A stretch of DNA of 53,682 nt from a virus, in the IMG/VR virus record IMGVR_UViG_3300031825_000171, positions 1 through 53,682 of that record; one strand, written 5' to 3'. Made by a program: the position numbers and the translations under genes. Below, piece by piece: positions 1-53,682 of the stretch. The notes below the pieces were generated by a model. The model ran no database searches, was not told where the DNA came from, and saw only the letters and a program-made list of their open reading frames with translations. Each line of letters begins with the position of its first letter. The first letter of the stretch is position 1.

Positions 1-126
1 AATACGGGAGCTTGCTTGTGTGCTAGGCTATCCATGCTGCGTACGCGGCGGGAGGGCCTTCGCTTGGCATCGCTCGTTGATGCTGGGGGCCGCGACGGTT
101 GCACCCGTTGCGGTCGCCCTCTCTTT
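1..126. repeat. 126-bp segment identical to 43310-43435
   Basis: Base by base, 1-126 matches 43310-43435 exactly, and the match stops abruptly at 127. In both copies the segment lies between the lysis genes and a plus-strand methyltransferase gene. It contains the 5' part of a small plus-strand ORF (34-168 here, 43343-43549 in the other copy). Its identity beside clearly diverged methyltransferase genes suggests either a recombination junction or a constrained regulatory or coding segment. Confidence 0.9.
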
Positions 127-168
127 ATTTCGGTTTCTGGTAAAGTTCTCATTCACAAACAAGGATGA
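34..168 (+). CDS. small CxxC leader ORF upstream of methyltransferase (Com-like arrangement)
   Basis: This 44-codon ORF ends four bases before the methyltransferase start at 172. Its N-terminal half is identical to that of the ORF at 43343. It contains a CTRCGRPLF motif, a CxxC knuckle. In the second copy the same frame continues with another CxxC (CIPC) and overlaps the methyltransferase start. A small Cys-knuckle protein just ahead of a DNA- or base-modification gene recalls the com-mom pair of phage Mu, where Com activates translation of the downstream gene. In this copy the second CxxC is missing, so it may be decayed. The link to Com is an inference from layout and motif; no clear ribosome binding site is visible. 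Confidence 0.35.
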   Translation: MLRTRREGLRLASLVDAGGRDGCTRCGRPLFISVSGKVLIHKQG

Positions 169-171
169 CAA

Positions 172-1017
172 ATGGACTTGCGCCTGAACATTGAAACCAC
201 GGAGCAGATCAACCAAGCTGCGAACGTGCTGAACTACCAGCCGTTCATACTCTCAGACGATCTGCAAACAGGCGTTGCCTATTCGTGGCAGTACGCCAAA
301 GACCCGAGAGTTAGTCCACCGCTCGTCTTTCGCAGAAAAGACTATTTAGAGCAGGAATGGATCAGCGTGTCCCAGTCGAACGCGCGCCTGCGGTCGATGT
401 ATGAGGATTTGCTCGATGAGGTCTCTGCGCGCTTCACCGGGGGATCGCTGCTCGACGTTGCTTGCAACAACGGGTATTTCCCCGTAGGCGCTGAACTCCG
501 GGGCATGCGTGGCGTCGGCATGGACTTGGGCGACTATAGCGCCGCTGTCGCAACACTCAACACCATCCTCGGGACGAGGGCTAAGTTCCTACATCGCCAT
601 TACGACTCCATCACGCACGTCCTACCCATCGGTGAGCAATTCGATGTCGTCGTTGCGTCCGCGATCATGTGCCATCTGCCGGACCCGCTGCATTTCCTCG
701 CGGCGCTGGGAAAGATCGCTCACAAGGCGATTCTGTTCTGGGGCCAGATGGTCGATACCGACGAATTGCTTGTGGCCTACAGCCCGCCGCACGCCAACCT
801 TTCGTCCCTGACCGAATTCCCGGTGTGCTTTAATGACAACACTCGGATAAGTCGCGGGCTGTTCGAGCAGTCCATGAAGCTCATGGGATTTCGTGAGATC
901 ATCGAAATTCCGCCGCGCGACACTTGGGTGCTGGGGTTGCACGAGAGCCGAGGCATTCCACTCGACCAAGAGATTAAGACTGGGTCGCGTCATGTCGCGC
1001 TTCTCGCCATGCGTTGA
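172..1017 (+). CDS. SAM-dependent class I methyltransferase (prophage A copy)
   Basis: This 281-residue protein has a class I methyltransferase motif I, LLDVACNNGYF, at about residues 93-103, followed by an acidic strand end (GMDLGDY). A later motif, VASAIMCHLPDP, matches motif IV/post-I spacing. The overall look is that of CmoB-like or small-molecule methyltransferases rather than a DNA methylase with DPPY or NPPY. The start has AAGGAT upstream. The gene is plus-strand, convergent with and abutting the minus-strand fibre assembly gene at 1018, so it sits outside the late operon like a moron gene. A diverged homologue lies at 43489. The substrate is unknown; surface glycan, tRNA or a virion component are all possible. 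Confidence 0.75.
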   Translation: MDLRLNIETTEQINQAANVLNYQPFILSDDLQTGVAYSWQYAKDPRVSPPLVFRRKDYLEQEWISVSQSNARLRSMYEDLLDEVSARFTGGSLLDVACNNGYFPVGAELRGMRGVGMDLGDYSAAVATLNTILGTRAKFLHRHYDSITHVLPIGEQFDVVVASAIMCHLPDPLHFLAALGKIAHKAILFWGQMVDTDELLVAYSPPHANLSSLTEFPVCFNDNTRISRGLFEQSMKLMGFREIIEIPPRDTWVLGLHESRGIPLDQEIKTGSRHVALLAMR

Positions 1018-1470
1018 TCATATTATCAGCGTCGGAAGTTCCGCTATAAGGTCCGTTTCCGTGGGAATGGTTCTCGTCCCGGCCTGCACATCCGCGAGAA
1101 TCTGATAGCACGCATCCCAAACGAGGGAGCGCCATTTCCGCATTGCCCGCCCCTCTGTCTGGAACTTCGTCACCGCAGGCTCGTCGGCGTAGGTGACCGC
1201 AGTAAAGATGCTGTCGTAGCCCTTTTCTCTCGCCGCTGAATCGAGATGCGCTTGCACAACATCCATTAGTCGCGCCTGAACTTGAGCTTCGCTAGGCGGA
1301 TCGATCACAACGCTCCGAGCGGCGTCGAAGTGGCAATTCGGCTGATTGTCGATATAGGTCTGCCACGCCACGTTACTCACTTCCTCCGCGCCCTCGGGGA
1401 TGGACGATACATCGTCCGAGTAGAAGGCCGATGCCTTTCCGTTCGCGTCGATTACAGCGTATCGTTTCAT
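1018..1470 (-). CDS. tail fibre assembly protein
   Basis: This 150-residue protein matches the pattern of phage tail fibre chaperones. It has an N-terminal segment, YAVIDANGKASAFYSDD, shared with many fibre assembly proteins. A C-terminal region includes WDACYQILADVQAGTR and ELP near the end, typical of DUF4376-type assembly proteins. It starts two bases after the tail fibre stop codon at 1472, so the two are co-translated. Such proteins help the fibre trimerise and are not normally part of the virion. The second prophage carries only a 64-residue version of the N-terminal part at 44331. Confidence 0.7.
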   Translation of the reverse strand: MKRYAVIDANGKASAFYSDDVSSIPEGAEEVSNVAWQTYIDNQPNCHFDAARSVVIDPPSEAQVQARLMDVVQAHLDSAAREKGYDSIFTAVTYADEPAVTKFQTEGRAMRKWRSLVWDACYQILADVQAGTRTIPTETDLIAELPTLII

Positions 1471-1471
1471 G

Positions 1472-2320
1472 TTATTGGCCTATGGCGATGTAAAAAATGG
1501 CCGGGGTTCCTGAGGACACGGTAGCCGTGAATCCGGTCGTGGAAATCCCGGAGCATTGCGGAGACGACGGATTTGTCGAGTTGCTGCATACCGCGACAAC
1601 GGAATAACATGCCGATGCGAACGCTGTCGGGAATGTGATGACTACGCCGGTCGTGCCGGAGGTTCCAGTGCCCCACTGAATAATCAAGCCGCCCGGCAGT
1701 TTCATGTACCCGCTTGATGCGAGCGACTTGCTGGACGCCAGCCCTGAAGAAGTAACCGCCCGCGTCGCATCGCTTCCAGCAAGCGCTTCTGCTCCGGTCG
1801 CAATTTCGAGCAGTCCGCGAGACGTGTCAGTAGCCTGCACCGATACGTCTGCGATAGTGTTGTACCCATTCCCGGAAGCATTGACCGCGAAGGTCGCAGC
1901 AGACCCTGAAACTAGAGTTACGTTCGATGCCGCTCCGTCTATCGTGTCGCCCACAGTGACACGGCCTACAGTTATTGAGACGGCGGCGTTATTTCGTATC
2001 GTGACGATGTACCCATTCGCCATCGTCGCCGCATCGCCAAGGGAAATCGTAAACGTGGTCGTGACTGAGGATGGGACTTCAAGAGTCCTTTGATGATCGC
2101 CGGCTACCGTGGAATCGGTCGTGGTTACGAGGCGAGCGGTTGTATCGAGGGCGGTTACTAACTTTGAATTGATCCCCTCTATAGCAGCCTTGAACGGATC
2201 GGCTAGCTTGGTTTTTATCGTGCTCCACTTGACCTGATTGGATGCGGCTGTAGAGCCGTCATCTGCTGGGGGCGCGGAGTTATAACCGGAAATACTTGTT
2301 GAAGAATATTTAGTTCCCAT
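1472..2320 (-). CDS. tail fibre protein (short, prophage A)
   Basis: This 282-residue fibre begins with a conserved N-terminal region (MGTKYSSTSISGYN) shared with the 439-residue fibre at 44527, so this part likely attaches to the virion. It continues with a beta-rich middle and ends with a domain carrying GGLIIQWGTGT. That is the signature of gp53-like fibre C-terminal domains, which fold as a receptor-binding tip. The ribosome binding site AAGGATAACAG precedes the ATG, and an intrinsic terminator hairpin lies just upstream at 2344-2364. Compared with prophage B, about 150 residues of the middle are missing and the tip differs, which predicts a different receptor. Confidence 0.85.
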   Translation of the reverse strand: MGTKYSSTSISGYNSAPPADDGSTAASNQVKWSTIKTKLADPFKAAIEGINSKLVTALDTTARLVTTTDSTVAGDHQRTLEVPSSVTTTFTISLGDAATMANGYIVTIRNNAAVSITVGRVTVGDTIDGAASNVTLVSGSAATFAVNASGNGYNTIADVSVQATDTSRGLLEIATGAEALAGSDATRAVTSSGLASSKSLASSGYMKLPGGLIIQWGTGTSGTTGVVITFPTAFASACYSVVAVCSNSTNPSSPQCSGISTTGFTATVSSGTPAIFYIAIGQ

Positions 2321-2343
2321 CTGTTATCCTTGTTATTGGGAAT

Positions 2344-2364
2344 AAAAAAACCGCCCGGAGGCGG
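2344..2364 (-). terminator. intrinsic terminator ahead of the tail fibre gene
   Basis: On the minus strand a CCGCC-TCCG-GGCGG hairpin is followed by a run of seven T. It lies between the 674-residue ejection protein gene and the tail fibre gene. It is conserved at 45871-45891. It would limit fibre expression unless late antitermination reads through. Its plus-strand face contains the GGAGG that serves the small ORF at 2369. Confidence 0.75.
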
Positions 2365-2368
2365 CTTT

Positions 2369-2518
2369 ATGAGATTTATTAAAGCTTTTATTGGTGCGGT
2401 GATACTTGCTGCGGTACTTACGGCACTGTTGCCGTTCCTGCCGTTCTGGCCGTGGGTAATTGTCCTGTTTCTTGTTCTCTTGATGCGAGTCCCGCCAAGT
2501 ACGAAGCAGCCCGAATAG
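2369..2518 (+). CDS. small hydrophobic membrane protein on the opposite strand
   Basis: This 49-residue plus-strand ORF starts with ATG seven bases after a perfect GGAGG. It encodes two closely spaced hydrophobic stretches (residues about 4-23 and 25-40, separated by PFLPFWPW) and a polar tail. Its 3' part overlaps antisense the last 100 bases of the 674-residue protein gene. The second prophage has a different membrane ORF at exactly the same place with the same start context (45896). Conservation of position and start but not of sequence suggests a real small gene under diversifying selection, perhaps a membrane-acting exclusion or immunity protein. No family was recognised. Confidence 0.5.
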   Translation: MRFIKAFIGAVILAAVLTALLPFLPFWPWVIVLFLVLLMRVPPSTKQPE

Positions 2519-4442
2519 TTGTTTCTGTGGGCTTGTCGTAACGCCCGAGAACGATCAAGGCTCTACGGCCTTCTGGCGTCAGTGATGCTTTTGCTACTGT
2601 TTTAGGGGCGATCATCGCGGCAGGTAGGCCGGCCATACCCCGTATCGTGAATACCCTTTTGACGGCGTCCCAAGCCATCAAAAGCGGAGCGGTAGGGGAG
2701 CCTTCCGTAAATCCCCTGTAGGCGATCCGCTCCAAAGCCTCACCTACCGCTTTTAGTTCCCCCCTCGCCTCACTGTTCCCGAAGATCACATTAAACTTTG
2801 CGCCTTCCGGCATGGCGTCTATGAACTTCGCGGCGGAGAAGTTAGGCGAACTAGGATTGCGCTTAGACGGAGCTATGATGGCGTTCTCTATGGCTCTCTC
2901 GATGAAATAACGCCGCGTCTGGGGTATAAGCTCAGGGTTGGCCCTATTGAGCATGTTCACCGTTTGCGATACTTCCGTGGGCTTGAGCTTTACTAGGAAG
3001 TCCGCGACACGTTCGGGCGAACGATCACCAGCGCCGAGGTACTTTCCTATTACAGAGTCCTCAAGCTTGTTAATCGCTGCGGAGTTTGCCCGGTAGTTAT
3101 CCCTAGCGGCTTTGAGCAGTTGTGCGGCATTTCCCTGACCACCGGCTACCGCTTCGTCCAAGTCAGACAAAACCCCCTTAACCAAGCGAGACGCAATCAT
3201 TCTCTGCTGCGCCTTGTCTATGTCCTTGAAGATTTGCCCCGTCCCGGCAGACGCTTTGCCGTAAACCTCAAGCAGCCTGCTCGCCTCATTGGCTGTCAGT
3301 GACGGAGCATCAGGGGCAATAGTCTTAAACCCGCCGTTCTCCCATCCCGCCCAAACCTGTTTAGCCTGCGGCTCTGTTTTTCCGTAGTGCGTCTTAACAA
3401 CACCCGCAAGGTTGTCCTTCATGCCCTTCAGCCGATTAACCAGGGAAGCGGTAGCATCCCCGCCGCCAGGAACGTCTAACTCCTGTATTAGCCCGTCTAT
3501 CGTGGATGTGAGATTCTTGGTTGGTATGACTTTCGCATTCCCAGCGGCCGCATCTACAGCATCGAAATCGGCCGCAGCCTGAGAGCGTCGAATCTTGACC
3601 GCTCCGTTTACAGCATCATCAAAGGCGCTTCCCAGAATTGTTCCCATGCGAACATCGCTCACCTTGTTGGGCGTGATGTCGTCCATGATCTTATTGAGAC
3701 GCTGAACAGAGGCTGATACCTGATTAGCGCCAAACTCCTGAAACTTTCTTGCAGAGAATGGGTTCTTCGCCGCCATTCCTTCCACCATCATCGTCGCCTC
3801 GTCTCCGGTCTGCTGCCCCAGTGAAAGCGGTATTTTGGTTTCTCTGGAAATCTCGGCACCGCGATTTGCGTAATCGGTCGCAAGGGTTTTTTGAGTGGAC
3901 CGAGCAACCATGTTTTTAGGAACATTCCGGCCGGCGGTTAATGCGAAATCCAGTACCGCAGGTAGAATGGCTCCGGTTGCCTTACCGACATCTCCGCCCG
4001 ACTGTTCGCCTATCGCTGAGCCAGCGGCAGAAAGGCCGGTCATTACGGCGTTTCTAACCGTTCCCAGCCCCCCGCTGACGGCACTGTTGCCCACAACCTC
4101 GCCAACGGTGCCTGCGGCCCTATCTGCCTCATTCTGAGGGCTTGCCTGCACTCTGGAGGTCGTAGGCCGTGAGAGACGTTCAGTTAATTGGCGAATGATC
4201 GGCGCAAAGGGACCGGCGAACATTCCGGTACCGAGGTTGTTGAACATTTCTCCGACTTGAGACGCGCCACGAAAAACACCCTTTGCGCCTTCTGCAACTA
4301 CGCCAGATACCGATGCTACCGGCTTCTCTTGCGGAGTTTCCTTTGCGATCTTGTAGGCTGCGGCTACGGTCTCAAACTCAGGCGTACCCTTCTTATCCTG
4401 ATTGCTGACAATCCATTGTGCGTATTCTTCAGCAGTCGCCAT
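2418..4442 (-). CDS. large ejection-type virion protein (674 aa)
   Basis: This is the last of three consecutive large proteins between the tail-tube-like genes and the fibre, the place of the internal or ejection proteins of short-tailed phages (T7 gp14-16, P22 gp7/gp20/gp16). It is largely helical, with a hydrophobic, glycine- and alanine-rich stretch (GGLGTVRNAVMTGLSAAGSA) near residue 120. Its start overlaps the upstream stop as TAATG. The counterpart in prophage B (45945) is 636 residues and shares little obvious sequence beyond general layout. Assignment rests on position, size and composition; a lytic transglycosylase motif was not seen. Confidence 0.6.
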   Translation of the reverse strand: MATAEEYAQWIVSNQDKKGTPEFETVAAAYKIAKETPQEKPVASVSGVVAEGAKGVFRGASQVGEMFNNLGTGMFAGPFAPIIRQLTERLSRPTTSRVQASPQNEADRAAGTVGEVVGNSAVSGGLGTVRNAVMTGLSAAGSAIGEQSGGDVGKATGAILPAVLDFALTAGRNVPKNMVARSTQKTLATDYANRGAEISRETKIPLSLGQQTGDEATMMVEGMAAKNPFSARKFQEFGANQVSASVQRLNKIMDDITPNKVSDVRMGTILGSAFDDAVNGAVKIRRSQAAADFDAVDAAAGNAKVIPTKNLTSTIDGLIQELDVPGGGDATASLVNRLKGMKDNLAGVVKTHYGKTEPQAKQVWAGWENGGFKTIAPDAPSLTANEASRLLEVYGKASAGTGQIFKDIDKAQQRMIASRLVKGVLSDLDEAVAGGQGNAAQLLKAARDNYRANSAAINKLEDSVIGKYLGAGDRSPERVADFLVKLKPTEVSQTVNMLNRANPELIPQTRRYFIERAIENAIIAPSKRNPSSPNFSAAKFIDAMPEGAKFNVIFGNSEARGELKAVGEALERIAYRGFTEGSPTAPLLMAWDAVKRVFTIRGMAGLPAAMIAPKTVAKASLTPEGRRALIVLGRYDKPTETTIRAASYLAGLASREQETGQLPTARTAGTATVP

Positions 4443-5842
4443 TACTGCCCCCTTAGGATGGCGTCAGCTTGATCACGTATGGACCCGCTAGCCTGTGCGG
4501 GCTTAGAGCGAAACTCCCCTTTAAGTGATTTCTTCTCATCATCAAACGACTTCATGCGGTTGCCGGTTTCCTGACGGATTATCTCTATAACCTTCTTAAC
4601 CTGCTCTTTGGTCTGTGCAGATGCTAGCAATGCCTCAACCTTCTTAATCTCACCCTCTGCGGTTTGAGCGCCACCAGCGGTCGCACTGCTAAGAATCTTG
4701 GCGTATTCATTAACGACCGTCTTAATCGCGAGATCGAGCGCTGCCACGTCAGGATCGCCAAGAATGGTCTTCTTGCCGGCGAGAATCCATTTATTAAGAA
4801 TAGGAGAGCCTGTACGGTCTAGCTTGTCAGATAATTGCAACGCAAGATCGGCGTTCTTCTGCAGCGTTCGTTCAAACGCTCCGACCTGTGCGGCTTGGCG
4901 TGATATTTGAGAAAGTGCTACAGACGTAGCGCGTCCAGAGATTTGGCGTATGCGGGCTTCCTCTGCCGTGTTGCCTTGCGCTTTCGCCTGCTCCGCTGCA
5001 CGATTCAGAATCTTAGCCGTGTTTATAGACCCCTGCGTACCTCGCCCCAAGTTGGGAGGGAGCGTGCCGTCTATCGCATAGCGTTGTGCAGCAGCGTCTA
5101 TCGCTTCAGTCGAAAGCCCAGACTGCGTTACACCTTCAGCGCTCGGCACCTTCTCCATCTGCCCGGTGGACTTGTTGAGTCCTATAAAACCTCCGTTTCC
5201 GTCAGGCTGCACGTTCGTATATTTGCTAGCGCCGCCAGTAACGACTACGGGGGCCACTGAACGAGCAAACTTCGGTCCTTTCCCTATTTCTTTCCAAGTC
5301 CCATCTTGTACGTATTCCTGCGTTACCTCTTGGTCGCCTACCTGAATCTTACGAACAGTTCCAACCACCGGCTTTTTCATCTGCTCGGGCGCAGTAACCA
5401 AAGGAGTGCCGTCAGCGTTGTATCGTGTATTCCCAAGCGTAAATCCACCTTCTGTTTTCATCTTGAGCAAGTCGGCAGGGGATGCGAACTGCATAGCGAC
5501 TGCCCGTTGCTTTGCGGGATCGTTTCCAGCCGCCGTCATTGCGGACTCGAACGCTTGTTTCCTTCGCACCTCGCCAGCGGCCTTCTGAGCCGCCAGGCTG
5601 GGTCCGCCGAGCAATTCCGGGGGCACGTTAATACCACGAGCCGACAACGCAGCAGCGGCCTTCTCAGGGGCGATAGAGCCGCTTTCAACCTGCTTTGCCA
5701 GTTGCTGCACGAGGAGTTGTGCCTGTTGAGCTTGCAGGGTGCGGTTCTTTTGATCTTCTTCTATGTTGGCCGCTTGTATCTTGGGATTCAACACCCCAGC
5801 AGCCGAACGCAGTCCGCCGGCCAGTTCATCAAGGTAAGCCAT
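4442..5842 (-). CDS. ejection-type virion protein (466 aa)
   Basis: The N-terminal 100 residues are rich in Ala and Gln and predicted helical (LQAQQAQLLVQQLAKQVESG). They are nearly the same as the start of the prophage B protein at 47855, while the remainder diverges strongly. This is a mosaic pattern typical of DNA ejection proteins. The C-terminal third is charged and helical. It is coupled to its neighbours on both sides by TAATG overlaps, in an operon with the 471- and 674-residue proteins. The likely role is an internal core protein released into the host envelope during DNA entry. This is inferred from position; no enzyme motif is visible. Confidence 0.55.
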   Translation of the reverse strand: MAYLDELAGGLRSAAGVLNPKIQAANIEEDQKNRTLQAQQAQLLVQQLAKQVESGSIAPEKAAAALSARGINVPPELLGGPSLAAQKAAGEVRRKQAFESAMTAAGNDPAKQRAVAMQFASPADLLKMKTEGGFTLGNTRYNADGTPLVTAPEQMKKPVVGTVRKIQVGDQEVTQEYVQDGTWKEIGKGPKFARSVAPVVVTGGASKYTNVQPDGNGGFIGLNKSTGQMEKVPSAEGVTQSGLSTEAIDAAAQRYAIDGTLPPNLGRGTQGSINTAKILNRAAEQAKAQGNTAEEARIRQISGRATSVALSQISRQAAQVGAFERTLQKNADLALQLSDKLDRTGSPILNKWILAGKKTILGDPDVAALDLAIKTVVNEYAKILSSATAGGAQTAEGEIKKVEALLASAQTKEQVKKVIEIIRQETGNRMKSFDDEKKSLKGEFRSKPAQASGSIRDQADAILRGQ

Positions 5843-7257
5843 TAGCGCCCCAATACGTTGGTTTGTTGCGGACGAAGACCGCCGGCCAGAGCGTAAAGCG
5901 CGGAGCCATACAGATTGTTCTTGAGCTCGCGTTCCTTGGCCTGTGCGTCCAGCAGCTTGGAGGCAACGCCGGATTGCAGGGTGAGTTGGTTATTCATCCC
6001 CGTCCCGAGAATATCCGCCCTGCCCCTGTCCCTTACCGTGTTGTAGTTGGTCAGATCCATGTTGCCGAAGCTCGACCCCGATACGCCACGGTCTTGCAGG
6101 CTTTGAGTAAGCCGCCCGTAACCTTGAGCCGTCGTTTCGTCGTAAGGATCGGTGAGAGACTTGAGATAAGGGGACTGATTACCCTGAAGTCCGTTATAGA
6201 TGCTGTCCAGCTTGGAGGTATCGAACGGGCCTTGATTCTTGGCATAGTTGATCGCTGCGAGAGACGGGGCGACAGCGAGGGTGCTTCCTAATAGGTCTTT
6301 CCCGCTACCTAGCAGTCCGCTCAGAAAATTAGATGACCCGCCCGAGTTTAATTCCCCGCTTAAGAGAGACTTCAGTGAGGAAAGCCCGCCTGGCAAAGAC
6401 CCGCCATTCATTAATGTATTTATCTGATCGAGTATGGTTCCCGTTCCAGAGGCGGACGTGCCGAATGGAATAGCCCCGTAGTCTCCGCTAATAGCCCCCA
6501 TGCTTTGCAACGCAGGACTTGCATCGATCGCAGCCCAATTTATAGATCCGTCAGCGTTCAACCCACCGAGACTGTCCGCCCACTGCTGAACGTCAGTAAG
6601 CCCGGAATTTCCAACGCTGTTACCCAGAATGTCATCGAAGAATCCCACATTACCCCCACTGCCGGCTGCACCGCTAAGTGCCCCCGCATCAGCCGCCATT
6701 CCTCCGGCATAGCCCGCCCCACCCTCTGCGGACACCCATCCAGCACCGGCACCCTCACCACCAGCAGCACCACCAGCGGCCGCACCAGCCGCTGCACCAA
6801 ATCCAGCGAGAATAGCCCCAAGGGCAAGTTTGCTCGTCCAGTGATCGGGCTCAGCAGTACCGAAATCAAACGGGTTTTGCTGCGCAGTCGTCTCGCCTTT
6901 ATAGAAACGCTGTCCGGTTCTCGGGTCAGTTTCCCACTGACCGTTACCGTATTGATAACGGTAGTAGTCATCGAGTGTTCTAATGCCCCTGCGCTGCGCT
7001 TCCTGACTGCGATCTAAGACGCTCTGATTAAGCCCGTTCGTGAGCTCAGGGACGTATCCCGCCTGAGTAGCGGCATCAAGGAATGCTCGTTGTTGAGCTT
7101 GGTAAAGATCGAAATCTTCGGTATTGATGCGCTGGCGCCCTTCATCTGTCGGACTAAACCAGCGGCCGGATTCGTCCTGAAACGCGCCGGGATTGGCCAT
7201 AGCCAGTAGGTCTTGCATCGTGTACTGACTCGGGAGCCTAAGGTCTGAAAGAGCCAT
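5842..7257 (-). CDS. glycine-rich ejection-type virion protein (471 aa)
   Basis: The protein has a Gly/Ala-rich hydrophobic stretch at about residues 145-200, suited to membrane insertion. Its C-terminal part is highly conserved, from GPFDTSKLDSIYNGLQGN to the end at NVLGR. The C-terminal 130 residues are practically identical to those of the 499-residue homologue at 49018, and the DNA matches too. The N-terminal 80 residues and a middle segment differ. It lies immediately downstream of the 173-residue gene with a TAATG overlap. By position and composition it corresponds to the first internal or ejection protein of podovirus-type phages. Confidence 0.6.
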   Translation of the reverse strand: MALSDLRLPSQYTMQDLLAMANPGAFQDESGRWFSPTDEGRQRINTEDFDLYQAQQRAFLDAATQAGYVPELTNGLNQSVLDRSQEAQRRGIRTLDDYYRYQYGNGQWETDPRTGQRFYKGETTAQQNPFDFGTAEPDHWTSKLALGAILAGFGAAAGAAAGGAAGGEGAGAGWVSAEGGAGYAGGMAADAGALSGAAGSGGNVGFFDDILGNSVGNSGLTDVQQWADSLGGLNADGSINWAAIDASPALQSMGAISGDYGAIPFGTSASGTGTILDQINTLMNGGSLPGGLSSLKSLLSGELNSGGSSNFLSGLLGSGKDLLGSTLAVAPSLAAINYAKNQGPFDTSKLDSIYNGLQGNQSPYLKSLTDPYDETTAQGYGRLTQSLQDRGVSGSSFGNMDLTNYNTVRDRGRADILGTGMNNQLTLQSGVASKLLDAQAKERELKNNLYGSALYALAGGLRPQQTNVLGR

Positions 7258-7778
7258 TAGTTCCCCCTCCCGCGGACGGAGTACAGGTATTCGCTCTCGT
7301 CAGACTGCCCGAGGAAATACAGCAGCTCATAGAGCTTGAGATGGTCAGGTAGTGTCATTTTTTCTTTTTGTGTCCTGACGAGGATGATTCCGGTTTTCTT
7401 GGAGCCGCGCAGCATGTTCAAAAACGCCACGCTCCCCCTGAGTGTGTTTCTCCTGCTCGCCCACTTGAAGAACACGCCCTTTACCTCAACGATCATCCCG
7501 ATCGTGTTCGTGCCCATTAATGCTATCGGTCCATGACCTGACGAAAAGCTTTTGTTCTTGTCGTCAATGATCCACGTCTGCTGATACGGACTTTCTTCTA
7601 TGGCTTTAACAAATTCCTCTTGTGAAAGACCTTGAGGAATGGGGAAGGAACCAGCCTTATAAGCGGCCCAGAGAATCCCCATGTCCTTCGAGTATTGCTC
7701 GCCATCGAGTATTTCCAGATGACGTATAACTGGCCTTCCTGACTTAAAAAGTCGTTCCCTGCGTTCCTTGGGCGTCAA
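7257..7778 (-). CDS. virion-associated protein (173 aa), possibly GNAT-like
   Basis: This protein is nearly identical to that at 50517. It begins with a TTG whose TTGA overlaps the stop of the 523-residue gene. The core carries alternating strands such as GPIALMGTNT, GMIVEVKGVFFKWASRR and GIILVRTQ, a pattern reminiscent of GNAT acyltransferase folds. Such folds are known for small virion proteins next to the ejection proteins (the T7 gp13 position). Enzyme activity is not shown by any motif, so a structural or assembly role is as likely. Confidence 0.45.
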   Translation of the reverse strand: MTPKERRERLFKSGRPVIRHLEILDGEQYSKDMGILWAAYKAGSFPIPQGLSQEEFVKAIEESPYQQTWIIDDKNKSFSSGHGPIALMGTNTIGMIVEVKGVFFKWASRRNTLRGSVAFLNMLRGSKKTGIILVRTQKEKMTLPDHLKLYELLYFLGQSDESEYLYSVRGRGN

Positions 7779-9346
7779 GCAAGCTCCACGTTATCCACCT
7801 GCCACGTCTTAGTCGTCAGCGCGCTAAACGTCGCCGAAGCAGCCGTACCCCTTCCAACTTGGGAGAAGTTTTGATGGCTGATCCGGTCAACGAACGAAAA
7901 GCCTTGATTGAAGTAATTAGCACCACCGAAATAGATCGGACCACCGAAGTAAACTCCGGTATCGCTAGACGGCGGACCCTTGAGCGTCACACTGGCCGCA
8001 CTCGTGTTGTATTCGTCAGCCCAGTCAACAGAGACGCTAAAGCTCACTTCATTCATGCGACGATACTGAACATTCCCACGGGTTATATGTCGGACGTTAC
8101 TCTCGTAAAGTCGGGTCTTTCTTATAAGCTGAATGGACGATGCCCCAGCATCTCCACTCGTTCCTGTTCCGTTCATATCGAACACGCGCCCATCGGAAGC
8201 GCCGAAATAAACGGTTGTCTCAGTCGTTCCCGGCCGGCGCATGAACTTAGCTGCGGAAGTATTAAACCCAGCCGAGTCTTCTGTTCTGTAAACCGACCAC
8301 GGAGAAAGCTTCGCCCTTTCTCCCTTCTCGCCTATCAACGCACCAGAAAATAAGATGTCCTTGAACAGCACCAAGACTTTAGAAGTCAGGAAGAAAAATA
8401 CCTTCTGGTTCTGCTGGTCATAAATCGCTATGCAACCCGTTAGATTCTTAACCGTCGTCGGTATCCAACGTGATAAATCGTCAGCAGCCACATCGCCATA
8501 GTTTTGCGTCGAGACGAGGCTATCTATGTTCCCGCCTTTTTTCATGTACACGATGTCGTTGCCGGTCGATACCATGGATTCGGTACCAACCGCCTGAGAG
8601 CCGGGGTAGAAGTTGTCCCACTTGTAAGTACTGGGACTCGTCCCCGAGAGCTTGAACAGCGACCCCTCGACGGTGGAGATAATCAAGTCACCAGCTAAAG
8701 TCTTAGCGACCCCGTTTATGGGTCTAAGGTCTGGCGAAAGCATGTAAAACGCTTCCAGACCTGTGCTGAAAGACCCGCCGCCGTCTGTAGTTGGACCGCC
8801 TCTTTTCGTCGTGTCGTAGGAAGTCGGGTCTTCAAACGCGCTCGCCACCATCAAATGCGGCGTGTCACTTCCAGCGGTTACATTGAACAGCCACACCCTA
8901 CCGTTATGCACAATCCCGTATTTCGCATACAGGGTAGAGCCCAATCCAGTTGTGATTGCGCTAAAGGTCGTGCCGTCCCACTTGGAAACTGCTGTTAGCT
9001 TGGCAAGGTCCGTAATGACCAGATAATCACCAAGCGACCAGTATGTGTCTCTTAACTGAGATGAGGCATCACAACTTCCTTTGCTCGTCCACGTCGTAGA
9101 GCCATCCCAGAGATAGACCGTGTTACCAGACTGAACAAGCGTAGTTTCAGAGTCATTACGCTTAACGAGCTGCATGAGCCCTCGTATATCACCCGCATTC
9201 GTAGCCGTGCCTTTGAGGTCGACCGGCGCTCGAGGTATGAGCTTGTTAGAGTCTTTGGAAAGATCGAAGTTATAAGACCCAGAGGCAGCTTCGTTGATGT
9301 CAGGCTGTTGCTGCTCGTTAATACCCCCACCAAAGAATACTTTCAC
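7775..9346 (-). CDS. tail tube / head-completion protein (523 aa, T7 gp12 or P22 gp10-like position)
   Basis: This beta-rich protein of 523 residues has many short WDG, YLWDGST and FGASDGRVFD repeats that suggest a propeller-like fold, as in podovirus tail-nozzle and stabilisation proteins. It follows the 235-residue adaptor gene with a GTGA overlap (GTG start) and has an equal-length, nearly identical homologue at 51035. Position after the adaptor and before the ejection proteins fits a tail tubular B or nozzle component that closes the connector. The assignment comes from gene order, length and repeat pattern. Confidence 0.65.
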   Translation of the reverse strand: MKVFFGGGINEQQQPDINEAASGSYNFDLSKDSNKLIPRAPVDLKGTATNAGDIRGLMQLVKRNDSETTLVQSGNTVYLWDGSTTWTSKGSCDASSQLRDTYWSLGDYLVITDLAKLTAVSKWDGTTFSAITTGLGSTLYAKYGIVHNGRVWLFNVTAGSDTPHLMVASAFEDPTSYDTTKRGGPTTDGGGSFSTGLEAFYMLSPDLRPINGVAKTLAGDLIISTVEGSLFKLSGTSPSTYKWDNFYPGSQAVGTESMVSTGNDIVYMKKGGNIDSLVSTQNYGDVAADDLSRWIPTTVKNLTGCIAIYDQQNQKVFFFLTSKVLVLFKDILFSGALIGEKGERAKLSPWSVYRTEDSAGFNTSAAKFMRRPGTTETTVYFGASDGRVFDMNGTGTSGDAGASSIQLIRKTRLYESNVRHITRGNVQYRRMNEVSFSVSVDWADEYNTSAASVTLKGPPSSDTGVYFGGPIYFGGANYFNQGFSFVDRISHQNFSQVGRGTAASATFSALTTKTWQVDNVELA

Positions 9347-10050
9347 CTGTACACTGCCCCGTATCTACGGCAAGGGTTTTGCCCCTTGATGAGCTTAAGC
9401 AGCGTGGCATACGCAGTTTGATAAGTACGATCCTTTTCCAGTACCGCAGCGATATCAATCTCGTTTTTCACATCCTCCCAAGCGAACTTGAACCGACGCG
9501 AGCACATTTCCGTGAATGAGTAATTCTCTTCGTCGTTATGAAAAGGCAGGGTATCCGAAGAAGCGGAAACCATGACGGAACCCTCGTAATCGTATGTCCA
9601 CTGATCGCCGTTTTCAGAAGACGAAGGAACTTGAAAAAATCCAACCTTTTTAGTACTGGTCGGCTCCCAATAGAACCAAAGAGGATCGCCATATTGCGTG
9701 GCATAGTCGTAGTACGTAATTTGCAGACCTTCAAGACCGCCGGCATATTCGTAAATCTGCCGATTATCCGCAGCTCTGTAGAAATGCGGATACCCGTAAA
9801 AGCGGGTGAAGTCCGCTGCTAGAGCATACGTTCTCTGCTCAGTGACAAAGGTTACTGAGCCAGTCGTCTTTCTCTCGGAAGGGATAAGACGCTCGGCAAT
9901 CAACTTCACGAGTTCATCCTGAATCGCCACTACAGCGAGATTCAGCGATGCGTTGTGCTGCGTATCCGACAGGGTCAGGACTAAATCGGTATCCCCCCTG
10001 ATAATGGCGTTCTTACGCAGAATTCTGTTGATTGCCTCTAGCAATGTCAT
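9343..10050 (-). CDS. head-tail adaptor / tail tubular A-like protein (235 aa)
   Basis: This 235-residue protein lies two genes below the capsid. It has a helical N-terminus (LLEAINRILRKNAII), a mixed alpha/beta middle with FYRAADNRQIYEY and WFYWEPTS, and a helical C-terminus (FAWEDVKNEIDIAAVLEKD). This fits gatekeeper or adaptor proteins of short-tailed phages (T7 gp11 or P22 gp4 type) that dock under the portal. The homologue at 52603 has the same length and is nearly the same. The start overlaps the upstream stop as ATGA. Confidence 0.6.
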   Translation of the reverse strand: MTLLEAINRILRKNAIIRGDTDLVLTLSDTQHNASLNLAVVAIQDELVKLIAERLIPSERKTTGSVTFVTEQRTYALAADFTRFYGYPHFYRAADNRQIYEYAGGLEGLQITYYDYATQYGDPLWFYWEPTSTKKVGFFQVPSSSENGDQWTYDYEGSVMVSASSDTLPFHNDEENYSFTEMCSRRFKFAWEDVKNEIDIAAVLEKDRTYQTAYATLLKLIKGQNPCRRYGAVYR

Positions 10051-10340
10051 ACCATCTCCACGGTCCCGAACTTAGCCCTTAGCGCATCCAATAGAAGATG
10101 CTGCATACCCTGCCTGTTCTGCTGAGAGCCGAGCATCGTCCCGGTTATGTTTGTCTTGAATGTGAAGCTGTATTCGTTGCCGTCGATCCAGACGGACACG
10201 GCGATTTCGTTGCTTCTTTTTCGTGGGGCTTTGGGTTGCTGCGGTAGCTTGATTTCAGTTGTGGCTACAGCCTCTTGAATATCAGTCCTGCGCCCCGCCT
10301 TTGCTTCGTACCGCAGCCTTGCCTTATCGAACTCGGACAT
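10047..10340 (-). CDS. small conserved structural-operon protein (97 aa)
   Basis: This small protein has a Lys/Arg-rich N-terminus, KLPQQPKAPRKRSNE in the middle and a beta-hairpin segment (VSVWIDGNEYSFTFKTNI). It lies between the capsid gene and the adaptor gene and is almost identical to the copy at 53307. Its ATG follows directly on the 3' arm of the hairpin at 10342-10363, so translation may depend on the folding of that hairpin. A head-completion or decoration role is possible from its place; no family was recognised. Confidence 0.6.
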   Translation of the reverse strand: MSEFDKARLRYEAKAGRRTDIQEAVATTEIKLPQQPKAPRKRSNEIAVSVWIDGNEYSFTFKTNITGTMLGSQQNRQGMQHLLLDALRAKFGTVEMV

Positions 10341-10341
10341 A

Positions 10342-10363
10342 AAGCCCCATGAAAAAGGGGCTT
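10342..10363 (-). terminator. hairpin directly after the capsid gene
   Basis: On the minus strand AAGCCCC and GGGGCTT form a 7-bp stem with an 8-base loop and a short TTT tail. It sits between the capsid stop and the next start codon. It is exactly conserved at 53602-53623. Position and form resemble the partial terminator that follows the capsid gene in T7-like phages, which keeps capsid mRNA high relative to downstream genes. The T tail is short, so it could also act as an RNA stabiliser or processing site. Confidence 0.5.
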
Positions 10364-10392
10364 ACCGAAGCCAGCCCCAGTTGAACTACGGA

Positions 10393-11475
10393 TTACAGCT
10401 TGCTTGCGCCGCTGCGGATTTTGCTGAGCCAGTTTCCGTTGAGAATCTCGCCGATCCACCACGATTTCCACGCGAGCGAACCAAACTCATTAAACGGATC
10501 AGCCGCACCCGACGAACCCGGCTTGTGGTAGATGATTTCCACCGCAGGCGGGTTTTTCGGGTTGTACATCTCGGCAGAGGTTGTCGCATGCGTGTTACCC
10601 AGACCCACCGAGCCGACCGCTTCCTTGCCGTAGATATACGTGCTGTAAACGTCGTTGAGGATACTGGACGCACCACGCAGACCCGTCGCCGTGGTCGTAC
10701 CGGCAGACGTAGAGACCGGGATTATCTCAGTCGAACACCAGCGAACCCCACCAACTGCACCGAATTCAAACGGCATGGTATCGGTGTAACCGCCGTACTG
10801 TTCGACAGGGATAAAGCCCGTCAGACCGCGAATGTCCTCTTCCACGTCAACATGCGCGATACCGTAGTAGCTCGCCCGCACCGGAGACGTCCCGATGTTG
10901 GTAGAGCCGTAGGTATCAGACGTGAACTTCATGGCACTGTTGCGATTAAGCTGGTTAACGGCGTACTTGATGTCTGTCAGCGTTATGGCTGAAGTCACGT
11001 TCGTATCCGCCGTTCCGCCACCAACGGCACCATTGGCGTAACGCACCAGGGAGGCGCCGGAGTAGATGGTCTCCATCAGCACGTTCAGCGACTCGCCCGC
11101 ATTCGCCCCCAACGTGTCCAGGAACTTGGCGGCACGCATGTTCATCTGCAGGAGGTCGATTTCTTCCGACAGGGCGATTGCATTGCCCTTCTTCAGAATC
11201 GTCGCCGTAACCGTGCTAATAGTCGGAAGGACCGTGCTACGGGTGGGGAGGGTCGTTGCGCCCGTCAACTCGCTAAGAGTCGCAGTTGCAACCGCCAGAT
11301 TGTCGATGCGCTCCCACTTAACAGAGGCTGTCGAGCCGTTCTTTTCCAACGTCCCCGCGAGAGTCCCGTTGTAGAATGGGAGTTTCTTGCGAGCCGCCGA
11401 AAGCAGGCCCTTCATCAACTGGAAATTAACGCCAAGAGCGACGTTAGATGCAGTGCTAGAAACGAGGTAAGGCAT
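10393..11475 (-). CDS. major capsid protein, N4-gp56 family
   Basis: This 360-residue protein contains features of N4 gp56-type capsid proteins (HK97 fold). These are an N-terminal segment with repeated SxxxVLPTISTVT elements, SEEIDLL in the middle, and the diagnostic IRGLTGFIPVEQYGG segment followed by GAVGGVRW. It lies between a scaffold-like gene upstream and small head genes downstream. It is flanked by a terminator before the scaffold gene and a hairpin after its own stop, which is usual for the most strongly expressed virion gene. The second prophage's copy is cut off by the right edge. Confidence 0.9.
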   Translation of the reverse strand: MPYLVSSTASNVALGVNFQLMKGLLSAARKKLPFYNGTLAGTLEKNGSTASVKWERIDNLAVATATLSELTGATTLPTRSTVLPTISTVTATILKKGNAIALSEEIDLLQMNMRAAKFLDTLGANAGESLNVLMETIYSGASLVRYANGAVGGGTADTNVTSAITLTDIKYAVNQLNRNSAMKFTSDTYGSTNIGTSPVRASYYGIAHVDVEEDIRGLTGFIPVEQYGGYTDTMPFEFGAVGGVRWCSTEIIPVSTSAGTTTATGLRGASSILNDVYSTYIYGKEAVGSVGLGNTHATTSAEMYNPKNPPAVEIIYHKPGSSGAADPFNEFGSLAWKSWWIGEILNGNWLSKIRSGASKL

Positions 11476-11509
11476 TATTATTTTTCCTTATGAGCCTACC
11501 GCAAAACTT

Positions 11510-12208
11510 TTAGAGCGTGCCGCGTCCTATGTAGGATTGCCATTCCTTGTCGAAAGCCGCGCCGGTTTTACCCGCAAAGCGGTCTTCTTCTGGATTGGTC
11601 TGTTTTGTGGTGGCCGATGATTGTTGTGCTTGTTTTAAGGCCTTCTGATTCTCTGCAAGCTGCGGGTCGACACGGACAGAAAACTTCTTCTGTAGCTGCT
11701 CGCCCATCGCCTTCGTCGCCGCATTCCACGCCTTCTGGTTTTGATGACGTTTTTGGTAAATCGCGGCAAACTTCGGGTCGTAACGAACCTGCTTCGCCAG
11801 TGCAAACTCGATCAAGTCCGCATCGGCTTCTGGTAGACCAACAACCTTATTGATATAAGAGACCAGCGTTTTGACTTCTTCAGCTTCGCGCCGGTTGATT
11901 TCCGCGACCGCTAATTGCCGCTGGAAAGCCTCCATACTCGCGAGCTTCTTCTGAATTTCGCCGGATTGCGCCGCTTGCCACGTCTTGAACCCCGCAGGGT
12001 CTAGAACGGGATCGGGAATAGCAGGCATCGCTTGCGCCGCTTGTTGCGGCTGTTGGTACTGCTGTTGCGGTGCTTGCTGCGGCTGGAACGACTGCGCCTC
12101 CGCTTCTACGTTGAACTCGCTGTAAACCTGCTCCAGCGTGTTTTCTGTCTGCGGGGCTTCGGTGCTAGCGGGTTGCTCAGTGCTAACCTGCTGCTCTTGC
12201 TCTGCCAT
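11510..12208 (-). CDS. scaffolding-type protein (232 aa)
   Basis: This highly charged, Gln-rich protein lies directly upstream of the capsid gene. The N-terminal 70 residues are low complexity (runs of QPQQAPQQQYQQPQQ), and the remainder is predicted helical with coiled-coil character (EIQKKLASMEAFQRQLAVAE). This composition, size and place are standard for an internal scaffold that guides capsid assembly and then leaves. It is preceded by a strong intrinsic terminator at 12221-12242, suggesting it may have its own promoter or need antitermination. Confidence 0.75.
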   Translation of the reverse strand: MAEQEQQVSTEQPASTEAPQTENTLEQVYSEFNVEAEAQSFQPQQAPQQQYQQPQQAAQAMPAIPDPVLDPAGFKTWQAAQSGEIQKKLASMEAFQRQLAVAEINRREAEEVKTLVSYINKVVGLPEADADLIEFALAKQVRYDPKFAAIYQKRHQNQKAWNAATKAMGEQLQKKFSVRVDPQLAENQKALKQAQQSSATTKQTNPEEDRFAGKTGAAFDKEWQSYIGRGTL

Positions 12209-12220
12209 GTGAACTCCAAT

Positions 12221-12242
12221 AAAAAAGGCCCCGAAGGGCCTT
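12221..12242 (-). terminator. intrinsic terminator upstream of scaffold-capsid
   Basis: On the minus strand AAGGCCC-TTCG-GGGCCTT is followed by TTTT, a classic UUCG-capped terminator. It lies between the 67-residue gene and the scaffold gene, inside the late block, and separates the portal part from the capsid part. Confidence 0.8.
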
Positions 12243-12261
12243 GTGGTTGGGTAAAGCTGTG

Positions 12262-12465
12262 TTACTTGCCGGTTAGCAACTTAAAGAGAAGGTCGAAACC
12301 ATCCTGCCGGCCGGATTGATATTTAAGTTCCTCGATAACAGCGTTGTTCGCCTCTATTGAACCAGCGGGGCGGTAGGCTGGAACCACCGGACGGCTTTTG
12401 TGCATTGCGTCCATGATTTCCTGAAACTCCCTCGTTTCCCGCAACTGCTTTAACAGTTCCTTCAA
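12262..12465 (-). CDS. small protein between portal and scaffold (67 aa)
   Basis: This 67-residue mostly helical protein starts with TTG, whose TTGA overlaps the portal stop codon. AAGGAG precedes the start at good spacing, so translation is coupled to the portal gene. It contains HKSRPVVPAYRPAGS. Small proteins in this slot are common in podovirus late operons but their role is not established. No family was recognised. Confidence 0.6.
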   Translation of the reverse strand: MKELLKQLRETREFQEIMDAMHKSRPVVPAYRPAGSIEANNAVIEELKYQSGRQDGFDLLFKLLTGK

Positions 12466-14492
12466 GCGGTCTCCTTGCTAGTGGCGGCTTCCTGCATCGC
12501 CTGTTCCGGTATCTGTTGAGCTTCAATGAGTGTCTTAACGGTCTGCGCTTCGATAAGGTCAATCTCAGCAGCGGCTTTCTTTGCAGCTAAAACTTGCTCG
12601 CGACTCTGACCGGCCATGTCCGATTGCATCTCAACAGAACTCTTACGGGCGTCTACTTGCAATTCAGCAACCGCAAGTTTCTCCGTGGATTGCAACTCGG
12701 CTGCAGCGATCCTCTCTCTCGACTGAATCTCTGCGGCCTTCACCTGAGCGCCCGACTTAAGCTGCTGGTTCTCAGTCTGCAATTGCTGCATCGCCTGCTG
12801 CATCTGCTGCAATTGCTGTTGAACCTCAGGCGGTATCTGCGGGCCTTCGTCCACTTGAACGAACTGCTCCGGATTTTTAAGCCCCGCGTCCCGATAAGTC
12901 TGGAGCATGATGTCAGTGGCTTTAAGCTTCGGCGCAAACAGCGGGCTTCCCGAGAAAAACGCAGTAGCAGCCCCGACTCGCTGAGTCCTCTGTTCTTCAC
13001 CCAGGAGACCGCGAGAGCCGACGACATCGAAGTGCGCGTTAGCCTGAATGTCCTTATTCGTCGCCCGTATGAAGTCAGGCGTAGACATTTCGGAGTTATA
13101 GAACGTGTACTCCGTCATGTTCTTTCGGTTAAGCTCGTGCTGCATATAAAGCCACGGCCTTAACCCGCCTTCTTCCAGCATTCCAACAAACCCAACCGTG
13201 CGAACCTCCGCGCCTTGCTGAGTCTTGTTAACTTCTGTGGCCGTCTGCCGATCGGAATTCACAACCCCGGTACGCAGGGAAGAAACGCCGGTTCCCTCCT
13301 GCATCTGGCGCAAGCCCATTTGCAACGCCTCAAGCGCCCATTTCGGATCACCTATATCAAGAACGGTCATACCCTTGCCCATACTTTTGGTCGGCGTCTT
13401 TGCTCCGGGGGCAATCGTCGGTCCATCGTTAGCAACATAATCAGGATCATTACCGTCATACTCAACAGGCGGCTGGACTTTGAGGGCAGAAGCGTCAATA
13501 AAGTTATTGGCAGAGATAGTCGTTATCTTCTGCATCGGAGACTGCTTAATGATAGGCGACGTATAGTATGGGTCGCGGATATCCTGCCTCTCATAGCCTC
13601 CGTATATTATGGAAGGGTAAGGAAGCTCATTCGGAGCCATGTAGACAATGACGCCGTTCGCAAGGATCGCAAACGAGTTGGGGAAATACATATCCCCGTC
13701 GTCTCGATCGATGTTCAGATCGCCGTACCACTTCGTCAGCTTTACGTCTTTGGTCTGAACCTCCCCGTTCTTGTGTTCCTCGTCGGGGATCTTGGAAAGG
13801 CGGTTGGGCATCCAACCGTTACCCTTTGCAATCCTCTTCAGTTTCCACAGCGGCATGTACTCATTGATAAGCATCGACCCCGTATAGAACAGGTTCGTTC
13901 CGATCACCGATGGAGATTGATCGGGGTAGGCATTCCACATCGAGACGGGTTGCCATACTGGAGCAGAGACTTGCTTAAGCTTCTGCCCGTCATACACCAT
14001 CATCTCTTTGGCGAACTTAGCTTCCGCCACAAACCCGCCGTGGTGCAGGGCTTCTTTAACCGAAAGACGAAAGCGCCCCTTAAAGCCGAAGTCCTTGTGT
14101 TGCTGCACCATGAGAGAACGCAACAGACCATCGGCAATACGCTGCTTCTGCTCGGGTACGCGGGTCTGCCCCATTTCCTTGTTTAGTTCTACGTGCGGCT
14201 CGAACCAGTTCTCATCCGGGAACGTAATACGCATTACGTCATCGGTTATGATTTCCGAAGCCTTGGAGAGCTCACCAAGCTCAAAAGCAGACTGCCACGC
14301 AGCCTCTACAGGCATACCCGGCGTGACCTTCTGCAACGGGTTCATGGCGATTTGGCGGTCAACCTCCCTCCACTTTTCTTCGTGGTTTTTGCGGAATTGC
14401 GACTTCGACCGCGTGGAAAGCTCGTCGTTGATATACGTTTCGAGCTTCTTCCAGTCCGCAGAAACGATCCGCCTATTTTTAGGTTCAGCCAA
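12462..14492 (-). CDS. portal protein
   Basis: This 676-residue protein lies directly after the large terminase gene. It has the helical N-terminus, an alpha/beta body with WFEPHVEL, and a C-terminal region rich in Gln and Glu that forms a long coiled coil (QQQLQQMQQAMQQLQTENQQ). Size and order fit the dodecameric portal of short-tailed phages, with the coiled coil as a barrel that reaches into the capsid. The start appears to be TTG, two bases after the terminase stop codon. Confidence 0.85.
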   Translation of the reverse strand: MAEPKNRRIVSADWKKLETYINDELSTRSKSQFRKNHEEKWREVDRQIAMNPLQKVTPGMPVEAAWQSAFELGELSKASEIITDDVMRITFPDENWFEPHVELNKEMGQTRVPEQKQRIADGLLRSLMVQQHKDFGFKGRFRLSVKEALHHGGFVAEAKFAKEMMVYDGQKLKQVSAPVWQPVSMWNAYPDQSPSVIGTNLFYTGSMLINEYMPLWKLKRIAKGNGWMPNRLSKIPDEEHKNGEVQTKDVKLTKWYGDLNIDRDDGDMYFPNSFAILANGVIVYMAPNELPYPSIIYGGYERQDIRDPYYTSPIIKQSPMQKITTISANNFIDASALKVQPPVEYDGNDPDYVANDGPTIAPGAKTPTKSMGKGMTVLDIGDPKWALEALQMGLRQMQEGTGVSSLRTGVVNSDRQTATEVNKTQQGAEVRTVGFVGMLEEGGLRPWLYMQHELNRKNMTEYTFYNSEMSTPDFIRATNKDIQANAHFDVVGSRGLLGEEQRTQRVGAATAFFSGSPLFAPKLKATDIMLQTYRDAGLKNPEQFVQVDEGPQIPPEVQQQLQQMQQAMQQLQTENQQLKSGAQVKAAEIQSRERIAAAELQSTEKLAVAELQVDARKSSVEMQSDMAGQSREQVLAAKKAAAEIDLIEAQTVKTLIEAQQIPEQAMQEAATSKETA

Positions 14493-14494
14493 AT

Positions 14495-15955
14495 TTAGCC
14501 CCAGTTCGTAGCGCCTCTAGCAACGTGGCGTTTTGGTCTTTTTATTGTTTCGGTGCGCGCGTGACGCAGCATCATATGGGCGTAGCGGGATGCGCTTATC
14601 AAGTCGTCCCTGAGCTTCACGAGCCTCATTTGCTCGTCACGGTGATACGTCCTCTGCTCCTGCAGCCATTGCCGACAGGTGCTAAAAACCTTCCATCGCC
14701 CCGTCTCCATACGCTCAAACATGGCAAGAATGGAGGCCTCTACAGAATTCCCGCCCTCCCCCTCTTTTTGCCCCTGCTTGGGGTCCGGAGGGTTGGTCGC
14801 CTTGGCGGGAAGCATGTTCAGGCCCTCTTTCGAGTACGCCTTTACTAATTCGTCGCCGGTGCCCTTCTCTGTGTTCAATCCGTCGTGCGGCCAGGCGGTC
14901 GGAATCCACGCCCCCCAAGGCTGTATAGCGGCAGCGTGTATAGCCGGTATCGCCCTTGATTCCCGATACTCCGCGACAAGATAAACAACGTCTGCGTCAC
15001 GGTCCCACGCGAGGCTCGCCGCGGCTGCGGGATGGTCCCAACCAAAGTCGATACCGTTGATGCGCGGCCAGTGCCTTGGAATTTCGAAAGGATCGATAAC
15101 GAGCGATTCTTCGGTAAACGGGAACACCAGACCCCTTCCGTAAGAGGGAACGCCCCTGCGCCGCATTTCTCGTTCGTGAGCAGGGAAACCAGACTCCAAT
15201 TGCTTAGCTTCTTCGGTTAACTGACCGTCCTTAACCAAGTGCCCCGCGTCATCCCAGGAAGCTTGTATAAGCGCCTGCCCGGGGCCGATGTGGTTCATGA
15301 AGTTGTTCACCACTTCGGTTAATCCAGACTCCGGCGTGAACGTGATGTAGAGAATCCCGTTCATGGAAATCGTCGCCCGCAAGTACTGCGACCAAATATC
15401 CTGCGGCGGCTCTTCGTCTAGCCATCCAAGGTGAATACGATGGCCCATGTGTTTCTTCGCCCCCTGCTCATAAGCGCGAAACATGAGCTTCGACCACCCA
15501 CCGGAGACATGCTTAACCAGCACCGTGTCGTAAGCATTCGGCACCCCGGGCTTTGAAGTCCGCTTGCCGATGCAATCAACAGGGATCGTTCCAGATCCCA
15601 AAGCTTGGGGTTCGTTAGGGTCGCCAAATAGCGTTTTCTGGCAGATGTCCCTAACCGCTTCGTTCGTCATGCCCCCGATCATTGCGACTATCGGATGCTT
15701 AAATCTGTGACCGTCCCACCAATCCGGATATCTTCCAGTTGCGTGTATCGCCGTCTCGAAACCGCCGCACCAGGTCTTGCCAGTACCATTCCCCGCCATC
15801 AAAACCCGTTGCGCAGCGGGCTTGTCTGTCTGGTGACCCTTAGCGTTGTGAAACTGCTTCTGATACTGATAGGGCGCGTAATATTCGAGACGGTGATACT
15901 TTCGTCGCCTCTCCATCAATAGGACTAGGCGGGCTAATTCCTCTTGGGGATTCAA
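14495..15955 (-). CDS. terL: terminase large subunit
   Basis: This 486-residue protein is the packaging motor ATPase and nuclease. The ATPase half carries Walker A GNGTGKT (about residues 55-61) and Walker B LGWLDEEP (about 176-183). The nuclease half begins around residue 290 with INGIDFGWDHPAAA, supplying a metal-binding Asp of the RNase H-like fold. The first start is a TTG at 15955 with GGAAAAGA upstream; an ATG at 15916 is an alternative. It is separated from the proposed small subunit at 21213 by about 5 kb of inserted sugar- and methyl-transferase genes, an unusual arrangement. Confidence 0.92.
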   Translation of the reverse strand: MNPQEELARLVLLMERRRKYHRLEYYAPYQYQKQFHNAKGHQTDKPAAQRVLMAGNGTGKTWCGGFETAIHATGRYPDWWDGHRFKHPIVAMIGGMTNEAVRDICQKTLFGDPNEPQALGSGTIPVDCIGKRTSKPGVPNAYDTVLVKHVSGGWSKLMFRAYEQGAKKHMGHRIHLGWLDEEPPQDIWSQYLRATISMNGILYITFTPESGLTEVVNNFMNHIGPGQALIQASWDDAGHLVKDGQLTEEAKQLESGFPAHEREMRRRGVPSYGRGLVFPFTEESLVIDPFEIPRHWPRINGIDFGWDHPAAAASLAWDRDADVVYLVAEYRESRAIPAIHAAAIQPWGAWIPTAWPHDGLNTEKGTGDELVKAYSKEGLNMLPAKATNPPDPKQGQKEGEGGNSVEASILAMFERMETGRWKVFSTCRQWLQEQRTYHRDEQMRLVKLRDDLISASRYAHMMLRHARTETIKRPKRHVARGATNWG

Positions 15956-16031
15956 TCTTTTCCAATTCCAGGATTACAGGGCGCAACATCGGGTCCAAGT
16001 CGGGAAACTGCACGATTAGGCTGTAGAGCAT
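15840..16031 (-). CDS. small ORF overlapping the start of terL
   Basis: This 63-codon ORF starts three bases after the methyltransferase stop and overlaps the 5' end of terL by 116 bases in another frame. The first 30 residues look protein-like (LIVQFPDLDPMLRPVILELEK), while the part over terL is Ser/Arg-rich and may be only run-on. It could be a tiny gene or a translational bridge between the methyltransferase and terL. No clear ribosome binding site was found. Confidence 0.35.
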   Translation of the reverse strand: MLYSLIVQFPDLDPMLRPVILELEKIESPRGISPPSPIDGEATKVSPSRILRALSVSEAVSQR

Positions 16032-16033
16032 GC

Positions 16034-16567
16034 CTATCGCAGCTTGCAGCGGTGTCCCTTGGGCTTGTTGTGCATAACGAGCGGGCAAATCATTTCTCCC
16101 TCTACCTTGTCCCGAATGTCGCAAATAATCGTTTTCGCTTTGACTCGGTAAGTCTCTAGCGGGTAATGCCAGCCCCAGGACAATAGAGAGATAACCAAAT
16201 CCGCCTCTATGTCCTGAGTGCCGATGTCATACCAGCGGTCTACCGTCACACCGTTGGAAGCAAGGAACGCGGTAGCAACCTCTCGATTGCTAAACGGCTT
16301 CATGTCCTTCTCGAAACCTCCGCGCCAATCCTCTTTTGGGCCGTCACCATCAAGCAGGTATAACTTCGCGTCGGGATATTTCCGCTTGAGCAGAATGTCT
16401 ATCCCCGCCATGCCGCATCCGATGTCCAGGATGCTTTCGCACGATTCGGGCAAGTGCGGCTCTATGCCGGCAAAGTCATCCCGCAGGCTTTTTATGTACT
16501 CGTCACCGTCTTTGGTGTGCGTGCGGTGTAACGCGACCCACTCAAGAACCTCGGGCGATAGCTTCAA
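16034..16567 (-). CDS. class I SAM-dependent methyltransferase (177 aa)
   Basis: This short Rossmann-type methyltransferase has motif I SILDIGCGMAGID at about residues 44-56, an acidic strand end LLDGDG, and a later DLVISLLSWGWHYP segment. It starts at a TTG inside the end of the preceding glycosyltransferase-like gene (26-base overlap). This places it in one transcription unit with the transferases upstream and terL downstream. By context it probably methylates a sugar or a glycan made by the neighbouring transferases. The substrate is not determined by the sequence. Confidence 0.7.
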   Translation of the reverse strand: MKLSPEVLEWVALHRTHTKDGDEYIKSLRDDFAGIEPHLPESCESILDIGCGMAGIDILLKRKYPDAKLYLLDGDGPKEDWRGGFEKDMKPFSNREVATAFLASNGVTVDRWYDIGTQDIEADLVISLLSWGWHYPLETYRVKAKTIICDIRDKVEGEMICPLVMHNKPKGHRCKLR

Positions 16568-17192
16568 GGATGATGTCTGCGTGCTGTTGTTGAATATGCG
16601 ACGTGTCAGACAAAAGCTTCATTGCTTTAGCGCCGGCTCCGTTCACCCTTGCTCTTTGGTACGTCTCGTCGGACTCCGACTTCCCGTACTTGAAATGCAA
16701 ATGTTCTACTTCCACGTCTTTAACCTGGATCAGCCGGCCGCACTTTTTTGCAACCTCAGAAACCCAGCCATCAGGCCCGAAGTGAGCAAAGATGTCAGGC
16801 CATGGACCGATAAGCTTTACCCACTTCATCGACATAACGAAGTGATTGCAATTCTGCTTCGCGTGGTCCGTGCCGTAGACGATAGCCAGATCATCCTTCG
16901 GCATCTCGTTTAGAAGCTTTTCATCCCAATCCCGAGTTCTAAACTCGATGTCATCCGACCCGATCATGAAATAGGGCGTCTCGACCTTCGCAATCATGGA
17001 CAGGAGAGCTTTAGAACTCCCCACCGATAGTCCTATCGTGACGCCCTCGTATTCATCCTTCTTCGGGTCGTCCTCATCCACATACGACATCAGGTGAAAC
17101 GGATTGCGAGCGGTCCTTAGAGCGGAATCCACAGCGTTTCTAAACCGCTTCGGTCGTCCTCTTGTCGCAATGAGTAGCGATAGCCTCAACAA
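16542..17192 (-). CDS. glycosyltransferase family 2-like protein (216 aa)
   Basis: The N-terminus LRLSLLIATRGRP is the first strand and loop of GT-A glycosyltransferases. A DD pair in MIGSDDIEFRTRDWD (residues 77-90) sits where the metal-binding DxD is expected. A later FGPDGWVSEVAKKCG segment is typical of the acceptor side. It overlaps both neighbours (51 bases with the GT9-like gene, 26 with the methyltransferase), showing tight coupling. It starts with TTG after GGAGATGG. The likely activity is transfer of a sugar from a nucleotide donor; the acceptor is unknown. Confidence 0.65.
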   Translation of the reverse strand: MLRLSLLIATRGRPKRFRNAVDSALRTARNPFHLMSYVDEDDPKKDEYEGVTIGLSVGSSKALLSMIAKVETPYFMIGSDDIEFRTRDWDEKLLNEMPKDDLAIVYGTDHAKQNCNHFVMSMKWVKLIGPWPDIFAHFGPDGWVSEVAKKCGRLIQVKDVEVEHLHFKYGKSESDETYQRARVNGAGAKAMKLLSDTSHIQQQHADIILEAIARGS

Positions 17193-17820
17193 CCATCTCC
17201 GGGGTTATGCGCTCCAAAGCCTGTCTACAATGAAGGCAGGGTGTTATGGATCCGCAGAAGTAAGATGCTTTGCACAGGTTGGTATGCGAGTCGTAGCCCA
17301 AGGTGTTAGGTCCGACCAATCCGCCCCACACCACGACAGCCGGCTTTCCTAAAGCAGCCGCCGCGTGGTGCATCCCTCCGTCCGTGCCTACAAATAAAAA
17401 AGCCCTCGATAAGAGGGCACAGGCGTCGCGGAATGACCGCGTTTCAAGCTGTCGGACGTTTCTTAGTCGCCGTCCTTTACCTTGAATCCACCTAATATCT
17501 GGAAGTGAATCGACAACCTTTTGCCAGTTGTCGAAGCCCCAATCCTTGTTTCCACCGAACGAGCCTTTAGTGTTCGGCTCGATATAAACGAAATCTGACT
17601 CAGACCATCGAAGCTCACCGGGAGAAAAGTAAATCTCTCCAGGTTCAGCCTTAAACGGCTTCCACGCCATACGTTCTCTCGTCGTCTTGGCATAGTCGAT
17701 ATACGGTCTGTTTCCCTTAATCGTCTTGACCCACACCCCATCGGGAACAATCTTCTTCGATATACGAGGGTTGTGGTCAAAGACTTCCGACCACTTGATC
17801 GAACCACCGTCCCCGACCAT
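17140..17820 (-). CDS. glycosyltransferase family 9-like protein, N-terminus out of frame
   Basis: The C-terminal half has the GT9 (heptosyltransferase-type) nucleotide-sugar site FVGTDGGMHHAAAALGKP at about residues 143-160, followed by AVVVWGG. The first ATG in frame is at 17820. Upstream, the same frame still encodes the usual GT9 beginning (AIGYGDEILVTAIVRKAH) but meets a TAA at about 17897 with no usual start. An ATG at 17939 with GGGG upstream opens a different frame that would enter this one by a one-base shift. The gene is therefore either frameshifted, starts at an uncommon codon, or is shortened. Two CxxC-like cysteine clusters lie near the C-terminus. Confidence 0.6.
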   Translation of the reverse strand: MVGDGGSIKWSEVFDHNPRISKKIVPDGVWVKTIKGNRPYIDYAKTTRERMAWKPFKAEPGEIYFSPGELRWSESDFVYIEPNTKGSFGGNKDWGFDNWQKVVDSLPDIRWIQGKGRRLRNVRQLETRSFRDACALLSRAFLFVGTDGGMHHAAAALGKPAVVVWGGLVGPNTLGYDSHTNLCKASYFCGSITPCLHCRQALERITPEMVVEAIATHCDKRTTEAV

Positions 17821-17948
17821 GACGGGCTTTCCGGTCTTTAAATGCGCCTTCCTGACAATCGCCGTAACTAGGATTTCGTCGCCGTATCCGATGGCTTAAC
17901 CTCTAACTTCGTTCCGCAAAACGGGTTCCTGCTTTCCATTTTCGACCC

Positions 17949-17984
17949 CAAAAATGAAACACCCCCTTTTTACGGGGGGTGTTT
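17949..17984 (-). terminator. strong intrinsic terminator inside the transferase island
   Basis: On the minus strand AAACACCCCC and GGGGGTGTTT form a 10-bp stem with an 8-base loop followed by CATTTTT. It lies in the 171-bp gap between the sialyltransferase-like gene and the GT9-like gene. It divides the island into two transcription units unless antiterminated. Confidence 0.8.
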
Positions 17985-18111
17985 TGCGGAGGGCCGAGTC
18001 ACCCATTACCCGCATTCTCAGCGATAGACTTATCCGCGACGCGCCTTCACCAACTAAGCCACCCCGCCGCCCGGCGGGAACTGTCATTGGGTTGCAACGC
18101 AAGAGTTTCTA

Positions 18112-18684
18112 TCACGGCTCGAATCCACCTATTGTAACGCCGCATTCCCGCTCGATGACAGGAAGCATCCTGTTTTCCGCCTTCCAGTCATGACGGGATA
18201 CCCAGCGCCCCTTGTTCGCCTTGTGATACTCCAGCCGGGCAGGCTCCAGCAGATTATCGAAGCCGACCAATCGTATTTCTTCGGGCTTCAAAAACTCCGC
18301 TGCGCAGATAATCGCAAACATGCCTAGCGAGAAATTCGGAACCTCGTCACCGCTCAGTTCCTTAAAAATCGCGTTCCAAGTCAAAAACAGTTGCAGCGGT
18401 ATAGCCAACGGCGCTTGGGCGCGACTTCTAAAGCTCGCCTCGGTCGCCGGGTTCCAAGTGCCTTTTTTCGGCTGGCCCCAATATTCTTTGGGAACTCTCC
18501 TGTCATCCAGCATCACCGGTAGAGTCTCGGTAGAACTCGCCATGTAGTCACAGCGCTTACCGTAGTCCTCTGGGGCTTGCCACGATGGTTCCTTGAGGCG
18601 CACAACAATGTTCTTATCAATCTCCGCGCCCCATTTTTTTCCAACCGGGCTAGTGCCGTGTCCTATTATCGTCACGACTGACAA
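18112..18684 (-). CDS. putative sialyltransferase-like (GT29/GT42-type) protein
   Basis: The N-terminal VTIIGHGTSPVGKKWG resembles the nucleotide-binding loop (GNGPS type) of GT42/GT29 sialyltransferases. It is followed by NIVVRLK, comparable to the strand where these enzymes have VVRCN. Near residues 118-142, LGMFAIICAAEFL then EEIRLVGFD matches the second donor-site block of that fold. The protein is 190 residues, short for the family. It begins with TTG after AAGGATT and overlaps the 254-residue gene upstream by 35 bases. Family placement is by pattern only. The donor could be CMP-sialic acid or another nonulosonate. Confidence 0.45.
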   Translation of the reverse strand: MSVVTIIGHGTSPVGKKWGAEIDKNIVVRLKEPSWQAPEDYGKRCDYMASSTETLPVMLDDRRVPKEYWGQPKKGTWNPATEASFRSRAQAPLAIPLQLFLTWNAIFKELSGDEVPNFSLGMFAIICAAEFLKPEEIRLVGFDNLLEPARLEYHKANKGRWVSRHDWKAENRMLPVIERECGVTIGGFEP

Positions 18685-19414
18685 GCTTGTAATCCTTCAA
18701 AAGCAGCCCGCGTGACTTGTCTCCAACAATAGCCGCGCTTATCCAAAATTCTTTATCAAAACGCCGCCTGAAGTGGCCGCGCCTCATGTGCACACGCGGG
18801 CTGGCATGAGTTCCGCCAACATGGGATGATTCATCGACCAGATTCGGCTTTAACACCGCTAAAGTCTTGTATCCAATAAGCGGGAAACGCCCCGAGCGAA
18901 TTCGCTTATCGTTCAGTTTGCGTGATGGGGCGTTTTCTATAATCCGCTGATCTGGATGGTTCAGTGTGCACAAGAACCACGATAGAGATTCTGCAACTCG
19001 CTCGCAAATACGATCACCGGAGAAACCGCCGCCCGCAAGCTTTGGCAATGACACCGCGCCGTCTTCCGTTAGATAGAAGGCGCGGAAATGCACTTGATCT
19101 GTGATCACGTACGCGGCAACAAATATGCCGGTGCCAATCGTTGAGCAAAAACAAAAAGCGTCTCCGCTATCATCGTATAGCCGCACAAGTAACGCGTCGT
19201 AAGGAAGGCGCAAATAAGATGTGTGGTAATCGTGATCGGATCGCGGCAAGCGAGAGCTAAACTTTACGCATTCATCGAACAGGCTTACGCACGCATTATG
19301 CAGATCGGCGACTGCATCTGTTCTGGCTGGAACTGATGTAATAACGTGCCTGAATGTATGAAACTCCACCAGAATCTCCCTAGAAAATCCAGCTACGGGA
19401 TTATTCTGCCTCAC
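18650..19414 (-). CDS. phage protein with conserved RRGH-type C-terminal motif (254 aa)
   Basis: The protein's function is not known. The C-terminal third contains HASPRVHMRRGHFRR, then WISAAIVGDKSRGLLLKDYKL. This is a block known from uncharacterised phage and prophage proteins, with regularly spaced His and Arg that could bind nucleic acid, metal or a phosphate group. The N-terminal two thirds are mixed alpha/beta with a LRLPYDALLVRLYDD segment. It lies inside the transferase island, sharing an overlap with the sialyltransferase-like gene, so it may not be functionally tied to sugar transfer. The start is a GTG. Confidence 0.5.
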   Translation of the reverse strand: MRQNNPVAGFSREILVEFHTFRHVITSVPARTDAVADLHNACVSLFDECVKFSSRLPRSDHDYHTSYLRLPYDALLVRLYDDSGDAFCFCSTIGTGIFVAAYVITDQVHFRAFYLTEDGAVSLPKLAGGGFSGDRICERVAESLSWFLCTLNHPDQRIIENAPSRKLNDKRIRSGRFPLIGYKTLAVLKPNLVDESSHVGGTHASPRVHMRRGHFRRRFDKEFWISAAIVGDKSRGLLLKDYKLVSRDDNRTRH

Positions 19415-19490
19415 GGCATGACTAGGGGCGGGACAAAATTGTCCGAATTACTTTGCTACCAACTTAGGAACGCACTTGTCCAACATCCGC

Positions 19491-20588
19491 TTAATTACCT
19501 CGATTTGCTCCGGCGTAAGCATTCCAAGTGTCATATACCCTCACAGAACCATACCAAGGCGTACGACCCGGAGTCGCCTTGCAAATCCACTTCCACGGTA
19601 AAAGTGAGCGACGATCCGGCAACGCCGTCATCGGGTCCGCAATAATCACATCCACAGGAACCCCTAGAGCGCCCGCAAAATGCGCGACGGAGGTTGAGAC
19701 GGACACAACCCCATCCAGATTCGACAACAGCCCCAAAACGCCTTCTATGTCGTCTCTGAGGTCGAGTCCTTCGGGACCGTCAGGGGCTTCTTCATCGTAT
19801 TCTCGGTCGTACTGCAAAGACACCGCACGAATTCCGCTTGCATAGCGGCCAAGGATTCGCCTTTCAACCCCCTGAGCGCCGCGCCAACTAATTCCCGTAT
19901 AGCCTCTGTACTCTCGGAAACGCTCAACTTGCTCACTATCGGCCCTTAAATAAGGTGTCCCGGGGAAATGACGCAAATCGTGCCGGAAGTTCCGCGGGAG
20001 ATCCACCAACGGCGTCCACGCATCGCAACCTTCCGGGACTTCCTGGATTTTCCGTTCCCCACCTTCAATCTGAGCGGACCGCGTCTCAACACCAAAGGAC
20101 CGCGCAAAAATTCTCTGTAATCTCGGATCACACTCGATGACGACGGAATCCACCAACCTTTGAACGTCAGGGACACACGACGCGAAGAAAACCTCGTCCC
20201 CTATCCCCTGGTCTCCGATGATCCAAAGCTTCTTGACCCTAGACCCATCCCACCGGGGAATGGGGAATGGGTTCTTATCCATCCAGTGCCACATCGCCGC
20301 GTGGTAAGCAGACTGATACTCCCAGCCCGACCAGTCCGAATAATCCCCCAAATAAAAACGGGCCTGACAACGCGCCCACTTCGCATTAGGCGGCTCGTCA
20401 TGGACTAGATGCAGCTCACCCCTGCGGTATGCCTTCTCAAGCTTCCTAATCGCGTTCTGGCGCTTTAGATGGCTGGCACCAGTGGCTTTCTCAAGGACCA
20501 GGCGAATGGAACGGTAGTCAATCTCTCGAAACTGCGACCCCTGCGTGCTTTGAGTCCCGAAAGGGAGGAGGTGGGCACCTTTGTTCAT
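19491..20588 (-). CDS. GT9/GT41-like glycosyltransferase with helical N-terminus (365 aa)
   Basis: Residues 1-110 are helical and polar. The catalytic part begins at KKLWIIGDQGIGDEVFFAS (about 118-136), the glycine-rich loop of GT9 and TPR-linked GT41-like transferases. It continues to VVSVSTSVAHFAGALGVPVD (about 300-320), the matching donor-binding block. It is the first gene of the island as read on the minus strand. The pair of GT9-like genes, a GT2-like gene, a sialyltransferase-like gene and a methyltransferase in a row suggests assembly or decoration of a glycan, of unknown target. Confidence 0.6.
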   Translation of the reverse strand: MNKGAHLLPFGTQSTQGSQFREIDYRSIRLVLEKATGASHLKRQNAIRKLEKAYRRGELHLVHDEPPNAKWARCQARFYLGDYSDWSGWEYQSAYHAAMWHWMDKNPFPIPRWDGSRVKKLWIIGDQGIGDEVFFASCVPDVQRLVDSVVIECDPRLQRIFARSFGVETRSAQIEGGERKIQEVPEGCDAWTPLVDLPRNFRHDLRHFPGTPYLRADSEQVERFREYRGYTGISWRGAQGVERRILGRYASGIRAVSLQYDREYDEEAPDGPEGLDLRDDIEGVLGLLSNLDGVVSVSTSVAHFAGALGVPVDVIIADPMTALPDRRSLLPWKWICKATPGRTPWYGSVRVYDTWNAYAGANRGN

Positions 20589-20630
20589 GGTCGCTTGCCA
20601 GCGTTACAACGCCACTCGGCTGGCTCTGGC

Positions 20631-20843
20631 TTATTCACTATTCAGCTTGAACATCGCGTGCGACAAAAACCCGATGATCGTCCAACGGTCTTTGAGTCCG
20701 GCGCATGCATAACTACACCCACTCACATCCTGCTCAAGCAGCAATATCCCAGTCGTCTCGCCACAACGAACGCGCGCCAATGCATCCTCCAAAACTCGCG
20801 CAACATCCGGGTCACGAGCTTTTTCAACCAGACTAACCAGCAC
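20631..20843 (-). CDS. small conserved phage protein (70 aa)
   Basis: This 70-residue protein begins with GTG after a GAGG at good spacing and overlaps the end of the upstream 38-codon gene by 11 bases. The layout VARVLEDALARVRCGETTGILLLEQDVSGCSY is characteristic of a small protein common in proteobacterial phages. Its function is unknown. Confidence 0.65.
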   Translation of the reverse strand: MLVSLVEKARDPDVARVLEDALARVRCGETTGILLLEQDVSGCSYACAGLKDRWTIIGFLSHAMFKLNSE

Positions 20844-20949
20844 GCCGCTTCCTCATGTAGTCCCGCATGTAGGCTCGATACTTGGAGGGATTCTTCGCCC
20901 TCCAGCGATTAACACGCTTGCGATTCCCGTCTCTAGCTCTCGGCGTCAT
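20833..20949 (-). CDS. tiny basic protein (38 aa)
   Basis: The ORF encodes a strongly basic peptide with the YRAYMRDYMRKRRAG pattern found in very small phage proteins. Its 3' end contains the ribosome binding site and start of the next gene, so the two are coupled. A nucleic-acid-binding role is possible from charge alone. Upstream lies a 260-bp non-coding stretch (20950-21212) with a run of nine G and no gene that I can support. Confidence 0.55.
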   Translation of the reverse strand: MTPRARDGNRKRVNRWRAKNPSKYRAYMRDYMRKRRAG

Positions 20950-21212
20950 GTGTTAATACAGGAGTTATACTTCCGTCGAAAATTCGGGAAGGGCTATACG
21001 TCCCCGCTCACCGCCACGTTGGGGGGGGGTGCCACCCACCCGGCCCACTCCCCAGCCCATCAATCCACCCATTTGCTGCAACGCAGTTCGCGTAACGCTC
21101 ATTATGTTAAGTGAAATGCGATGCAATACAGCCTTTAATCAACCGCTTACGTGTTGCATGCGCCTTTGTGCGCTCGCACATGGCATTTCAGGGTGATTAT
21201 TGCTGCTCTGCG

Positions 21213-21572
21213 TCACGCGGACTTGATGCCTGGGTCTTGCTTGGCCCGATCAGCCAGTAGCTTGGCGAGCAGGTCCGGGTATGCGTCGATAAGCTGCTGA
21301 AATCGTTGCAGAATATCGGCTTCCGTCAGTTTATCGTCGGGATTGACGTTAGTTTGCTCGACCGCGGACAAGGACGGGCGCAACTTGTCGTATCTCGCCT
21401 TTATGAGCGCAACCGCTCCACTGCTTATCTCTTTGATTTGCGCTTTCTCTTGGCAGGTAGGACATTGGAAGTGGCCGACGATCACAGCATCCATGTATGA
21501 CTCTATCCGCCCCAGCGATATTCGGTCTCTTTCCTGCTGAGTCTGGCCCGCTGGTTTCTTACGAGCGGCCAT
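21213..21572 (-). CDS. terS: probable terminase small subunit
   Basis: This 119-residue protein has a CPTCQEKAQ element, then SSGAVALIKARYDKLRPSLSAVE. The latter is typical of small-terminase proteins, in which ARYDKLRP and LSAVE follow the DNA-binding N-terminus. It ends with a helical tail (LQRFQQLIDAYPDLLAKLLAD). It has an AGGATACTAAAG leader before the ATG. Small terminases recognise the packaging site and usually sit directly next to terL. Here 5 kb of other genes lie between them. Confidence 0.6.
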   Translation of the reverse strand: MAARKKPAGQTQQERDRISLGRIESYMDAVIVGHFQCPTCQEKAQIKEISSGAVALIKARYDKLRPSLSAVEQTNVNPDDKLTEADILQRFQQLIDAYPDLLAKLLADRAKQDPGIKSA

Positions 21573-21574
21573 CT

Positions 21575-21640
21575 TTAGTATCCTGGCACTCGCTTACCCG
21601 GCTTTGCCTTGCTGGGCTTCGTGGTTTTCTTCTGTTTCAT
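21575..21640 (-). CDS. 21-codon Lys-rich ORF coupled to terS
   Basis: The ATG overlaps the upstream stop as ATGA and its stop lies two bases before the terS ATG. Within it is the AGGA that serves terS. The product is Lys- and Pro-rich (KPSKAKPGKRVPGY). Similar tiny ORFs precede small-terminase genes in other phages. It could be a peptide gene or only a coupling device. Confidence 0.45.
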   Translation of the reverse strand: MKQKKTTKPSKAKPGKRVPGY

Positions 21641-21987
21641 TTCGCATCCTTCTCTATGTTCGTCAGCATCTGGCCTGCGATCTCCCGGCTATATTCGGAT
21701 CTCACGGCATCGATCACAGCCTGCCAGCCATGCGTTCTGCGTTTCATCTCGTCTAACGGCTCTCGTCCGTTCCAGCGGTAATCTTGCAGGGCTCGGTAGT
21801 AGATGGATTCCGCTTGCTCGGGCGTCATTCCCCACCCATACGCAATCCGCTCATCTTTCCTCTCGTCCCACAGCTCCACAACACACTCCTCCTTCAGCCG
21901 GCATACCTTTCCCCGATATTCGATTAGCTCGCCCTCGGGAATCAGCAATATCTCAGGCGTTTCAGTCGTGTAAGTCGTTGATTCCAT
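21637..21987 (-). CDS. hypothetical protein heading the late block (116 aa)
   Basis: This acidic 116-residue protein has a beta-rich first half (EILLIPEGELIEYRGKVCRL) and a helical second half (MTPEQAESIYYRALQDYRWNG). It is the first minus-strand gene before terS, with an ATGA overlap to the tiny ORF. It diverges from the plus-strand cluster that starts at 22114. No family was recognised. Its place suggests it is expressed at the very start of the late transcript. Confidence 0.6.
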   Translation of the reverse strand: MESTTYTTETPEILLIPEGELIEYRGKVCRLKEECVVELWDERKDERIAYGWGMTPEQAESIYYRALQDYRWNGREPLDEMKRRTHGWQAVIDAVRSEYSREIAGQMLTNIEKDAK

Positions 21988-22026
21988 GGCCTAGGAAATA
22001 TTTATGCGTCCGGCATCAAATAGTTG

Positions 22027-22055
22027 TTGACACGCAACGGTTAACATGGTCTAAT
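22027..22055 (+). promoter_or_regulatory. strong sigma70-type promoter for the plus-strand small-gene cluster
   Basis: TTGACA at 22027-22032 matches the -35 consensus perfectly. After a 17-base spacer comes TCTAAT (22050-22055), a five-of-six match to the -10 consensus. The first gene with a good ribosome binding site begins 59 bases downstream at 22114. Confidence 0.8.
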
Positions 22056-22062
22056 GCACTCG

Positions 22063-22092
22063 TCATCACCGATGACACACCCACCGCCGGTG
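22063..22092 (+). promoter_or_regulatory. two short inverted repeats in the promoter leader
   Basis: TCATC-ACC-GATGA (22063-22075) and CACCG-C-CGGTG (22082-22092) lie just downstream of the -10 element, where a repressor could block transcription start. A TrfB/KorA-like regulator is encoded at the end of the same cluster (23108) and is a natural candidate for binding here. Confidence 0.4.
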
Positions 22093-22113
22093 AGTAGGCG
22101 GAAGGAGAATGAG

Positions 22114-22359
22114 ATGAGCGACCATTTTTTTGCACTGCATACCGGACACCTCACCGCGAAGGCCGACAAGATCGCGCAGAGGCACGATGCATGGCACGTC
22201 AACTACACAGAGCCCAACGGACAACGCCGCGGCTGGTTTGCCTGCCGCAACCGCGGTAATCCATTTGATCAGGCGACAGCGAACGCCGTGATGTCCGACA
22301 TCGACCGCGCAGGCGGCATCGACGCGCTGCGCCACCAGCGTGATCGCGAGGAGGCGTAA
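22114..22359 (+). CDS. hypothetical protein of the plus-strand cluster (81 aa)
   Basis: The first gene after the promoter. AAGGAG stands six bases before the ATG. The protein has an N-terminal part with MSDHFFALHTGHLTAKADKI and a middle rich in aromatic and basic residues (WHVNYTEPNGQRRGWFACRN). No family was recognised. It is followed directly by the next ATG after its stop. Confidence 0.6.
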   Translation: MSDHFFALHTGHLTAKADKIAQRHDAWHVNYTEPNGQRRGWFACRNRGNPFDQATANAVMSDIDRAGGIDALRHQRDREEA

Positions 22360-22497
22360 ATGACGACGCCACTCTCTACGACTCTCGGCGGCACGCTCGA
22401 GCGCCATACCGATGGCTGGCGCTGGCGGGACTGCGGCGCACCCGGTGCGGTAGATCATCGTGGTCTCGGCATCTCATGCGGCTGTGCCGCAGAATAA
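22360..22497 (+). CDS. hypothetical protein (45 aa)
   Basis: This ORF starts at the base after the previous stop codon and has a GAGGAGG leader. The peptide has three Cys (one CGC) and Trp-rich WRWRDCG. It is tightly packed in the cluster, which argues for translation; the function is unknown. Confidence 0.5.
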   Translation: MTTPLSTTLGGTLERHTDGWRWRDCGAPGAVDHRGLGISCGCAAE

Positions 22498-22499
22498 TC

Positions 22500-22727
22500 A
22501 TGGAAAAGACCAAAGCCCGCATGTCCATCGCCGTAGTCCGCGACGCCGCCGACAATATCGTGGGCTATCAGGCGACGGCTTACCCGGTTGGCGGCGGCGC
22601 ACTGCCACTGGGACCCGTATGCGCCTCTCGGGACTCGGCAAGCGCCTACATGAGCGCTCGCACCATCCCACCGACGACCGAGGGCGGATTCCGCGTATCC
22701 GGCACTGAGCTTGAGCGCATCTACTAG
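22500..22727 (+). CDS. hypothetical protein (75 aa)
   Basis: This starts two bases after the previous stop. The protein has a beta-type core (KARMSIAVVRDAADNIVGYQ) and a Ser/Ala-rich second half. No ribosome binding site stands out; re-initiation after the upstream stop is likely. The function is unknown. Confidence 0.55.
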   Translation: MEKTKARMSIAVVRDAADNIVGYQATAYPVGGGALPLGPVCASRDSASAYMSARTIPPTTEGGFRVSGTELERIY

Positions 22728-22730
22728 CCA

Positions 22731-22982
22731 ATGCCTCAATTCCCCCGCCGCAATACGCAGCCGATGCGACCCGACAGCTACCACCGGATCGCTCGGCTGC
22801 TCCGTCATGCCGCCGACCGGATCGAGGCATGCGCCGAGCAGCAGGGCGCGCAGGAGAAGCGCACCCTCACCATGCTCCTGCACTCGCTCATCCGTCAGGC
22901 GCGGCACTGGTCCGACCGGCATCGTGCGACGGTGGACGGGTCGCTCAACGTGCCGATACATCTCACTCACCGCGAGGACTAG
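22731..22982 (+). CDS. hypothetical basic helical protein (83 aa)
   Basis: This ORF begins three bases after the previous stop. The protein is rich in Arg and His and largely helical (HRIARLLRHAADRIEACAEQ). No known domain is seen. It belongs to the same plus-strand cluster. Confidence 0.5.
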   Translation: MPQFPRRNTQPMRPDSYHRIARLLRHAADRIEACAEQQGAQEKRTLTMLLHSLIRQARHWSDRHRATVDGSLNVPIHLTHRED

Positions 22983-22985
22983 ACC

Positions 22986-23111
22986 ATGATCTACCGCTAC
23001 TACCAGGACGAATCCAGGGCACTCACCGCCATCGCAATCGCTCGTGCGCAGGGCAAGCAGGCCTACATGATCCGCTACCGCGCCGGCACAATCGAGGTAA
23101 GAGTCTGGTGA
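22986..23111 (+). CDS. small hypothetical protein (41 aa)
   Basis: This 41-residue ORF starts three bases after the previous stop and overlaps the next gene by GTGA. The sequence (MIYRYYQDESRALTAIAIAR) looks like a compact alpha/beta peptide. The unbroken spacing in the cluster supports it as a real gene. Confidence 0.5.
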   Translation: MIYRYYQDESRALTAIAIARAQGKQAYMIRYRAGTIEVRVW

Positions 23112-23308
23112 CCCTCGCTGAATTCCGCAGCCTCGCAGATGCCCACGGCATCACCGGACGTACGCGCGAGGCGCTGCAGCTCGTCTACGTGGACGGCCTC
23201 ACGGGCTCCGAGGCATCACGCGAGGTCGGTATAGACCGTGCGGCCGTCAGTCGTGCCCGGAAACGACTGGAGCGGCCCCTGTGCCCTTCCTGCGGGCGTC
23301 CTGAGTAA
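23108..23308 (+). CDS. TrfB/KorA-like helix-turn-helix regulator
   Basis: This 66-residue protein starts with GTG overlapping the upstream stop. The region LTGSEASREVGIDRAAVSRARKRL fits the helix-turn-helix of TrfB/KorA-type plasmid regulators. It ends with a CPSC zinc-knuckle-like tail. As the last gene of the cluster it may feed back on the promoter at 22027. Family placement is from the HTH pattern. Confidence 0.6.
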   Translation: MTLAEFRSLADAHGITGRTREALQLVYVDGLTGSEASREVGIDRAAVSRARKRLERPLCPSCGRPE

Positions 23309-23934
23309 GCCTCTGGTGAAAGCCCTCGCCCGAATAGATAAGGTTGACCGGACACGAGCCGGTACTGGTTAGGTGTCGGGACTGAGGACTTTCGCCGGAA
23401 GAATACCCACCGGGGGTATATTTTAAAGGTTATAACTCCCCAACCCATATCCCTGCACCCCTACCAAGGGGGTGTCTGCGCTTCTGCGGGGTATGAGTCA
23501 ATGCCTGCCGTTTATCACCCGCCCGGTATCGAGGGCTAAGCGCCTGCCCCACCGTTGGCTTTCGCCTGCCGTGGTCGCCATGCTGTGCAGATCGTAGGGT
23601 GTTTCGCGCGCCCTTGGCTTGATTCAGAGCGCTGGATGGGGTTGGGGGTTCATCCCGGCATATCTCGCTTTTCTTCCAGACCGGCGCGAGGTTAGGACCG
23701 TCATGCTTATGGCGTGGAGTGCCAATAAAAATGCCCCATTGCGGGGCCTGTGCGTTTTTTGAGGGCGAGCAGAAGCAAAGGAGGCGGCTTGTTGCTTGCC
23801 CCTGGGTGTGCTGCACGGCTCGTCACCGCCTTTATCACCCACCGGTTTGCTTGGCGCTGCTGCCTTACCGGCTGGCATCTCTGCTATGGACGCATTGCGT
23901 CCGACTTTCCTTATACGCCTGCCTTATGACGGCG
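23309..23934. other. 626-bp intergenic region with hairpins, no supported gene
   Basis: The stretch lies between two convergent operons. It holds several inverted repeats, for example ATACCC-ACCGG-GGGTAT near 23403 and CCGGACAC with GTGTCGGG near 23350-23383. It also has an AT-rich block around 23415 and the terminator at 23724-23747. Open frames on the minus strand have low-complexity, start-poor products that resemble spurious ORFs annotated in many prophages. This suggests a conserved DNA or RNA element rather than a protein. I see no tRNA or known riboswitch. Confidence 0.5.
23724..23747 (-). terminator. terminator at the end of the minus-strand early operon
   Basis: On the minus strand GCCCC-GCAAT-GGGGC is followed by ATTTTTATT, a good intrinsic terminator. 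It lies about 190 bp after the Q-like gene. The plus strand has a T run slightly further off (23755-23760), so it may work weakly in both directions. If the Q-like protein acts in lambda fashion, this is a candidate terminator to be overridden. Confidence 0.75.
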
Positions 23935-24372
23935 TCAATACCTTTCCAGCTCAAAATTCACAATCTCATTAACCGACTTATCCATTGAGCCTATTTCGTC
24001 CATTAGCCACATCATTTTGTGAGCTAGCGACTTAACCCGACCATAGCTCAGTTTCATGCGACCTGCTCGCTCGATGTCCGTGTAATGCTTCAGTCCGGTT
24101 CCTCGGCACGTATCGCACATCACACGCAATTCCTCAACCACCAACTCCCGAGCGCCGTTACATGTCGTGCATGACGGACCCATAAACTCGCTCAGAATCT
24201 CCTCCGCGAGCCTACGAGCCATGTCTGGGCGCTCTGCCTTATACCGGCAGAGGTAATGCGCTGTGAGCCCTTTTATCGCGTCCTGATAGGCTTTGCTTTC
24301 GAGCATGTACCGCGCCTTCCAGATTTGCAGGCCCAGCGTGGAGGCGCGACCGGAAGCGGCTACCCGATCCAC
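23935..24372 (-). CDS. Q-like late antitermination protein
   Basis: This 145-residue protein ends the early operon. Two Cys pairs, CTTC (68-71) and CDTC (86-89) followed by GTG, form the DnaJ-like zinc finger found in lambdoid antitermination proteins of the Q family. After it come basic helices (GRMKLSYGRVKSLAHKMMWL). The start is GTG with AGGAA upstream. The frame is open for about 25 more codons upstream behind an AGGAG but without a usual start codon. It is expected to load onto RNA polymerase at the late promoter and let it pass terminators such as those inside the late block. Confidence 0.7.
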   Translation of the reverse strand: MDRVAASGRASTLGLQIWKARYMLESKAYQDAIKGLTAHYLCRYKAERPDMARRLAEEILSEFMGPSCTTCNGARELVVEELRVMCDTCRGTGLKHYTDIERAGRMKLSYGRVKSLAHKMMWLMDEIGSMDKSVNEIVNFELERY

Positions 24373-24461
24373 GGCTTTTTCCTGCTCGGGCGACCAGCCC
24401 AGACCCGCTAAGGCGGTTGCTGCTACGGCTTCTCGAAGGTTGGCTATGGCGGCTCTCCTGG

Positions 24462-24794
24462 TTACTCAGCGACGAGCCATTGATACGTTGCAAATAGCGT
24501 CGTCAGGTGTATCGCTTGGTCGAATCCGATGGTCACGAAGAACCAGTGCCGCTTGTCGTTTCGGTAACACCATGAGGCCGTGCGGGACGTTACCCAATCC
24601 GTCGCGAAATGGGCGATCTGGTTAACGATCACGAACTGCCATCCGAGCCAGATAAACGGTAGGATGTAGAGCGAGACATGCAGCGCGAGAATGTCGTTCC
24701 GCTTACTCTTGTTGATCGCGACCTTATCCGTCTGCAACAGGAAATCGGCCACGAAGTGCAGCCAAACTAAAACGAGTGCCATTGTTAGCGTCAT
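24462..24794 (-). CDS. DUF3307-type membrane protein (110 aa)
   Basis: AGGAGG stands four bases before the ATG. The product has several transmembrane stretches and the segment HFVADFLLQTDKVAINKS, which is the hallmark of the DUF3307 family. The function of the family is unknown. In an early operon it may modify the host membrane. It sits between a small gene and the Q-like gene. Confidence 0.7.
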   Translation of the reverse strand: MTLTMALVLVWLHFVADFLLQTDKVAINKSKRNDILALHVSLYILPFIWLGWQFVIVNQIAHFATDWVTSRTASWCYRNDKRHWFFVTIGFDQAIHLTTLFATYQWLVAE

Positions 24795-24802
24795 CCCGCC
24801 TC

Positions 24803-24991
24803 CTATCGTTTCTCGATTTCCTGCGCTATCTGCTCGCCAGCCGTCTTTCCGCATTCGCCTATGTTGCGGGCTATGGAGGCGTCGAATTTTTGGCGAGCGG
24901 TCCAGCCCAGCCTGAAAGATTGGCACTCTCGAGAGGTCATTGAACCGCACATTTTTTCTACGAACGTCTTAAATGTCTCGACTTCATCCAT
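24803..24991 (-). CDS. hypothetical protein (62 aa)
   Basis: The ATG overlaps the rusA stop codon (TGATG) after GGAGAGAG. The protein is small, charged and helical (VETFKTFVEKMCGSMTSREC). It is translationally coupled to rusA. No family was recognised. Confidence 0.55.
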   Translation of the reverse strand: MDEVETFKTFVEKMCGSMTSRECQSFRLGWTARQKFDASIARNIGECGKTAGEQIAQEIEKR

Positions 24992-25389
24992 CACTCTCTC
25001 CCATCCCTCGTTATCGCCGCATGCCGCACAGAACGGACCTGATTTACCGTGCGCCACTGACACACCACCACTTCGACTTTCCCGCCCTTTACGGGCTCTT
25101 GCTTGTTCACATGCAGGGTGCGTATCTGGCAATCATCGTCGTAGCATCCCGCGTGCTGTAGCGCGTCCAGAATGGCTTTGTTGATGTTGTCGATGTCCCT
25201 GCGTCTGCGGTCGGGCGGGTAGGCGTCTACGAATACGGCTAAATCGCCTTCCTGCTTGGTCACCCCCTCACATATCCGCACCACGTCACCGCGGAATGCC
25301 ACACCCTCTTTTTTGACGAAGCGGCGATTACCGCGAGCGCCCCAATAGTGATTCACAGTGGGCGGATATGGGAGAGTGACGCGGATCAT
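24991..25389 (-). CDS. rusA: RusA-type Holliday junction resolvase
   Basis: The protein has the expected length for RusA (132 residues). It carries an N-terminal PYPPTVNHYWG, the PPDRRRRDIDN motif at about 58-68 with the catalytic Asp pair, and DDD at 84-86 for the third acidic residue. RusA cuts four-way junctions and in lambdoid phages helps resolve recombination intermediates before packaging. It is preceded by a nine-codon ORF that links it to the gene upstream. Confidence 0.92.
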   Translation of the reverse strand: MIRVTLPYPPTVNHYWGARGNRRFVKKEGVAFRGDVVRICEGVTKQEGDLAVFVDAYPPDRRRRDIDNINKAILDALQHAGCYDDDCQIRTLHVNKQEPVKGGKVEVVVCQWRTVNQVRSVRHAAITRDGRE

Positions 25390-25415
25390 TGGTCAGCTTT
25401 GGCTATGCGGCGCAT
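25386..25415 (-). CDS. nine-codon coupling ORF between two genes
   Basis: ATG overlaps the stop of the gp49-like gene as TAATG, and its own TGA overlaps the rusA start as ATGA. The chain of overlaps would let ribosomes pass from one gene to the next. The peptide itself (MRRIAKADQ) need not have a role. Confidence 0.35.
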   Translation of the reverse strand: MRRIAKADQ

Positions 25416-25762
25416 TAGACAGGACGCGCAGCAGTCAACTTGCTACGCAGCTCATAGCCCATCAACGGCCACACCTTCGCCACCGCGTTTTGCCGGGCGA
25501 TCTTGCGGCCTAGTTCGGCGTCGAAGTTCTCCGGACTGGCGCACGCGCTTTCACCCGTGACGGTGAAGCCGTTGCGCAAGACGAGGACGCAGAACGTGAG
25601 CAGCGACAGCGCCTCATGCCGTGGGCATCCATGCATCGCCTGCGCGGCCGTGAAGCTGTATTCTGCGACGATGTTGTCCTCGATGTCCGCCGGCTTGACG
25701 CGCGGCGCGGTGAGGCCTTTCGACTGAATCTCCCCCTCGATTGCTACGTTGCTCATTCCCAT
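25415..25762 (-). CDS. N4 gp49 / Sf6 gp66 family protein
   Basis: This 115-residue protein has the family signature: HGCPRHEALSLLTFCVLVLRNGFTVTGES, then the phrase CASPENFDAELGRKIAR, then a KVWPLMGYELRSKL end. The family is widespread in phages and its function is unknown. It is coupled through the nine-codon ORF to rusA. ATG start follows AGGAGATGGG. Confidence 0.85.
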   Translation of the reverse strand: MGMSNVAIEGEIQSKGLTAPRVKPADIEDNIVAEYSFTAAQAMHGCPRHEALSLLTFCVLVLRNGFTVTGESACASPENFDAELGRKIARQNAVAKVWPLMGYELRSKLTAARPV

Positions 25763-25780
25763 CTCCTTTCGTTGATTGAC

Positions 25781-26023
25781 CTACGACAAAACAATTTCAC
25801 GCCTAAACATCGCAGACTGGCGCTTTGCGTTCTTTCCAGTGAGTCGTATCGACCCCGGCTTCATGCCACGCTTGAGCGCAAGCACTTCACCACCCCTCTC
25901 GTTCCACCTGTGTCCGTTGTCGCATTCATAGCGGGTGTATTCGGGCTTGGATTTGAGCCAAGACCCACGCCCACCACACTCAGGGCAGACATGAAGGACG
26001 GACTGACAGTGAGAGCAGATCAC
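25781..26023 (-). CDS. zinc-ribbon protein (80 aa)
   Basis: GTG at 26023 overlaps the stop of the DnaC-like gene (GTGA) and follows AGAGGAAAGGC. The protein contains CSHC and CPEC pairs near its start and a further Cys/His pair (CDNGH), fitting a zinc ribbon. The second half is basic. It could bind DNA or partner the helicase loader. No family was recognised. Confidence 0.6.
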   Translation of the reverse strand: MICSHCQSVLHVCPECGGRGSWLKSKPEYTRYECDNGHRWNERGGEVLALKRGMKPGSIRLTGKNAKRQSAMFRREIVLS

Positions 26024-26796
26024 GCCTTTCCTCTGTAGCTGTCCCAATCAAACACAACGAGCCTTCCGCCGTTCTCGCGCAAGCGGTCGAACGCGCGCTC
26101 CCCCAAGTATTCTTGCAACCCCTCCTTCGCCAGATTCGAGATAACAACCGTGGGTTTCATTTGCTCATATCGACCATTGATGATCTCGAAAAGGATCAGC
26201 TTTTCGGCATCGGTTCCGAATTGAACACCGACCTCATCCAAAACAAGTAGGTGTGGTCCAGTGAATTTTCTAATTGCCTCCCGCTCGCTAGTCTCGGAGT
26301 CTCTGCGGTATGTTTCCTTAACCTCTCTGACCGCCCGCATGACGCTGGTGAACAACGCCCCATACCCACGATTAATTGCCTCTTTTGCGATAGCTATTGC
26401 GAGGTGCGTCTTTCCGGTGCCGGCCTTCCCACAAAGGGCCAAACAAGCCCCCTTCTCGAAATTTTCTACAATGCCGTCCACGTACGCTTGCGCGGCCTCT
26501 AATGCGCGCCTCTTATCCGCTGTATCGGACACGAAATCCGAAAAGCTTTTGGAGCAAAACCTTGGCGGTATGCAGGCATAGGTGAGACGGTTGGCACGCG
26601 CCTCTTCTTCTAGCCGCGCTCGCGCCTCCTCTTCGCGCTTTTTCGCCCGCTCCTCATCACATTGCGGGCAGCGCGTCCAGAAGTTGGCCGTGATTTTTCG
26701 AGCGATGTAATCTCCATGCCGCTCGCAGTGACGGGCCTCAGAAGCTCCCGTCCGGTCCAACACCTGTCCGATAGTCTTGGCTTGCGAAGTTTCCAT
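26020..26796 (-). CDS. DnaC-like replicative helicase loader
   Basis: This is a AAA+ ATPase of 258 residues. Walker A GKAGTGKTH is at 123-131, Walker B HLLVLDEVG at about 182-190, and VISNLAKEG forms a sensor-like strand. The N-terminus has CERH and CPQC, a possible zinc site as in other phage loaders. It is expected to bring host DnaB to the phage origin. It follows the DUF1376 initiator with a 59-base overlap, the common phage replication pair. Confidence 0.9.
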   Translation of the reverse strand: METSQAKTIGQVLDRTGASEARHCERHGDYIARKITANFWTRCPQCDEERAKKREEEARARLEEEARANRLTYACIPPRFCSKSFSDFVSDTADKRRALEAAQAYVDGIVENFEKGACLALCGKAGTGKTHLAIAIAKEAINRGYGALFTSVMRAVREVKETYRRDSETSEREAIRKFTGPHLLVLDEVGVQFGTDAEKLILFEIINGRYEQMKPTVVISNLAKEGLQEYLGERAFDRLRENGGRLVVFDWDSYRGKA

Positions 26797-27493
26797 GTTT
26801 CGCGTCCTTTCGATTGGCGGAACGTGCTTGAATCGCCTTGTTGATCCACGGGATCGGTTTGCTCACGTCTTCCTTGCGGGCGGCGTCCACAACCTCGAAT
26901 ACGAGAGTGTCCGGGTACTGCTTCCGCAGCAGTCCCAGGAACGAGCGCCCATGTGGCTCGTCTACGCCCTTGCCGGTGAGGAATTGCAGGCACGTGCCGA
27001 AAATCGGGTCTGGGTCCGTTTTCGTCGCCCCGTCGCCCGTTTTTGACGTACCTTGGCTATTGGCTAGTGGAGTAGTGGCTAATGGCTTAATGGCTAAGGT
27101 TTCCAAACGTAACCCACCATCATTCCCACCAGAAACCGACTGGGTTTTTTCTGGGTTATTGTTGGGTTTCTTTTTGGGCCTTCCTCCGCCCTTCCCGTTT
27201 TCCCGGTTGGTTTGTGCTTTTTCCATCATCGCGGCGATTTCTTCATCGCATCGCTTGTGGTGCCAACCGTCATCTTTCAAGTTGAAGAAGTCAGCCAATA
27301 CGGCATCCACAGCAGCTTGATCCTGCTTTCCGCGTGCTCTGACGCGGCGATAGATTTCTGCCCTCTCCAAGGGAAGCGGTCTCTCGGCGGCGTAGTAAAA
27401 ATCGAGCAGACGGTTATAAGCGCCGTCCTCTGCCATCGACAGGTGCGCCGTGTCCCTCGCGTAATCGCCTAAATGCCGTTTGTAGTAATTCAA
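26738..27493 (-). CDS. DUF1376 replication initiator-type protein
   Basis: The N-terminal YYKRHLGDYARDTAHLSM and the EDGAYNRLLDFYYAAERPLP segment are the DUF1376 signature, a winged-helix domain of phage replication proteins. The middle is a low-complexity linker encoded by the repeat array at 27054-27096. The C-terminal domain (LQFLTGKGVDEPHGRSFLGL) is typical for interaction with the loader. Together with the DnaC-like gene it acts like lambda O and P. Length is 251 residues. Confidence 0.85.
   Translation of the reverse strand: MNYYKRHLGDYARDTAHLSMAEDGAYNRLLDFYYAAERPLPLERAEIYRRVRARGKQDQAAVDAVLADFFNLKDDGWHHKRCDEEIAAMMEKAQTNRENGKGGGRPKKKPNNNPEKTQSVSGGNDGGLRLETLAIKPLATTPLANSQGTSKTGDGATKTDPDPIFGTCLQFLTGKGVDEPHGRSFLGLLRKQYPDTLVFEVVDAARKEDVSKPIPWINKAIQARSANRKDAKHGNFASQDYRTGVGPDGSF
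27054..27096. repeat. iteron-like repeat array inside the initiator gene (candidate origin)
   Basis: Six copies of TGGCTA or close variants (TGGAGTA, TGGCTTA) follow each other at 7-8 base spacing on the plus strand. They encode the linker of the DUF1376 protein. Lambda carries its origin as iterons within the O gene. The same layout here suggests the phage replication origin. Confidence 0.55.
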
Positions 27494-27536
27494 CCTGCTT
27501 CGCCTCTTTCGTTCTCGTCGCTATCTGGCCACTTGC

Positions 27537-27737
27537 TTATCTACCTGCACACTGGTTCTGCGGAACTGCGGTCGAATGAACATCAAGTCCCAACCGCTTT
27601 TCCATTTCCGCTACTCTCTCTGGTCCGTAGTGCAATGACACAAACCGTCTCCAGTAGGCACTAGCCGCATCTCTGTCGTGGTTGTCCCAGGCTTCGCACA
27701 TGGCGGCTAGGGCGGCTTCCTCGGCTTGGGCGTTCAC
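27537..27737 (-). CDS. small hypothetical protein (66 aa)
   Basis: The GTG start overlaps the previous stop (GTGA). The protein is acidic and helical, with EEAALAAMCEAWDNHDRDAAS and SLHYGPERVAEMEKRLG. It lies just upstream of the DUF1376 gene in the early operon. The function is unknown. Confidence 0.55.
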   Translation of the reverse strand: MNAQAEEAALAAMCEAWDNHDRDAASAYWRRFVSLHYGPERVAEMEKRLGLDVHSTAVPQNQCAGR

Positions 27738-27994
27738 GGTTGAGCAGAGCCCCTCACGAGGCGCGGTTGCCCCGGCTGCGGCGCTGCTGGTTCGGCTTGT
27801 GGCAGGAATGCGCTCGCAGTCGGCCGTCCGGTAGCGCGCACCATGTCCACTTCGACCTTCGCGCTGTCCACGATCACCTTCGCCACATCGGCCACGGCTT
27901 TTGCACGCTCGATGTCCATCGGCTTGTCCTCGTCGCGCAGCGCTTCCAGTGTTGCGAAAAGGTGATTGCGCAAGTCCTCGATCTTGTTCTTCAC
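27734..27994 (-). CDS. conserved phage early protein (86 aa)
   Basis: The segment MKNKIEDLRNHLFATLEALR followed by EDKPMDIERAKAVADVA is frequent in proteobacterial phage early operons, but no function is known. GTG start with GTGA overlap to the HNH gene. The C-terminus is Pro-rich and probably flexible. Confidence 0.75.
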   Translation of the reverse strand: MKNKIEDLRNHLFATLEALRDEDKPMDIERAKAVADVAKVIVDSAKVEVDMVRATGRPTASAFLPQAEPAAPQPGQPRLVRGSAQP

Positions 27995-28641
27995 GTGCGG
28001 ACCCTCCGGTTAATTTGGCGTTGAAGCGCCCCGCGCAGTTGAATCAGTTGTGGTATCGGCTGCGGGTAGTGGTGATAGGTGTTGCGCCGCATGTTCTCGG
28101 CAAGGCTGATGCACTCCACGCGGTCAACGGTGATTTCCTCGAGTTTCGCTGTGCGCATGCCGGGTTTGAATACGCAGATGTGACCGGCCGGAACGGGGCC
28201 ATTAGCCTCGATCCATACAAGCTCATGCACGCCGCGCCAGCGCTTGCTATTGCTGCCCTTTGCGGTCCCGATCTTGCGTTGCAGGGTGCCGTCCTTGGTG
28301 AGCCTGTAGCTACCGACCGGATGGGCGTTGTGCGGCTGCAACCCCTTTTTAAATCGTGTCTCGTGTGACCGGCCACCAGAGTCCCACTTGATACCTGTAT
28401 TCCACGGCTTCATGCCCTTCGAGAAACGATGCGCGATGCCCGCCAGAGACAGCTTCGTGAGCCGCCCCGATTCGACGCTCGCCAGATAGCCTTCTGTTTT
28501 CCGCAACCCCATGCCGAGCGCCTTCTGATATGTCGGCCTTTCGGCGCGACCTATGAATTCTGCGATGCGTGCGGTCTTGGCGTGCGGATAAAGCTCTCGG
28601 AGTAGCACAAGCTCTACCTCTGTCCAAGGTATCCGTCTCAC
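27991..28641 (-). CDS. HNH endonuclease
   Basis: The N-terminal part PWTEVELVLLRELYPHAKT is an HTH-like specificity element seen in phage HNH proteins. The HNH core comes in VHELVWIEANGPVPAGH, with CISLAENMRRNT as the conserved end of the domain. The GTG start overlaps the upstream stop. Such enzymes may help packaging or recombination. As a fully coupled member of the early operon it looks like a resident gene rather than a homing insertion. Confidence 0.75.
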   Translation of the reverse strand: MRRIPWTEVELVLLRELYPHAKTARIAEFIGRAERPTYQKALGMGLRKTEGYLASVESGRLTKLSLAGIAHRFSKGMKPWNTGIKWDSGGRSHETRFKKGLQPHNAHPVGSYRLTKDGTLQRKIGTAKGSNSKRWRGVHELVWIEANGPVPAGHICVFKPGMRTAKLEEITVDRVECISLAENMRRNTYHHYPQPIPQLIQLRGALQRQINRRVRT

Positions 28642-29030
28642 TCGACTACCGCCCGCGCCAGCTCTTCGGCGCTCTCCTGCATTGCGAGCGCGTCCATTAG
28701 CTCTTCATTGCTCTCAAATCCCTCCACGTTCGACCGTATAGCGGCCCGGAGCAGCTTCCCGGATGCGACAAGATGCTGTAGCGCTTTCTTGGTCACGGTG
28801 GGCCTGTCGAGCTTGGAACGGTCGCAGACCTTCTTGCTCGGCGCGTAATCGGGATTGAGTGTGTATTTGTGCGGCCTGTCGCCGTGGCGGATCGTTTCGC
28901 CCTTCCGCGATGAATACGTGAAGAACTGGCAGACGTTCTTGGCATTGATGCCCGTTGCGGCGACGATCTCGCCTGAGCCTCTTGGCTCCGTCGCGCTGAG
29001 TGCAGCGCGAATGCAATCGGCGTGAGTCAT
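28638..29030 (-). CDS. putative winged-helix protein (130 aa)
   Basis: The first 60 residues (HADCIRAALSATEPRGSGE then IVAATGINAKNVCQFFTYSS) read like an HTH that senses DNA. The C-terminal part is acidic. It is coupled on both sides by ATGA and GTGA overlaps. The role is likely DNA binding in early phage control; no named family. Confidence 0.5.
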   Translation of the reverse strand: MTHADCIRAALSATEPRGSGEIVAATGINAKNVCQFFTYSSRKGETIRHGDRPHKYTLNPDYAPSKKVCDRSKLDRPTVTKKALQHLVASGKLLRAAIRSNVEGFESNEELMDALAMQESAEELARAVVE

Positions 29031-29155
29031 ACCCTCTTTACCCGCGCCTTGAACGTGCCTTCAGGCAATCGCTCAATACACGCGCGGCGCAGGGATCGCC
29101 AGTTGTCCACGGTGGGCGATAGCAGGAATCGGATCATGAGCATCATCGGTTTCAT
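29027..29155 (-). CDS. small basic protein (42 aa)
   Basis: ATG at 29155 follows AAGGGGCAAG. The end overlaps the next start codon (ATGA). The peptide has MIRFLLSPTVDNWRSLRRAC and a basic tail. Its place right after the CII-like gene with proper coupling supports translation. The function is unknown. Confidence 0.5.
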   Translation of the reverse strand: MKPMMLMIRFLLSPTVDNWRSLRRACIERLPEGTFKARVKRV

Positions 29156-29198
29156 TCTTGCCCCTTCTGATCGTAGTTATGGGCGAGTGCGGCGGGTG

Positions 29199-29603
29199 CT
29201 ACGCTGCGCGAGTTATCAGCCCTCGCAGCAGCTTGTTCTCTGCCTCTATGCGCTCGTTCCTCTCCCGCTCCAGCCGCAGCCGCCGCTCTAGCTCGGATTC
29301 CTTCGGCGTGAGCACATAGCCGCGACGATCCGCGAGCCAGATCAGCGGCGCCTCGTTGCCGAATTCGTCCATCAGTGTTTCGTAGCGGTCATGCGGGAAT
29401 GCGCGCTTCCCGTCCTTGATGAGCGACCACGTGGTTGCGTCGAGGCTGAGCACCCGCGCTTGGTCCTTGTCGTTCTCCAATCCAGCAAGCTCGGCGCAGA
29501 GCACGATTGCCTTCGTCATGCTTGGCTGCCGCGAGACGATGCCCGTGTCGATGGCGACAGGTTGGCGAGGCAGGCGCAGGGACAACTGTGCAGAAACGTC
29601 CAT
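29199..29603 (-). CDS. cII: CII-like transcription activator
   Basis: The 134-residue protein has the layout of the phage CII family: LDATTWSLIKDGKRAFPHDR as the HTH, then the EFGNEAPLIWLADRRGY block typical of the family. It ends with a charged coiled coil (LERRLRLERERNERIEAENK) suited to oligomer formation. It is the second gene after Cro on the minus strand, and a terminator precedes it, as in lambda. It probably activates repressor and integrase expression in the lysogenic choice. Confidence 0.75.
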   Translation of the reverse strand: MDVSAQLSLRLPRQPVAIDTGIVSRQPSMTKAIVLCAELAGLENDKDQARVLSLDATTWSLIKDGKRAFPHDRYETLMDEFGNEAPLIWLADRRGYVLTPKESELERRLRLERERNERIEAENKLLRGLITRAA

Positions 29604-29653
29604 CACGATGCTTTGCTCACGTTTGCGGACGTGTTTGAGGCAAAATTTTGCCC

Positions 29654-30004
29654 ATGGACACGACACGAGAAAGAAAAACCCCCGACCCGAAGGCCGAGGG
29701 CCGCGCACCGGAGGAGGTAGTGCGCGCAAAGGGTGAGAAGCGTCCGCTGCGGCCGCAGGCTACCGCCGATGACAGTCGGGTTTGGTGCCCCATTCCCGGG
29801 CCAGCATCGGACTCGCCACGGACGCTCCTCGTAGTGGGTGAGCGGCGGCAGGCTGCCCGCATATTGTCATCGCCTGCATTGTTCAGTAGCGAGCCGAAAG
29901 CGGGCGCGCCGCTCGTAGAACCTGTCGAATTCTTTGACGAAATCACCCAGCGGACCGTCGGATACGACGCGCTGCTCCGGGGGATGCTGGGGGCTGAGGA
30001 GTGA
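29654..30004 (+). CDS. uncertain plus-strand ORF between Cro and CII
   Basis: A 116-codon ORF in the gap between the Cro and CII-like genes on the opposite strand. Its 5' part lies over the terminator hairpin. The C-terminal end (VEFFDEITQRTVGYDALLRGML) looks protein-like, but there is no good ribosome binding site and the first half is low complexity. It may be an antisense gene or only a chance frame. Confidence 0.3.
   Translation: MDTTRERKTPDPKAEGRAPEEVVRAKGEKRPLRPQATADDSRVWCPIPGPASDSPRTLLVVGERRQAARILSSPALFSSEPKAGAPLVEPVEFFDEITQRTVGYDALLRGMLGAEE
29674..29699 (-). terminator. terminator between Cro and CII (tR1 position)
   Basis: On the minus strand CCTCGGCC-TTCG-GGTCGGGG, with two wobble pairs, is followed by TTTTT. 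It stands 70 bases upstream of the CII-like start. In lambda the tR1 terminator occupies this place. It would split early transcription unless an N-like factor acts; I did not identify one. Confidence 0.65.
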
Positions 30005-30005
30005 G

Positions 30006-30206
30006 TCATGCCGCAGAATCGAGAAATAGGTCTGGGCGCAGAACAGAACGAGATACGCCAGTGACGCGCTCTACATCCAGCACTCGTTCTGCAGGGATTT
30101 TTTTCCACTGCTGAATCGATTGCACTTTTATTCCAAGCGCACGCGCTAAGGCGGATGCGCTACCAGCGGCATTCACCGCCTCCTTGATTCCACGTAAGGT
30201 GTCCAT
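30006..30206 (-). CDS. cro: Cro-type repressor (YdaS-like HTH)
   Basis: A 66-residue HTH protein (ALARALGIKVQSIQQWKK), with VTGVSRSVLRPDLF as the YdaS/Cro-type end. The recognition-helix region GIKVQSIQQWKK closely matches GIKWQSVQQWEK in the CI-like protein. The two likely read the same operators. It is the first gene of the minus-strand early operon, starting nine bases after the -10 element. Confidence 0.85.
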   Translation of the reverse strand: MDTLRGIKEAVNAAGSASALARALGIKVQSIQQWKKIPAERVLDVERVTGVSRSVLRPDLFLDSAA

Positions 30207-30214
30207 GAAAAGAA

Positions 30215-30243
30215 ACGATACAGGAAATTCCTGTGCTATGCAA
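30215..30243 (-). promoter_or_regulatory. Cro promoter (PR-like)
   Basis: On the minus strand TTGCAT, 17 bases, TATCGT. An operator palindrome lies in the spacer. The surrounding 40 bases are almost repeated at 31429-31471, ahead of the rightward early operon. Confidence 0.75.
30220..30234. promoter_or_regulatory. operator palindrome in the Cro promoter
   Basis: ACAGGAA-A-TTCCTGT is a perfect 7-bp inverted repeat around one base, overlapping the promoter spacer and the end of the -10 box. A half-matching site (ACAG, six T, CCTGT) occupies the same place in the second promoter. Confidence 0.7.
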
Positions 30244-30247
30244 GTTA

Positions 30248-30279
30248 AACCTGCGGTGCCACCTATTGGCCCGCAGGTT
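30248..30279. promoter_or_regulatory. second inverted repeat between Cro and CI
   Basis: AACCTGCGG and CCGCAGGTT face each other over 14 bases. The arms contain the CAGG/CCTG core also found in the palindrome at 30220. It lies just upstream of the CI start at 30292 and the GCAGGTTT half is shared with the 31429 promoter, so it is a likely second operator. Confidence 0.6.
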
Positions 30280-30291
30280 ATCCTTGTAGCT

Positions 30292-30765
30292 ATGGAATCA
30301 ATTCATGCGCGAATAAAGCGCCTCCGAATGGCGAAAGGCATGAGCCTAGAGACCTTTGCGGAAAAGGTCGGTATTAAGTGGCAGTCGGTGCAGCAGTGGG
30401 AAAAAGAGGACCACGAAGGGGGTACCGCACCATCGCGGAAGAGACAGGCACAAGTAGCCGCTATTCTTGGCGTGTCGCTCAACGAGCTCATGTCTGGGAA
30501 CCAGACGGGTTCGGAGGTTGTACGAGCCGATGCGGTACGTCCGATCATCGCATCGATACGTCAGAAACTGGAGCAGCTAGAAATGCTCCTAGGGCCGACT
30601 GTGACAGATCGGCGGTTAGAGGCTAACGGCTTTGTAAAGCTAAACCCGGATGGTATAAGCGGGACCGGTCACTCTACGGATGACCCAGTTAGCAAGCCGC
30701 TACGGCAGGCCGCCAGAGAGGAAGTTGAGCAGGTTGTGTCTGAAACGAAACAACGAAGAAAGTAG
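30292..30765 (+). CDS. cI: CI-like lysogeny repressor lacking a peptidase domain
   Basis: The 157-residue protein has an XRE HTH in residues 1-65 (GMSLETFAEKVGIKWQSVQQ) and a short C-terminal part with a helical segment (IIASIRQKLEQLEMLLG). There is no S24/LexA-type peptidase, so classical RecA-driven self-cleavage is not expected. It is divergent from Cro with the operators in between. Its HTH shares the recognition region with Cro. The start at 30292 is chosen because it begins the HTH domain; in-frame starts upstream would lie inside the operators. Confidence 0.8.
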   Translation: MESIHARIKRLRMAKGMSLETFAEKVGIKWQSVQQWEKEDHEGGTAPSRKRQAQVAAILGVSLNELMSGNQTGSEVVRADAVRPIIASIRQKLEQLEMLLGPTVTDRRLEANGFVKLNPDGISGTGHSTDDPVSKPLRQAAREEVEQVVSETKQRRK

Positions 30766-30855
30766 TGCCTCGAGAACCTGACACTGATTTTAAAATAAGT
30801 GTCCGATTTAAATTTTGGTCAGAAGATCAACAATCCGGCCCCAGGTGGAAGGTAA

Positions 30856-31035
30856 ATGACAGACGACCCGGATGAACTTCAATATGAATACGCAGTGGCG
30901 CGGAAGGATCCGGCAGTGGCAATTGCGGCCGTCGAGGAAATTGAGACCCAAGTCCGGCATGCCATTCCAAGCTTAAAGCTAATAGGTTGGGTAATCGCTG
31001 GCTTGTTAGCCTTGATCCTTTGGCGTATCTGGTAA
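30856..31035 (+). CDS. small tail-anchored membrane protein downstream of CI
   Basis: GGAAGG stands before the ATG. The first 40 residues are acidic and polar (DELQYEYAVARKDPAVAIAA) and the end is one transmembrane helix (LIGWVIAGLLALILWRIW). It is codirectional with CI, so it may be made in the lysogen. Lambda rexAB and other exclusion genes occupy this place. A role in superinfection exclusion is therefore a reasonable guess. The leader aacaatccggccc recurs after the gene, before the next one. Confidence 0.6.
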   Translation: MTDDPDELQYEYAVARKDPAVAIAAVEEIETQVRHAIPSLKLIGWVIAGLLALILWRIW

Positions 31036-31102
31036 AAAACAATCCGGCCCTAGGCGGGAGGCCGGTGAACACAACAGCCGCCAATCGAACGGGAGTATGA
31101 CA

Positions 31103-31228
31103 ATGAAGAAGATCGTGCTTATCCTGGCATTGCTCATTGCGGCGCCGGCCGCGCTAGCCCACTCTGGCGGCACCGATCGCTCAGGATGCCACCTCGACCA
31201 CAGAACCGGCGTGTACCACTGTCACTGA
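31103..31228 (+). CDS. exported YHYH-type small protein
   Basis: A signal peptide (MKKIVLILALLIAAPAALA) is followed by HSGGTDRSGCHLDHRTGVYH and CH, the YHYH-type motif with many His and two Cys, probably metal-binding. GGGAG precedes the ATG. The mature peptide is only about 22 residues and would be periplasmic. It follows the small membrane protein in the post-CI unit. Its function is unknown; similar domains occur in bacterial secreted proteins. Confidence 0.7.
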   Translation: MKKIVLILALLIAAPAALAHSGGTDRSGCHLDHRTGVYHCH

Positions 31229-31438
31229 GTTGGGAGACCCGTCCGACCACGGCAATTTGTGACCCGGCGGGGCACTCCCCGGTAGCGACTGGCCTCGCTA
31301 CCGCGCCTCACCATCCCGCCGCCCATGCTTCTCTGATAGTGCACTAACCCGGAGGCGAAAGCCTCCCACTCCGACTCAATTCAAGCAATCGAAGTAAGCC
31401 CGGTTTATCCCGTTTCGTCCGCCTATGCAGGTTTTTCT
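31229..31438. other. intergenic region with two strong hairpins
   Basis: Two strong stems stand in the 280-bp gap before the repeat-protein gene: GGTAGCGA with TCGCTACC around six bases (31281-31302), and GGAGGC-GAAA-GCCTCC (31351-31366). Neither has a T tail. They may end the CI transcript through Rho or shield its 3' end from nucleases. The promoter at 31439 follows. Confidence 0.5.
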
Positions 31439-31467
31439 TGCATACCACAGTTTTTTCCTGTATCGTC
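31439..31467 (+). promoter_or_regulatory. second switch promoter (PL-like) for the rightward early operon
   Basis: TTGCAT, 17 bases, TATCGT, the same boxes as the Cro promoter. The flanking 40 bases match it with only about eight differences (GCAGGTTT, CTTGCATA, CACAG and TTTCCTGTATCGT are shared). The pentapeptide-repeat gene starts 40 bases downstream. CI and Cro should therefore control both early operons. Confidence 0.75.
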
Positions 31468-31506
31468 TCTCCAACGCTCACCACACGAGCGGCACAGGAG
31501 ACGGGG

Positions 31507-32541
31507 ATGAAGGTCGCCATCAAATGCAGATTCAGCGGGAACGTTCTGTTCGAGGCCGAGGTAGGCGATACAGATGAGCGGTATCGCGTTCGCGTCGCGT
31601 TAGAGATGGGCGTGAAGGCCCGAGCCGACCTCGACGGAGCCGACCTCGCCGGAGCCTACCTCGCCCGAGCCAACCTCGACGGAGCCAACCTCGACGGAGC
31701 CTACCTCGCCGGAGCCTACCTCGCCGGAGCCTACCTCGACGGAGCCGACCTCGCCGGAGCCAACCTCGCCGGAGCCAACCTCGACGGAGCCGACCTCGCC
31801 GGAGCCGACCTCGCCAGAGCCAACCTCGACGGAGCCAACCTCGCCGGAGCCAAGCTCGCCAGAGCCAACCTCGACGGAGCCTACCTCGCCCGAGCCAACC
31901 TCGACGGAGCCAACCTCGACGGAGCCTACCTCGCCGGAGCCGACCTCGCCGGAGCCAAGCTCGCCAGAGCCAACCTCGACGGAGCCTACCTCGCCCGAGC
32001 CTACCTCGCCGGAGCCAACCTCGCCGGAGCCGACCTCGCCGGAGCCAACCTCGACGGAGCCGACCTCGCCGGAGCCAACCTCGACGGAGCCGACCTCGCC
32101 GGAGCCAACCTCGACGGAGCCTACCTCGCCGGAGCCGACCTCGCCGGAGCCAACCTCGCCCGAGCCGACCTCGCCGGAGCCGACCTCGCCAGAGCCAACC
32201 TCGACGGAGCCAACCTCGCCGGAGCCGACCTCGCCAGAGCCAACCTCGACGGAGCCTACCTCGCCCGAGCCAACCTCGACGGAGCCAAGCTGATCGGCAG
32301 GCGCCCCATTCTGCAGATAGGTCCGCTCGGCTCACGTTGCGCGTATCTCGTCTCATACATGACGGATGCGGGTATCAAGGTCCGCGCCGGTTGCTTCTTC
32401 GGCTCATTGCCAGAATTCGTCTCAAGGGTTCGCGAGACGCACGGCATGAACCAGTACGGGCGCGAGTATGAAGCGGCTATCGACATGATAGAGGCGCATG
32501 CGGCTATTTGGACGCCCGCAGAGCAGCAGCAGGCGGCATAG
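31507..32541 (+). CDS. pentapeptide-repeat protein with conserved C-terminal domain (344 aa)
   Basis: An N-terminal beta strand segment ([19 protein letters not shown]) leads into 44 uninterrupted pentapeptide units of type A(D/N)LxG at residues 41-260. These form a right-handed quadrilateral beta-helix that mimics DNA in known members (MfpA, Qnr). The C-terminal 80 residues carry GPLGSR, GCFFGS, ETHG and a YxxxYxAAI-type end. The same domain caps the hexapeptide protein at 33062. CAGGAGACGGGG precedes the ATG. It is the first gene of the PL-like operon. A DNA mimic that blocks host gyrase or nucleases, or an anti-defence role, is possible but unproven. Confidence 0.85.
31627..32286 (+). repeat. 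44 tandem 15-bp coding units
   Basis: Units of the form GGAGCC-NAC-CTC-GCC or GAC repeat without gaps. Only a few positions vary, so long stretches are identical at DNA level. Slippage or unequal crossing-over would change the copy number in steps of 15 bp while keeping the frame. Confidence 0.9.
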
Positions 32542-32575
32542 GCCACGCAGATTAACGAGCGATAGGAGAGAGACG

Positions 32576-32800
32576 ATGACGACGTACCGCAATCCCTGGC
32601 ACGAGCCGCACGACGCGAAATACGGTCCGGCGTTCTTCAGCACTGAAGCTCGTGCGGTCGAGTATCGCGGCTTCCTGATCTATGAGCGCATCAAGGGTGT
32701 TGTTTGGGATGTCGCGTCACGCAGAGAGCCGGGGCGAACGGCGCTCGTGAAGCAATCGACAACCTCCTCGCCGCCTAGCACACCGGCCCCCACCGAATAA
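32576..32800 (+). CDS. hypothetical early protein (74 aa)
   Basis: AGGAGAG precedes the ATG. The protein has YRNPWHEPHDAKYGPAFFS and YRGFLIYERIKGVVWDV, the latter suggesting a small beta domain, and a Ser/Thr/Pro-rich tail. It is 35 bases after the repeat-protein gene. No known family. Confidence 0.6.
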   Translation: MTTYRNPWHEPHDAKYGPAFFSTEARAVEYRGFLIYERIKGVVWDVASRREPGRTALVKQSTTSSPPSTPAPTE

Positions 32801-32829
32801 CCGAACGCAACGTAGATAAGGAGAGGGTG

Positions 32830-33009
32830 ATGACTACCGTGAATGAAATGGATGCGGATATTGAATCTCAATCTCGAATCGACGCGCTGGAAACGCAGAT
32901 CGCGAATCTGACCTTACGGGCTGAGACCGGCGCGGACCACGCGAAACTGTGCGAGCTATATGAACGACTGGAAGCCGCTCATGCGCTGGCGACGATGATC
33001 ACCCTCTAA
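32830..33009 (+). CDS. small coiled-coil protein (59 aa)
   Basis: GGAGAGGGTG precedes the ATG. The product is helical with heptad character (QSRIDALETQIANLTLRAE) and so could form dimers. It is placed between the two beta-helix protein genes. The function is unknown. Confidence 0.6.
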   Translation: MTTVNEMDADIESQSRIDALETQIANLTLRAETGADHAKLCELYERLEAAHALATMITL

Positions 33010-33061
33010 CGCCTCCTGCGGGCGCTATGGAGTGGTAATGCCAACACACACGGAGGACGAG

Positions 33062-33763
33062 ATGGGTAAAAAGTTTGAACTGGTCGCAGATCAAAGCATC
33101 GAGGTATTCGGGCGCAAGCTGTTCCGCATTCGCGCGCTCGTGTCGTTTGGCGTCGTCAAGGCCGGAGAGCTTGGCGGCTATGTCGAGAAAGAGGAAAACG
33201 TCGCGCAGGGCGGCAATGCGTGGGTCTACGGCAATGCGCGGGTCTCCGGCGATGCGCTGGTCTCCGGCGATGCGCAGGTCTACGGCAATGCGCGGGTCTC
33301 CGGCGATGCGCTGGTCTACGGCAATGCGCGGGTCTACGGCGATGCGCAGGTCTACGGCGATGCGCAGGTCTCCGGCAATGCGCGGGTCTCCGGCAATGCG
33401 CGGGTCTCCGGCAATGCGCAGGTCTACGGCAATGCGTGGGTCTACGGCAATGCGCAGGTCTACGGCAATGCGCAGGTCTCCGGCGATGCGCGGGTCTACG
33501 GCGATGCGCGGGTCTCCGGCGATGCCGATTTCATGCTCGCCGGACCGCTCGGCTCGCGTCGCGCATTCCTGACCGTTCACGCCGATGCCAAGCTGGGCGT
33601 TCGCTTTTCTACGGGCTGTTTCTCTGGCTCCGAGTACGAGTTCAAAGCCGCAATCCAGGAGACGCACGGCGACAACGAATATGCGCGCCAGTATCTCGCC
33701 GCCATCGAGCTTGCGGCCTTGGTCGTGAAGCCCGCGAAGATCGAAGCGGAAGCCGCAGCGTAA
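33062..33763 (+). CDS. hexapeptide-repeat (left-handed beta-helix) protein with the same C-terminal domain
   Basis: The N-terminus has KFELVADQSIEVFGRKLFRI and LGGYVEKEENV, a domain seen in phage repeat proteins. Then come 17 hexapeptides (NARVSG, DAQVYG and variants) in residues 52-153, predicted to coil into a beta-helix. The C-terminal domain shares GPLGSR, GCFSGS, EF, ETHG and the YxAAI end with the pentapeptide-repeat protein two genes upstream. GGAGGACGAG precedes the ATG. A gene pair that joins one cap domain to two unrelated helix types suggests a common cellular target or a common oligomer interface. Confidence 0.85.
   Translation: MGKKFELVADQSIEVFGRKLFRIRALVSFGVVKAGELGGYVEKEENVAQGGNAWVYGNARVSGDALVSGDAQVYGNARVSGDALVYGNARVYGDAQVYGDAQVSGNARVSGNARVSGNAQVYGNAWVYGNAQVYGNAQVSGDARVYGDARVSGDADFMLAGPLGSRRAFLTVHADAKLGVRFSTGCFSGSEYEFKAAIQETHGDNEYARQYLAAIELAALVVKPAKIEAEAAA
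33215..33520 (+). repeat. 17 tandem 18-bp coding units
   Basis: Units of the form GGCNATGCGNNGGTCTNC repeat without gaps. As in the neighbouring 15-bp array, changes in copy number would keep the reading frame. Confidence 0.9.
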
Positions 33764-33786
33764 CCCGACGAGTCAAGGAGGACGAG

Positions 33787-34101
33787 ATGGGACAGGAAGC
33801 GCAGCACACGCCGGAGCGCATGACCGGCGACGAGTTCGCCGAGATGCGGCGCGTTATAGATGACGAACACGGAAACCCCCTGGGCACGGTTTACCTGCTG
33901 CGCATGCCCGGCGGATCTCGGGAGTGCCCGTTTGTTGCGCAGGACAGCTACCACCAGCTCGAGCGCGAGAACGCGGAACTGCGGGAGGCGCTGAATGCTC
34001 TTCTTACGCAACTCGACAACGCCTGCGCGACCGCACTTCCCCCTACGTCATTTAAAGGTGCGCGTGATAAAGCTCGCGCCGTCCTTGCGAGGCAACCATG
34101 A
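33787..34101 (+). CDS. hypothetical early protein (104 aa)
   Basis: AGGAGGACGAG stands before the ATG. It has an MRRVIDDEHGNPLGTVYLLR strand-loop region and a coiled coil (YHQLERENAELREALNALL). The protein probably forms dimers. The end overlaps the next start as ATGA. No family was recognised. Confidence 0.65.
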   Translation: MGQEAQHTPERMTGDEFAEMRRVIDDEHGNPLGTVYLLRMPGGSRECPFVAQDSYHQLERENAELREALNALLTQLDNACATALPPTSFKGARDKARAVLARQP

Positions 34102-34352
34102 GCGCCCTACCCGTCTGCCCCGACAAGATAGCCGACAAGCCCGCATTGCTCGCCGCCATGCTGCTGCAGAAGGACGAAGAGATACGGGAACTAGTGGGGG
34201 CGCTGCAAGAGACTCGCGAAGTCCTCGCGATGTTGACCGACCCGGAGCGCATCAAACAATCGCGGGTTCAAATCGCGTGGGCTCAAGCGGTCGCGGCTGA
34301 GGCAAAAGTCCGCGCCCTTCTCGCCAAGCACACAGAGGTAAGCCATGAATAG
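34098..34352 (+). CDS. hypothetical helical protein (84 aa)
   Basis: ATGA overlap with the previous gene. Helical and charged (LLQKDEEIRELVGALQETRE). It contains one CPDK near the start. The gene ends in an overlap with the next. Confidence 0.55.
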   Translation: MSALPVCPDKIADKPALLAAMLLQKDEEIRELVGALQETREVLAMLTDPERIKQSRVQIAWAQAVAAEAKVRALLAKHTEVSHE

Positions 34353-34605
34353 CCTAGCCGATGGTGATGTCCTTGAGGCTGTCCGCGAATACTTGGACCA
34401 CGCCCACATAGCCTCTCTCCTGAATCACGAGCGCAACGCGGAGCGAGACGAAGTAACGATGGAACTCGGTCTGCTCGTGCGCTCAGCAGTAGGCATCTAC
34501 GAGGAAGTAAACGCAGCGACGCCGGATGCTGATGCGATAGAAGCGGAGCGCAGTGATATTCGGCATGACCGGAAGGTGGACGACAGACTGACGGAGGCAG
34601 CATGA
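34345..34605 (+). CDS. hypothetical acidic protein (86 aa)
   Basis: GAGGTAAGCC precedes the ATG within the end of the prior gene. The protein is acidic and helical (NSLADGDVLEAVREYLDHAH). No motif is recognised. Coupled to the next gene by ATGA. Confidence 0.55.
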   Translation: MNSLADGDVLEAVREYLDHAHIASLLNHERNAERDEVTMELGLLVRSAVGIYEEVNAATPDADAIEAERSDIRHDRKVDDRLTEAA

Positions 34606-34895
34606 AAGTCACGCTGAAGATGTTCTTGCACTGGTCGCACACCGATTATTCCGGCCCTCAATGGCAGCTGTGGAGTACCGACATGAGCGCGCATTTCAAG
34701 GATACGGTCTGCATCGGCGAGCGCGAAATCGAGATCGATGCCCCGGATGACTTCGATCCGCGCCCCGGCATGGTGGACTCGCTGCGCAAGCAGAAGGCGC
34801 AGGTACTGGCCGACGCGCAGCTCAAGGCGACTCAGATCGAAGGGCGCATTCAGCAGCTCCTGTGCATCGAGCATAAGCCGGAGGTGACGGCATGA
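34602..34895 (+). CDS. hypothetical protein (97 aa)
   Basis: Coupled by ATGA at both ends. A beta-type first half (VTLKMFLHWSHTDYSGP, REIEIDAPDDFDPRPGMVD) is followed by a helix (SLRKQKAQVLADAQLKATQI). No family was recognised. Confidence 0.6.
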   Translation: MKVTLKMFLHWSHTDYSGPQWQLWSTDMSAHFKDTVCIGEREIEIDAPDDFDPRPGMVDSLRKQKAQVLADAQLKATQIEGRIQQLLCIEHKPEVTA

Positions 34896-35272
34896 AGTCG
34901 AACGGGAAATTGAAAGATTCAGAGATTAGGCGCTTGCGTAATGCTGTGCGTCGCCTCCAGCGCGAGCGCAAGAAACTTCGTGAATTCGTCCGCGATATGC
35001 AATGGGTCCAGCCAACGTCTAATAGCTCACCTTCTTGCGCTTACTGTGGTTTTGCCGAACGCATGACAACAGCACAAAGCGTAGGCGAGTTTGATCCGAA
35101 TCTCGCAGCCGAGATCGAGACGGCGACCGCCATCTGCTACGCGAATCTGCAAGCGCACTTTCCGCGGGGTTTTATGGATCAACTGACGCCCGAGCAGATC
35201 AGCGGCGTTTTCAAGTGCGGCTTCGCAGATGGTGTGCAGTGGGCCATGGACAAGGTGGAGGCGCAATCGTGA
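34892..35272 (+). CDS. coiled-coil protein with a CxxC pair (126 aa)
   Basis: The N-terminal 40 residues form a strongly basic coiled coil (EIRRLRNAVRRLQRERKKLR). A CAYC pair follows, and an acidic helical C-terminal domain. Basic coiled coil plus knuckle suggests nucleic-acid contact. Coupled on both sides by ATGA and GTGA. Confidence 0.6.
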   Translation: MKSNGKLKDSEIRRLRNAVRRLQRERKKLREFVRDMQWVQPTSNSSPSCAYCGFAERMTTAQSVGEFDPNLAAEIETATAICYANLQAHFPRGFMDQLTPEQISGVFKCGFADGVQWAMDKVEAQS

Positions 35273-35463
35273 CCGCCCGCCTCCAGCACATCACCATCCG
35301 CGACGAGCTGCCCCGCGTGCGGATGCTGGCTGCACGACGCGCCAACAAGGAGCGCCGCGCGCAAACGTGGGCGACGGTGAAACGATGGGCCGACAGGCTC
35401 GTGACGGCTGCACTGTTCGTCGGATCGGCTTGGGCGCTGTGGGCGATTCTGGGGAGGATGTGA
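35269..35463 (+). CDS. small membrane protein (64 aa)
   Basis: GTG start overlapping the previous stop. The N-terminal 45 residues are basic and the C-terminus is a single transmembrane helix (LVTAALFVGSAWALWAIL), so the basic part would face the cytoplasm. The ORF is open further upstream, but the GTG at 35269 fits the coupling pattern of the operon. Confidence 0.6.
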   Translation: MTARLQHITIRDELPRVRMLAARRANKERRAQTWATVKRWADRLVTAALFVGSAWALWAILGRM

Positions 35464-35630
35464 TGAATATCTGCGATAGACGATTCCGGTACGTTTCGGC
35501 TGCAGCAACGAATGTCGCGGCCACATTTCAGAAGCACGGTTTCCGCGTTCGTTCATACGAGGAGCAGAAAGCCGCAGCTCAGGAACGGATGCGCAAGGAT
35601 AACGTAACGCAGCTACGGAGGGCGAAATGA
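35463..35630 (+). CDS. small hypothetical protein (55 aa)
   Basis: The TGATG overlap joins it to the membrane protein gene. It is basic, with RRFRYVSAAATNVAATFQKH and a helical tail. The stop overlaps the next ATG. The function is unknown. Confidence 0.6.
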   Translation: MNICDRRFRYVSAAATNVAATFQKHGFRVRSYEEQKAAAQERMRKDNVTQLRRAK

Positions 35631-36142
35631 GCGACAAGACACATTACCGCAAGGCATTCGATAGTCCGTATCTGTCCAGTGCGGACATCGTGGAGCCTAC
35701 GGTTTTGACGATCCGGTGCGTAAAGCTGGAAATCGACCGGACGAAGAAAACCAAGGATTTATTCAATACCGCGTATTTCGCGGAGAAGGAGATACGGGTC
35801 GGCGAAGCACTGAAGCCGATGATCCTCAACGCCTCCAATAGCAAGATGATGAAAGCGTTGACCGGGACGCCGTTCATTGACGACTGGAACAACGTGCGGG
35901 TGACGATCTACGTGGACCATAACGTGCGTTTCGGGAAAGAGACTGTTGAGGGCTTGCGCATCAGCCCGCACCAGCCGGAGGCTACGCAGAAGGTACTTAC
36001 GCCCACGATGACTAAGGCGTGGGAAAACGCCAAGGCAGCATACAAGCGGGACGGCAATCTGAAAAGCGTGCTGGCGCGAGTCGCCATGTCCGAAGAACAC
36101 CAGAAGCAGTTGATTGATGAATGCGCCGAGCGGACCACATGA
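35627..36142 (+). CDS. recombination-module protein upstream of the exonuclease (171 aa)
   Basis: The protein contains SADIVEPTVLTIRCVKLEI then KPMILNASNSKMMKALTGTP, a block known from phage proteins encoded next to YqaJ-type exonucleases. The second half is charged. It overlaps the exonuclease start by ATGA, so the two are made together. A role with single-stranded DNA in recombination is a context-based guess; it is not a recognisable RecT or Bet. Confidence 0.6.
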   Translation: MSDKTHYRKAFDSPYLSSADIVEPTVLTIRCVKLEIDRTKKTKDLFNTAYFAEKEIRVGEALKPMILNASNSKMMKALTGTPFIDDWNNVRVTIYVDHNVRFGKETVEGLRISPHQPEATQKVLTPTMTKAWENAKAAYKRDGNLKSVLARVAMSEEHQKQLIDECAERTT

Positions 36143-36768
36143 TCTTCCATGACGTTCCGCAGAACACGGACGCATGGGACGCCCTGCGTCTTGGCAAAGC
36201 CACTGCCTCGCAATTCGGTACGTTCATGGCGAACTACGGCAAGGACTTTGGGGAACCCGCAAAGCGGTATGCCCTGCAAATTGCCCTGGAACGACTGAGC
36301 GGGAAGAAAGCGGAGCATGGTTTCTCCAATGAACACATGGAGCGCGGGCACGAGCAGGAGCCTGTTGCTCGGATGCTGTATGCGGATGAGCACTTTGCCG
36401 AGGTATTGAACGGCGGATTCTTCGATTGCGGCGAGTACGGCGATTCCCCGGACGGTCGGGTTGGCGACTCTGGACTGGTCGAAATCAAGTCGGTCATTGC
36501 CTCGACCCATTACGCCACGATCCAGCGCGGCTCCTATGACCCGTCCTATAAATGGCAGCTTGTGGGGCACTTGGACTGCACCGGTCGGAAGTGGGTGGAT
36601 TTCATCAGCTATTGCTCCGACTTTCCCATCGGCGCGCAGCTATGCGTTTACCGGCTGCACCGTGAGGAATGCGAGGACGAGTTGGGAATGCTCCACGAGC
36701 GCAGAGAGCAGTTTTTGGTGCTGGTGGACAAGACCATGAACAACATAGCCGAAAGGATCGCCGCATGA
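36139..36768 (+). CDS. YqaJ-like phage exonuclease (lambda Exo type)
   Basis: 209 residues from the ATG that overlaps the previous stop. The motif order of the family is present: TEN-like start (QNTDAWDALRLGKATAS), GHEQEPVAR as the metal-binding Glu block, SPDGRVGDSGLVEIKS as the D-(x)n-ExK core, and QLVGHLDCTG behind it. It chews double-stranded DNA ends to start phage recombination. It lies in the PL-like operon, as lambda exo does. Confidence 0.88.
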   Translation: MIFHDVPQNTDAWDALRLGKATASQFGTFMANYGKDFGEPAKRYALQIALERLSGKKAEHGFSNEHMERGHEQEPVARMLYADEHFAEVLNGGFFDCGEYGDSPDGRVGDSGLVEIKSVIASTHYATIQRGSYDPSYKWQLVGHLDCTGRKWVDFISYCSDFPIGAQLCVYRLHREECEDELGMLHERREQFLVLVDKTMNNIAERIAA

Positions 36769-37085
36769 GCATTCCCCTGCGCTGCTACGCGGTCCTGCGG
36801 GCGCACGCCGTAGGCTCGGACAAGGCGATGGACTGCCATGAAATAGCGCCGCTCATAGGGCTTCCTGCGCGCCGCCTAGGGGCATACCTGCACCGGCTGC
36901 ATAAGCAGGCTTACGGCGTCCATCGTATTCAGAAGGGCCGCAGGATCACGAAGCAGGGAAAGGTGAGAAAGACCTATGCCTACTACCTTGAGACAGCGGA
37001 AGACGTTGAGGCAGTTCTTCGCCAGAAGGCGGCTAGACCGGCTGCGCCTCAATTTGATGCGTCGGCGCTGGCGGGGGCGTGGTGA
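36765..37085 (+). CDS. winged-helix-like protein (106 aa)
   Basis: ATGA overlap with the exonuclease gene. The protein has MDCHEIAPLIGLPARRLGAYL, an HTH, then RIQKGRRITKQGKVRKTYAY, a basic wing. This makes DNA binding likely. It may regulate or assist the recombination module. No named family. Confidence 0.6.
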   Translation: MSIPLRCYAVLRAHAVGSDKAMDCHEIAPLIGLPARRLGAYLHRLHKQAYGVHRIQKGRRITKQGKVRKTYAYYLETAEDVEAVLRQKAARPAAPQFDASALAGAW

Positions 37086-37570
37086 GGCCTAAATTCGCTA
37101 CTCGCACGATACGGCTCGACACACCGGCCAGAGTGGAGTTATTCGTCGCGGCCGTCCGAAGCGCGCCAGTTGATCCAGACAAGCCGCTGGAGGGTTTGAT
37201 CCGCGAGGAACAGAAGGTGCGTAAGCAGACGCAGAACGAGGCGATGTGGGCGGGACCGCTCAAGGATATAGCCGAGCAGGCATGGGTTAAGGACGAGGAA
37301 ACCGGACGCTCCCGGCTATATTCCGCGCCTGCGTGGCATGAGTACTTTAAGGAAAAATATCTGCCAGAGGACGATGACCCGGATTTGGAGACTCTGGTGA
37401 AAGAAGGCTATCGCAAGTGGGACATCACGCCAGCCGGAAAGCGCGTGTTGATCGGCAGCACTACGCAGTTACTTGTGCGAGGCATGGCACTCTACATGCA
37501 GCAGGTAGAGGCAGAAGGCGCGAGCATGGGCGTCATGTTCCACGCAGCGCCGATGAGGAATGCGGCATGA
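37079..37570 (+). CDS. ninB: NinB-like recombination protein
   Basis: About 163 residues. It shares with NinB the order EEQKVRKQTQNEAMWA, then WHEYFKEKYLP and TTQLLVRGMALYMQQVEA at the end. NinB (Orf) binds single-stranded DNA and helps load recombinase. Two GTG starts lie at 37079 and 37082; the second gives the GTGA overlap used throughout this operon. Confidence 0.85.
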   Translation: MVRPKFATRTIRLDTPARVELFVAAVRSAPVDPDKPLEGLIREEQKVRKQTQNEAMWAGPLKDIAEQAWVKDEETGRSRLYSAPAWHEYFKEKYLPEDDDPDLETLVKEGYRKWDITPAGKRVLIGSTTQLLVRGMALYMQQVEAEGASMGVMFHAAPMRNAA

Positions 37571-37899
37571 GACCGATCATCCAAAAATCCCCGCGCTACG
37601 AGAATCGCAAGCTGCTCGATCTATGCCGCGGCGCACCGTGCATGCTGAATTTCCCCGGCTGCACAGGTGGCGAAGGACCGGATGCGCCGAGTGTTCCCTG
37701 TCATTCCAACTGGCAGAGTGATGGACGCGGAACGGGCTACAAAACGCACGATCATACCGCTGTGCCGGGATGCCCGTCCTGTCATCACCAACTCGACTAC
37801 GGCCCGTATACGCGAGAGCAGAAGGAAGAGACGTTTCGCAATGCTCAGCGCAGATGGTGGGGATATTTATGGACGCACAATCGAATAAAGGTGGCGTGA
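37567..37899 (+). CDS. DUF1364 nuclease-like protein
   Basis: 110 residues with the family pattern: CRGAPCMLNFPGCTG, then VPCHSNWQSDGRGTGYKTHD and PGCPSCHHQLD. The His and Cys set is that of a treble-clef HNH-type nuclease. DUF1364 often follows NinB in lambdoid phages. ATGA overlap with ninB. Confidence 0.85.
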   Translation: MRPIIQKSPRYENRKLLDLCRGAPCMLNFPGCTGGEGPDAPSVPCHSNWQSDGRGTGYKTHDHTAVPGCPSCHHQLDYGPYTREQKEETFRNAQRRWWGYLWTHNRIKVA

Positions 37900-38051
37900 T
37901 GACGACGCAGGCGGAAGATGACTATTTCGATTCTGACGACTACGAAGATCGAATCTGCGACTACTGCTCAGGCACCGGTGGCAATCCATGGGATGACGGG
38001 ATTACGCCATGCCCTGAGTGCGACGGAGAGGGATATAGGTGGTTTGAATGA
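37899..38051 (+). CDS. DnaJ-type zinc knuckle protein (50 aa)
   Basis: CDYCSGTGG and CPECDGEGY are two CxxCxGxG elements, like the DnaJ zinc finger. The N-terminus is acidic. TGATG overlap with DUF1364. Such small proteins are often found in phage recombination regions with unknown role. Confidence 0.7.
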   Translation: MTTQAEDDYFDSDDYEDRICDYCSGTGGNPWDDGITPCPECDGEGYRWFE

Positions 38052-38773
38052 GCGAGACGCAGACGGAAGGGTCGCCGGGCACACGCACACCGCTGGACGG
38101 CATGACGGAGACGCTGATGGAGTGGGTTGAAGTCGGCGGCATTCAATACGCGACGCAGCAGGAAGTGGCTCACGAGATCGAACGCCTGCGCAAACCGCCC
38201 GAGGAGACATTGAGCGATGAGCCGGGGTGCGCGCACTGCATGAGGGCGGGCACGCCGGTTCGGCTCGGCGAGGTATGTCCGAAATGCGGCGACCGTTTGC
38301 CAACTCGCACCGAGACAGAGCAGCGCGAGAAGATAGCGCAACTCACATCCGCCCTGGCCGCCGAGACTGCTGCGCGCGAGCGAGCGGAGCGTCGTTGGCA
38401 TCTACTTCGGATATGCTTAAGGAGCCGAGATTGGCATCAAACACTATCACGATTTGCTCGAAACAATCGCCAGTCAGTCGGCGTGATGACGGAAGACCGG
38501 ATACGGGAGATTGCGTTAGATAACGCGGCGTATTGGGAAATCGGTAAGCAAGTGACCGGACCCAATGGCAACATGAAGCTGAATAAGCAGATCGAGCGCG
38601 CCATCCGCCAAGCCCTCTCCGAGTCCTCGCTGTGCGCGGAGACGGTCGAGCGATGCGCGAAGGTGTGCGAATCGACAAAACAGCAGATGAGATTTGGTGA
38701 CATGGAGAGAGCCGCAGACATCTGTGCCGACGCCATCCGCTCCCTCCCCGCAGACAAAGGAGATCGGGGATGA
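38048..38773 (+). CDS. hypothetical protein, possibly two genes joined by a frameshift (241 aa)
   Basis: The first part has CAHC and CPKC pairs and a coiled coil (EKIAQLTSALAAETAARERA). A stretch of unusual composition follows at 38400-38483 (LLRICLRSRDWHQTLSRF), and then MTEDRIREIALDNAAYWEIG opens like a normal protein. Over the odd stretch another frame reads EIGIKHYHDLLETIASQSA and ends in TGA right at the ATG of that second part (38484). A one-base shift near 38415 would give two normal coupled genes. The present frame may therefore be a fusion. Confidence 0.5.
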   Translation: MSETQTEGSPGTRTPLDGMTETLMEWVEVGGIQYATQQEVAHEIERLRKPPEETLSDEPGCAHCMRAGTPVRLGEVCPKCGDRLPTRTETEQREKIAQLTSALAAETAARERAERRWHLLRICLRSRDWHQTLSRFARNNRQSVGVMTEDRIREIALDNAAYWEIGKQVTGPNGNMKLNKQIERAIRQALSESSLCAETVERCAKVCESTKQQMRFGDMERAADICADAIRSLPADKGDRG

Positions 38774-39015
38774 GCATGCATTGCTGGTGGTTTGGCTGCG
38801 AGATGAACCCACAAGATCCATCGCCAGTAGAAGAGGCAACATGCATGCATTGCGGAGAACTGATTTCTTACGCCGACATGGTTGGCGATACCCGCCACGG
38901 TCGAATGATGGACCGGCTACATCGCGCGCTGCGCCTCCTCTGGCCGAAACGATGCACTGATTGCGGACGGAAGTGGCGCGCATGCGATGAGAACGTAGAT
39001 CACATACCGTTTTAG
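38770..39015 (+). CDS. Cys-rich zinc-binding protein (81 aa)
   Basis: Three Cys pairs or near pairs (CMHC, CTDC and CWWFGC) mark a zinc-binding fold. Coupled to the previous gene by ATGA. No family was recognised. Confidence 0.6.
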   Translation: MSMHCWWFGCEMNPQDPSPVEEATCMHCGELISYADMVGDTRHGRMMDRLHRALRLLWPKRCTDCGRKWRACDENVDHIPF

Positions 39016-39030
39016 TGTGAGGAGTGAGCG

Positions 39031-39402
39031 ATGAGGGAATTGATACGACGGTTGCGCGTTATATACGCGCAGAAGCAGCTGATCCACGGCGTTGGAGGAC
39101 AGCAGCTGGGGCAGGAACGATATAGGATCGTAGCGCCGGGATATATCTTAGAGGACTTGATGAACGCCGCAGACGCGCTGGAGCGCATGCAGAAGGATGC
39201 GGCGAGGCTGCGTTACGCGATGGAGGATATAGACGGCTTCGTCCATGTCGGCAAGGACAAATACGACTATGCCATGGAAATAGCGGCCAAGAATGGGCGA
39301 GACGCGCCAAGCGAAGATGATGAAATGGATGGAATCCGCGCACTTATCGACGCCGCCATCGACCACGAGCAGCCCGCACGCATCGGGACGGGGGACGCAT
39401 GA
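39031..39402 (+). CDS. hypothetical protein (123 aa)
   Basis: GTGAGGAGTGAGCG precedes the ATG. Helical protein with EDLMNAADALERMQKDAARL in the middle and an acidic C-terminus. Similar proteins are found in phage early regions without known function. The end overlaps the next start. Confidence 0.6.
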   Translation: MRELIRRLRVIYAQKQLIHGVGGQQLGQERYRIVAPGYILEDLMNAADALERMQKDAARLRYAMEDIDGFVHVGKDKYDYAMEIAAKNGRDAPSEDDEMDGIRALIDAAIDHEQPARIGTGDA

Positions 39403-40124
39403 GCAAACAGAGGGAGCGGCCAATACTCTTCTCTGGCGCGATGGTTCGCGCAATCCTCGAAGGCCGCAAGAAGATGACGAGGCGCGTGGTGAAGCATCGC
39501 ATTTACAGTAACGGCTTTCACTTCGACGGTCGCGACATCCTGTGTCATTGCGACGAATTGCCGCCGAGCGCGATGCTCATGGAAGTGAAGCGCGGGAAGA
39601 TCGCTTACACAACGTCAAATCTCGAAGGCTGGGAATCGGAGTGCCCCTACGGCGCGCCCGGCGATCGGCTGTGGGTGCGGGAGGCGTGGGCGCGCGACTT
39701 CGAGATGTCCAGTCGGGTATTCTATCGCGCCGACGCGGACGAGGACGGAACCATTCCCTATCTGGTCGCAGGCGAGGGGATGGGGGGTGGCGTTGGAAAC
39801 GCGCGCATCGACCGCTGGCGTCCCTCCATCCACATGCCCCGCTGGGCCTCCCGGATCACGCTGGAGGTGACCGGCGTCCGCGTCGAGCGGGTGCAGGATA
39901 TTAGCGAGGAAGATGCGATTGCCGAGGGCGTCGAGCGCCGTGTCATCGGCTCGGGGTGGCGGGAATACGGCCTCGATGATGCAACGGAGCTTGCGGGCAC
40001 GCCACCGCTCGCCACAGCACGCGAGTCATTCCGCTCCCTCTGGGACAGCATCAACGCCAAGCGCGCACCGTGGGCGTCTAATCCGTACGTGTGGGTCGTG
40101 GCTTTCAGGCGGGTGCAGTCATGA
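39399..40124 (+). CDS. PUA/ASCH-like phage protein (241 aa)
   Basis: RPILFSGAMVRAILEGRKKM and TRRVVK form the start, CPYGAPGDRLWVREAW the middle block and WASRITLEVTGVRVERVQDI the end block of a common phage family related to ASCH/PUA RNA-binding domains. Members are found in many lambdoid phages and are sometimes named morphogenetic proteins without proof. The fold suggests RNA or modified base binding. Confidence 0.75.
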   Translation: MSKQRERPILFSGAMVRAILEGRKKMTRRVVKHRIYSNGFHFDGRDILCHCDELPPSAMLMEVKRGKIAYTTSNLEGWESECPYGAPGDRLWVREAWARDFEMSSRVFYRADADEDGTIPYLVAGEGMGGGVGNARIDRWRPSIHMPRWASRITLEVTGVRVERVQDISEEDAIAEGVERRVIGSGWREYGLDDATELAGTPPLATARESFRSLWDSINAKRAPWASNPYVWVVAFRRVQS

Positions 40125-40321
40125 GCGCCGTCCTCGGCACCCGCATCGACGGCGACCAGCTCGCCCTGCTCTGCTTCCAGCACGGCATCCAGATCGGCTA
40201 CGTGCATCACGCCTACGACCACGGGCCGGAGATCATAGTCACCGGCGAGCCACGCGGTGAGCACGACTGCGAGGCGATGGGCTGCGGGCAGGGGCATGTC
40301 ATTCAACGAGTGAGGAAGTGA
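40121..40321 (+). CDS. hypothetical protein (66 aa)
   Basis: ATGA overlap with the PUA-like gene. It has His- and Cys-containing segments (GYVHHAYDHGPEIIV, HDCEAMGCGQGH), so metal binding is possible. No family was recognised. Confidence 0.55.
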   Translation: MSAVLGTRIDGDQLALLCFQHGIQIGYVHHAYDHGPEIIVTGEPRGEHDCEAMGCGQGHVIQRVRK

Positions 40322-40398
40322 TGAAGCACATCCCCGAAGCAGCGCTCGCGCAGCGCCAGGGCGGCATGCTGCGCGCGAGCGAGGAGTTCTTCGAGTGA
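40321..40398 (+). CDS. 25-codon linking ORF
   Basis: TGATG overlap with the previous stop and GTGA overlap with the next start. The peptide has MKHIPEAALAQRQGGM. It may serve coupling only. Confidence 0.4.
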   Translation: MKHIPEAALAQRQGGMLRASEEFFE

Positions 40399-40724
40399 GC
40401 GAACCGGCCGACATGCTGACGGCGAAGCAGGCGGCAGCCATCCTGGGCGTGCCGGTCCGCTCCTTTTACGACCTGGGCATCCCGTGCTATAAACTGAGCC
40501 CGCGGCGTACCCGCTGGGCGCGGGCTGACATCGAGGAATACAAGGCATCATGCCGGTTTACTGGAGCAAAGCCGACGGCTGCTTCCGCTACGAGTTCGAC
40601 CGTCGTATTGAAGGCCGCCGTTACCGACTTACGAAGCTGCTTCCGAAAGGCTGGAGCCGAACCCAAGCCGACGCCTTCGAGCGCACGGAAAGCGCCCGTC
40701 TATACGCTGAGTCCAAAGGCTTAG
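40395..40724 (+). CDS. xis: excisionase-like HTH protein overlapping the integrase gene
   Basis: The GTG start overlaps the previous stop. Residues 7-55 (MLTAKQAAAILGVPVRSFYD and TRWARADIEEYKASC) form a MerR/excisionase-type winged HTH. After this the frame runs on for 58 codons over the integrase 5' end in another frame, with a Ser/Thr/Ala-rich product that looks like run-on. It should direct excision with the integrase. The long out-of-frame overlap is unusual. Confidence 0.65.
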   Translation: MSEPADMLTAKQAAAILGVPVRSFYDLGIPCYKLSPRRTRWARADIEEYKASCRFTGAKPTAASATSSTVVLKAAVTDLRSCFRKAGAEPKPTPSSARKAPVYTLSPKA

Positions 40725-41593
40725 AGCAAGGCCGGCTCCCGCTCGCCGGCGCCGTGAAGCTCTACCTCGAGCACCGCATCCCACAACTGAAGAACGGCAA
40801 GAAAGCCGCGCAGGATCTTGCCCACCTCGTCGACCTGATCGAGCACGCGTTTCTCGACGAAGTGAGCGATATCGCGAACGCCTACAAGACAGATCACGCC
40901 GGCAAGCTTGCGCCGGCGACGATCCGCAATCGCCTGTCGTACCTGAAAGCCGCCGTGCGCTACGCCTACCGCGAGCATAGCTACGGCGACCGCGACTACA
41001 GCGACCGGATGAGCCTGCCAGCCGCGAACAACGAGCGCCAGGTATATGCACGCATGGTCGAGCTCAATCGGCTGTGGAAGGCGCTGAAGGACCCGGAGGC
41101 GCGCGCGCTCTTCAAGCTCGTCTTCTACATGGGGCTGCGCTGGCGTGCCGAGCTGCTGACGAGGACGCGTGCGCACATCGTGAAGAACGGTGCCGACGTG
41201 TGGCTCGAGATCGGCATCACGAAGAACGGCCAGCCGGTGATGAAGCCGGTGAATCCCGCGGCCGTTGAATGCCTGAAGTTCATCCCGTTCCAGTACGCCG
41301 ACCGGTGGTACTACGACCGCTGGCACGAGGCTGTCGAGAAGATCGGCCGCCCCGACCTGCGCCCGCACGATCTGCGGCACTCGTTGGGTTCTGAAGTGCT
41401 CAACCGACCGGGCGCGTCATTGGACGATGTTCGGGCCGCCCTGCACCATCAAAGCCTGCAGGCCGCGAAACGCTACGCTCACCTGTACCCCGAGAAGATG
41501 AGGGCTATTCTGATGGCAACCGGGCAGAAAATTCCACAGACGCGGCGGCTTAAGTCGCGGGCGAAAAGCGGGCGGCGTGCGATAAGTAGTTGA
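40550..41593 (+). CDS. int: tyrosine integrase
   Basis: 347 residues. Catalytic pieces: Arg in YMGLRWRAE (about 197), HDLRH at 273-277, HH at 299-300, and the Tyr nucleophile in AAKRYAHLY (about 309). The N-terminal arm-binding part reads MPVYWSKADGCFRYEFDRR. The stop codon lies five bases before the CCA end of the tRNA-Leu fragment, the usual place for a tRNA-targeting phage integrase. It is the last gene of the PL-like operon. Confidence 0.93.
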   Translation: MPVYWSKADGCFRYEFDRRIEGRRYRLTKLLPKGWSRTQADAFERTESARLYAESKGLEQGRLPLAGAVKLYLEHRIPQLKNGKKAAQDLAHLVDLIEHAFLDEVSDIANAYKTDHAGKLAPATIRNRLSYLKAAVRYAYREHSYGDRDYSDRMSLPAANNERQVYARMVELNRLWKALKDPEARALFKLVFYMGLRWRAELLTRTRAHIVKNGADVWLEIGITKNGQPVMKPVNPAAVECLKFIPFQYADRWYYDRWHEAVEKIGRPDLRPHDLRHSLGSEVLNRPGASLDDVRAALHHQSLQAAKRYAHLYPEKMRAILMATGQKIPQTRRLKSRAKSGRRAISS

Positions 41594-41598
41594 TATTG

Positions 41599-41655
41599 CT
41601 GGTGCCCGGAGCCGGAATCGAACCGGCATGACCGGTTAAGGTCGAGGGATTTTAA
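41599..41655 (-). other. attachment core: 3' part of tRNA-Leu(UAA), 5' half absent
   Basis: Read on the minus strand, CTTAAAATCCC gives the anticodon loop with UAA and the 3' stem. The variable arm follows (GACC, six bases, GGTC), then the T arm (GCCGG-TTCGATT-CCGGC), the acceptor strand TCCGGGC and ACCA. The sequence to the right does not supply the 5' half. This is therefore a phage-borne attachment core that would restore the host gene at a chromosome junction. Lying between two prophages, it marks the internal junction of a tandem insertion. Confidence 0.85.
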
Positions 41656-42034
41656 GCACGTTGCCCTTACTGCGCGAAACCTCGCTTCATAGGGGAATCA
41701 ACGGGCAAGGAGCGCCACGAAGGCCTGAAAACGCAACCAGATGGGCAGAAAACTCCACAGTCTGCCCCGCCAGCACGCCACGCTTGCGCCCGCCTTCACC
41801 AACCGCCTTCGGACATGCCACCATAGCCGAATCGCGGCACGACGCCGCAAATCGCGTTCTAGGCCGATTTCACGGGGTGGGGGCAAACTGGAAAAAATCG
41901 AAACTACAACTCGCTCGGCATTTAGCGACGACTGCGACGCGCGGGAAGTCGCCAATCACCCGTCAGCAACCAACGAGGAGCGCATCGCCGCAGCTCACAT
42001 CATGGCTGCTACGACCTGCCGCGCCGCGAGCCGC
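41656..42034. other. 379-bp attachment-flanking region without a supported gene
   Basis: Frames here have biased composition, no ribosome binding sites and overlap one another. Its place beside the attachment core suggests integrase arm or IHF sites. I see A-rich patches near 41890-41905, but no clear repeats. Confidence 0.5.
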
Positions 42035-42145
42035 TTAGTGCGGCATCTGCGAGAAGAACCACGCCATAGCGCCATAGAGCGCGGCGACGACGAGCACGGC
42101 GACCGCGACGAGCGCGCCGATGATCTGCAGCAGTCGACGGATCAT
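42035..42145 (-). CDS. 36-residue single-TM protein at the end of the lysis cassette
   Basis: ATG overlaps the endolysin stop codon (ATGA). The peptide is IRRLLQIIGALVAVAVLVV followed by a short segment ending SQMPH: a basic start, one transmembrane helix and a short outer tail. It has no lipobox Cys, so it is not an outer-membrane spanin. A pinholin-like or spanin-substitute role is possible. An ORF extension to 42250 is out of step with the coupling and is not used. Confidence 0.5.
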   Translation of the reverse strand: MIRRLLQIIGALVAVAVLVVAALYGAMAWFFSQMPH

Positions 42146-42573
42146 GGCGACAGCAGCGCGGCTTCCGCCTCGCGCCTCAGCATCAGGCCGGGCAGCCTCC
42201 TGCCGCCACCCCAGACCCACTTCCGCAGTTCGTCCTGCGCTTCCTCCCACTCCTTCGCTTGGACCTTCCGGCGCAGCGTGCTCGCCTTGTAGCGGGTCGT
42301 TCCGAGGTTGAAGCAGAAGTCCGCGATCGCGGCGTGCCTGTCTGGCTCAGTGATCAGATTCGGGGACAGCTTCACCGCGGCGCGCGCGAAACGCTGGCCG
42401 TCATCGTGGGCCATGTCCTCGGCAAGATCGGGCGTAATCGGCGGGCTCTCCATCGTAACGTCTGGCCCGGTGTGGCCGTAGCCCACAGTCGGAACGCCCG
42501 CTGGGCAGCGGTATGGCTTCAGCCGCAGTCCTTCGAAGCGCCGGATCAGGGCGAGCAGAGTGTCGAGCATCAC
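42142..42573 (-). CDS. GH24 lysozyme-type endolysin
   Basis: 143 residues. The catalytic triad pattern E-8-C-5-T is present: Glu14, Cys23 and Thr29 in FEGLRLKPYRCPAGVPT, followed by VGYGHTG. Cys in place of Asp at the middle site is a known variant. There is no signal or SAR helix at the N-terminus, so release through the holin is expected. Start overlaps the holin stop by ATGA. Confidence 0.9.
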   Translation of the reverse strand: MMLDTLLALIRRFEGLRLKPYRCPAGVPTVGYGHTGPDVTMESPPITPDLAEDMAHDDGQRFARAAVKLSPNLITEPDRHAAIADFCFNLGTTRYKASTLRRKVQAKEWEEAQDELRKWVWGGGRRLPGLMLRREAEAALLSP

Positions 42574-43046
42574 CGCTGCTTGCGCAGTGCTCTATCGACG
42601 AACCAAAACGAGATAATCGACGCCGCAATGGCTTTCTCGTCCTGCCCCCAGATATTCAGAATTGCTTCGACGTTCGTCTGATGGAGCACGACGACGTAGG
42701 TATAGAACTCGGCAACCAGGGCAACGGTATAGAGGAAGATCGCCCACCAGAACGTCAGGATCGGACGCACCAGCGCGTTGATGCCATCCACCCACCGGAT
42801 GCCCGTCTTGATGGCCTGCGCCTGCGTGGCGGCGATCATGGCCTGAATGTCGGACAGGTTGAGCGCATTCTCGCCCCGCGTTTCCTCGAGCTGCTGCGCG
42901 GCGGCGACCTTGAGCTTGTCGGCCTCCAACTGCTTGTCGAACATCGCGAGCTCGTGCTTGCGCTCGTCTTTCTTGTCCAGCCACTTGAGGAATTCCGGGG
43001 CGAGACGGAACAGGCCGCCGAACAGCGTGCCGAGTAGCGTTAACAT
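42570..43046 (-). CDS. three-TM holin (GTA holin family type)
   Basis: 158 residues. The N-terminus has a short hydrophobic stretch (LLGTLFGGLFRLAPEFLKWL), then a charged coiled middle, then two transmembrane helices (ILTFWWAIFLYTVALVAEF, and the C-terminal ASIISFWFVDR region). The order and the RWVDGINALVRPILTFWW segment fit the GTA_holin_3TM family. It lies just upstream of the endolysin with overlapping codons. Confidence 0.8.
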   Translation of the reverse strand: MLTLLGTLFGGLFRLAPEFLKWLDKKDERKHELAMFDKQLEADKLKVAAAQQLEETRGENALNLSDIQAMIAATQAQAIKTGIRWVDGINALVRPILTFWWAIFLYTVALVAEFYTYVVVLHQTNVEAILNIWGQDEKAIAASIISFWFVDRALRKQR

Positions 43047-43097
43047 GTCATTCTCCTATGTCAAAACTCCGTTCATGGGCGAAGCGGTCGAGGAGTT

Positions 43098-43286
43098 TCA
43101 TTTATGCCAACCGTTTAGAGACAAGATAAAGTAGACCAGGGCGAACAGCCCAGCGGCCCCGAGGCTGGCGAGAGACCACTTGCCGAACGCGGCGAACTTG
43201 TCATCGAGCCACTCCCGCATCGCCTCTTTGAGCGCCCGCTTGATCTGCTCGTCCCGGATCGCCGCTCGTATCTCTTCCTGTGACAT
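43098..43286 (-). CDS. small membrane protein of the lysis cassette (62 aa)
   Basis: An N-terminal charged helix (SQEEIRAAIRDEQIKRALKE) and one transmembrane helix (LGAAGLFALVYFILSLNGW). ATG at 43286 follows GGGAG; an ATG at 43301 is an alternative with five more residues. It precedes the holin and could be a second holin or antiholin. Confidence 0.6.
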   Translation of the reverse strand: MSQEEIRAAIRDEQIKRALKEAMREWLDDKFAAFGKWSLASLGAAGLFALVYFILSLNGWHK

Positions 43287-43309
43287 ACTGCACACTCCCA
43301 TGCTGGTGG

Positions 43310-43435
43310 AATACGGGAGCTTGCTTGTGTGCTAGGCTATCCATGCTGCGTACGCGGCGGGAGGGCCTTCGCTTGGCATCGCTCGTTGATGCTGGGGGCC
43401 GCGACGGTTGCACCCGTTGCGGTCGCCCTCTCTTT
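43310..43435. repeat. 126-bp segment identical to 1-126
   Basis: Second copy of the exact repeat described at the left end of the window, lying between the lysis cassette and the methyltransferase of prophage B. This gives the register of the tandem unit, an offset of 43309 bp. Confidence 0.9.
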
Positions 43436-43549
43436 TCTTGCATCCCCTGTGCTGGTAAAGTCCGGTGCAAATTTCAGCTGGGGGACGTATGGACTTGCGC
43501 CGAAATATTCAATCGCAGAAGCAGATCGACCAAGCCGCGAAGGTACTGA
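43343..43549 (+). CDS. small double-CxxC ORF overlapping the methyltransferase start
   Basis: 68 codons. The first 31 are the same as in the ORF at 34. The frame then continues into CIPC, so the motif is CTRC-(6)-CIPC, a compact zinc ribbon, with more Cys after it. The last 61 bases overlap the methyltransferase gene in another frame. In phage Mu, com also overlaps mom. A translational regulator is the proposal. The alternative is a chance frame kept open by high GC. Confidence 0.4.
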   Translation: MLRTRREGLRLASLVDAGGRDGCTRCGRPLFSCIPCAGKVRCKFQLGDVWTCAEIFNRRSRSTKPRRY

Positions 43550-44328
43550 GCTATCAGCCGTTCATCATTTCAGACGACATGCAGACCGGCGTCGCTTATT
43601 CGTGGCTGCATAGCGATGACCCCCGCGTATCCCCTCCGCTCCTGTTCACCAAGGGGGACGGGCACGATTGGGATAAAGTCACGGACGCCAACCGCAGGCT
43701 GGCAGCGGTTTACGACGATCTGCTCGACGCGGTTGCGGAGCGCTTCCCTGGCGGATCGCTCATCGACATCGCATGCAATAACGGCTATTTCCCCGTTGGA
43801 GCCGAACTGCGGGGGATGAAAGCGCACGGCGTAGATGGAAACCGCAGATATGGGCATTCCATCTCGTTTCTCAATTCCGTCCTTGGAACAAAGGCCACGT
43901 TCTCCAGACTGCTCTACCACCCGGAAACGCACAAGCTCAGGGTGTGGAAGAGATACGATGTGGCCGTCGTCTCCGAGTTCATGTGCCACCTGCCTGACCC
44001 GCTCAACTTTCTTTCGACTGTCGGCAGAGTTGCCAAAAAAGGGATTCTCTTTTGGGGCCAGCTCGTGGATACGGATAAGTTTTTGATCTCCTACCAGCCC
44101 CGCCATCCGAATCTGTCGAAGCTGACGCAGTTCCCGGTTTGCTTCAACGACAACACCAGATTGAGCGTCGGGCTGTTCAAGGAATCCATGCGGCTCATGG
44201 GATTCAATAACATCATGGAAATACCGGCGAGAGACGCATGGATACCGGAGCTTCTTAAACCCGCAGAGTCGCTGGACGATGAGCTTTTGCGCGGGTCGCG
44301 TCATTTCGCAATGCTAGCTACCCGATAA
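43489..44328 (+). CDS. SAM-dependent class I methyltransferase (prophage B copy)
   Basis: The start at 43489 aligns with the other copy (MDLRRNIQSQKQIDQAAKVL) and has GGGGG upstream; an in-frame ATG at 43465 is less likely. 279 residues. Motif I is LIDIACNNGYF (about 93-103) and CHLPDPLNFL follows. It shares most conserved blocks with 172-1017 but differs throughout, so the pair diverged before the tandem formed. It is convergent with the short fibre-assembly gene. Confidence 0.75.
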   Translation: MDLRRNIQSQKQIDQAAKVLSYQPFIISDDMQTGVAYSWLHSDDPRVSPPLLFTKGDGHDWDKVTDANRRLAAVYDDLLDAVAERFPGGSLIDIACNNGYFPVGAELRGMKAHGVDGNRRYGHSISFLNSVLGTKATFSRLLYHPETHKLRVWKRYDVAVVSEFMCHLPDPLNFLSTVGRVAKKGILFWGQLVDTDKFLISYQPRHPNLSKLTQFPVCFNDNTRLSVGLFKESMRLMGFNNIMEIPARDAWIPELLKPAESLDDELLRGSRHFAMLATR

Positions 44329-44330
44329 AC

Positions 44331-44525
44331 TCACGCAGGAACAACCTCTCCGTTTTGCGCGATGTACGTGCCGGGGAACGTCAACTCCTCAAGCCACTGG
44401 TCATCGGTCAATGGCACAGCGCCTTGAGGGATCATGCAGCCCTCGCTTCCCGGATCACCGTGAATTTCAGTAGAGTAGAAAGCGCAAAAATTCCCATTGC
44501 TAAACACGCCGTATTTCTGAGCCAT
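44331..44525 (-). CDS. short fibre assembly-type protein (64 aa)
   Basis: Only the N-terminal domain of the assembly family is present: KYGVFSNGNFCAFYSTEIHG then IPQGAVPLTDDQWLEE. The C-terminal DVQAGTR-type part of the other copy is missing. It starts right after the fibre stop. It may be a functional minimal chaperone or a shortened remnant. Confidence 0.6.
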   Translation of the reverse strand: MAQKYGVFSNGNFCAFYSTEIHGDPGSEGCMIPQGAVPLTDDQWLEELTFPGTYIAQNGEVVPA

Positions 44526-44526
44526 G

Positions 44527-45846
44527 TTAGAACCCCAAAGTGATGTAATATGCCTGCGGCGTCCCGGAAGTCGATGTGAGCGAGACTTGAGACGTGTTGA
44601 CCACGCTGGCCTGAATAGCTGAAAGCCCGTTATTAGTAGTGGCGACCACTGAGAACACTTGGGTCGGGAACGTTATGGGGAGGCCATTTACAGAGCCGCC
44701 GGGCGAGGTCGCACCATTTCCCCACTGCACAATCAACCCGCCCGAAAACTTCATATAACCGGCGGATGACAGCGACTTGCCGGACGCCAACCCGGAAGAC
44801 GTGACTGCGCGCGCTGTATCAACACCCGCCAACGCCTCCGCATTGGTTGCGAGCTCTACGAGGCCTGGAGAAATTTCTGTAGCTTGGACACCGAACGACA
44901 GGGACCTCCAGTTCGCCCCGTCGCTTTGCAGTACTGCAATATCACCCCCGGCGGCGAGTGTGATGTTGTTTGCATTAAACGCTTGGGGTGAATGAAAATT
45001 TGCTGACGCCGTAGAATCGTCAATTATGGTCGTGCCAGCCGCAGCGTTGATGAGCTGCACAGCAAATACAAACCCAGCCCCCAACCCGGAAGCATCCGCA
45101 TCTATCGTGAGATTCCCGCCGCTATCCGCATTCGAGAGAATCAAGTTTCCACGGTGCGCCGAGGTAACAGTAAACGTCGCACCCGCCGATCGAAGTGCCG
45201 TTACCGAAGGCCAATGCTGCGCACTCCCCCACTTCATCCCGCCCGTTTGCGACGAGTCCGCAACGAGAGCGAGATTGTTTGATCCGACGGCCAGCGTTCC
45301 CGCAACACCAGGAGCCGTGCCGACGATTAGATCGCCTTTGGCGTCGATGAGGGACGATATAGAATAACCAGCCTCGGATATGGCGTAATAACCATTCCCG
45401 GCCTCGTTTACCGCGAACGCAGCGGATGCGCCAGCAGGAAGCGTCTTGTTTGCCGCGGAGCCGTCTATGGTGTCGCCAACAGTAGCGCGACCTATGGTTA
45501 TCGAGACTCCTGAGCTATTGCGTATCCTAACGATGTAGCCATTAGCCATCGAAGCCGCGTCGCCCAGAGAAATCGTGAACGTGGACGTAACAGACGAAGG
45601 CACTTCCAGCGTCCGCATGTGGTCACTGGCAACGGTGGAATCCGCAGACGTTACGGATCGCGCGGAGTAATCGAACGCGGTGACGAGCTTGGAATTGATA
45701 CCCTCAATGGCGGTCTTGAGGGGATCGGGAAGCTTCTCCTTGATCGTCGCCCATTTGACCTTATTCGATTCAGAGGTCGAGCCGTCGTCACTCGGGGGGG
45801 TGGCGTTATAGCCTGAGACGGTCTCTGTTGCGTACTTCGTTCCCAT
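44527..45846 (-). CDS. tail fibre protein (long, prophage B)
   Basis: 439 residues from ATG 45846, which has AAGGATAACAAC upstream. The frame is open to 45903 but that part lies over the terminator. The N-terminal 180 residues match the short fibre. A middle segment (DAKGDLIVGTAPGVAGTLAV and following) is extra. The tip again has GGLIVQWGNG. The longer shaft and different tip predict another host range. Confidence 0.85.
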   Translation of the reverse strand: MGTKYATETVSGYNATPPSDDGSTSESNKVKWATIKEKLPDPLKTAIEGINSKLVTAFDYSARSVTSADSTVASDHMRTLEVPSSVTSTFTISLGDAASMANGYIVRIRNSSGVSITIGRATVGDTIDGSAANKTLPAGASAAFAVNEAGNGYYAISEAGYSISSLIDAKGDLIVGTAPGVAGTLAVGSNNLALVADSSQTGGMKWGSAQHWPSVTALRSAGATFTVTSAHRGNLILSNADSGGNLTIDADASGLGAGFVFAVQLINAAAGTTIIDDSTASANFHSPQAFNANNITLAAGGDIAVLQSDGANWRSLSFGVQATEISPGLVELATNAEALAGVDTARAVTSSGLASGKSLSSAGYMKFSGGLIVQWGNGATSPGGSVNGLPITFPTQVFSVVATTNNGLSAIQASVVNTSQVSLTSTSGTPQAYYITLGF

Positions 45847-45870
45847 GTTGTTATCCTTGTTATTGGGAAT

Positions 45871-45891
45871 AAAAAAACCGCCCGGAGGCGG
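45871..45891 (-). terminator. intrinsic terminator ahead of the tail fibre gene (copy B)
   Basis: Same hairpin as at 2344-2364 with seven T on the minus strand. It precedes the fibre gene and its other strand holds the GGAGG of the small ORF at 45896. Confidence 0.75.
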
Positions 45892-45895
45892 CTTT

Positions 45896-46000
45896 ATGGA
45901 CAAATTGCTAAGCGAGTTACAGCAGATTAAGTTTTCGCTTAAGGCTATTGGATGGCTGCTGGTGCTGATTGCGCTGATACTGACTTGGAAACTGAGTTAA
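45896..46000 (+). CDS. small membrane protein on the opposite strand (34 aa)
   Basis: ATG seven bases after GGAGG. A polar N-terminus (MDKLLSELQQIKFSLKA) and one transmembrane helix (IGWLLVLIALILTWKL). It overlaps antisense the last 56 bases of the 636-residue gene. It is not similar in sequence to the 49-residue ORF at 2369 but has the same site, start context and membrane nature. Confidence 0.5.
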   Translation: MDKLLSELQQIKFSLKAIGWLLVLIALILTWKLS

Positions 46001-47855
46001 CGTACTGCGTCAGCTCATCCCGCAAAGCATCGTCTTTAGTTTCATTGGCAATCACGCCAAGCCGGGCAAGATAAGCCGCCGCGTTCTCAGGCTTCACCTT
46101 TGGGGCCTGCGACAGCCAATCAACAATCTTCGGGCTGGTGAGCATCTTTGAGCCTATGAAGGAGCCTGCTATCAGCGTTGCCGCCTGCCCGACCTGACCG
46201 GATGCCGCGAGATAGCCAAGACCATAGGGCGCAACAGCCCCCGCAGTCCCCGACGGATTCGCAAACACCTTTCCTCCAGAGCGTATGTCGTCGGCAACCG
46301 TGGCCAGCGCAGTCAGGTTCTTGCGTTGCGTCGCATTGGGGAATAACTGGCTCTTTGCTTCAGGCGAGAGGCGGTTCCAGTTGGTTAGAAATGTCTCGCT
46401 AGAGAATACGTCGCCTACATCGTTCTGACGACCCGGAGTTGCACGCCCTAGCCTCTGCACTACTGCATCCGTGACCACCTGGCGTTCCGAGGGCTCAAGG
46501 CTGCGCATAACAGCACGAAGCTTGTTAGACTGATTCGGGTCCGTGGGATTGACGGCTTTAAATATGTCCTCAGGCTGCCTTCCCTTTCCCAATACACGCT
46601 CAAGCACCGTTTCTACACGGTCCATACGAGCGCGATAATAATTAGACTGGCGTGCGAATTCTTGCCCAGCGCCAGAGGCGTTAGCTGTGGCTTCCAGGTC
46701 TTTGGAAAGCGCCCCGTAAACGCGTTTCAGCTCTCCACCGGGTATTCCAGAAACCAGGCTGTCATCGAGCATGGAGCCGACCTTCGACCGAAGCTGCCGC
46801 ATGGCATCGAACGGAAGAGCGCCATTATTCGCTTTCAGATCCGCCGCGAGGTTCGCTTTAATTTCAGCCAGTTTCGGGTTGACTAAAGCGCCCGTCGTTT
46901 TCTCGGCACCACGTACCGGAGTCGTCAGAGCGTCCAACGCTTGAACGGTGTTCGTGGGCGTAGCTGATGCGTTCCCGACCTTCTGGGCTAACTTGTCGTC
47001 TAGTTGCTGCCAAGTAGCTTTCGTGCGGTCAAGAAATCCGCCTACGCCCTTCTCTATCGTTCTGCCCGCATCCTCTGCCGAAACCCCGGTAGCCGTATTC
47101 TTGGACAAGTCCTTTTGCTGCGTTTCGACAAACTTACGGAACACGCCCTGCCCACCGGGGAACTTGGAGAGCAGATTTTCAAAACCTTGAATGAAGTTGA
47201 GCCGAGCGGCCTGACCGACAGACGGTTGTGCCCCGGCCTCCTTAAAGGCTTCCATCTGCGGTTTCATGCGATTCGCAACAGACTGGCGCGCAGCGGTCGC
47301 AACCTGACCCGCAACAGCAGGCACCATAGAGCCAAGTGCTGGAGCCAATGGATTGTCCGAGACTTCCCCACCAACAGCCGCGCCCGCTCCAGAGGCTAGA
47401 ACGGCCCCAGGATTGCGAATCGCAGCAGGACCGGCACCGCCAGCCACGACGCCGCCCCGGTAAAGCATCCGGCTTACCGCATCATCGGGACGAGGATTAT
47501 CTACGCCAATGCCATACTTGCGGAGCTTGTTGGCTATCCATTCAGACGTGCCGATATTGCCGCTGGAAAGCTCCGGGGCAAGATCAGGTCTGCCCGCTGC
47601 CGTGGCAATGGTCCCAACGCCCGCTTTGGCGAGGTTATAGACGTTCTGAGCCGTGTCCATAGGCAACCCTACCAATCCGGCAATACCCCTGTTAGCTCCC
47701 GTTATGACAGCATTTACGCGGTCCGTAGCCGTTGCCTCGGGCTTGGGCGCGGAGCGGACCTTTACAAGCTCGTTTGCCAGCGCCGTAGCTGCTGCCGTAT
47801 CCCCAGCTTTGTCCGCGTTTACGAGTGCGGCCTCTAGTTCTTGTGTGGTCGCCAT
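45945..47855 (-). CDS. large ejection-type virion protein (636 aa, copy B)
   Basis: Positional counterpart of 2418-4442. Helical, Ala-rich, with a glycine-rich hydrophobic stretch (AAIRNPGAVLASGAGAAVGG) near residue 140. Sequence similarity to the other copy is weak except in short blocks such as ERVLGKG and PTDPNQSNKLRAVM-type helices. It starts with a TAATG overlap. Role as DNA ejection protein is inferred from place. Confidence 0.6.
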   Translation of the reverse strand: MATTQELEAALVNADKAGDTAAATALANELVKVRSAPKPEATATDRVNAVITGANRGIAGLVGLPMDTAQNVYNLAKAGVGTIATAAGRPDLAPELSSGNIGTSEWIANKLRKYGIGVDNPRPDDAVSRMLYRGGVVAGGAGPAAIRNPGAVLASGAGAAVGGEVSDNPLAPALGSMVPAVAGQVATAARQSVANRMKPQMEAFKEAGAQPSVGQAARLNFIQGFENLLSKFPGGQGVFRKFVETQQKDLSKNTATGVSAEDAGRTIEKGVGGFLDRTKATWQQLDDKLAQKVGNASATPTNTVQALDALTTPVRGAEKTTGALVNPKLAEIKANLAADLKANNGALPFDAMRQLRSKVGSMLDDSLVSGIPGGELKRVYGALSKDLEATANASGAGQEFARQSNYYRARMDRVETVLERVLGKGRQPEDIFKAVNPTDPNQSNKLRAVMRSLEPSERQVVTDAVVQRLGRATPGRQNDVGDVFSSETFLTNWNRLSPEAKSQLFPNATQRKNLTALATVADDIRSGGKVFANPSGTAGAVAPYGLGYLAASGQVGQAATLIAGSFIGSKMLTSPKIVDWLSQAPKVKPENAAAYLARLGVIANETKDDALRDELTQYVNSVSKSVSAQSAPAAIQ

Positions 47856-49018
47856 TACGACGTGTATTTCTTAACGAGATCGTCAATGTTAGGTCCGGTA
47901 TTTACCCCGGACGGCTGTAGAACATTGGGCACCTTGTAGCCGGATTCCTTGTAAAAGTCCTTAGTTTCCTGAACCTGTTTCTGGTATTCGGACACGAAGC
48001 GGGACAGCTTGCGTTTTGCCACGTCAGGCGAATCAGTGACGAGCGGGATAAACGGACGCAGGCGTGGAAACTCAGCTGCGGTTACAGCCGCACCGGAGCG
48101 GTCATGTATGACCAAGCTTCCAAGATCCCCAATAGCAGCCCGAGTCGATACGCCATTAGGGTCAGTGCGCTGCAATATCGCATCCGGGGCATAAGCCTTC
48201 ACGCCGGTAGCATTCGGGTCGCCCTGCACGTCGCCAACCTTTTGCCCGCTAATTAGGGCTAGTGCTTGCTCTGCCCTGCGGAGATTTTGCTGATTCTCCA
48301 TGAGCTTTTGAGCGGCAGAGACCGGAAGCGCCTTTTCTGCCGCAGCTTTTGGCGGAGCATCGCCTATCTTCGATCCCGTTCTGGCGTCGATGACAATGGC
48401 TTTAGTCGGGTCGTTAGGGTCTGCAACCGTGGTAGTCGATACCGCATGCGCGGGGCGCATGGAAGCGGTCAGGCGGGCAAGCTCCATCCTGCCATCCTGA
48501 ACGATCTTCGCTATGGAGCGCTGATCTTCCCCGCGTTGCCGGGCTGCTTCCACTTGAGCCGCTATGCGCTCTCTCGCTGCTGTTAGAGTCGCCTCACGTG
48601 TCGCCTGACGATCTATAGAGGACTGCTGAGTCTTGAGAACATCAGCGGGAGAGCCATATCTAGCCGCCACCCCCGCAAGCTGTTCTTGGGTCGCGTCCGG
48701 CCCCAACTGTTGAAGTTCACCCCGAAACGCCTGCTCTCGTTGAGCTTCCGCCGCAGCCTTCTGAGCGGCTAGGCTGGGTCCGCCAAGCAATTCCGTGGGC
48801 ACGTTAATCCCACGAGCAGACAACGCCGCAGCGGCCTTCTCAGGGGCAATAGCACCGCTCTCCACCTGTCGGGCCAGTTGCTGAACGAGCATTTGCGCTT
48901 GCTGGGCTTGCAAAACACGGTTGCGCTGATCTTCTTCCATGTTCGCAGATTGAATGCGAGGGTTAAGAACACCCGCCGCCCTTTGAAGTCCGCCGGCCAA
49001 GTCATCCAGGTAAGCCAT
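47855..49018 (-). CDS. ejection-type virion protein (387 aa, copy B)
   Basis: The first 100 residues match the 466-residue protein of prophage A nearly throughout (AYLDDLAGGLQRAAGVLNPR). The rest is unrelated and shorter. The mosaic border is near residue 95. Coupled to its neighbours by overlaps. Confidence 0.6.
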   Translation of the reverse strand: MAYLDDLAGGLQRAAGVLNPRIQSANMEEDQRNRVLQAQQAQMLVQQLARQVESGAIAPEKAAAALSARGINVPTELLGGPSLAAQKAAAEAQREQAFRGELQQLGPDATQEQLAGVAARYGSPADVLKTQQSSIDRQATREATLTAARERIAAQVEAARQRGEDQRSIAKIVQDGRMELARLTASMRPAHAVSTTTVADPNDPTKAIVIDARTGSKIGDAPPKAAAEKALPVSAAQKLMENQQNLRRAEQALALISGQKVGDVQGDPNATGVKAYAPDAILQRTDPNGVSTRAAIGDLGSLVIHDRSGAAVTAAEFPRLRPFIPLVTDSPDVAKRKLSRFVSEYQKQVQETKDFYKESGYKVPNVLQPSGVNTGPNIDDLVKKYTS

Positions 49019-50517
49019 TAGCGCCCCAATACGTTGGTTTGTTGCGGACGAAGACCGCCGGCCAGAGCGTAAAGCGCGGAGCCATACAGATTGTTCTTGA
49101 GCTCGCGTTCCTTGGCCTGTGCGTCCAGCAGCTTGGAGGCAACACCTGATTGCAGAGTCAGTTGGTTATTCATCCCCGTTCCGAGAATATCCGCCCTGCC
49201 CCTGTCCCTGACCGTGTTGTAGTTGGTCAGATCCATGTTGCCGAAGCTCGACCCCGATACGCCACGGTCTTGCAGACTTTGAGTAAGCCTCCCGTAACCT
49301 TGGGCGGTCGTTTCGTCATAAGGATCGGTAAGAGACTTGAGATAAGGGGATTGATTACCCTGGAGTCCGTTATAGATGCTGTCCAGCTTGGATGTATCGA
49401 ACGGGCCTTGATTCTTGGCATAATTGATCGCCGCAAGAGAAGGTCCTAGGGCGAGGGCACCACCAAGAGCGCCGTTCCCGCCGAACAGGCCATTTTTACC
49501 TAAGAGTTGATCTAACCCATTCGGCTGTCCGTTGGCCTGACTGCCCAACAGAAGCTTTTGCAGCGTGGAACTATTCGGGAGAAAGTTAAACCCGCCAGAG
49601 GAAAGCGACGAACCCAGCGAGCTCCCCGGAGCGGAGGCGACTTGCGCTATCTGCTGAGGAGACAACCCCTGTCCCGCAAGTTGAGCAAGGTCCGCCGCCG
49701 CCAAAGCATCGAAACCGTAAGACTGAGAAAGTATCGTCTCTATCTGCGCTTGCGGTATGCCTTGAGCGGCTAGTTGAGCAGCATCGGCAGCAGCGAAATC
49801 CGCGAGACTCGTGTCAGCGCCAGTTCCAAACAGGTTTTGAACACCGCTAGAAATGTTACCCAGAATGTCATCGAAGAATCCCACATTACCTCCACTACCG
49901 GCTGCACCGCTAAGTGCCCCCGCATCAGCCGCCATTCCTCCGGCATAGCCCGCCCCGCCTTCGGCAGAAACCCATCCAGCACCGGCACCTTCACCGGCAG
50001 CTGCGCCACCACCAAGGGCCGCACCGCCCGCCGCACCAAATCCAGCGAGAATAGCCCCAAGGGCGAGTTTGCTCGTCCAGTGATCGGGTTCAGCGGTACC
50101 AAAGTCAAACGGGTTGCGTTGGTCTGTAGTTTCTCCCTTGTAATATTCCTTACCCGTGCGCGGGTCGATCTCGAATTGCCCCGTCCCGTTCTGTGAACTG
50201 TAGTAATCCTCGACGGTCCTGATGCCGCGCCGTTGCGCCTCTGCGCTACGATCAATCACAGATTGAAGCCCGGAGCGCCCGCCAGTGTTCGCTCCAACTT
50301 CGACATAGCCGGCTTTTCGCAGCTCATTATTGAACTGTTCCGCTTGCCACGCATTGAAGTCGAAGTTCTCCCCTATATAACCGTCCTCCAAGAGTCGGCG
50401 CTCTGGGCGCGACAGTTCATCGCCCTGCTGCATGCGCGCTTGTAGCGGTGCTCGCATGGACGCGAGGACATCTTCTAGCGTGTACTGACCGGGAAGCCTG
50501 AGGTCTGAAAGAGCCAT
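49018..50517 (-). CDS. glycine-rich ejection-type virion protein (499 aa, copy B)
   Basis: N-terminal 80 residues and a middle segment (QIETILSQSYGFDALAAADL) differ from the other copy. The Gly/Ala-rich membrane-type stretch and the C-terminal 130 residues are almost the same. The middle part repeats LAAQGIPQAQIETI-like units. Confidence 0.6.
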   Translation of the reverse strand: MALSDLRLPGQYTLEDVLASMRAPLQARMQQGDELSRPERRLLEDGYIGENFDFNAWQAEQFNNELRKAGYVEVGANTGGRSGLQSVIDRSAEAQRRGIRTVEDYYSSQNGTGQFEIDPRTGKEYYKGETTDQRNPFDFGTAEPDHWTSKLALGAILAGFGAAGGAALGGGAAAGEGAGAGWVSAEGGAGYAGGMAADAGALSGAAGSGGNVGFFDDILGNISSGVQNLFGTGADTSLADFAAADAAQLAAQGIPQAQIETILSQSYGFDALAAADLAQLAGQGLSPQQIAQVASAPGSSLGSSLSSGGFNFLPNSSTLQKLLLGSQANGQPNGLDQLLGKNGLFGGNGALGGALALGPSLAAINYAKNQGPFDTSKLDSIYNGLQGNQSPYLKSLTDPYDETTAQGYGRLTQSLQDRGVSGSSFGNMDLTNYNTVRDRGRADILGTGMNNQLTLQSGVASKLLDAQAKERELKNNLYGSALYALAGGLRPQQTNVLGR

Positions 50518-51038
50518 TAGCTCCCCCTCCCACGGACGGAGTACAGGTATTCGCTCTCGTCAGATTGCCCGAGGAAATACAGCAGCTCATAGAGCTTGAG
50601 ATGGTCAGGTAGTGTCATTTTTTCTTTTTGTGTCCTGACGAGGATGATTCCGGTTTTCTTGGAGCCGCGCAGCATGTTCAAAAACGCTACGCTCCCCCTG
50701 AGTGTGTTTCGCCTGCTCGCCCACTTGAAGAACACGCCCTTTACCTCAACGATCATCCCGGCTGTGTTCGTGCCCATTAACGCGATAGGCCCATGTCCGG
50801 ACGAAAAGCTCTTACTTTTGTCGTCCACAATCCACGTCTGCTGATACGGACTGTCCTCTATCGTCTTGACGAAATCGGCTTGCGACATACCGTCTGGAAT
50901 AGGGAAAGATCCTGCCTTATACGCAGCCCAAAGAATCCCCATGTCTTTCGAGTACTGCTCACCGTCCAGTATTTCCAGCCTGCGGATAACGGGCCTTCCG
51001 CCCCTAAACAGCCGTTCCCTGCGTTCCCTGGGCGTCAA
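50517..51038 (-). CDS. virion-associated protein (173 aa, copy B)
   Basis: Nearly identical to the protein at 7257-7778; differences are mostly in the first 75 residues. TTG start with a TTGA overlap. Same comments on a possible GNAT-like fold apply. Confidence 0.45.
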   Translation of the reverse strand: MTPRERRERLFRGGRPVIRRLEILDGEQYSKDMGILWAAYKAGSFPIPDGMSQADFVKTIEDSPYQQTWIVDDKSKSFSSGHGPIALMGTNTAGMIVEVKGVFFKWASRRNTLRGSVAFLNMLRGSKKTGIILVRTQKEKMTLPDHLKLYELLYFLGQSDESEYLYSVRGRGS

Positions 51039-52606
51039 GCCAGCTCCACGTTATCCACCTGCCACGTCTTAGTCGTCAGCGCGGTAAACGTCGCAGAAGC
51101 GGCCGTACCTCGACCCACCTGCGAAAAGTTCTGATGGCTCACCTTGTCCGCGAACGAGAATCCTTGATTGAAATAAGCCTCGCCACCAAAGTAGACGGAG
51201 CCACCGAAATACCCGCCAGTGTCACCGGGCGGCGGGCCTTTGAGCGTCACGCTTGCAGTGCTCGTGTTGTACTCGTCCGCCCAATCAACGCTAATGCCAA
51301 AACTGACCTCATTGAAGCGTCGGTACTGAACGCTGCCCCTCGTAATACGTCGTATGTTGGTATCGTAAAGGCGCGTCTTTCTGATGAGCTGAATGGATGA
51401 CCCCCCTGCGTCTCCGCTCGTACCTGTTCCATTCATATCGAATACCCGACCATCGGACGCCCCAAAGTAAACCGTTGTTTCCGTCGTTCCTGGGCGGCGC
51501 ATGAACTTCGCTGCTGAGGTATTGAATCCTGCGGAATCATCCGTTCGATAAATAGACCACGGCGAGAGCTTCGCCCGCTCACCCTTCTCCCCTATCAATG
51601 CACCGGAAAATAAGATGTCCTTGAACAGGACTAGAACCTTAGAGGTCAGGAAGAAAAACACCTTCTGGTTCTGCTGGTCATATATTGCTATGCAACCCGT
51701 CAGGTTCTTAACCGTCGTCGGTATCCATCGTGATAAATCATCTGCCGCAACGTCACCATAATTCTGGGTCGAGATAAGGCTATCGATGTTTCCGCCTTTT
51801 CTCATGTACGTGATGTCATTGCCCGTCGATACCATCGACTCCGTACCAACCGCCTGCGAACCGGGATAGAAGTTGTCCCACTTGTAAGTACTCGGACTGG
51901 TACCCGACAACTTGAACAGCGACCCTTCTACCGTGGAGATGATCAGATCACCGGCTAGCGTCTTTGCAACACCATTAATCGATCTAAGGTCCGGCGTAAG
52001 CATGTAAAACGCCTCGAGACCCGTGCTAAATGAGCCGCCGCCGTCTGTAGTGGGGCCGCCTCTTTTCGTTGTGTCGTATGAAGTCGGGTCTTCAAACGCG
52101 CTCGCCACCATCAAATGCGGCGTATCACTCCCCGCGGTGACGTTGAACAGCCACACACGACCGTTATGCACAATCCCATATTTCGCATACAGGGTGGACC
52201 CTAACCCGGTCGTAATGGCGCTAAAGGTCGTGCCGTCCCATTTGGAAACGGCCGTCAGCTTTGCGAGGTCCGTGATGACCAGGTGATCGTGCAATGACCA
52301 GTAAGTGTCCCTGAGTTGAGACGAGGCATCACAGCTTCCCTTGCTCGTCCATGTCGTAGAGCCATCCCACAGGTAAACGGCATTGCCGGATTGAACCAGA
52401 GTTGTTTCCGAGTCATCGCGCTTGACGAGCTGCATGAATCCGCGGATATCTCCCGCATTCGGGGCGGTTCCTTTAAGGTCGAACGGCATACGCGGAATGA
52501 GTTTGTTCGAGTCCTTAGAAAGATCGAAGTTATACGACCCCGCAGCGGCTTCGTTGATGTCTGGCTGCTGCTGCTCGTTAAGACCGCCGCCGAAATAGAG
52601 CTTCAA
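51035..52606 (-). CDS. tail tube / head-completion protein (523 aa, copy B)
   Basis: Same length as and nearly identical to the 7775-9346 product. Changes cluster near the C-terminus (after YDTNIRRI) and at the start. TTG start (TTGA overlap), where the other copy has GTG. Confidence 0.65.
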   Translation of the reverse strand: MKLYFGGGLNEQQQPDINEAAAGSYNFDLSKDSNKLIPRMPFDLKGTAPNAGDIRGFMQLVKRDDSETTLVQSGNAVYLWDGSTTWTSKGSCDASSQLRDTYWSLHDHLVITDLAKLTAVSKWDGTTFSAITTGLGSTLYAKYGIVHNGRVWLFNVTAGSDTPHLMVASAFEDPTSYDTTKRGGPTTDGGGSFSTGLEAFYMLTPDLRSINGVAKTLAGDLIISTVEGSLFKLSGTSPSTYKWDNFYPGSQAVGTESMVSTGNDITYMRKGGNIDSLISTQNYGDVAADDLSRWIPTTVKNLTGCIAIYDQQNQKVFFFLTSKVLVLFKDILFSGALIGEKGERAKLSPWSIYRTDDSAGFNTSAAKFMRRPGTTETTVYFGASDGRVFDMNGTGTSGDAGGSSIQLIRKTRLYDTNIRRITRGSVQYRRFNEVSFGISVDWADEYNTSTASVTLKGPPPGDTGGYFGGSVYFGGEAYFNQGFSFADKVSHQNFSQVGRGTAASATFTALTTKTWQVDNVELA

Positions 52607-53310
52607 CGGTAGATCGCTCCATAAGAGCGTCGCGGATTTTCACCCTTTATCAGCTTCAGCAGCGTGGCATACGCCGTCGTATAGGTGCGGTCCTTGTCCA
52701 GGACTGCAACTATATCCATCTCGTTTTTTACGTCCTCGTACGCGAACTTGAAGCGCCGCGAACACATCTCCGTGAACGAGTAGTTTTCTTCGTCGTTGTG
52801 GAAAGGCAAGGTGTCCGAGACCGCACTGACCATCACCGACCCCTCGTACTCGTAGGTCCACGCATCCCCATTTTCGGCAGAGGATGGAACTTGGAAGAAT
52901 CCCACCTTCTTGGTGCTGGTCGGCTCCCAATAGAACCAGATCGGATCACCGTATTGCGTCGCGTAGTCGTAATACCCTATCTGCAACCTTTCGAGCCCAC
53001 CGGGAAACTCGTAAATCTGCCGATTGTCCGTAGCGCGATAGAAATGAGGGAGGCCGAAAAATCGAGTAAAGTCGGTCGCCAGAGAATACGTGCGCTGCTC
53101 CGTGACGAACGTAATGGTTCCCGTCGTCTTTCTCTCGGAGGGAATGAGCCTTTCGGCAATCAACTTGACCAACTCATCCTGAATCGCCACGACGGCGAGA
53201 TTCAGCGAGGCGTTATGCTGCGTATCGGACAGAGTCACCACCAGGTCCGTATCGCCCCTGATAATGGCGTTCTTACGCAAGATTCTGTTGATTGTCTCTA
53301 TCAGCGTCAT
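52603..53310 (-). CDS. head-tail adaptor protein (235 aa, copy B)
   Basis: Equal in length to and highly similar to the 9343-10050 product. Conserved blocks are the N-terminal LRKNAIIRGDTDLV and the FHNDEENYSFTEMCSRRFKF segment. ATGA overlap with the upstream gene. Confidence 0.6.
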   Translation of the reverse strand: MTLIETINRILRKNAIIRGDTDLVVTLSDTQHNASLNLAVVAIQDELVKLIAERLIPSERKTTGTITFVTEQRTYSLATDFTRFFGLPHFYRATDNRQIYEFPGGLERLQIGYYDYATQYGDPIWFYWEPTSTKKVGFFQVPSSAENGDAWTYEYEGSVMVSAVSDTLPFHNDEENYSFTEMCSRRFKFAYEDVKNEMDIVAVLDKDRTYTTAYATLLKLIKGENPRRSYGAIYR

Positions 53311-53600
53311 ACGAGCTCCACAGCTCCGAACTTGGACCGCAGCGCATCCAGTAGAAGATGCTGCATACCCTGCCTGTTCTGCTGAGAGCCGAGCATCGTC
53401 CCGGTTATATTTGTTTTGAATGTAAAGCTATACACGTTTCCGTCTATCCACACGGAGACGGAGATTTCGTTGCTTCTTTTTCGTGGGGCTTTGGGTTGCT
53501 GCGGTAGCTTGATTTCAGTTGTGGCGACAGCCTCTTGAATATCAGTCTTGCGCGACGCCTTTGCTTCGTACCGCAGCCTTGCCTTATCGAACTCGGACAT
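53307..53600 (-). CDS. small structural-operon protein (97 aa, copy B)
   Basis: Nearly identical to 10047-10340. Its start follows the capsid-downstream hairpin at 53602-53623. Confidence 0.6.
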   Translation of the reverse strand: MSEFDKARLRYEAKASRKTDIQEAVATTEIKLPQQPKAPRKRSNEISVSVWIDGNVYSFTFKTNITGTMLGSQQNRQGMQHLLLDALRSKFGAVELV

Positions 53601-53601
53601 A

Positions 53602-53623
53602 AAGCCCCATGAAAAAGGGGCTT
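53602..53623 (-). terminator. hairpin after the capsid gene (copy B)
   Basis: Exact copy of the AAGCCCC/GGGGCTT hairpin at 10342-10363, between capsid and the 97-residue gene. Confidence 0.5.
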
Positions 53624-53652
53624 ACCGAAGCCAGCCCCAGTTGAACTACGGA

Positions 53653-53682
53653 TTACAGCTTGCTTGCGCCGCTGCGGATTTT
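53653..53682 (-). CDS. major capsid protein, last codons only (cut by the window edge)
   Basis: The last nine codons and the stop match the end of the capsid gene at 10393 (KIRSGASKL). The rest lies beyond the right edge. Confidence 0.85.
   Translation of the reverse strand, partial: KIRSGASKL

Follow-up and report, generated by a model that had tools for sequence, protein, structure and literature searches.

Gene content between the terminase genes

What would a block of genes for predicted sugar-modifying enzymes do between the terminase genes of a phage, and on which molecule would these enzymes act? The question arose from the record of an uncultivated virus, 53,682 bp long, referred to here in full as the window. 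An integrase at 40550-41593 suggests that the phage is temperate, and we treated it as podovirus-like because its nearest annotated relative by large terminase subunit (TerL) is Podoviridae sp. ct7QV12. Six minus-strand ORFs were identified at 16034-20588, between TerL and a probable TerS, with overlaps of 35 nt (RRGH/SIA), 53 nt (GT9b/GT2) and 26 nt (GT2/MT), as the initial annotation had described in noting six minus-strand genes, several of them overlapping, between the terminase genes. The features of this region are as follows.

10393-11475, minus strand: major head protein, candidate glycan acceptor (PHROG 1357, 1.5e-39)
12462-14492, minus strand: portal protein, 2 nt after TerL (PHROG 332, 9e-18; PHROG 1216, 9.5e-12)
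14495-15955, minus strand: TerL, large subunit of the terminase, bordering the island downstream (Pfam Terminase_6C, 1.9e-22; Terminase_6N, 3.7e-22; PHROG terminase large subunit)
16034-16567, minus strand: MT, probable class I SAM-dependent methyltransferase (Pfam MTS, 0.0053, weak; motif ILDIGCGMAG)
16542-17192, minus strand: GT2, GT2-like (GT-A) glycosyltransferase (PHROG 14945 glycosyltransferase, 1.1e-28; Pfam GT2, 0.009)
17140-17892, minus strand: GT9b, heptosyltransferase-type GT9 (Pfam Glyco_transf_9, 9.6e-8); the homology frame starts near 17892 (ATC)
17893-18111, minus strand: inserted segment of ~220 bp between SIA and GT9b, with no recognised gene, absent from relatives
17957-17984, minus strand: strong intrinsic-terminator-like hairpin inside the inserted segment (10-bp stem and T-rich tail)
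18112-18684, minus strand: SIA, GT29-like sialyltransferase-fold glycosyltransferase (AlphaFold pLDDT 94; Foldseek; L-, S- and VS-like motifs)
18650-19414, minus strand: RRGH protein, inserted gene between GT9a and SIA (no Pfam match)
19491-20588, minus strand: GT9a, anchor gene, helical N-terminus and GT9-type GT-B domain (AlphaFold pLDDT 86; Foldseek GT9/TibC matches)
20631-20843, minus strand: small ORF of 70 aa between probable terS and GT9a, without significant family match
21213-21572, minus strand: probable TerS, upstream border, a small conserved gene identified by position

The borders of the island differed in how firmly they could be assigned. TerL matched both Terminase_6N and Terminase_6C (E about 1e-22), bearing out that side of the proposed terS-terL placement, whereas terS was assigned by position. 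No TerS profile matched the protein encoded in the window, and one of seven aligned homologues matched phrog_641 (TerS), at 0.0099. A PHROGs search with ten further homologues did not confirm the identity, and neither did profile comparison against the gene immediately upstream of TerL in phages that lack the island or a comparison with the packaging protein of phage DSL-LC06. The family is kept upstream of GT9a in the clade described below. Judging by strand, overlaps and neighbouring genes, the island would be transcribed with the late genes.

Predicted enzymes of the island

Profile and structure searches upheld the sugar-enzyme assignments of the initial annotation for GT9b and GT2 by profile and for SIA and GT9a by fold, gave a weak result for MT, and provided none for RRGH. 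GT9b scored 32.1 bits against Glyco_transf_9, above the curated GT9 cut-off of 22, and also matched LPS heptosyltransferase I chains (1.9e-7) and TIGR02195 (1.3e-6). It is similar in sequence to the GT9 LPS heptosyltransferases WaaC and WaaF, but is shorter, phage-borne and far under the curated equivalog cut-offs. The DD motif was invariant in the GT2 alignment, and Streptomyces and Pelagibacter phages carry GT2 homologues with a glycosyltransferase annotation. MT displays the glycine-rich motif ILDIGCG and is perhaps a sugar methyltransferase.

The SIA protein of the window had no direct Pfam family match, but the GT29 profile (Glyco_transf_29) matched SIA homologues in 10 of 32 records, with a best value of 2.1e-10 (L016). 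The SIA model has a GT29-type fold: its first 38 Foldseek matches were sialyltransferases, as were all 34 with E up to 0.001, the best being ST8SiaIII (2.6e-6; TMq 0.54-0.69 across matches). Alignment of 20 homologues revealed invariant G8, S12, R29, S119, G121 and H165 and a nearly invariant E170, the last two forming HxxxxE (VS), so that the L, S and VS sialylmotifs of GT29 are conserved. The predicted fold and the motifs are shared with ST8SiaIII, ST6GalNAc2 and ST3Gal1 (GT29) and with CstII (GT42); because GT42 enzymes also match the model, the GT29/GT42 boundary is not sharp. SIA differs from these enzymes in comprising only 190 aa and in occurring in phages without NeuA- or NeuB-type genes (0/32 records, controls positive), and a phage-made supply of sialic acid was rejected on these grounds. 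No GDP-mannose dehydratase-type, aminotransferase or GDP-fucose synthase-like gene was found in the window, so its sugar donors would come from the host.

GT9a is the anchor of the island. Its model matched a GT9 structure (3tov, 8.5e-6) and the soluble GT9 protein O-heptosyltransferase TibC (4rap, 1.3e-5), with weaker scores for the protein glycosyltransferases SPY and EarP; LPS heptosyltransferases scored almost equal to TibC. TM-scores against GT9 structures were only 0.31-0.44, making the likeness to TibC a fold-level lead. The GxGDE motif was invariant across 22 aligned homologues. Against the GT9 Pfam profile GT9a scored 10.9 bits, below the curated cut-off of 22, so it was not filed as GT9 by sequence, and with its GT9-type fold it may work like a GT9 enzyme. 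TibC and BAHT protein heptosyltransferases carry an iron-binding finger with cysteines. In GT9a, which also differs from TibC in its helical N-terminus, there is no CxxC and C74 is the sole invariant cysteine of the homologue alignment; the TibC iron finger was therefore not seen. As its predicted fold resembles TibC and, to a lesser degree, SPY and EarP, GT9a would most likely act on a protein acceptor. Bacterial relatives of GT9a (Azospirillum, marine Alphaproteobacteria) were considered as members of the phage clade and rejected, as they lack TerL/portal context, with only L171 belonging to the clade.

Conservation of the site and turnover of its content

Profile mapping across relatives revealed a common plan: terS-GT9a-SIA-c4-(GMD, aminotransferase, GT2, FkbM, methyltransferase)-GT8-TerL-portal-head protein, in which the conserved protein c4 carries a DxD-like motif and matched no family. 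GT9a was located upstream of TerL and on the same strand in 39/39 de-duplicated records holding both, and the order terS-GT9a-TerL was present in 25 of 26. On the TerL tree, a single branch (SH-aLRT 99) separated the 43 island records from 16 island-less ones; sugar genes occupied the terS-terL site in all 43 scorable clade members, corresponding to a single change. These counts are biased, since island proteins served as queries for recruiting many of the records. Among loci recruited with TerL only, the closest 12 with >2.5 kb upstream all carried sugar genes (two pairs being near-copies), and island-less loci started at about 50 % TerL identity, indicating that the association of island and TerL is not due to query bias alone.

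Site and anchor are kept, but the remaining genes vary. In L002 the order is GT9a-SIA-GT9b-GT2-MT-TerL; RRGH is missing and nothing separates SIA from GT9b. GT9b and GT2 of the window are 92-97 % identical to those of L002 (GT2 97 %) as against 64 % for TerL, indicating exchange of sub-blocks, and the L002 methyltransferase, at the same place, is 82 % identical to MT. Relatives additionally carry nucleotide-sugar enzymes (GMD, GDP-fucose synthase-like and DegT aminotransferase), with GDP-mannose dehydratase-type genes in nine records. The dN/dS values against L002 were 0.05-0.16 for GT2 (0.05), GT9b, MT (0.14) and GT9a, comparable to 0.15 for TerL; these genes are thus not chance ORFs, and GT9a, GT9b, GT2 and MT are under purifying selection. 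Synonymous saturation precluded a value for SIA.

A second podovirus lineage (type record MW202512.1) carries GT9a-type, methyltransferase and GT8 genes in its head cluster, and here GT9a lies between the capsid and tail-stabilisation genes in 18/18 records holding all three markers. That comparable sets occur at two different sites, both within head genes, suggests a link to the virion and is the strongest argument for it, albeit one of position. The initial annotation had asked whether relatives carry the block at this site, or whether it is a mobile unit with no tie to phage biology; it proved to be fixed there across the whole TerL clade and did not behave as such a unit.

Insertions particular to the window

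Two segments set the window apart from its nearest relatives. RRGH, which the initial annotation had counted within the glycan block, is absent from L002, L003 and L005, where GT9a adjoins SIA. No relatives of RRGH were found in phages or viral contigs, and plasmid hypothetical proteins matched only its C-terminal ~90 aa. We therefore rejected RRGH as a sugar enzyme; it is probably an unrelated insertion outside the glycan system.

SIA and GT9b overlap in L002, L003 and L005, in which the ~220-bp segment is missing, and in the window genome the insertion has removed the GT9b start codon usual in relatives. The GT9b frame, followed to about 17892, contains no ATG, GTG or TTG before the first ATG at 17820, and a start there would drop the conserved GYGDE motif encoded upstream. 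AGAGG lies 7 nt before the in-frame ATC at 17892, making initiation at that codon possible but unusual. GT9b may thus have been lost in this genome, and the hairpin within the insertion may affect expression of GT2, MT and TerL, barring antitermination or an assembly fault. That the insertion removes the GT9b start and possibly interrupts the operon had gone unmentioned in the initial annotation. No homologue of the insertion was found in fetched loci or phage records. It appeared tRNA-like by eye, and a tRNA or known RNA was rejected after ARAGORN (normal settings) and Rfam returned nothing credible.

A proposed virion-glycosylation cassette and its alternatives

On balance, we consider that the island is probably a cassette for virion glycosylation in a clade of podoviruses. 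This reading builds on enzyme folds, the fixed site, co-orientation, purifying selection and turnover of content, and the island holds phage-encoded glycosyltransferase genes, one hallmark of virion glycosylation systems. From its position in the head and packaging cluster, soluble enzymes would be produced together with head proteins. GT9a, like TibC-type GT9 enzymes, would start the glycan by glycosylating a protein acceptor in the cytosol, probably the capsid or another head protein; further sugars or a cap might then be added by SIA, GT9b and GT2, and the methyltransferase would modify the product. Relatives would swap the outer enzymes, some adding GDP-deoxysugar or aminosugar synthesis, such that the surface sugar would vary between phages, and the glycan might serve in shielding or adhesion. 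A cytosolic acceptor fits the absence of a priming transferase and flippases: the initiating polyprenyl-phosphate transferase (Bac_transf), the Polysacc_synt (Wzx-type) flippase and the GtrA flippase of gtr-type O-antigen conversion (PF04138) were each found in 0/32 records with positive controls, and few membrane segments are predicted. A lipid-carrier route was rejected accordingly, although some of the 32 records are fragments and such absences are suggestive. A search for a Ser/Thr-rich acceptor among the structural proteins of the window revealed no obvious acceptor tail in head proteins, and the low TM-scores of GT9a, the missing usual start of GT9b and the terminator interrupting the block count against the virion reading. 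Late construction of a glycan on virions or the cell surface, as originally proposed, fits a sugar block fixed among head genes once RRGH is excluded from it.

The main, live rival has the host surface as the target: late in infection the enzymes would alter the LPS core or O-chain, which would keep progeny from sticking to debris or shut out other phages. We judge this unlikely, yet LPS heptosyltransferases score almost equally against GT9a, GT9b resembles them too, and GT2, GT8, GMD and DegT belong to the usual set of LPS enzymes; pelagimyophage glycosyltransferases have likewise been interpreted as host-surface modifiers (PMC7029224). The absence of a Wzx-type flippase, Bac_transf primer and GtrA speaks against such a role, but an enzyme modifying the core needs none of these, LPS-core heptosyltransferases being soluble. 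A further point against it is that, in both lineages, the genes have a fixed place amid head genes and not beside lysogeny or early genes. DNA can be a substrate of phage glycosyltransferases (Pyle et al. 2024, as described in PMC12619734), which speaks for glycosylation of DNA bases as protection against restriction. We regard it as very improbable here, as the thymidylate synthase family that makes hydroxymethyl bases (PF00303) was absent from 32 records with working controls, and Tet_JBP was also found in 0/32, in a search that had no positive control. Placement beside packaging genes would also be late for base modification, and GT9 and GT29 are not known as classical base glucosyltransferase families.

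Two further explanations concern the block itself rather than its substrate. It is somewhat unlikely, though compatible with the virion reading at the level of the clade, that the block in the window is decaying cargo, partly disabled by RRGH and the ~220-bp insertion. The lack of a standard GT9b start before 17820 with GYGDE upstream of that ATG, the strong terminator (17984-17957) and the intrusion of RRGH between GT9a and SIA are what decay might produce. The remaining island ORFs are all open, initiation at the rare start is conceivable given the AGAGG preceding it, the metagenome-assembled contig may contain errors, and the low dN/dS argues for function, albeit reflecting longer-term selection. 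It is less probable by far, indeed barely likely, that the terS-terL site is a recombination hotspot gathering functionally unrelated genes. RRGH is such an insertion and sub-blocks evidently recombine, but the identified content in the clade is overwhelmingly sugar enzymes; GT9a is constant as the anchor, and the order GT9a-SIA-c4 recurs often.

Relation to known systems

Virion glycosylation by phage enzymes is already known from the mycobacteriophages Che8 (gp110), Corndog (gp38) and Myrna (Freeman et al. 2023, as described in PMC12363180, PMC11256854 and PMC12619734), and the terS-terL island in podoviruses would be a new form. Phage-encoded glycosyltransferases occur in both, with virion structural proteins as the acceptors proposed here. 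The island differs in being a podovirus multi-enzyme block between terS and terL with GT9, GT29-like and methyltransferase genes and a putative acceptor, and its relatives, unlike the mycobacteriophage systems, add nucleotide-sugar synthesis. Individual elements have been annotated gene by gene with no fixed island described: ct7QV12 (MW202713.1) carries GT9a, methyltransferase and aminotransferase genes at the same site, phage DSL-LC06 (OR003941.1) a GT9b homologue, FkbM and a sialyltransferase gene, and TayeBlu (PMC12772287) an annotated sialyltransferase; the DSL-LC06 authors mentioned a possible glycosylation system (PMC10611076). The pelagimyophage hypervariable region (PMC7029224) similarly comprises variable glycosyltransferase cargo in environmental phages, but belongs to T4-like phages, sits alongside tail fibre genes and was read as host-surface modification. 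We found no description of a terS-terL sugar island in the open-licence literature searched.

Within the virion-glycosylation reading, we tentatively propose a modular protein-glycosylation pathway in the head cluster, possibly comprising a constant initiating GT9a, swappable capping enzymes, the sialyltransferase-fold enzyme among them, and, in relatives, nucleotide-sugar synthesis. Were this pathway true, virion sugars would diversify between phages as O-antigens do between bacteria. In the literature surveyed, phage virion glycosylation has been demonstrated only in a few mycobacteriophages, and a podovirus island would widen that range. Virion glycans would then be a common and variable phage trait with a bearing on adsorption, particle stability and recognition, and such islands would be a source of new small glycosyltransferases.

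Start codons, an insertion and a shared domain in the sugar-enzyme gene cluster

Mechanical start calling assigned TTG as the start codon of several genes of the cluster, including those for the large terminase subunit (TerL) and the portal protein. The gene encoding the sialyltransferase-fold protein (SIA) is separated from that of the heptosyltransferase-type GT9 protein (GT9b) by an insertion carrying a strong terminator.

14492, 15955, 16567, 17192 and 18684 (-): mechanically called TTG starts of the portal, TerL, methyltransferase, GT2 and SIA genes
17893-18111: insertion with strong terminator, between SIA and GT9b

The insertion appeared tRNA-like by eye, with no credible tRNA match, and an Rfam search of the same interval identified no credible family. 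Approximately 90 C-terminal residues of the RRGH protein (18650-19414) were common to hypothetical proteins of Proteobacteria plasmids.

GT9a-type genes outside the clade

A second podovirus lineage (loci L067, L089 and L118-L170) carried a GT9a-methyltransferase-GT8 cluster flanked by capsid and tail-stabilisation genes. GT9a-like domains were also observed inside large Azospirillum and Niveispirillum ORFs of up to ~2,200 aa (L174-L249), the neighbours of which include TPR proteins.

Tandem repeats and composition of the contig

Two tandem repeat arrays were located elsewhere in the window.

31438-32541: 15-bp tandem array encoding a pentapeptide-repeat protein
33211-33525: tandem array of an 18-bp repeat, inside an ORF

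The same tail-module genes were present at both window ends (1-10422 and 43310-53682), with alignable stretches displaying ~70-88 % nucleotide identity. Since relatives that look complete span about 39-45 kb, the contig probably comprises a ~43.3-kb circular or permuted genome together with ~10.4 kb of DNA from a related strain.
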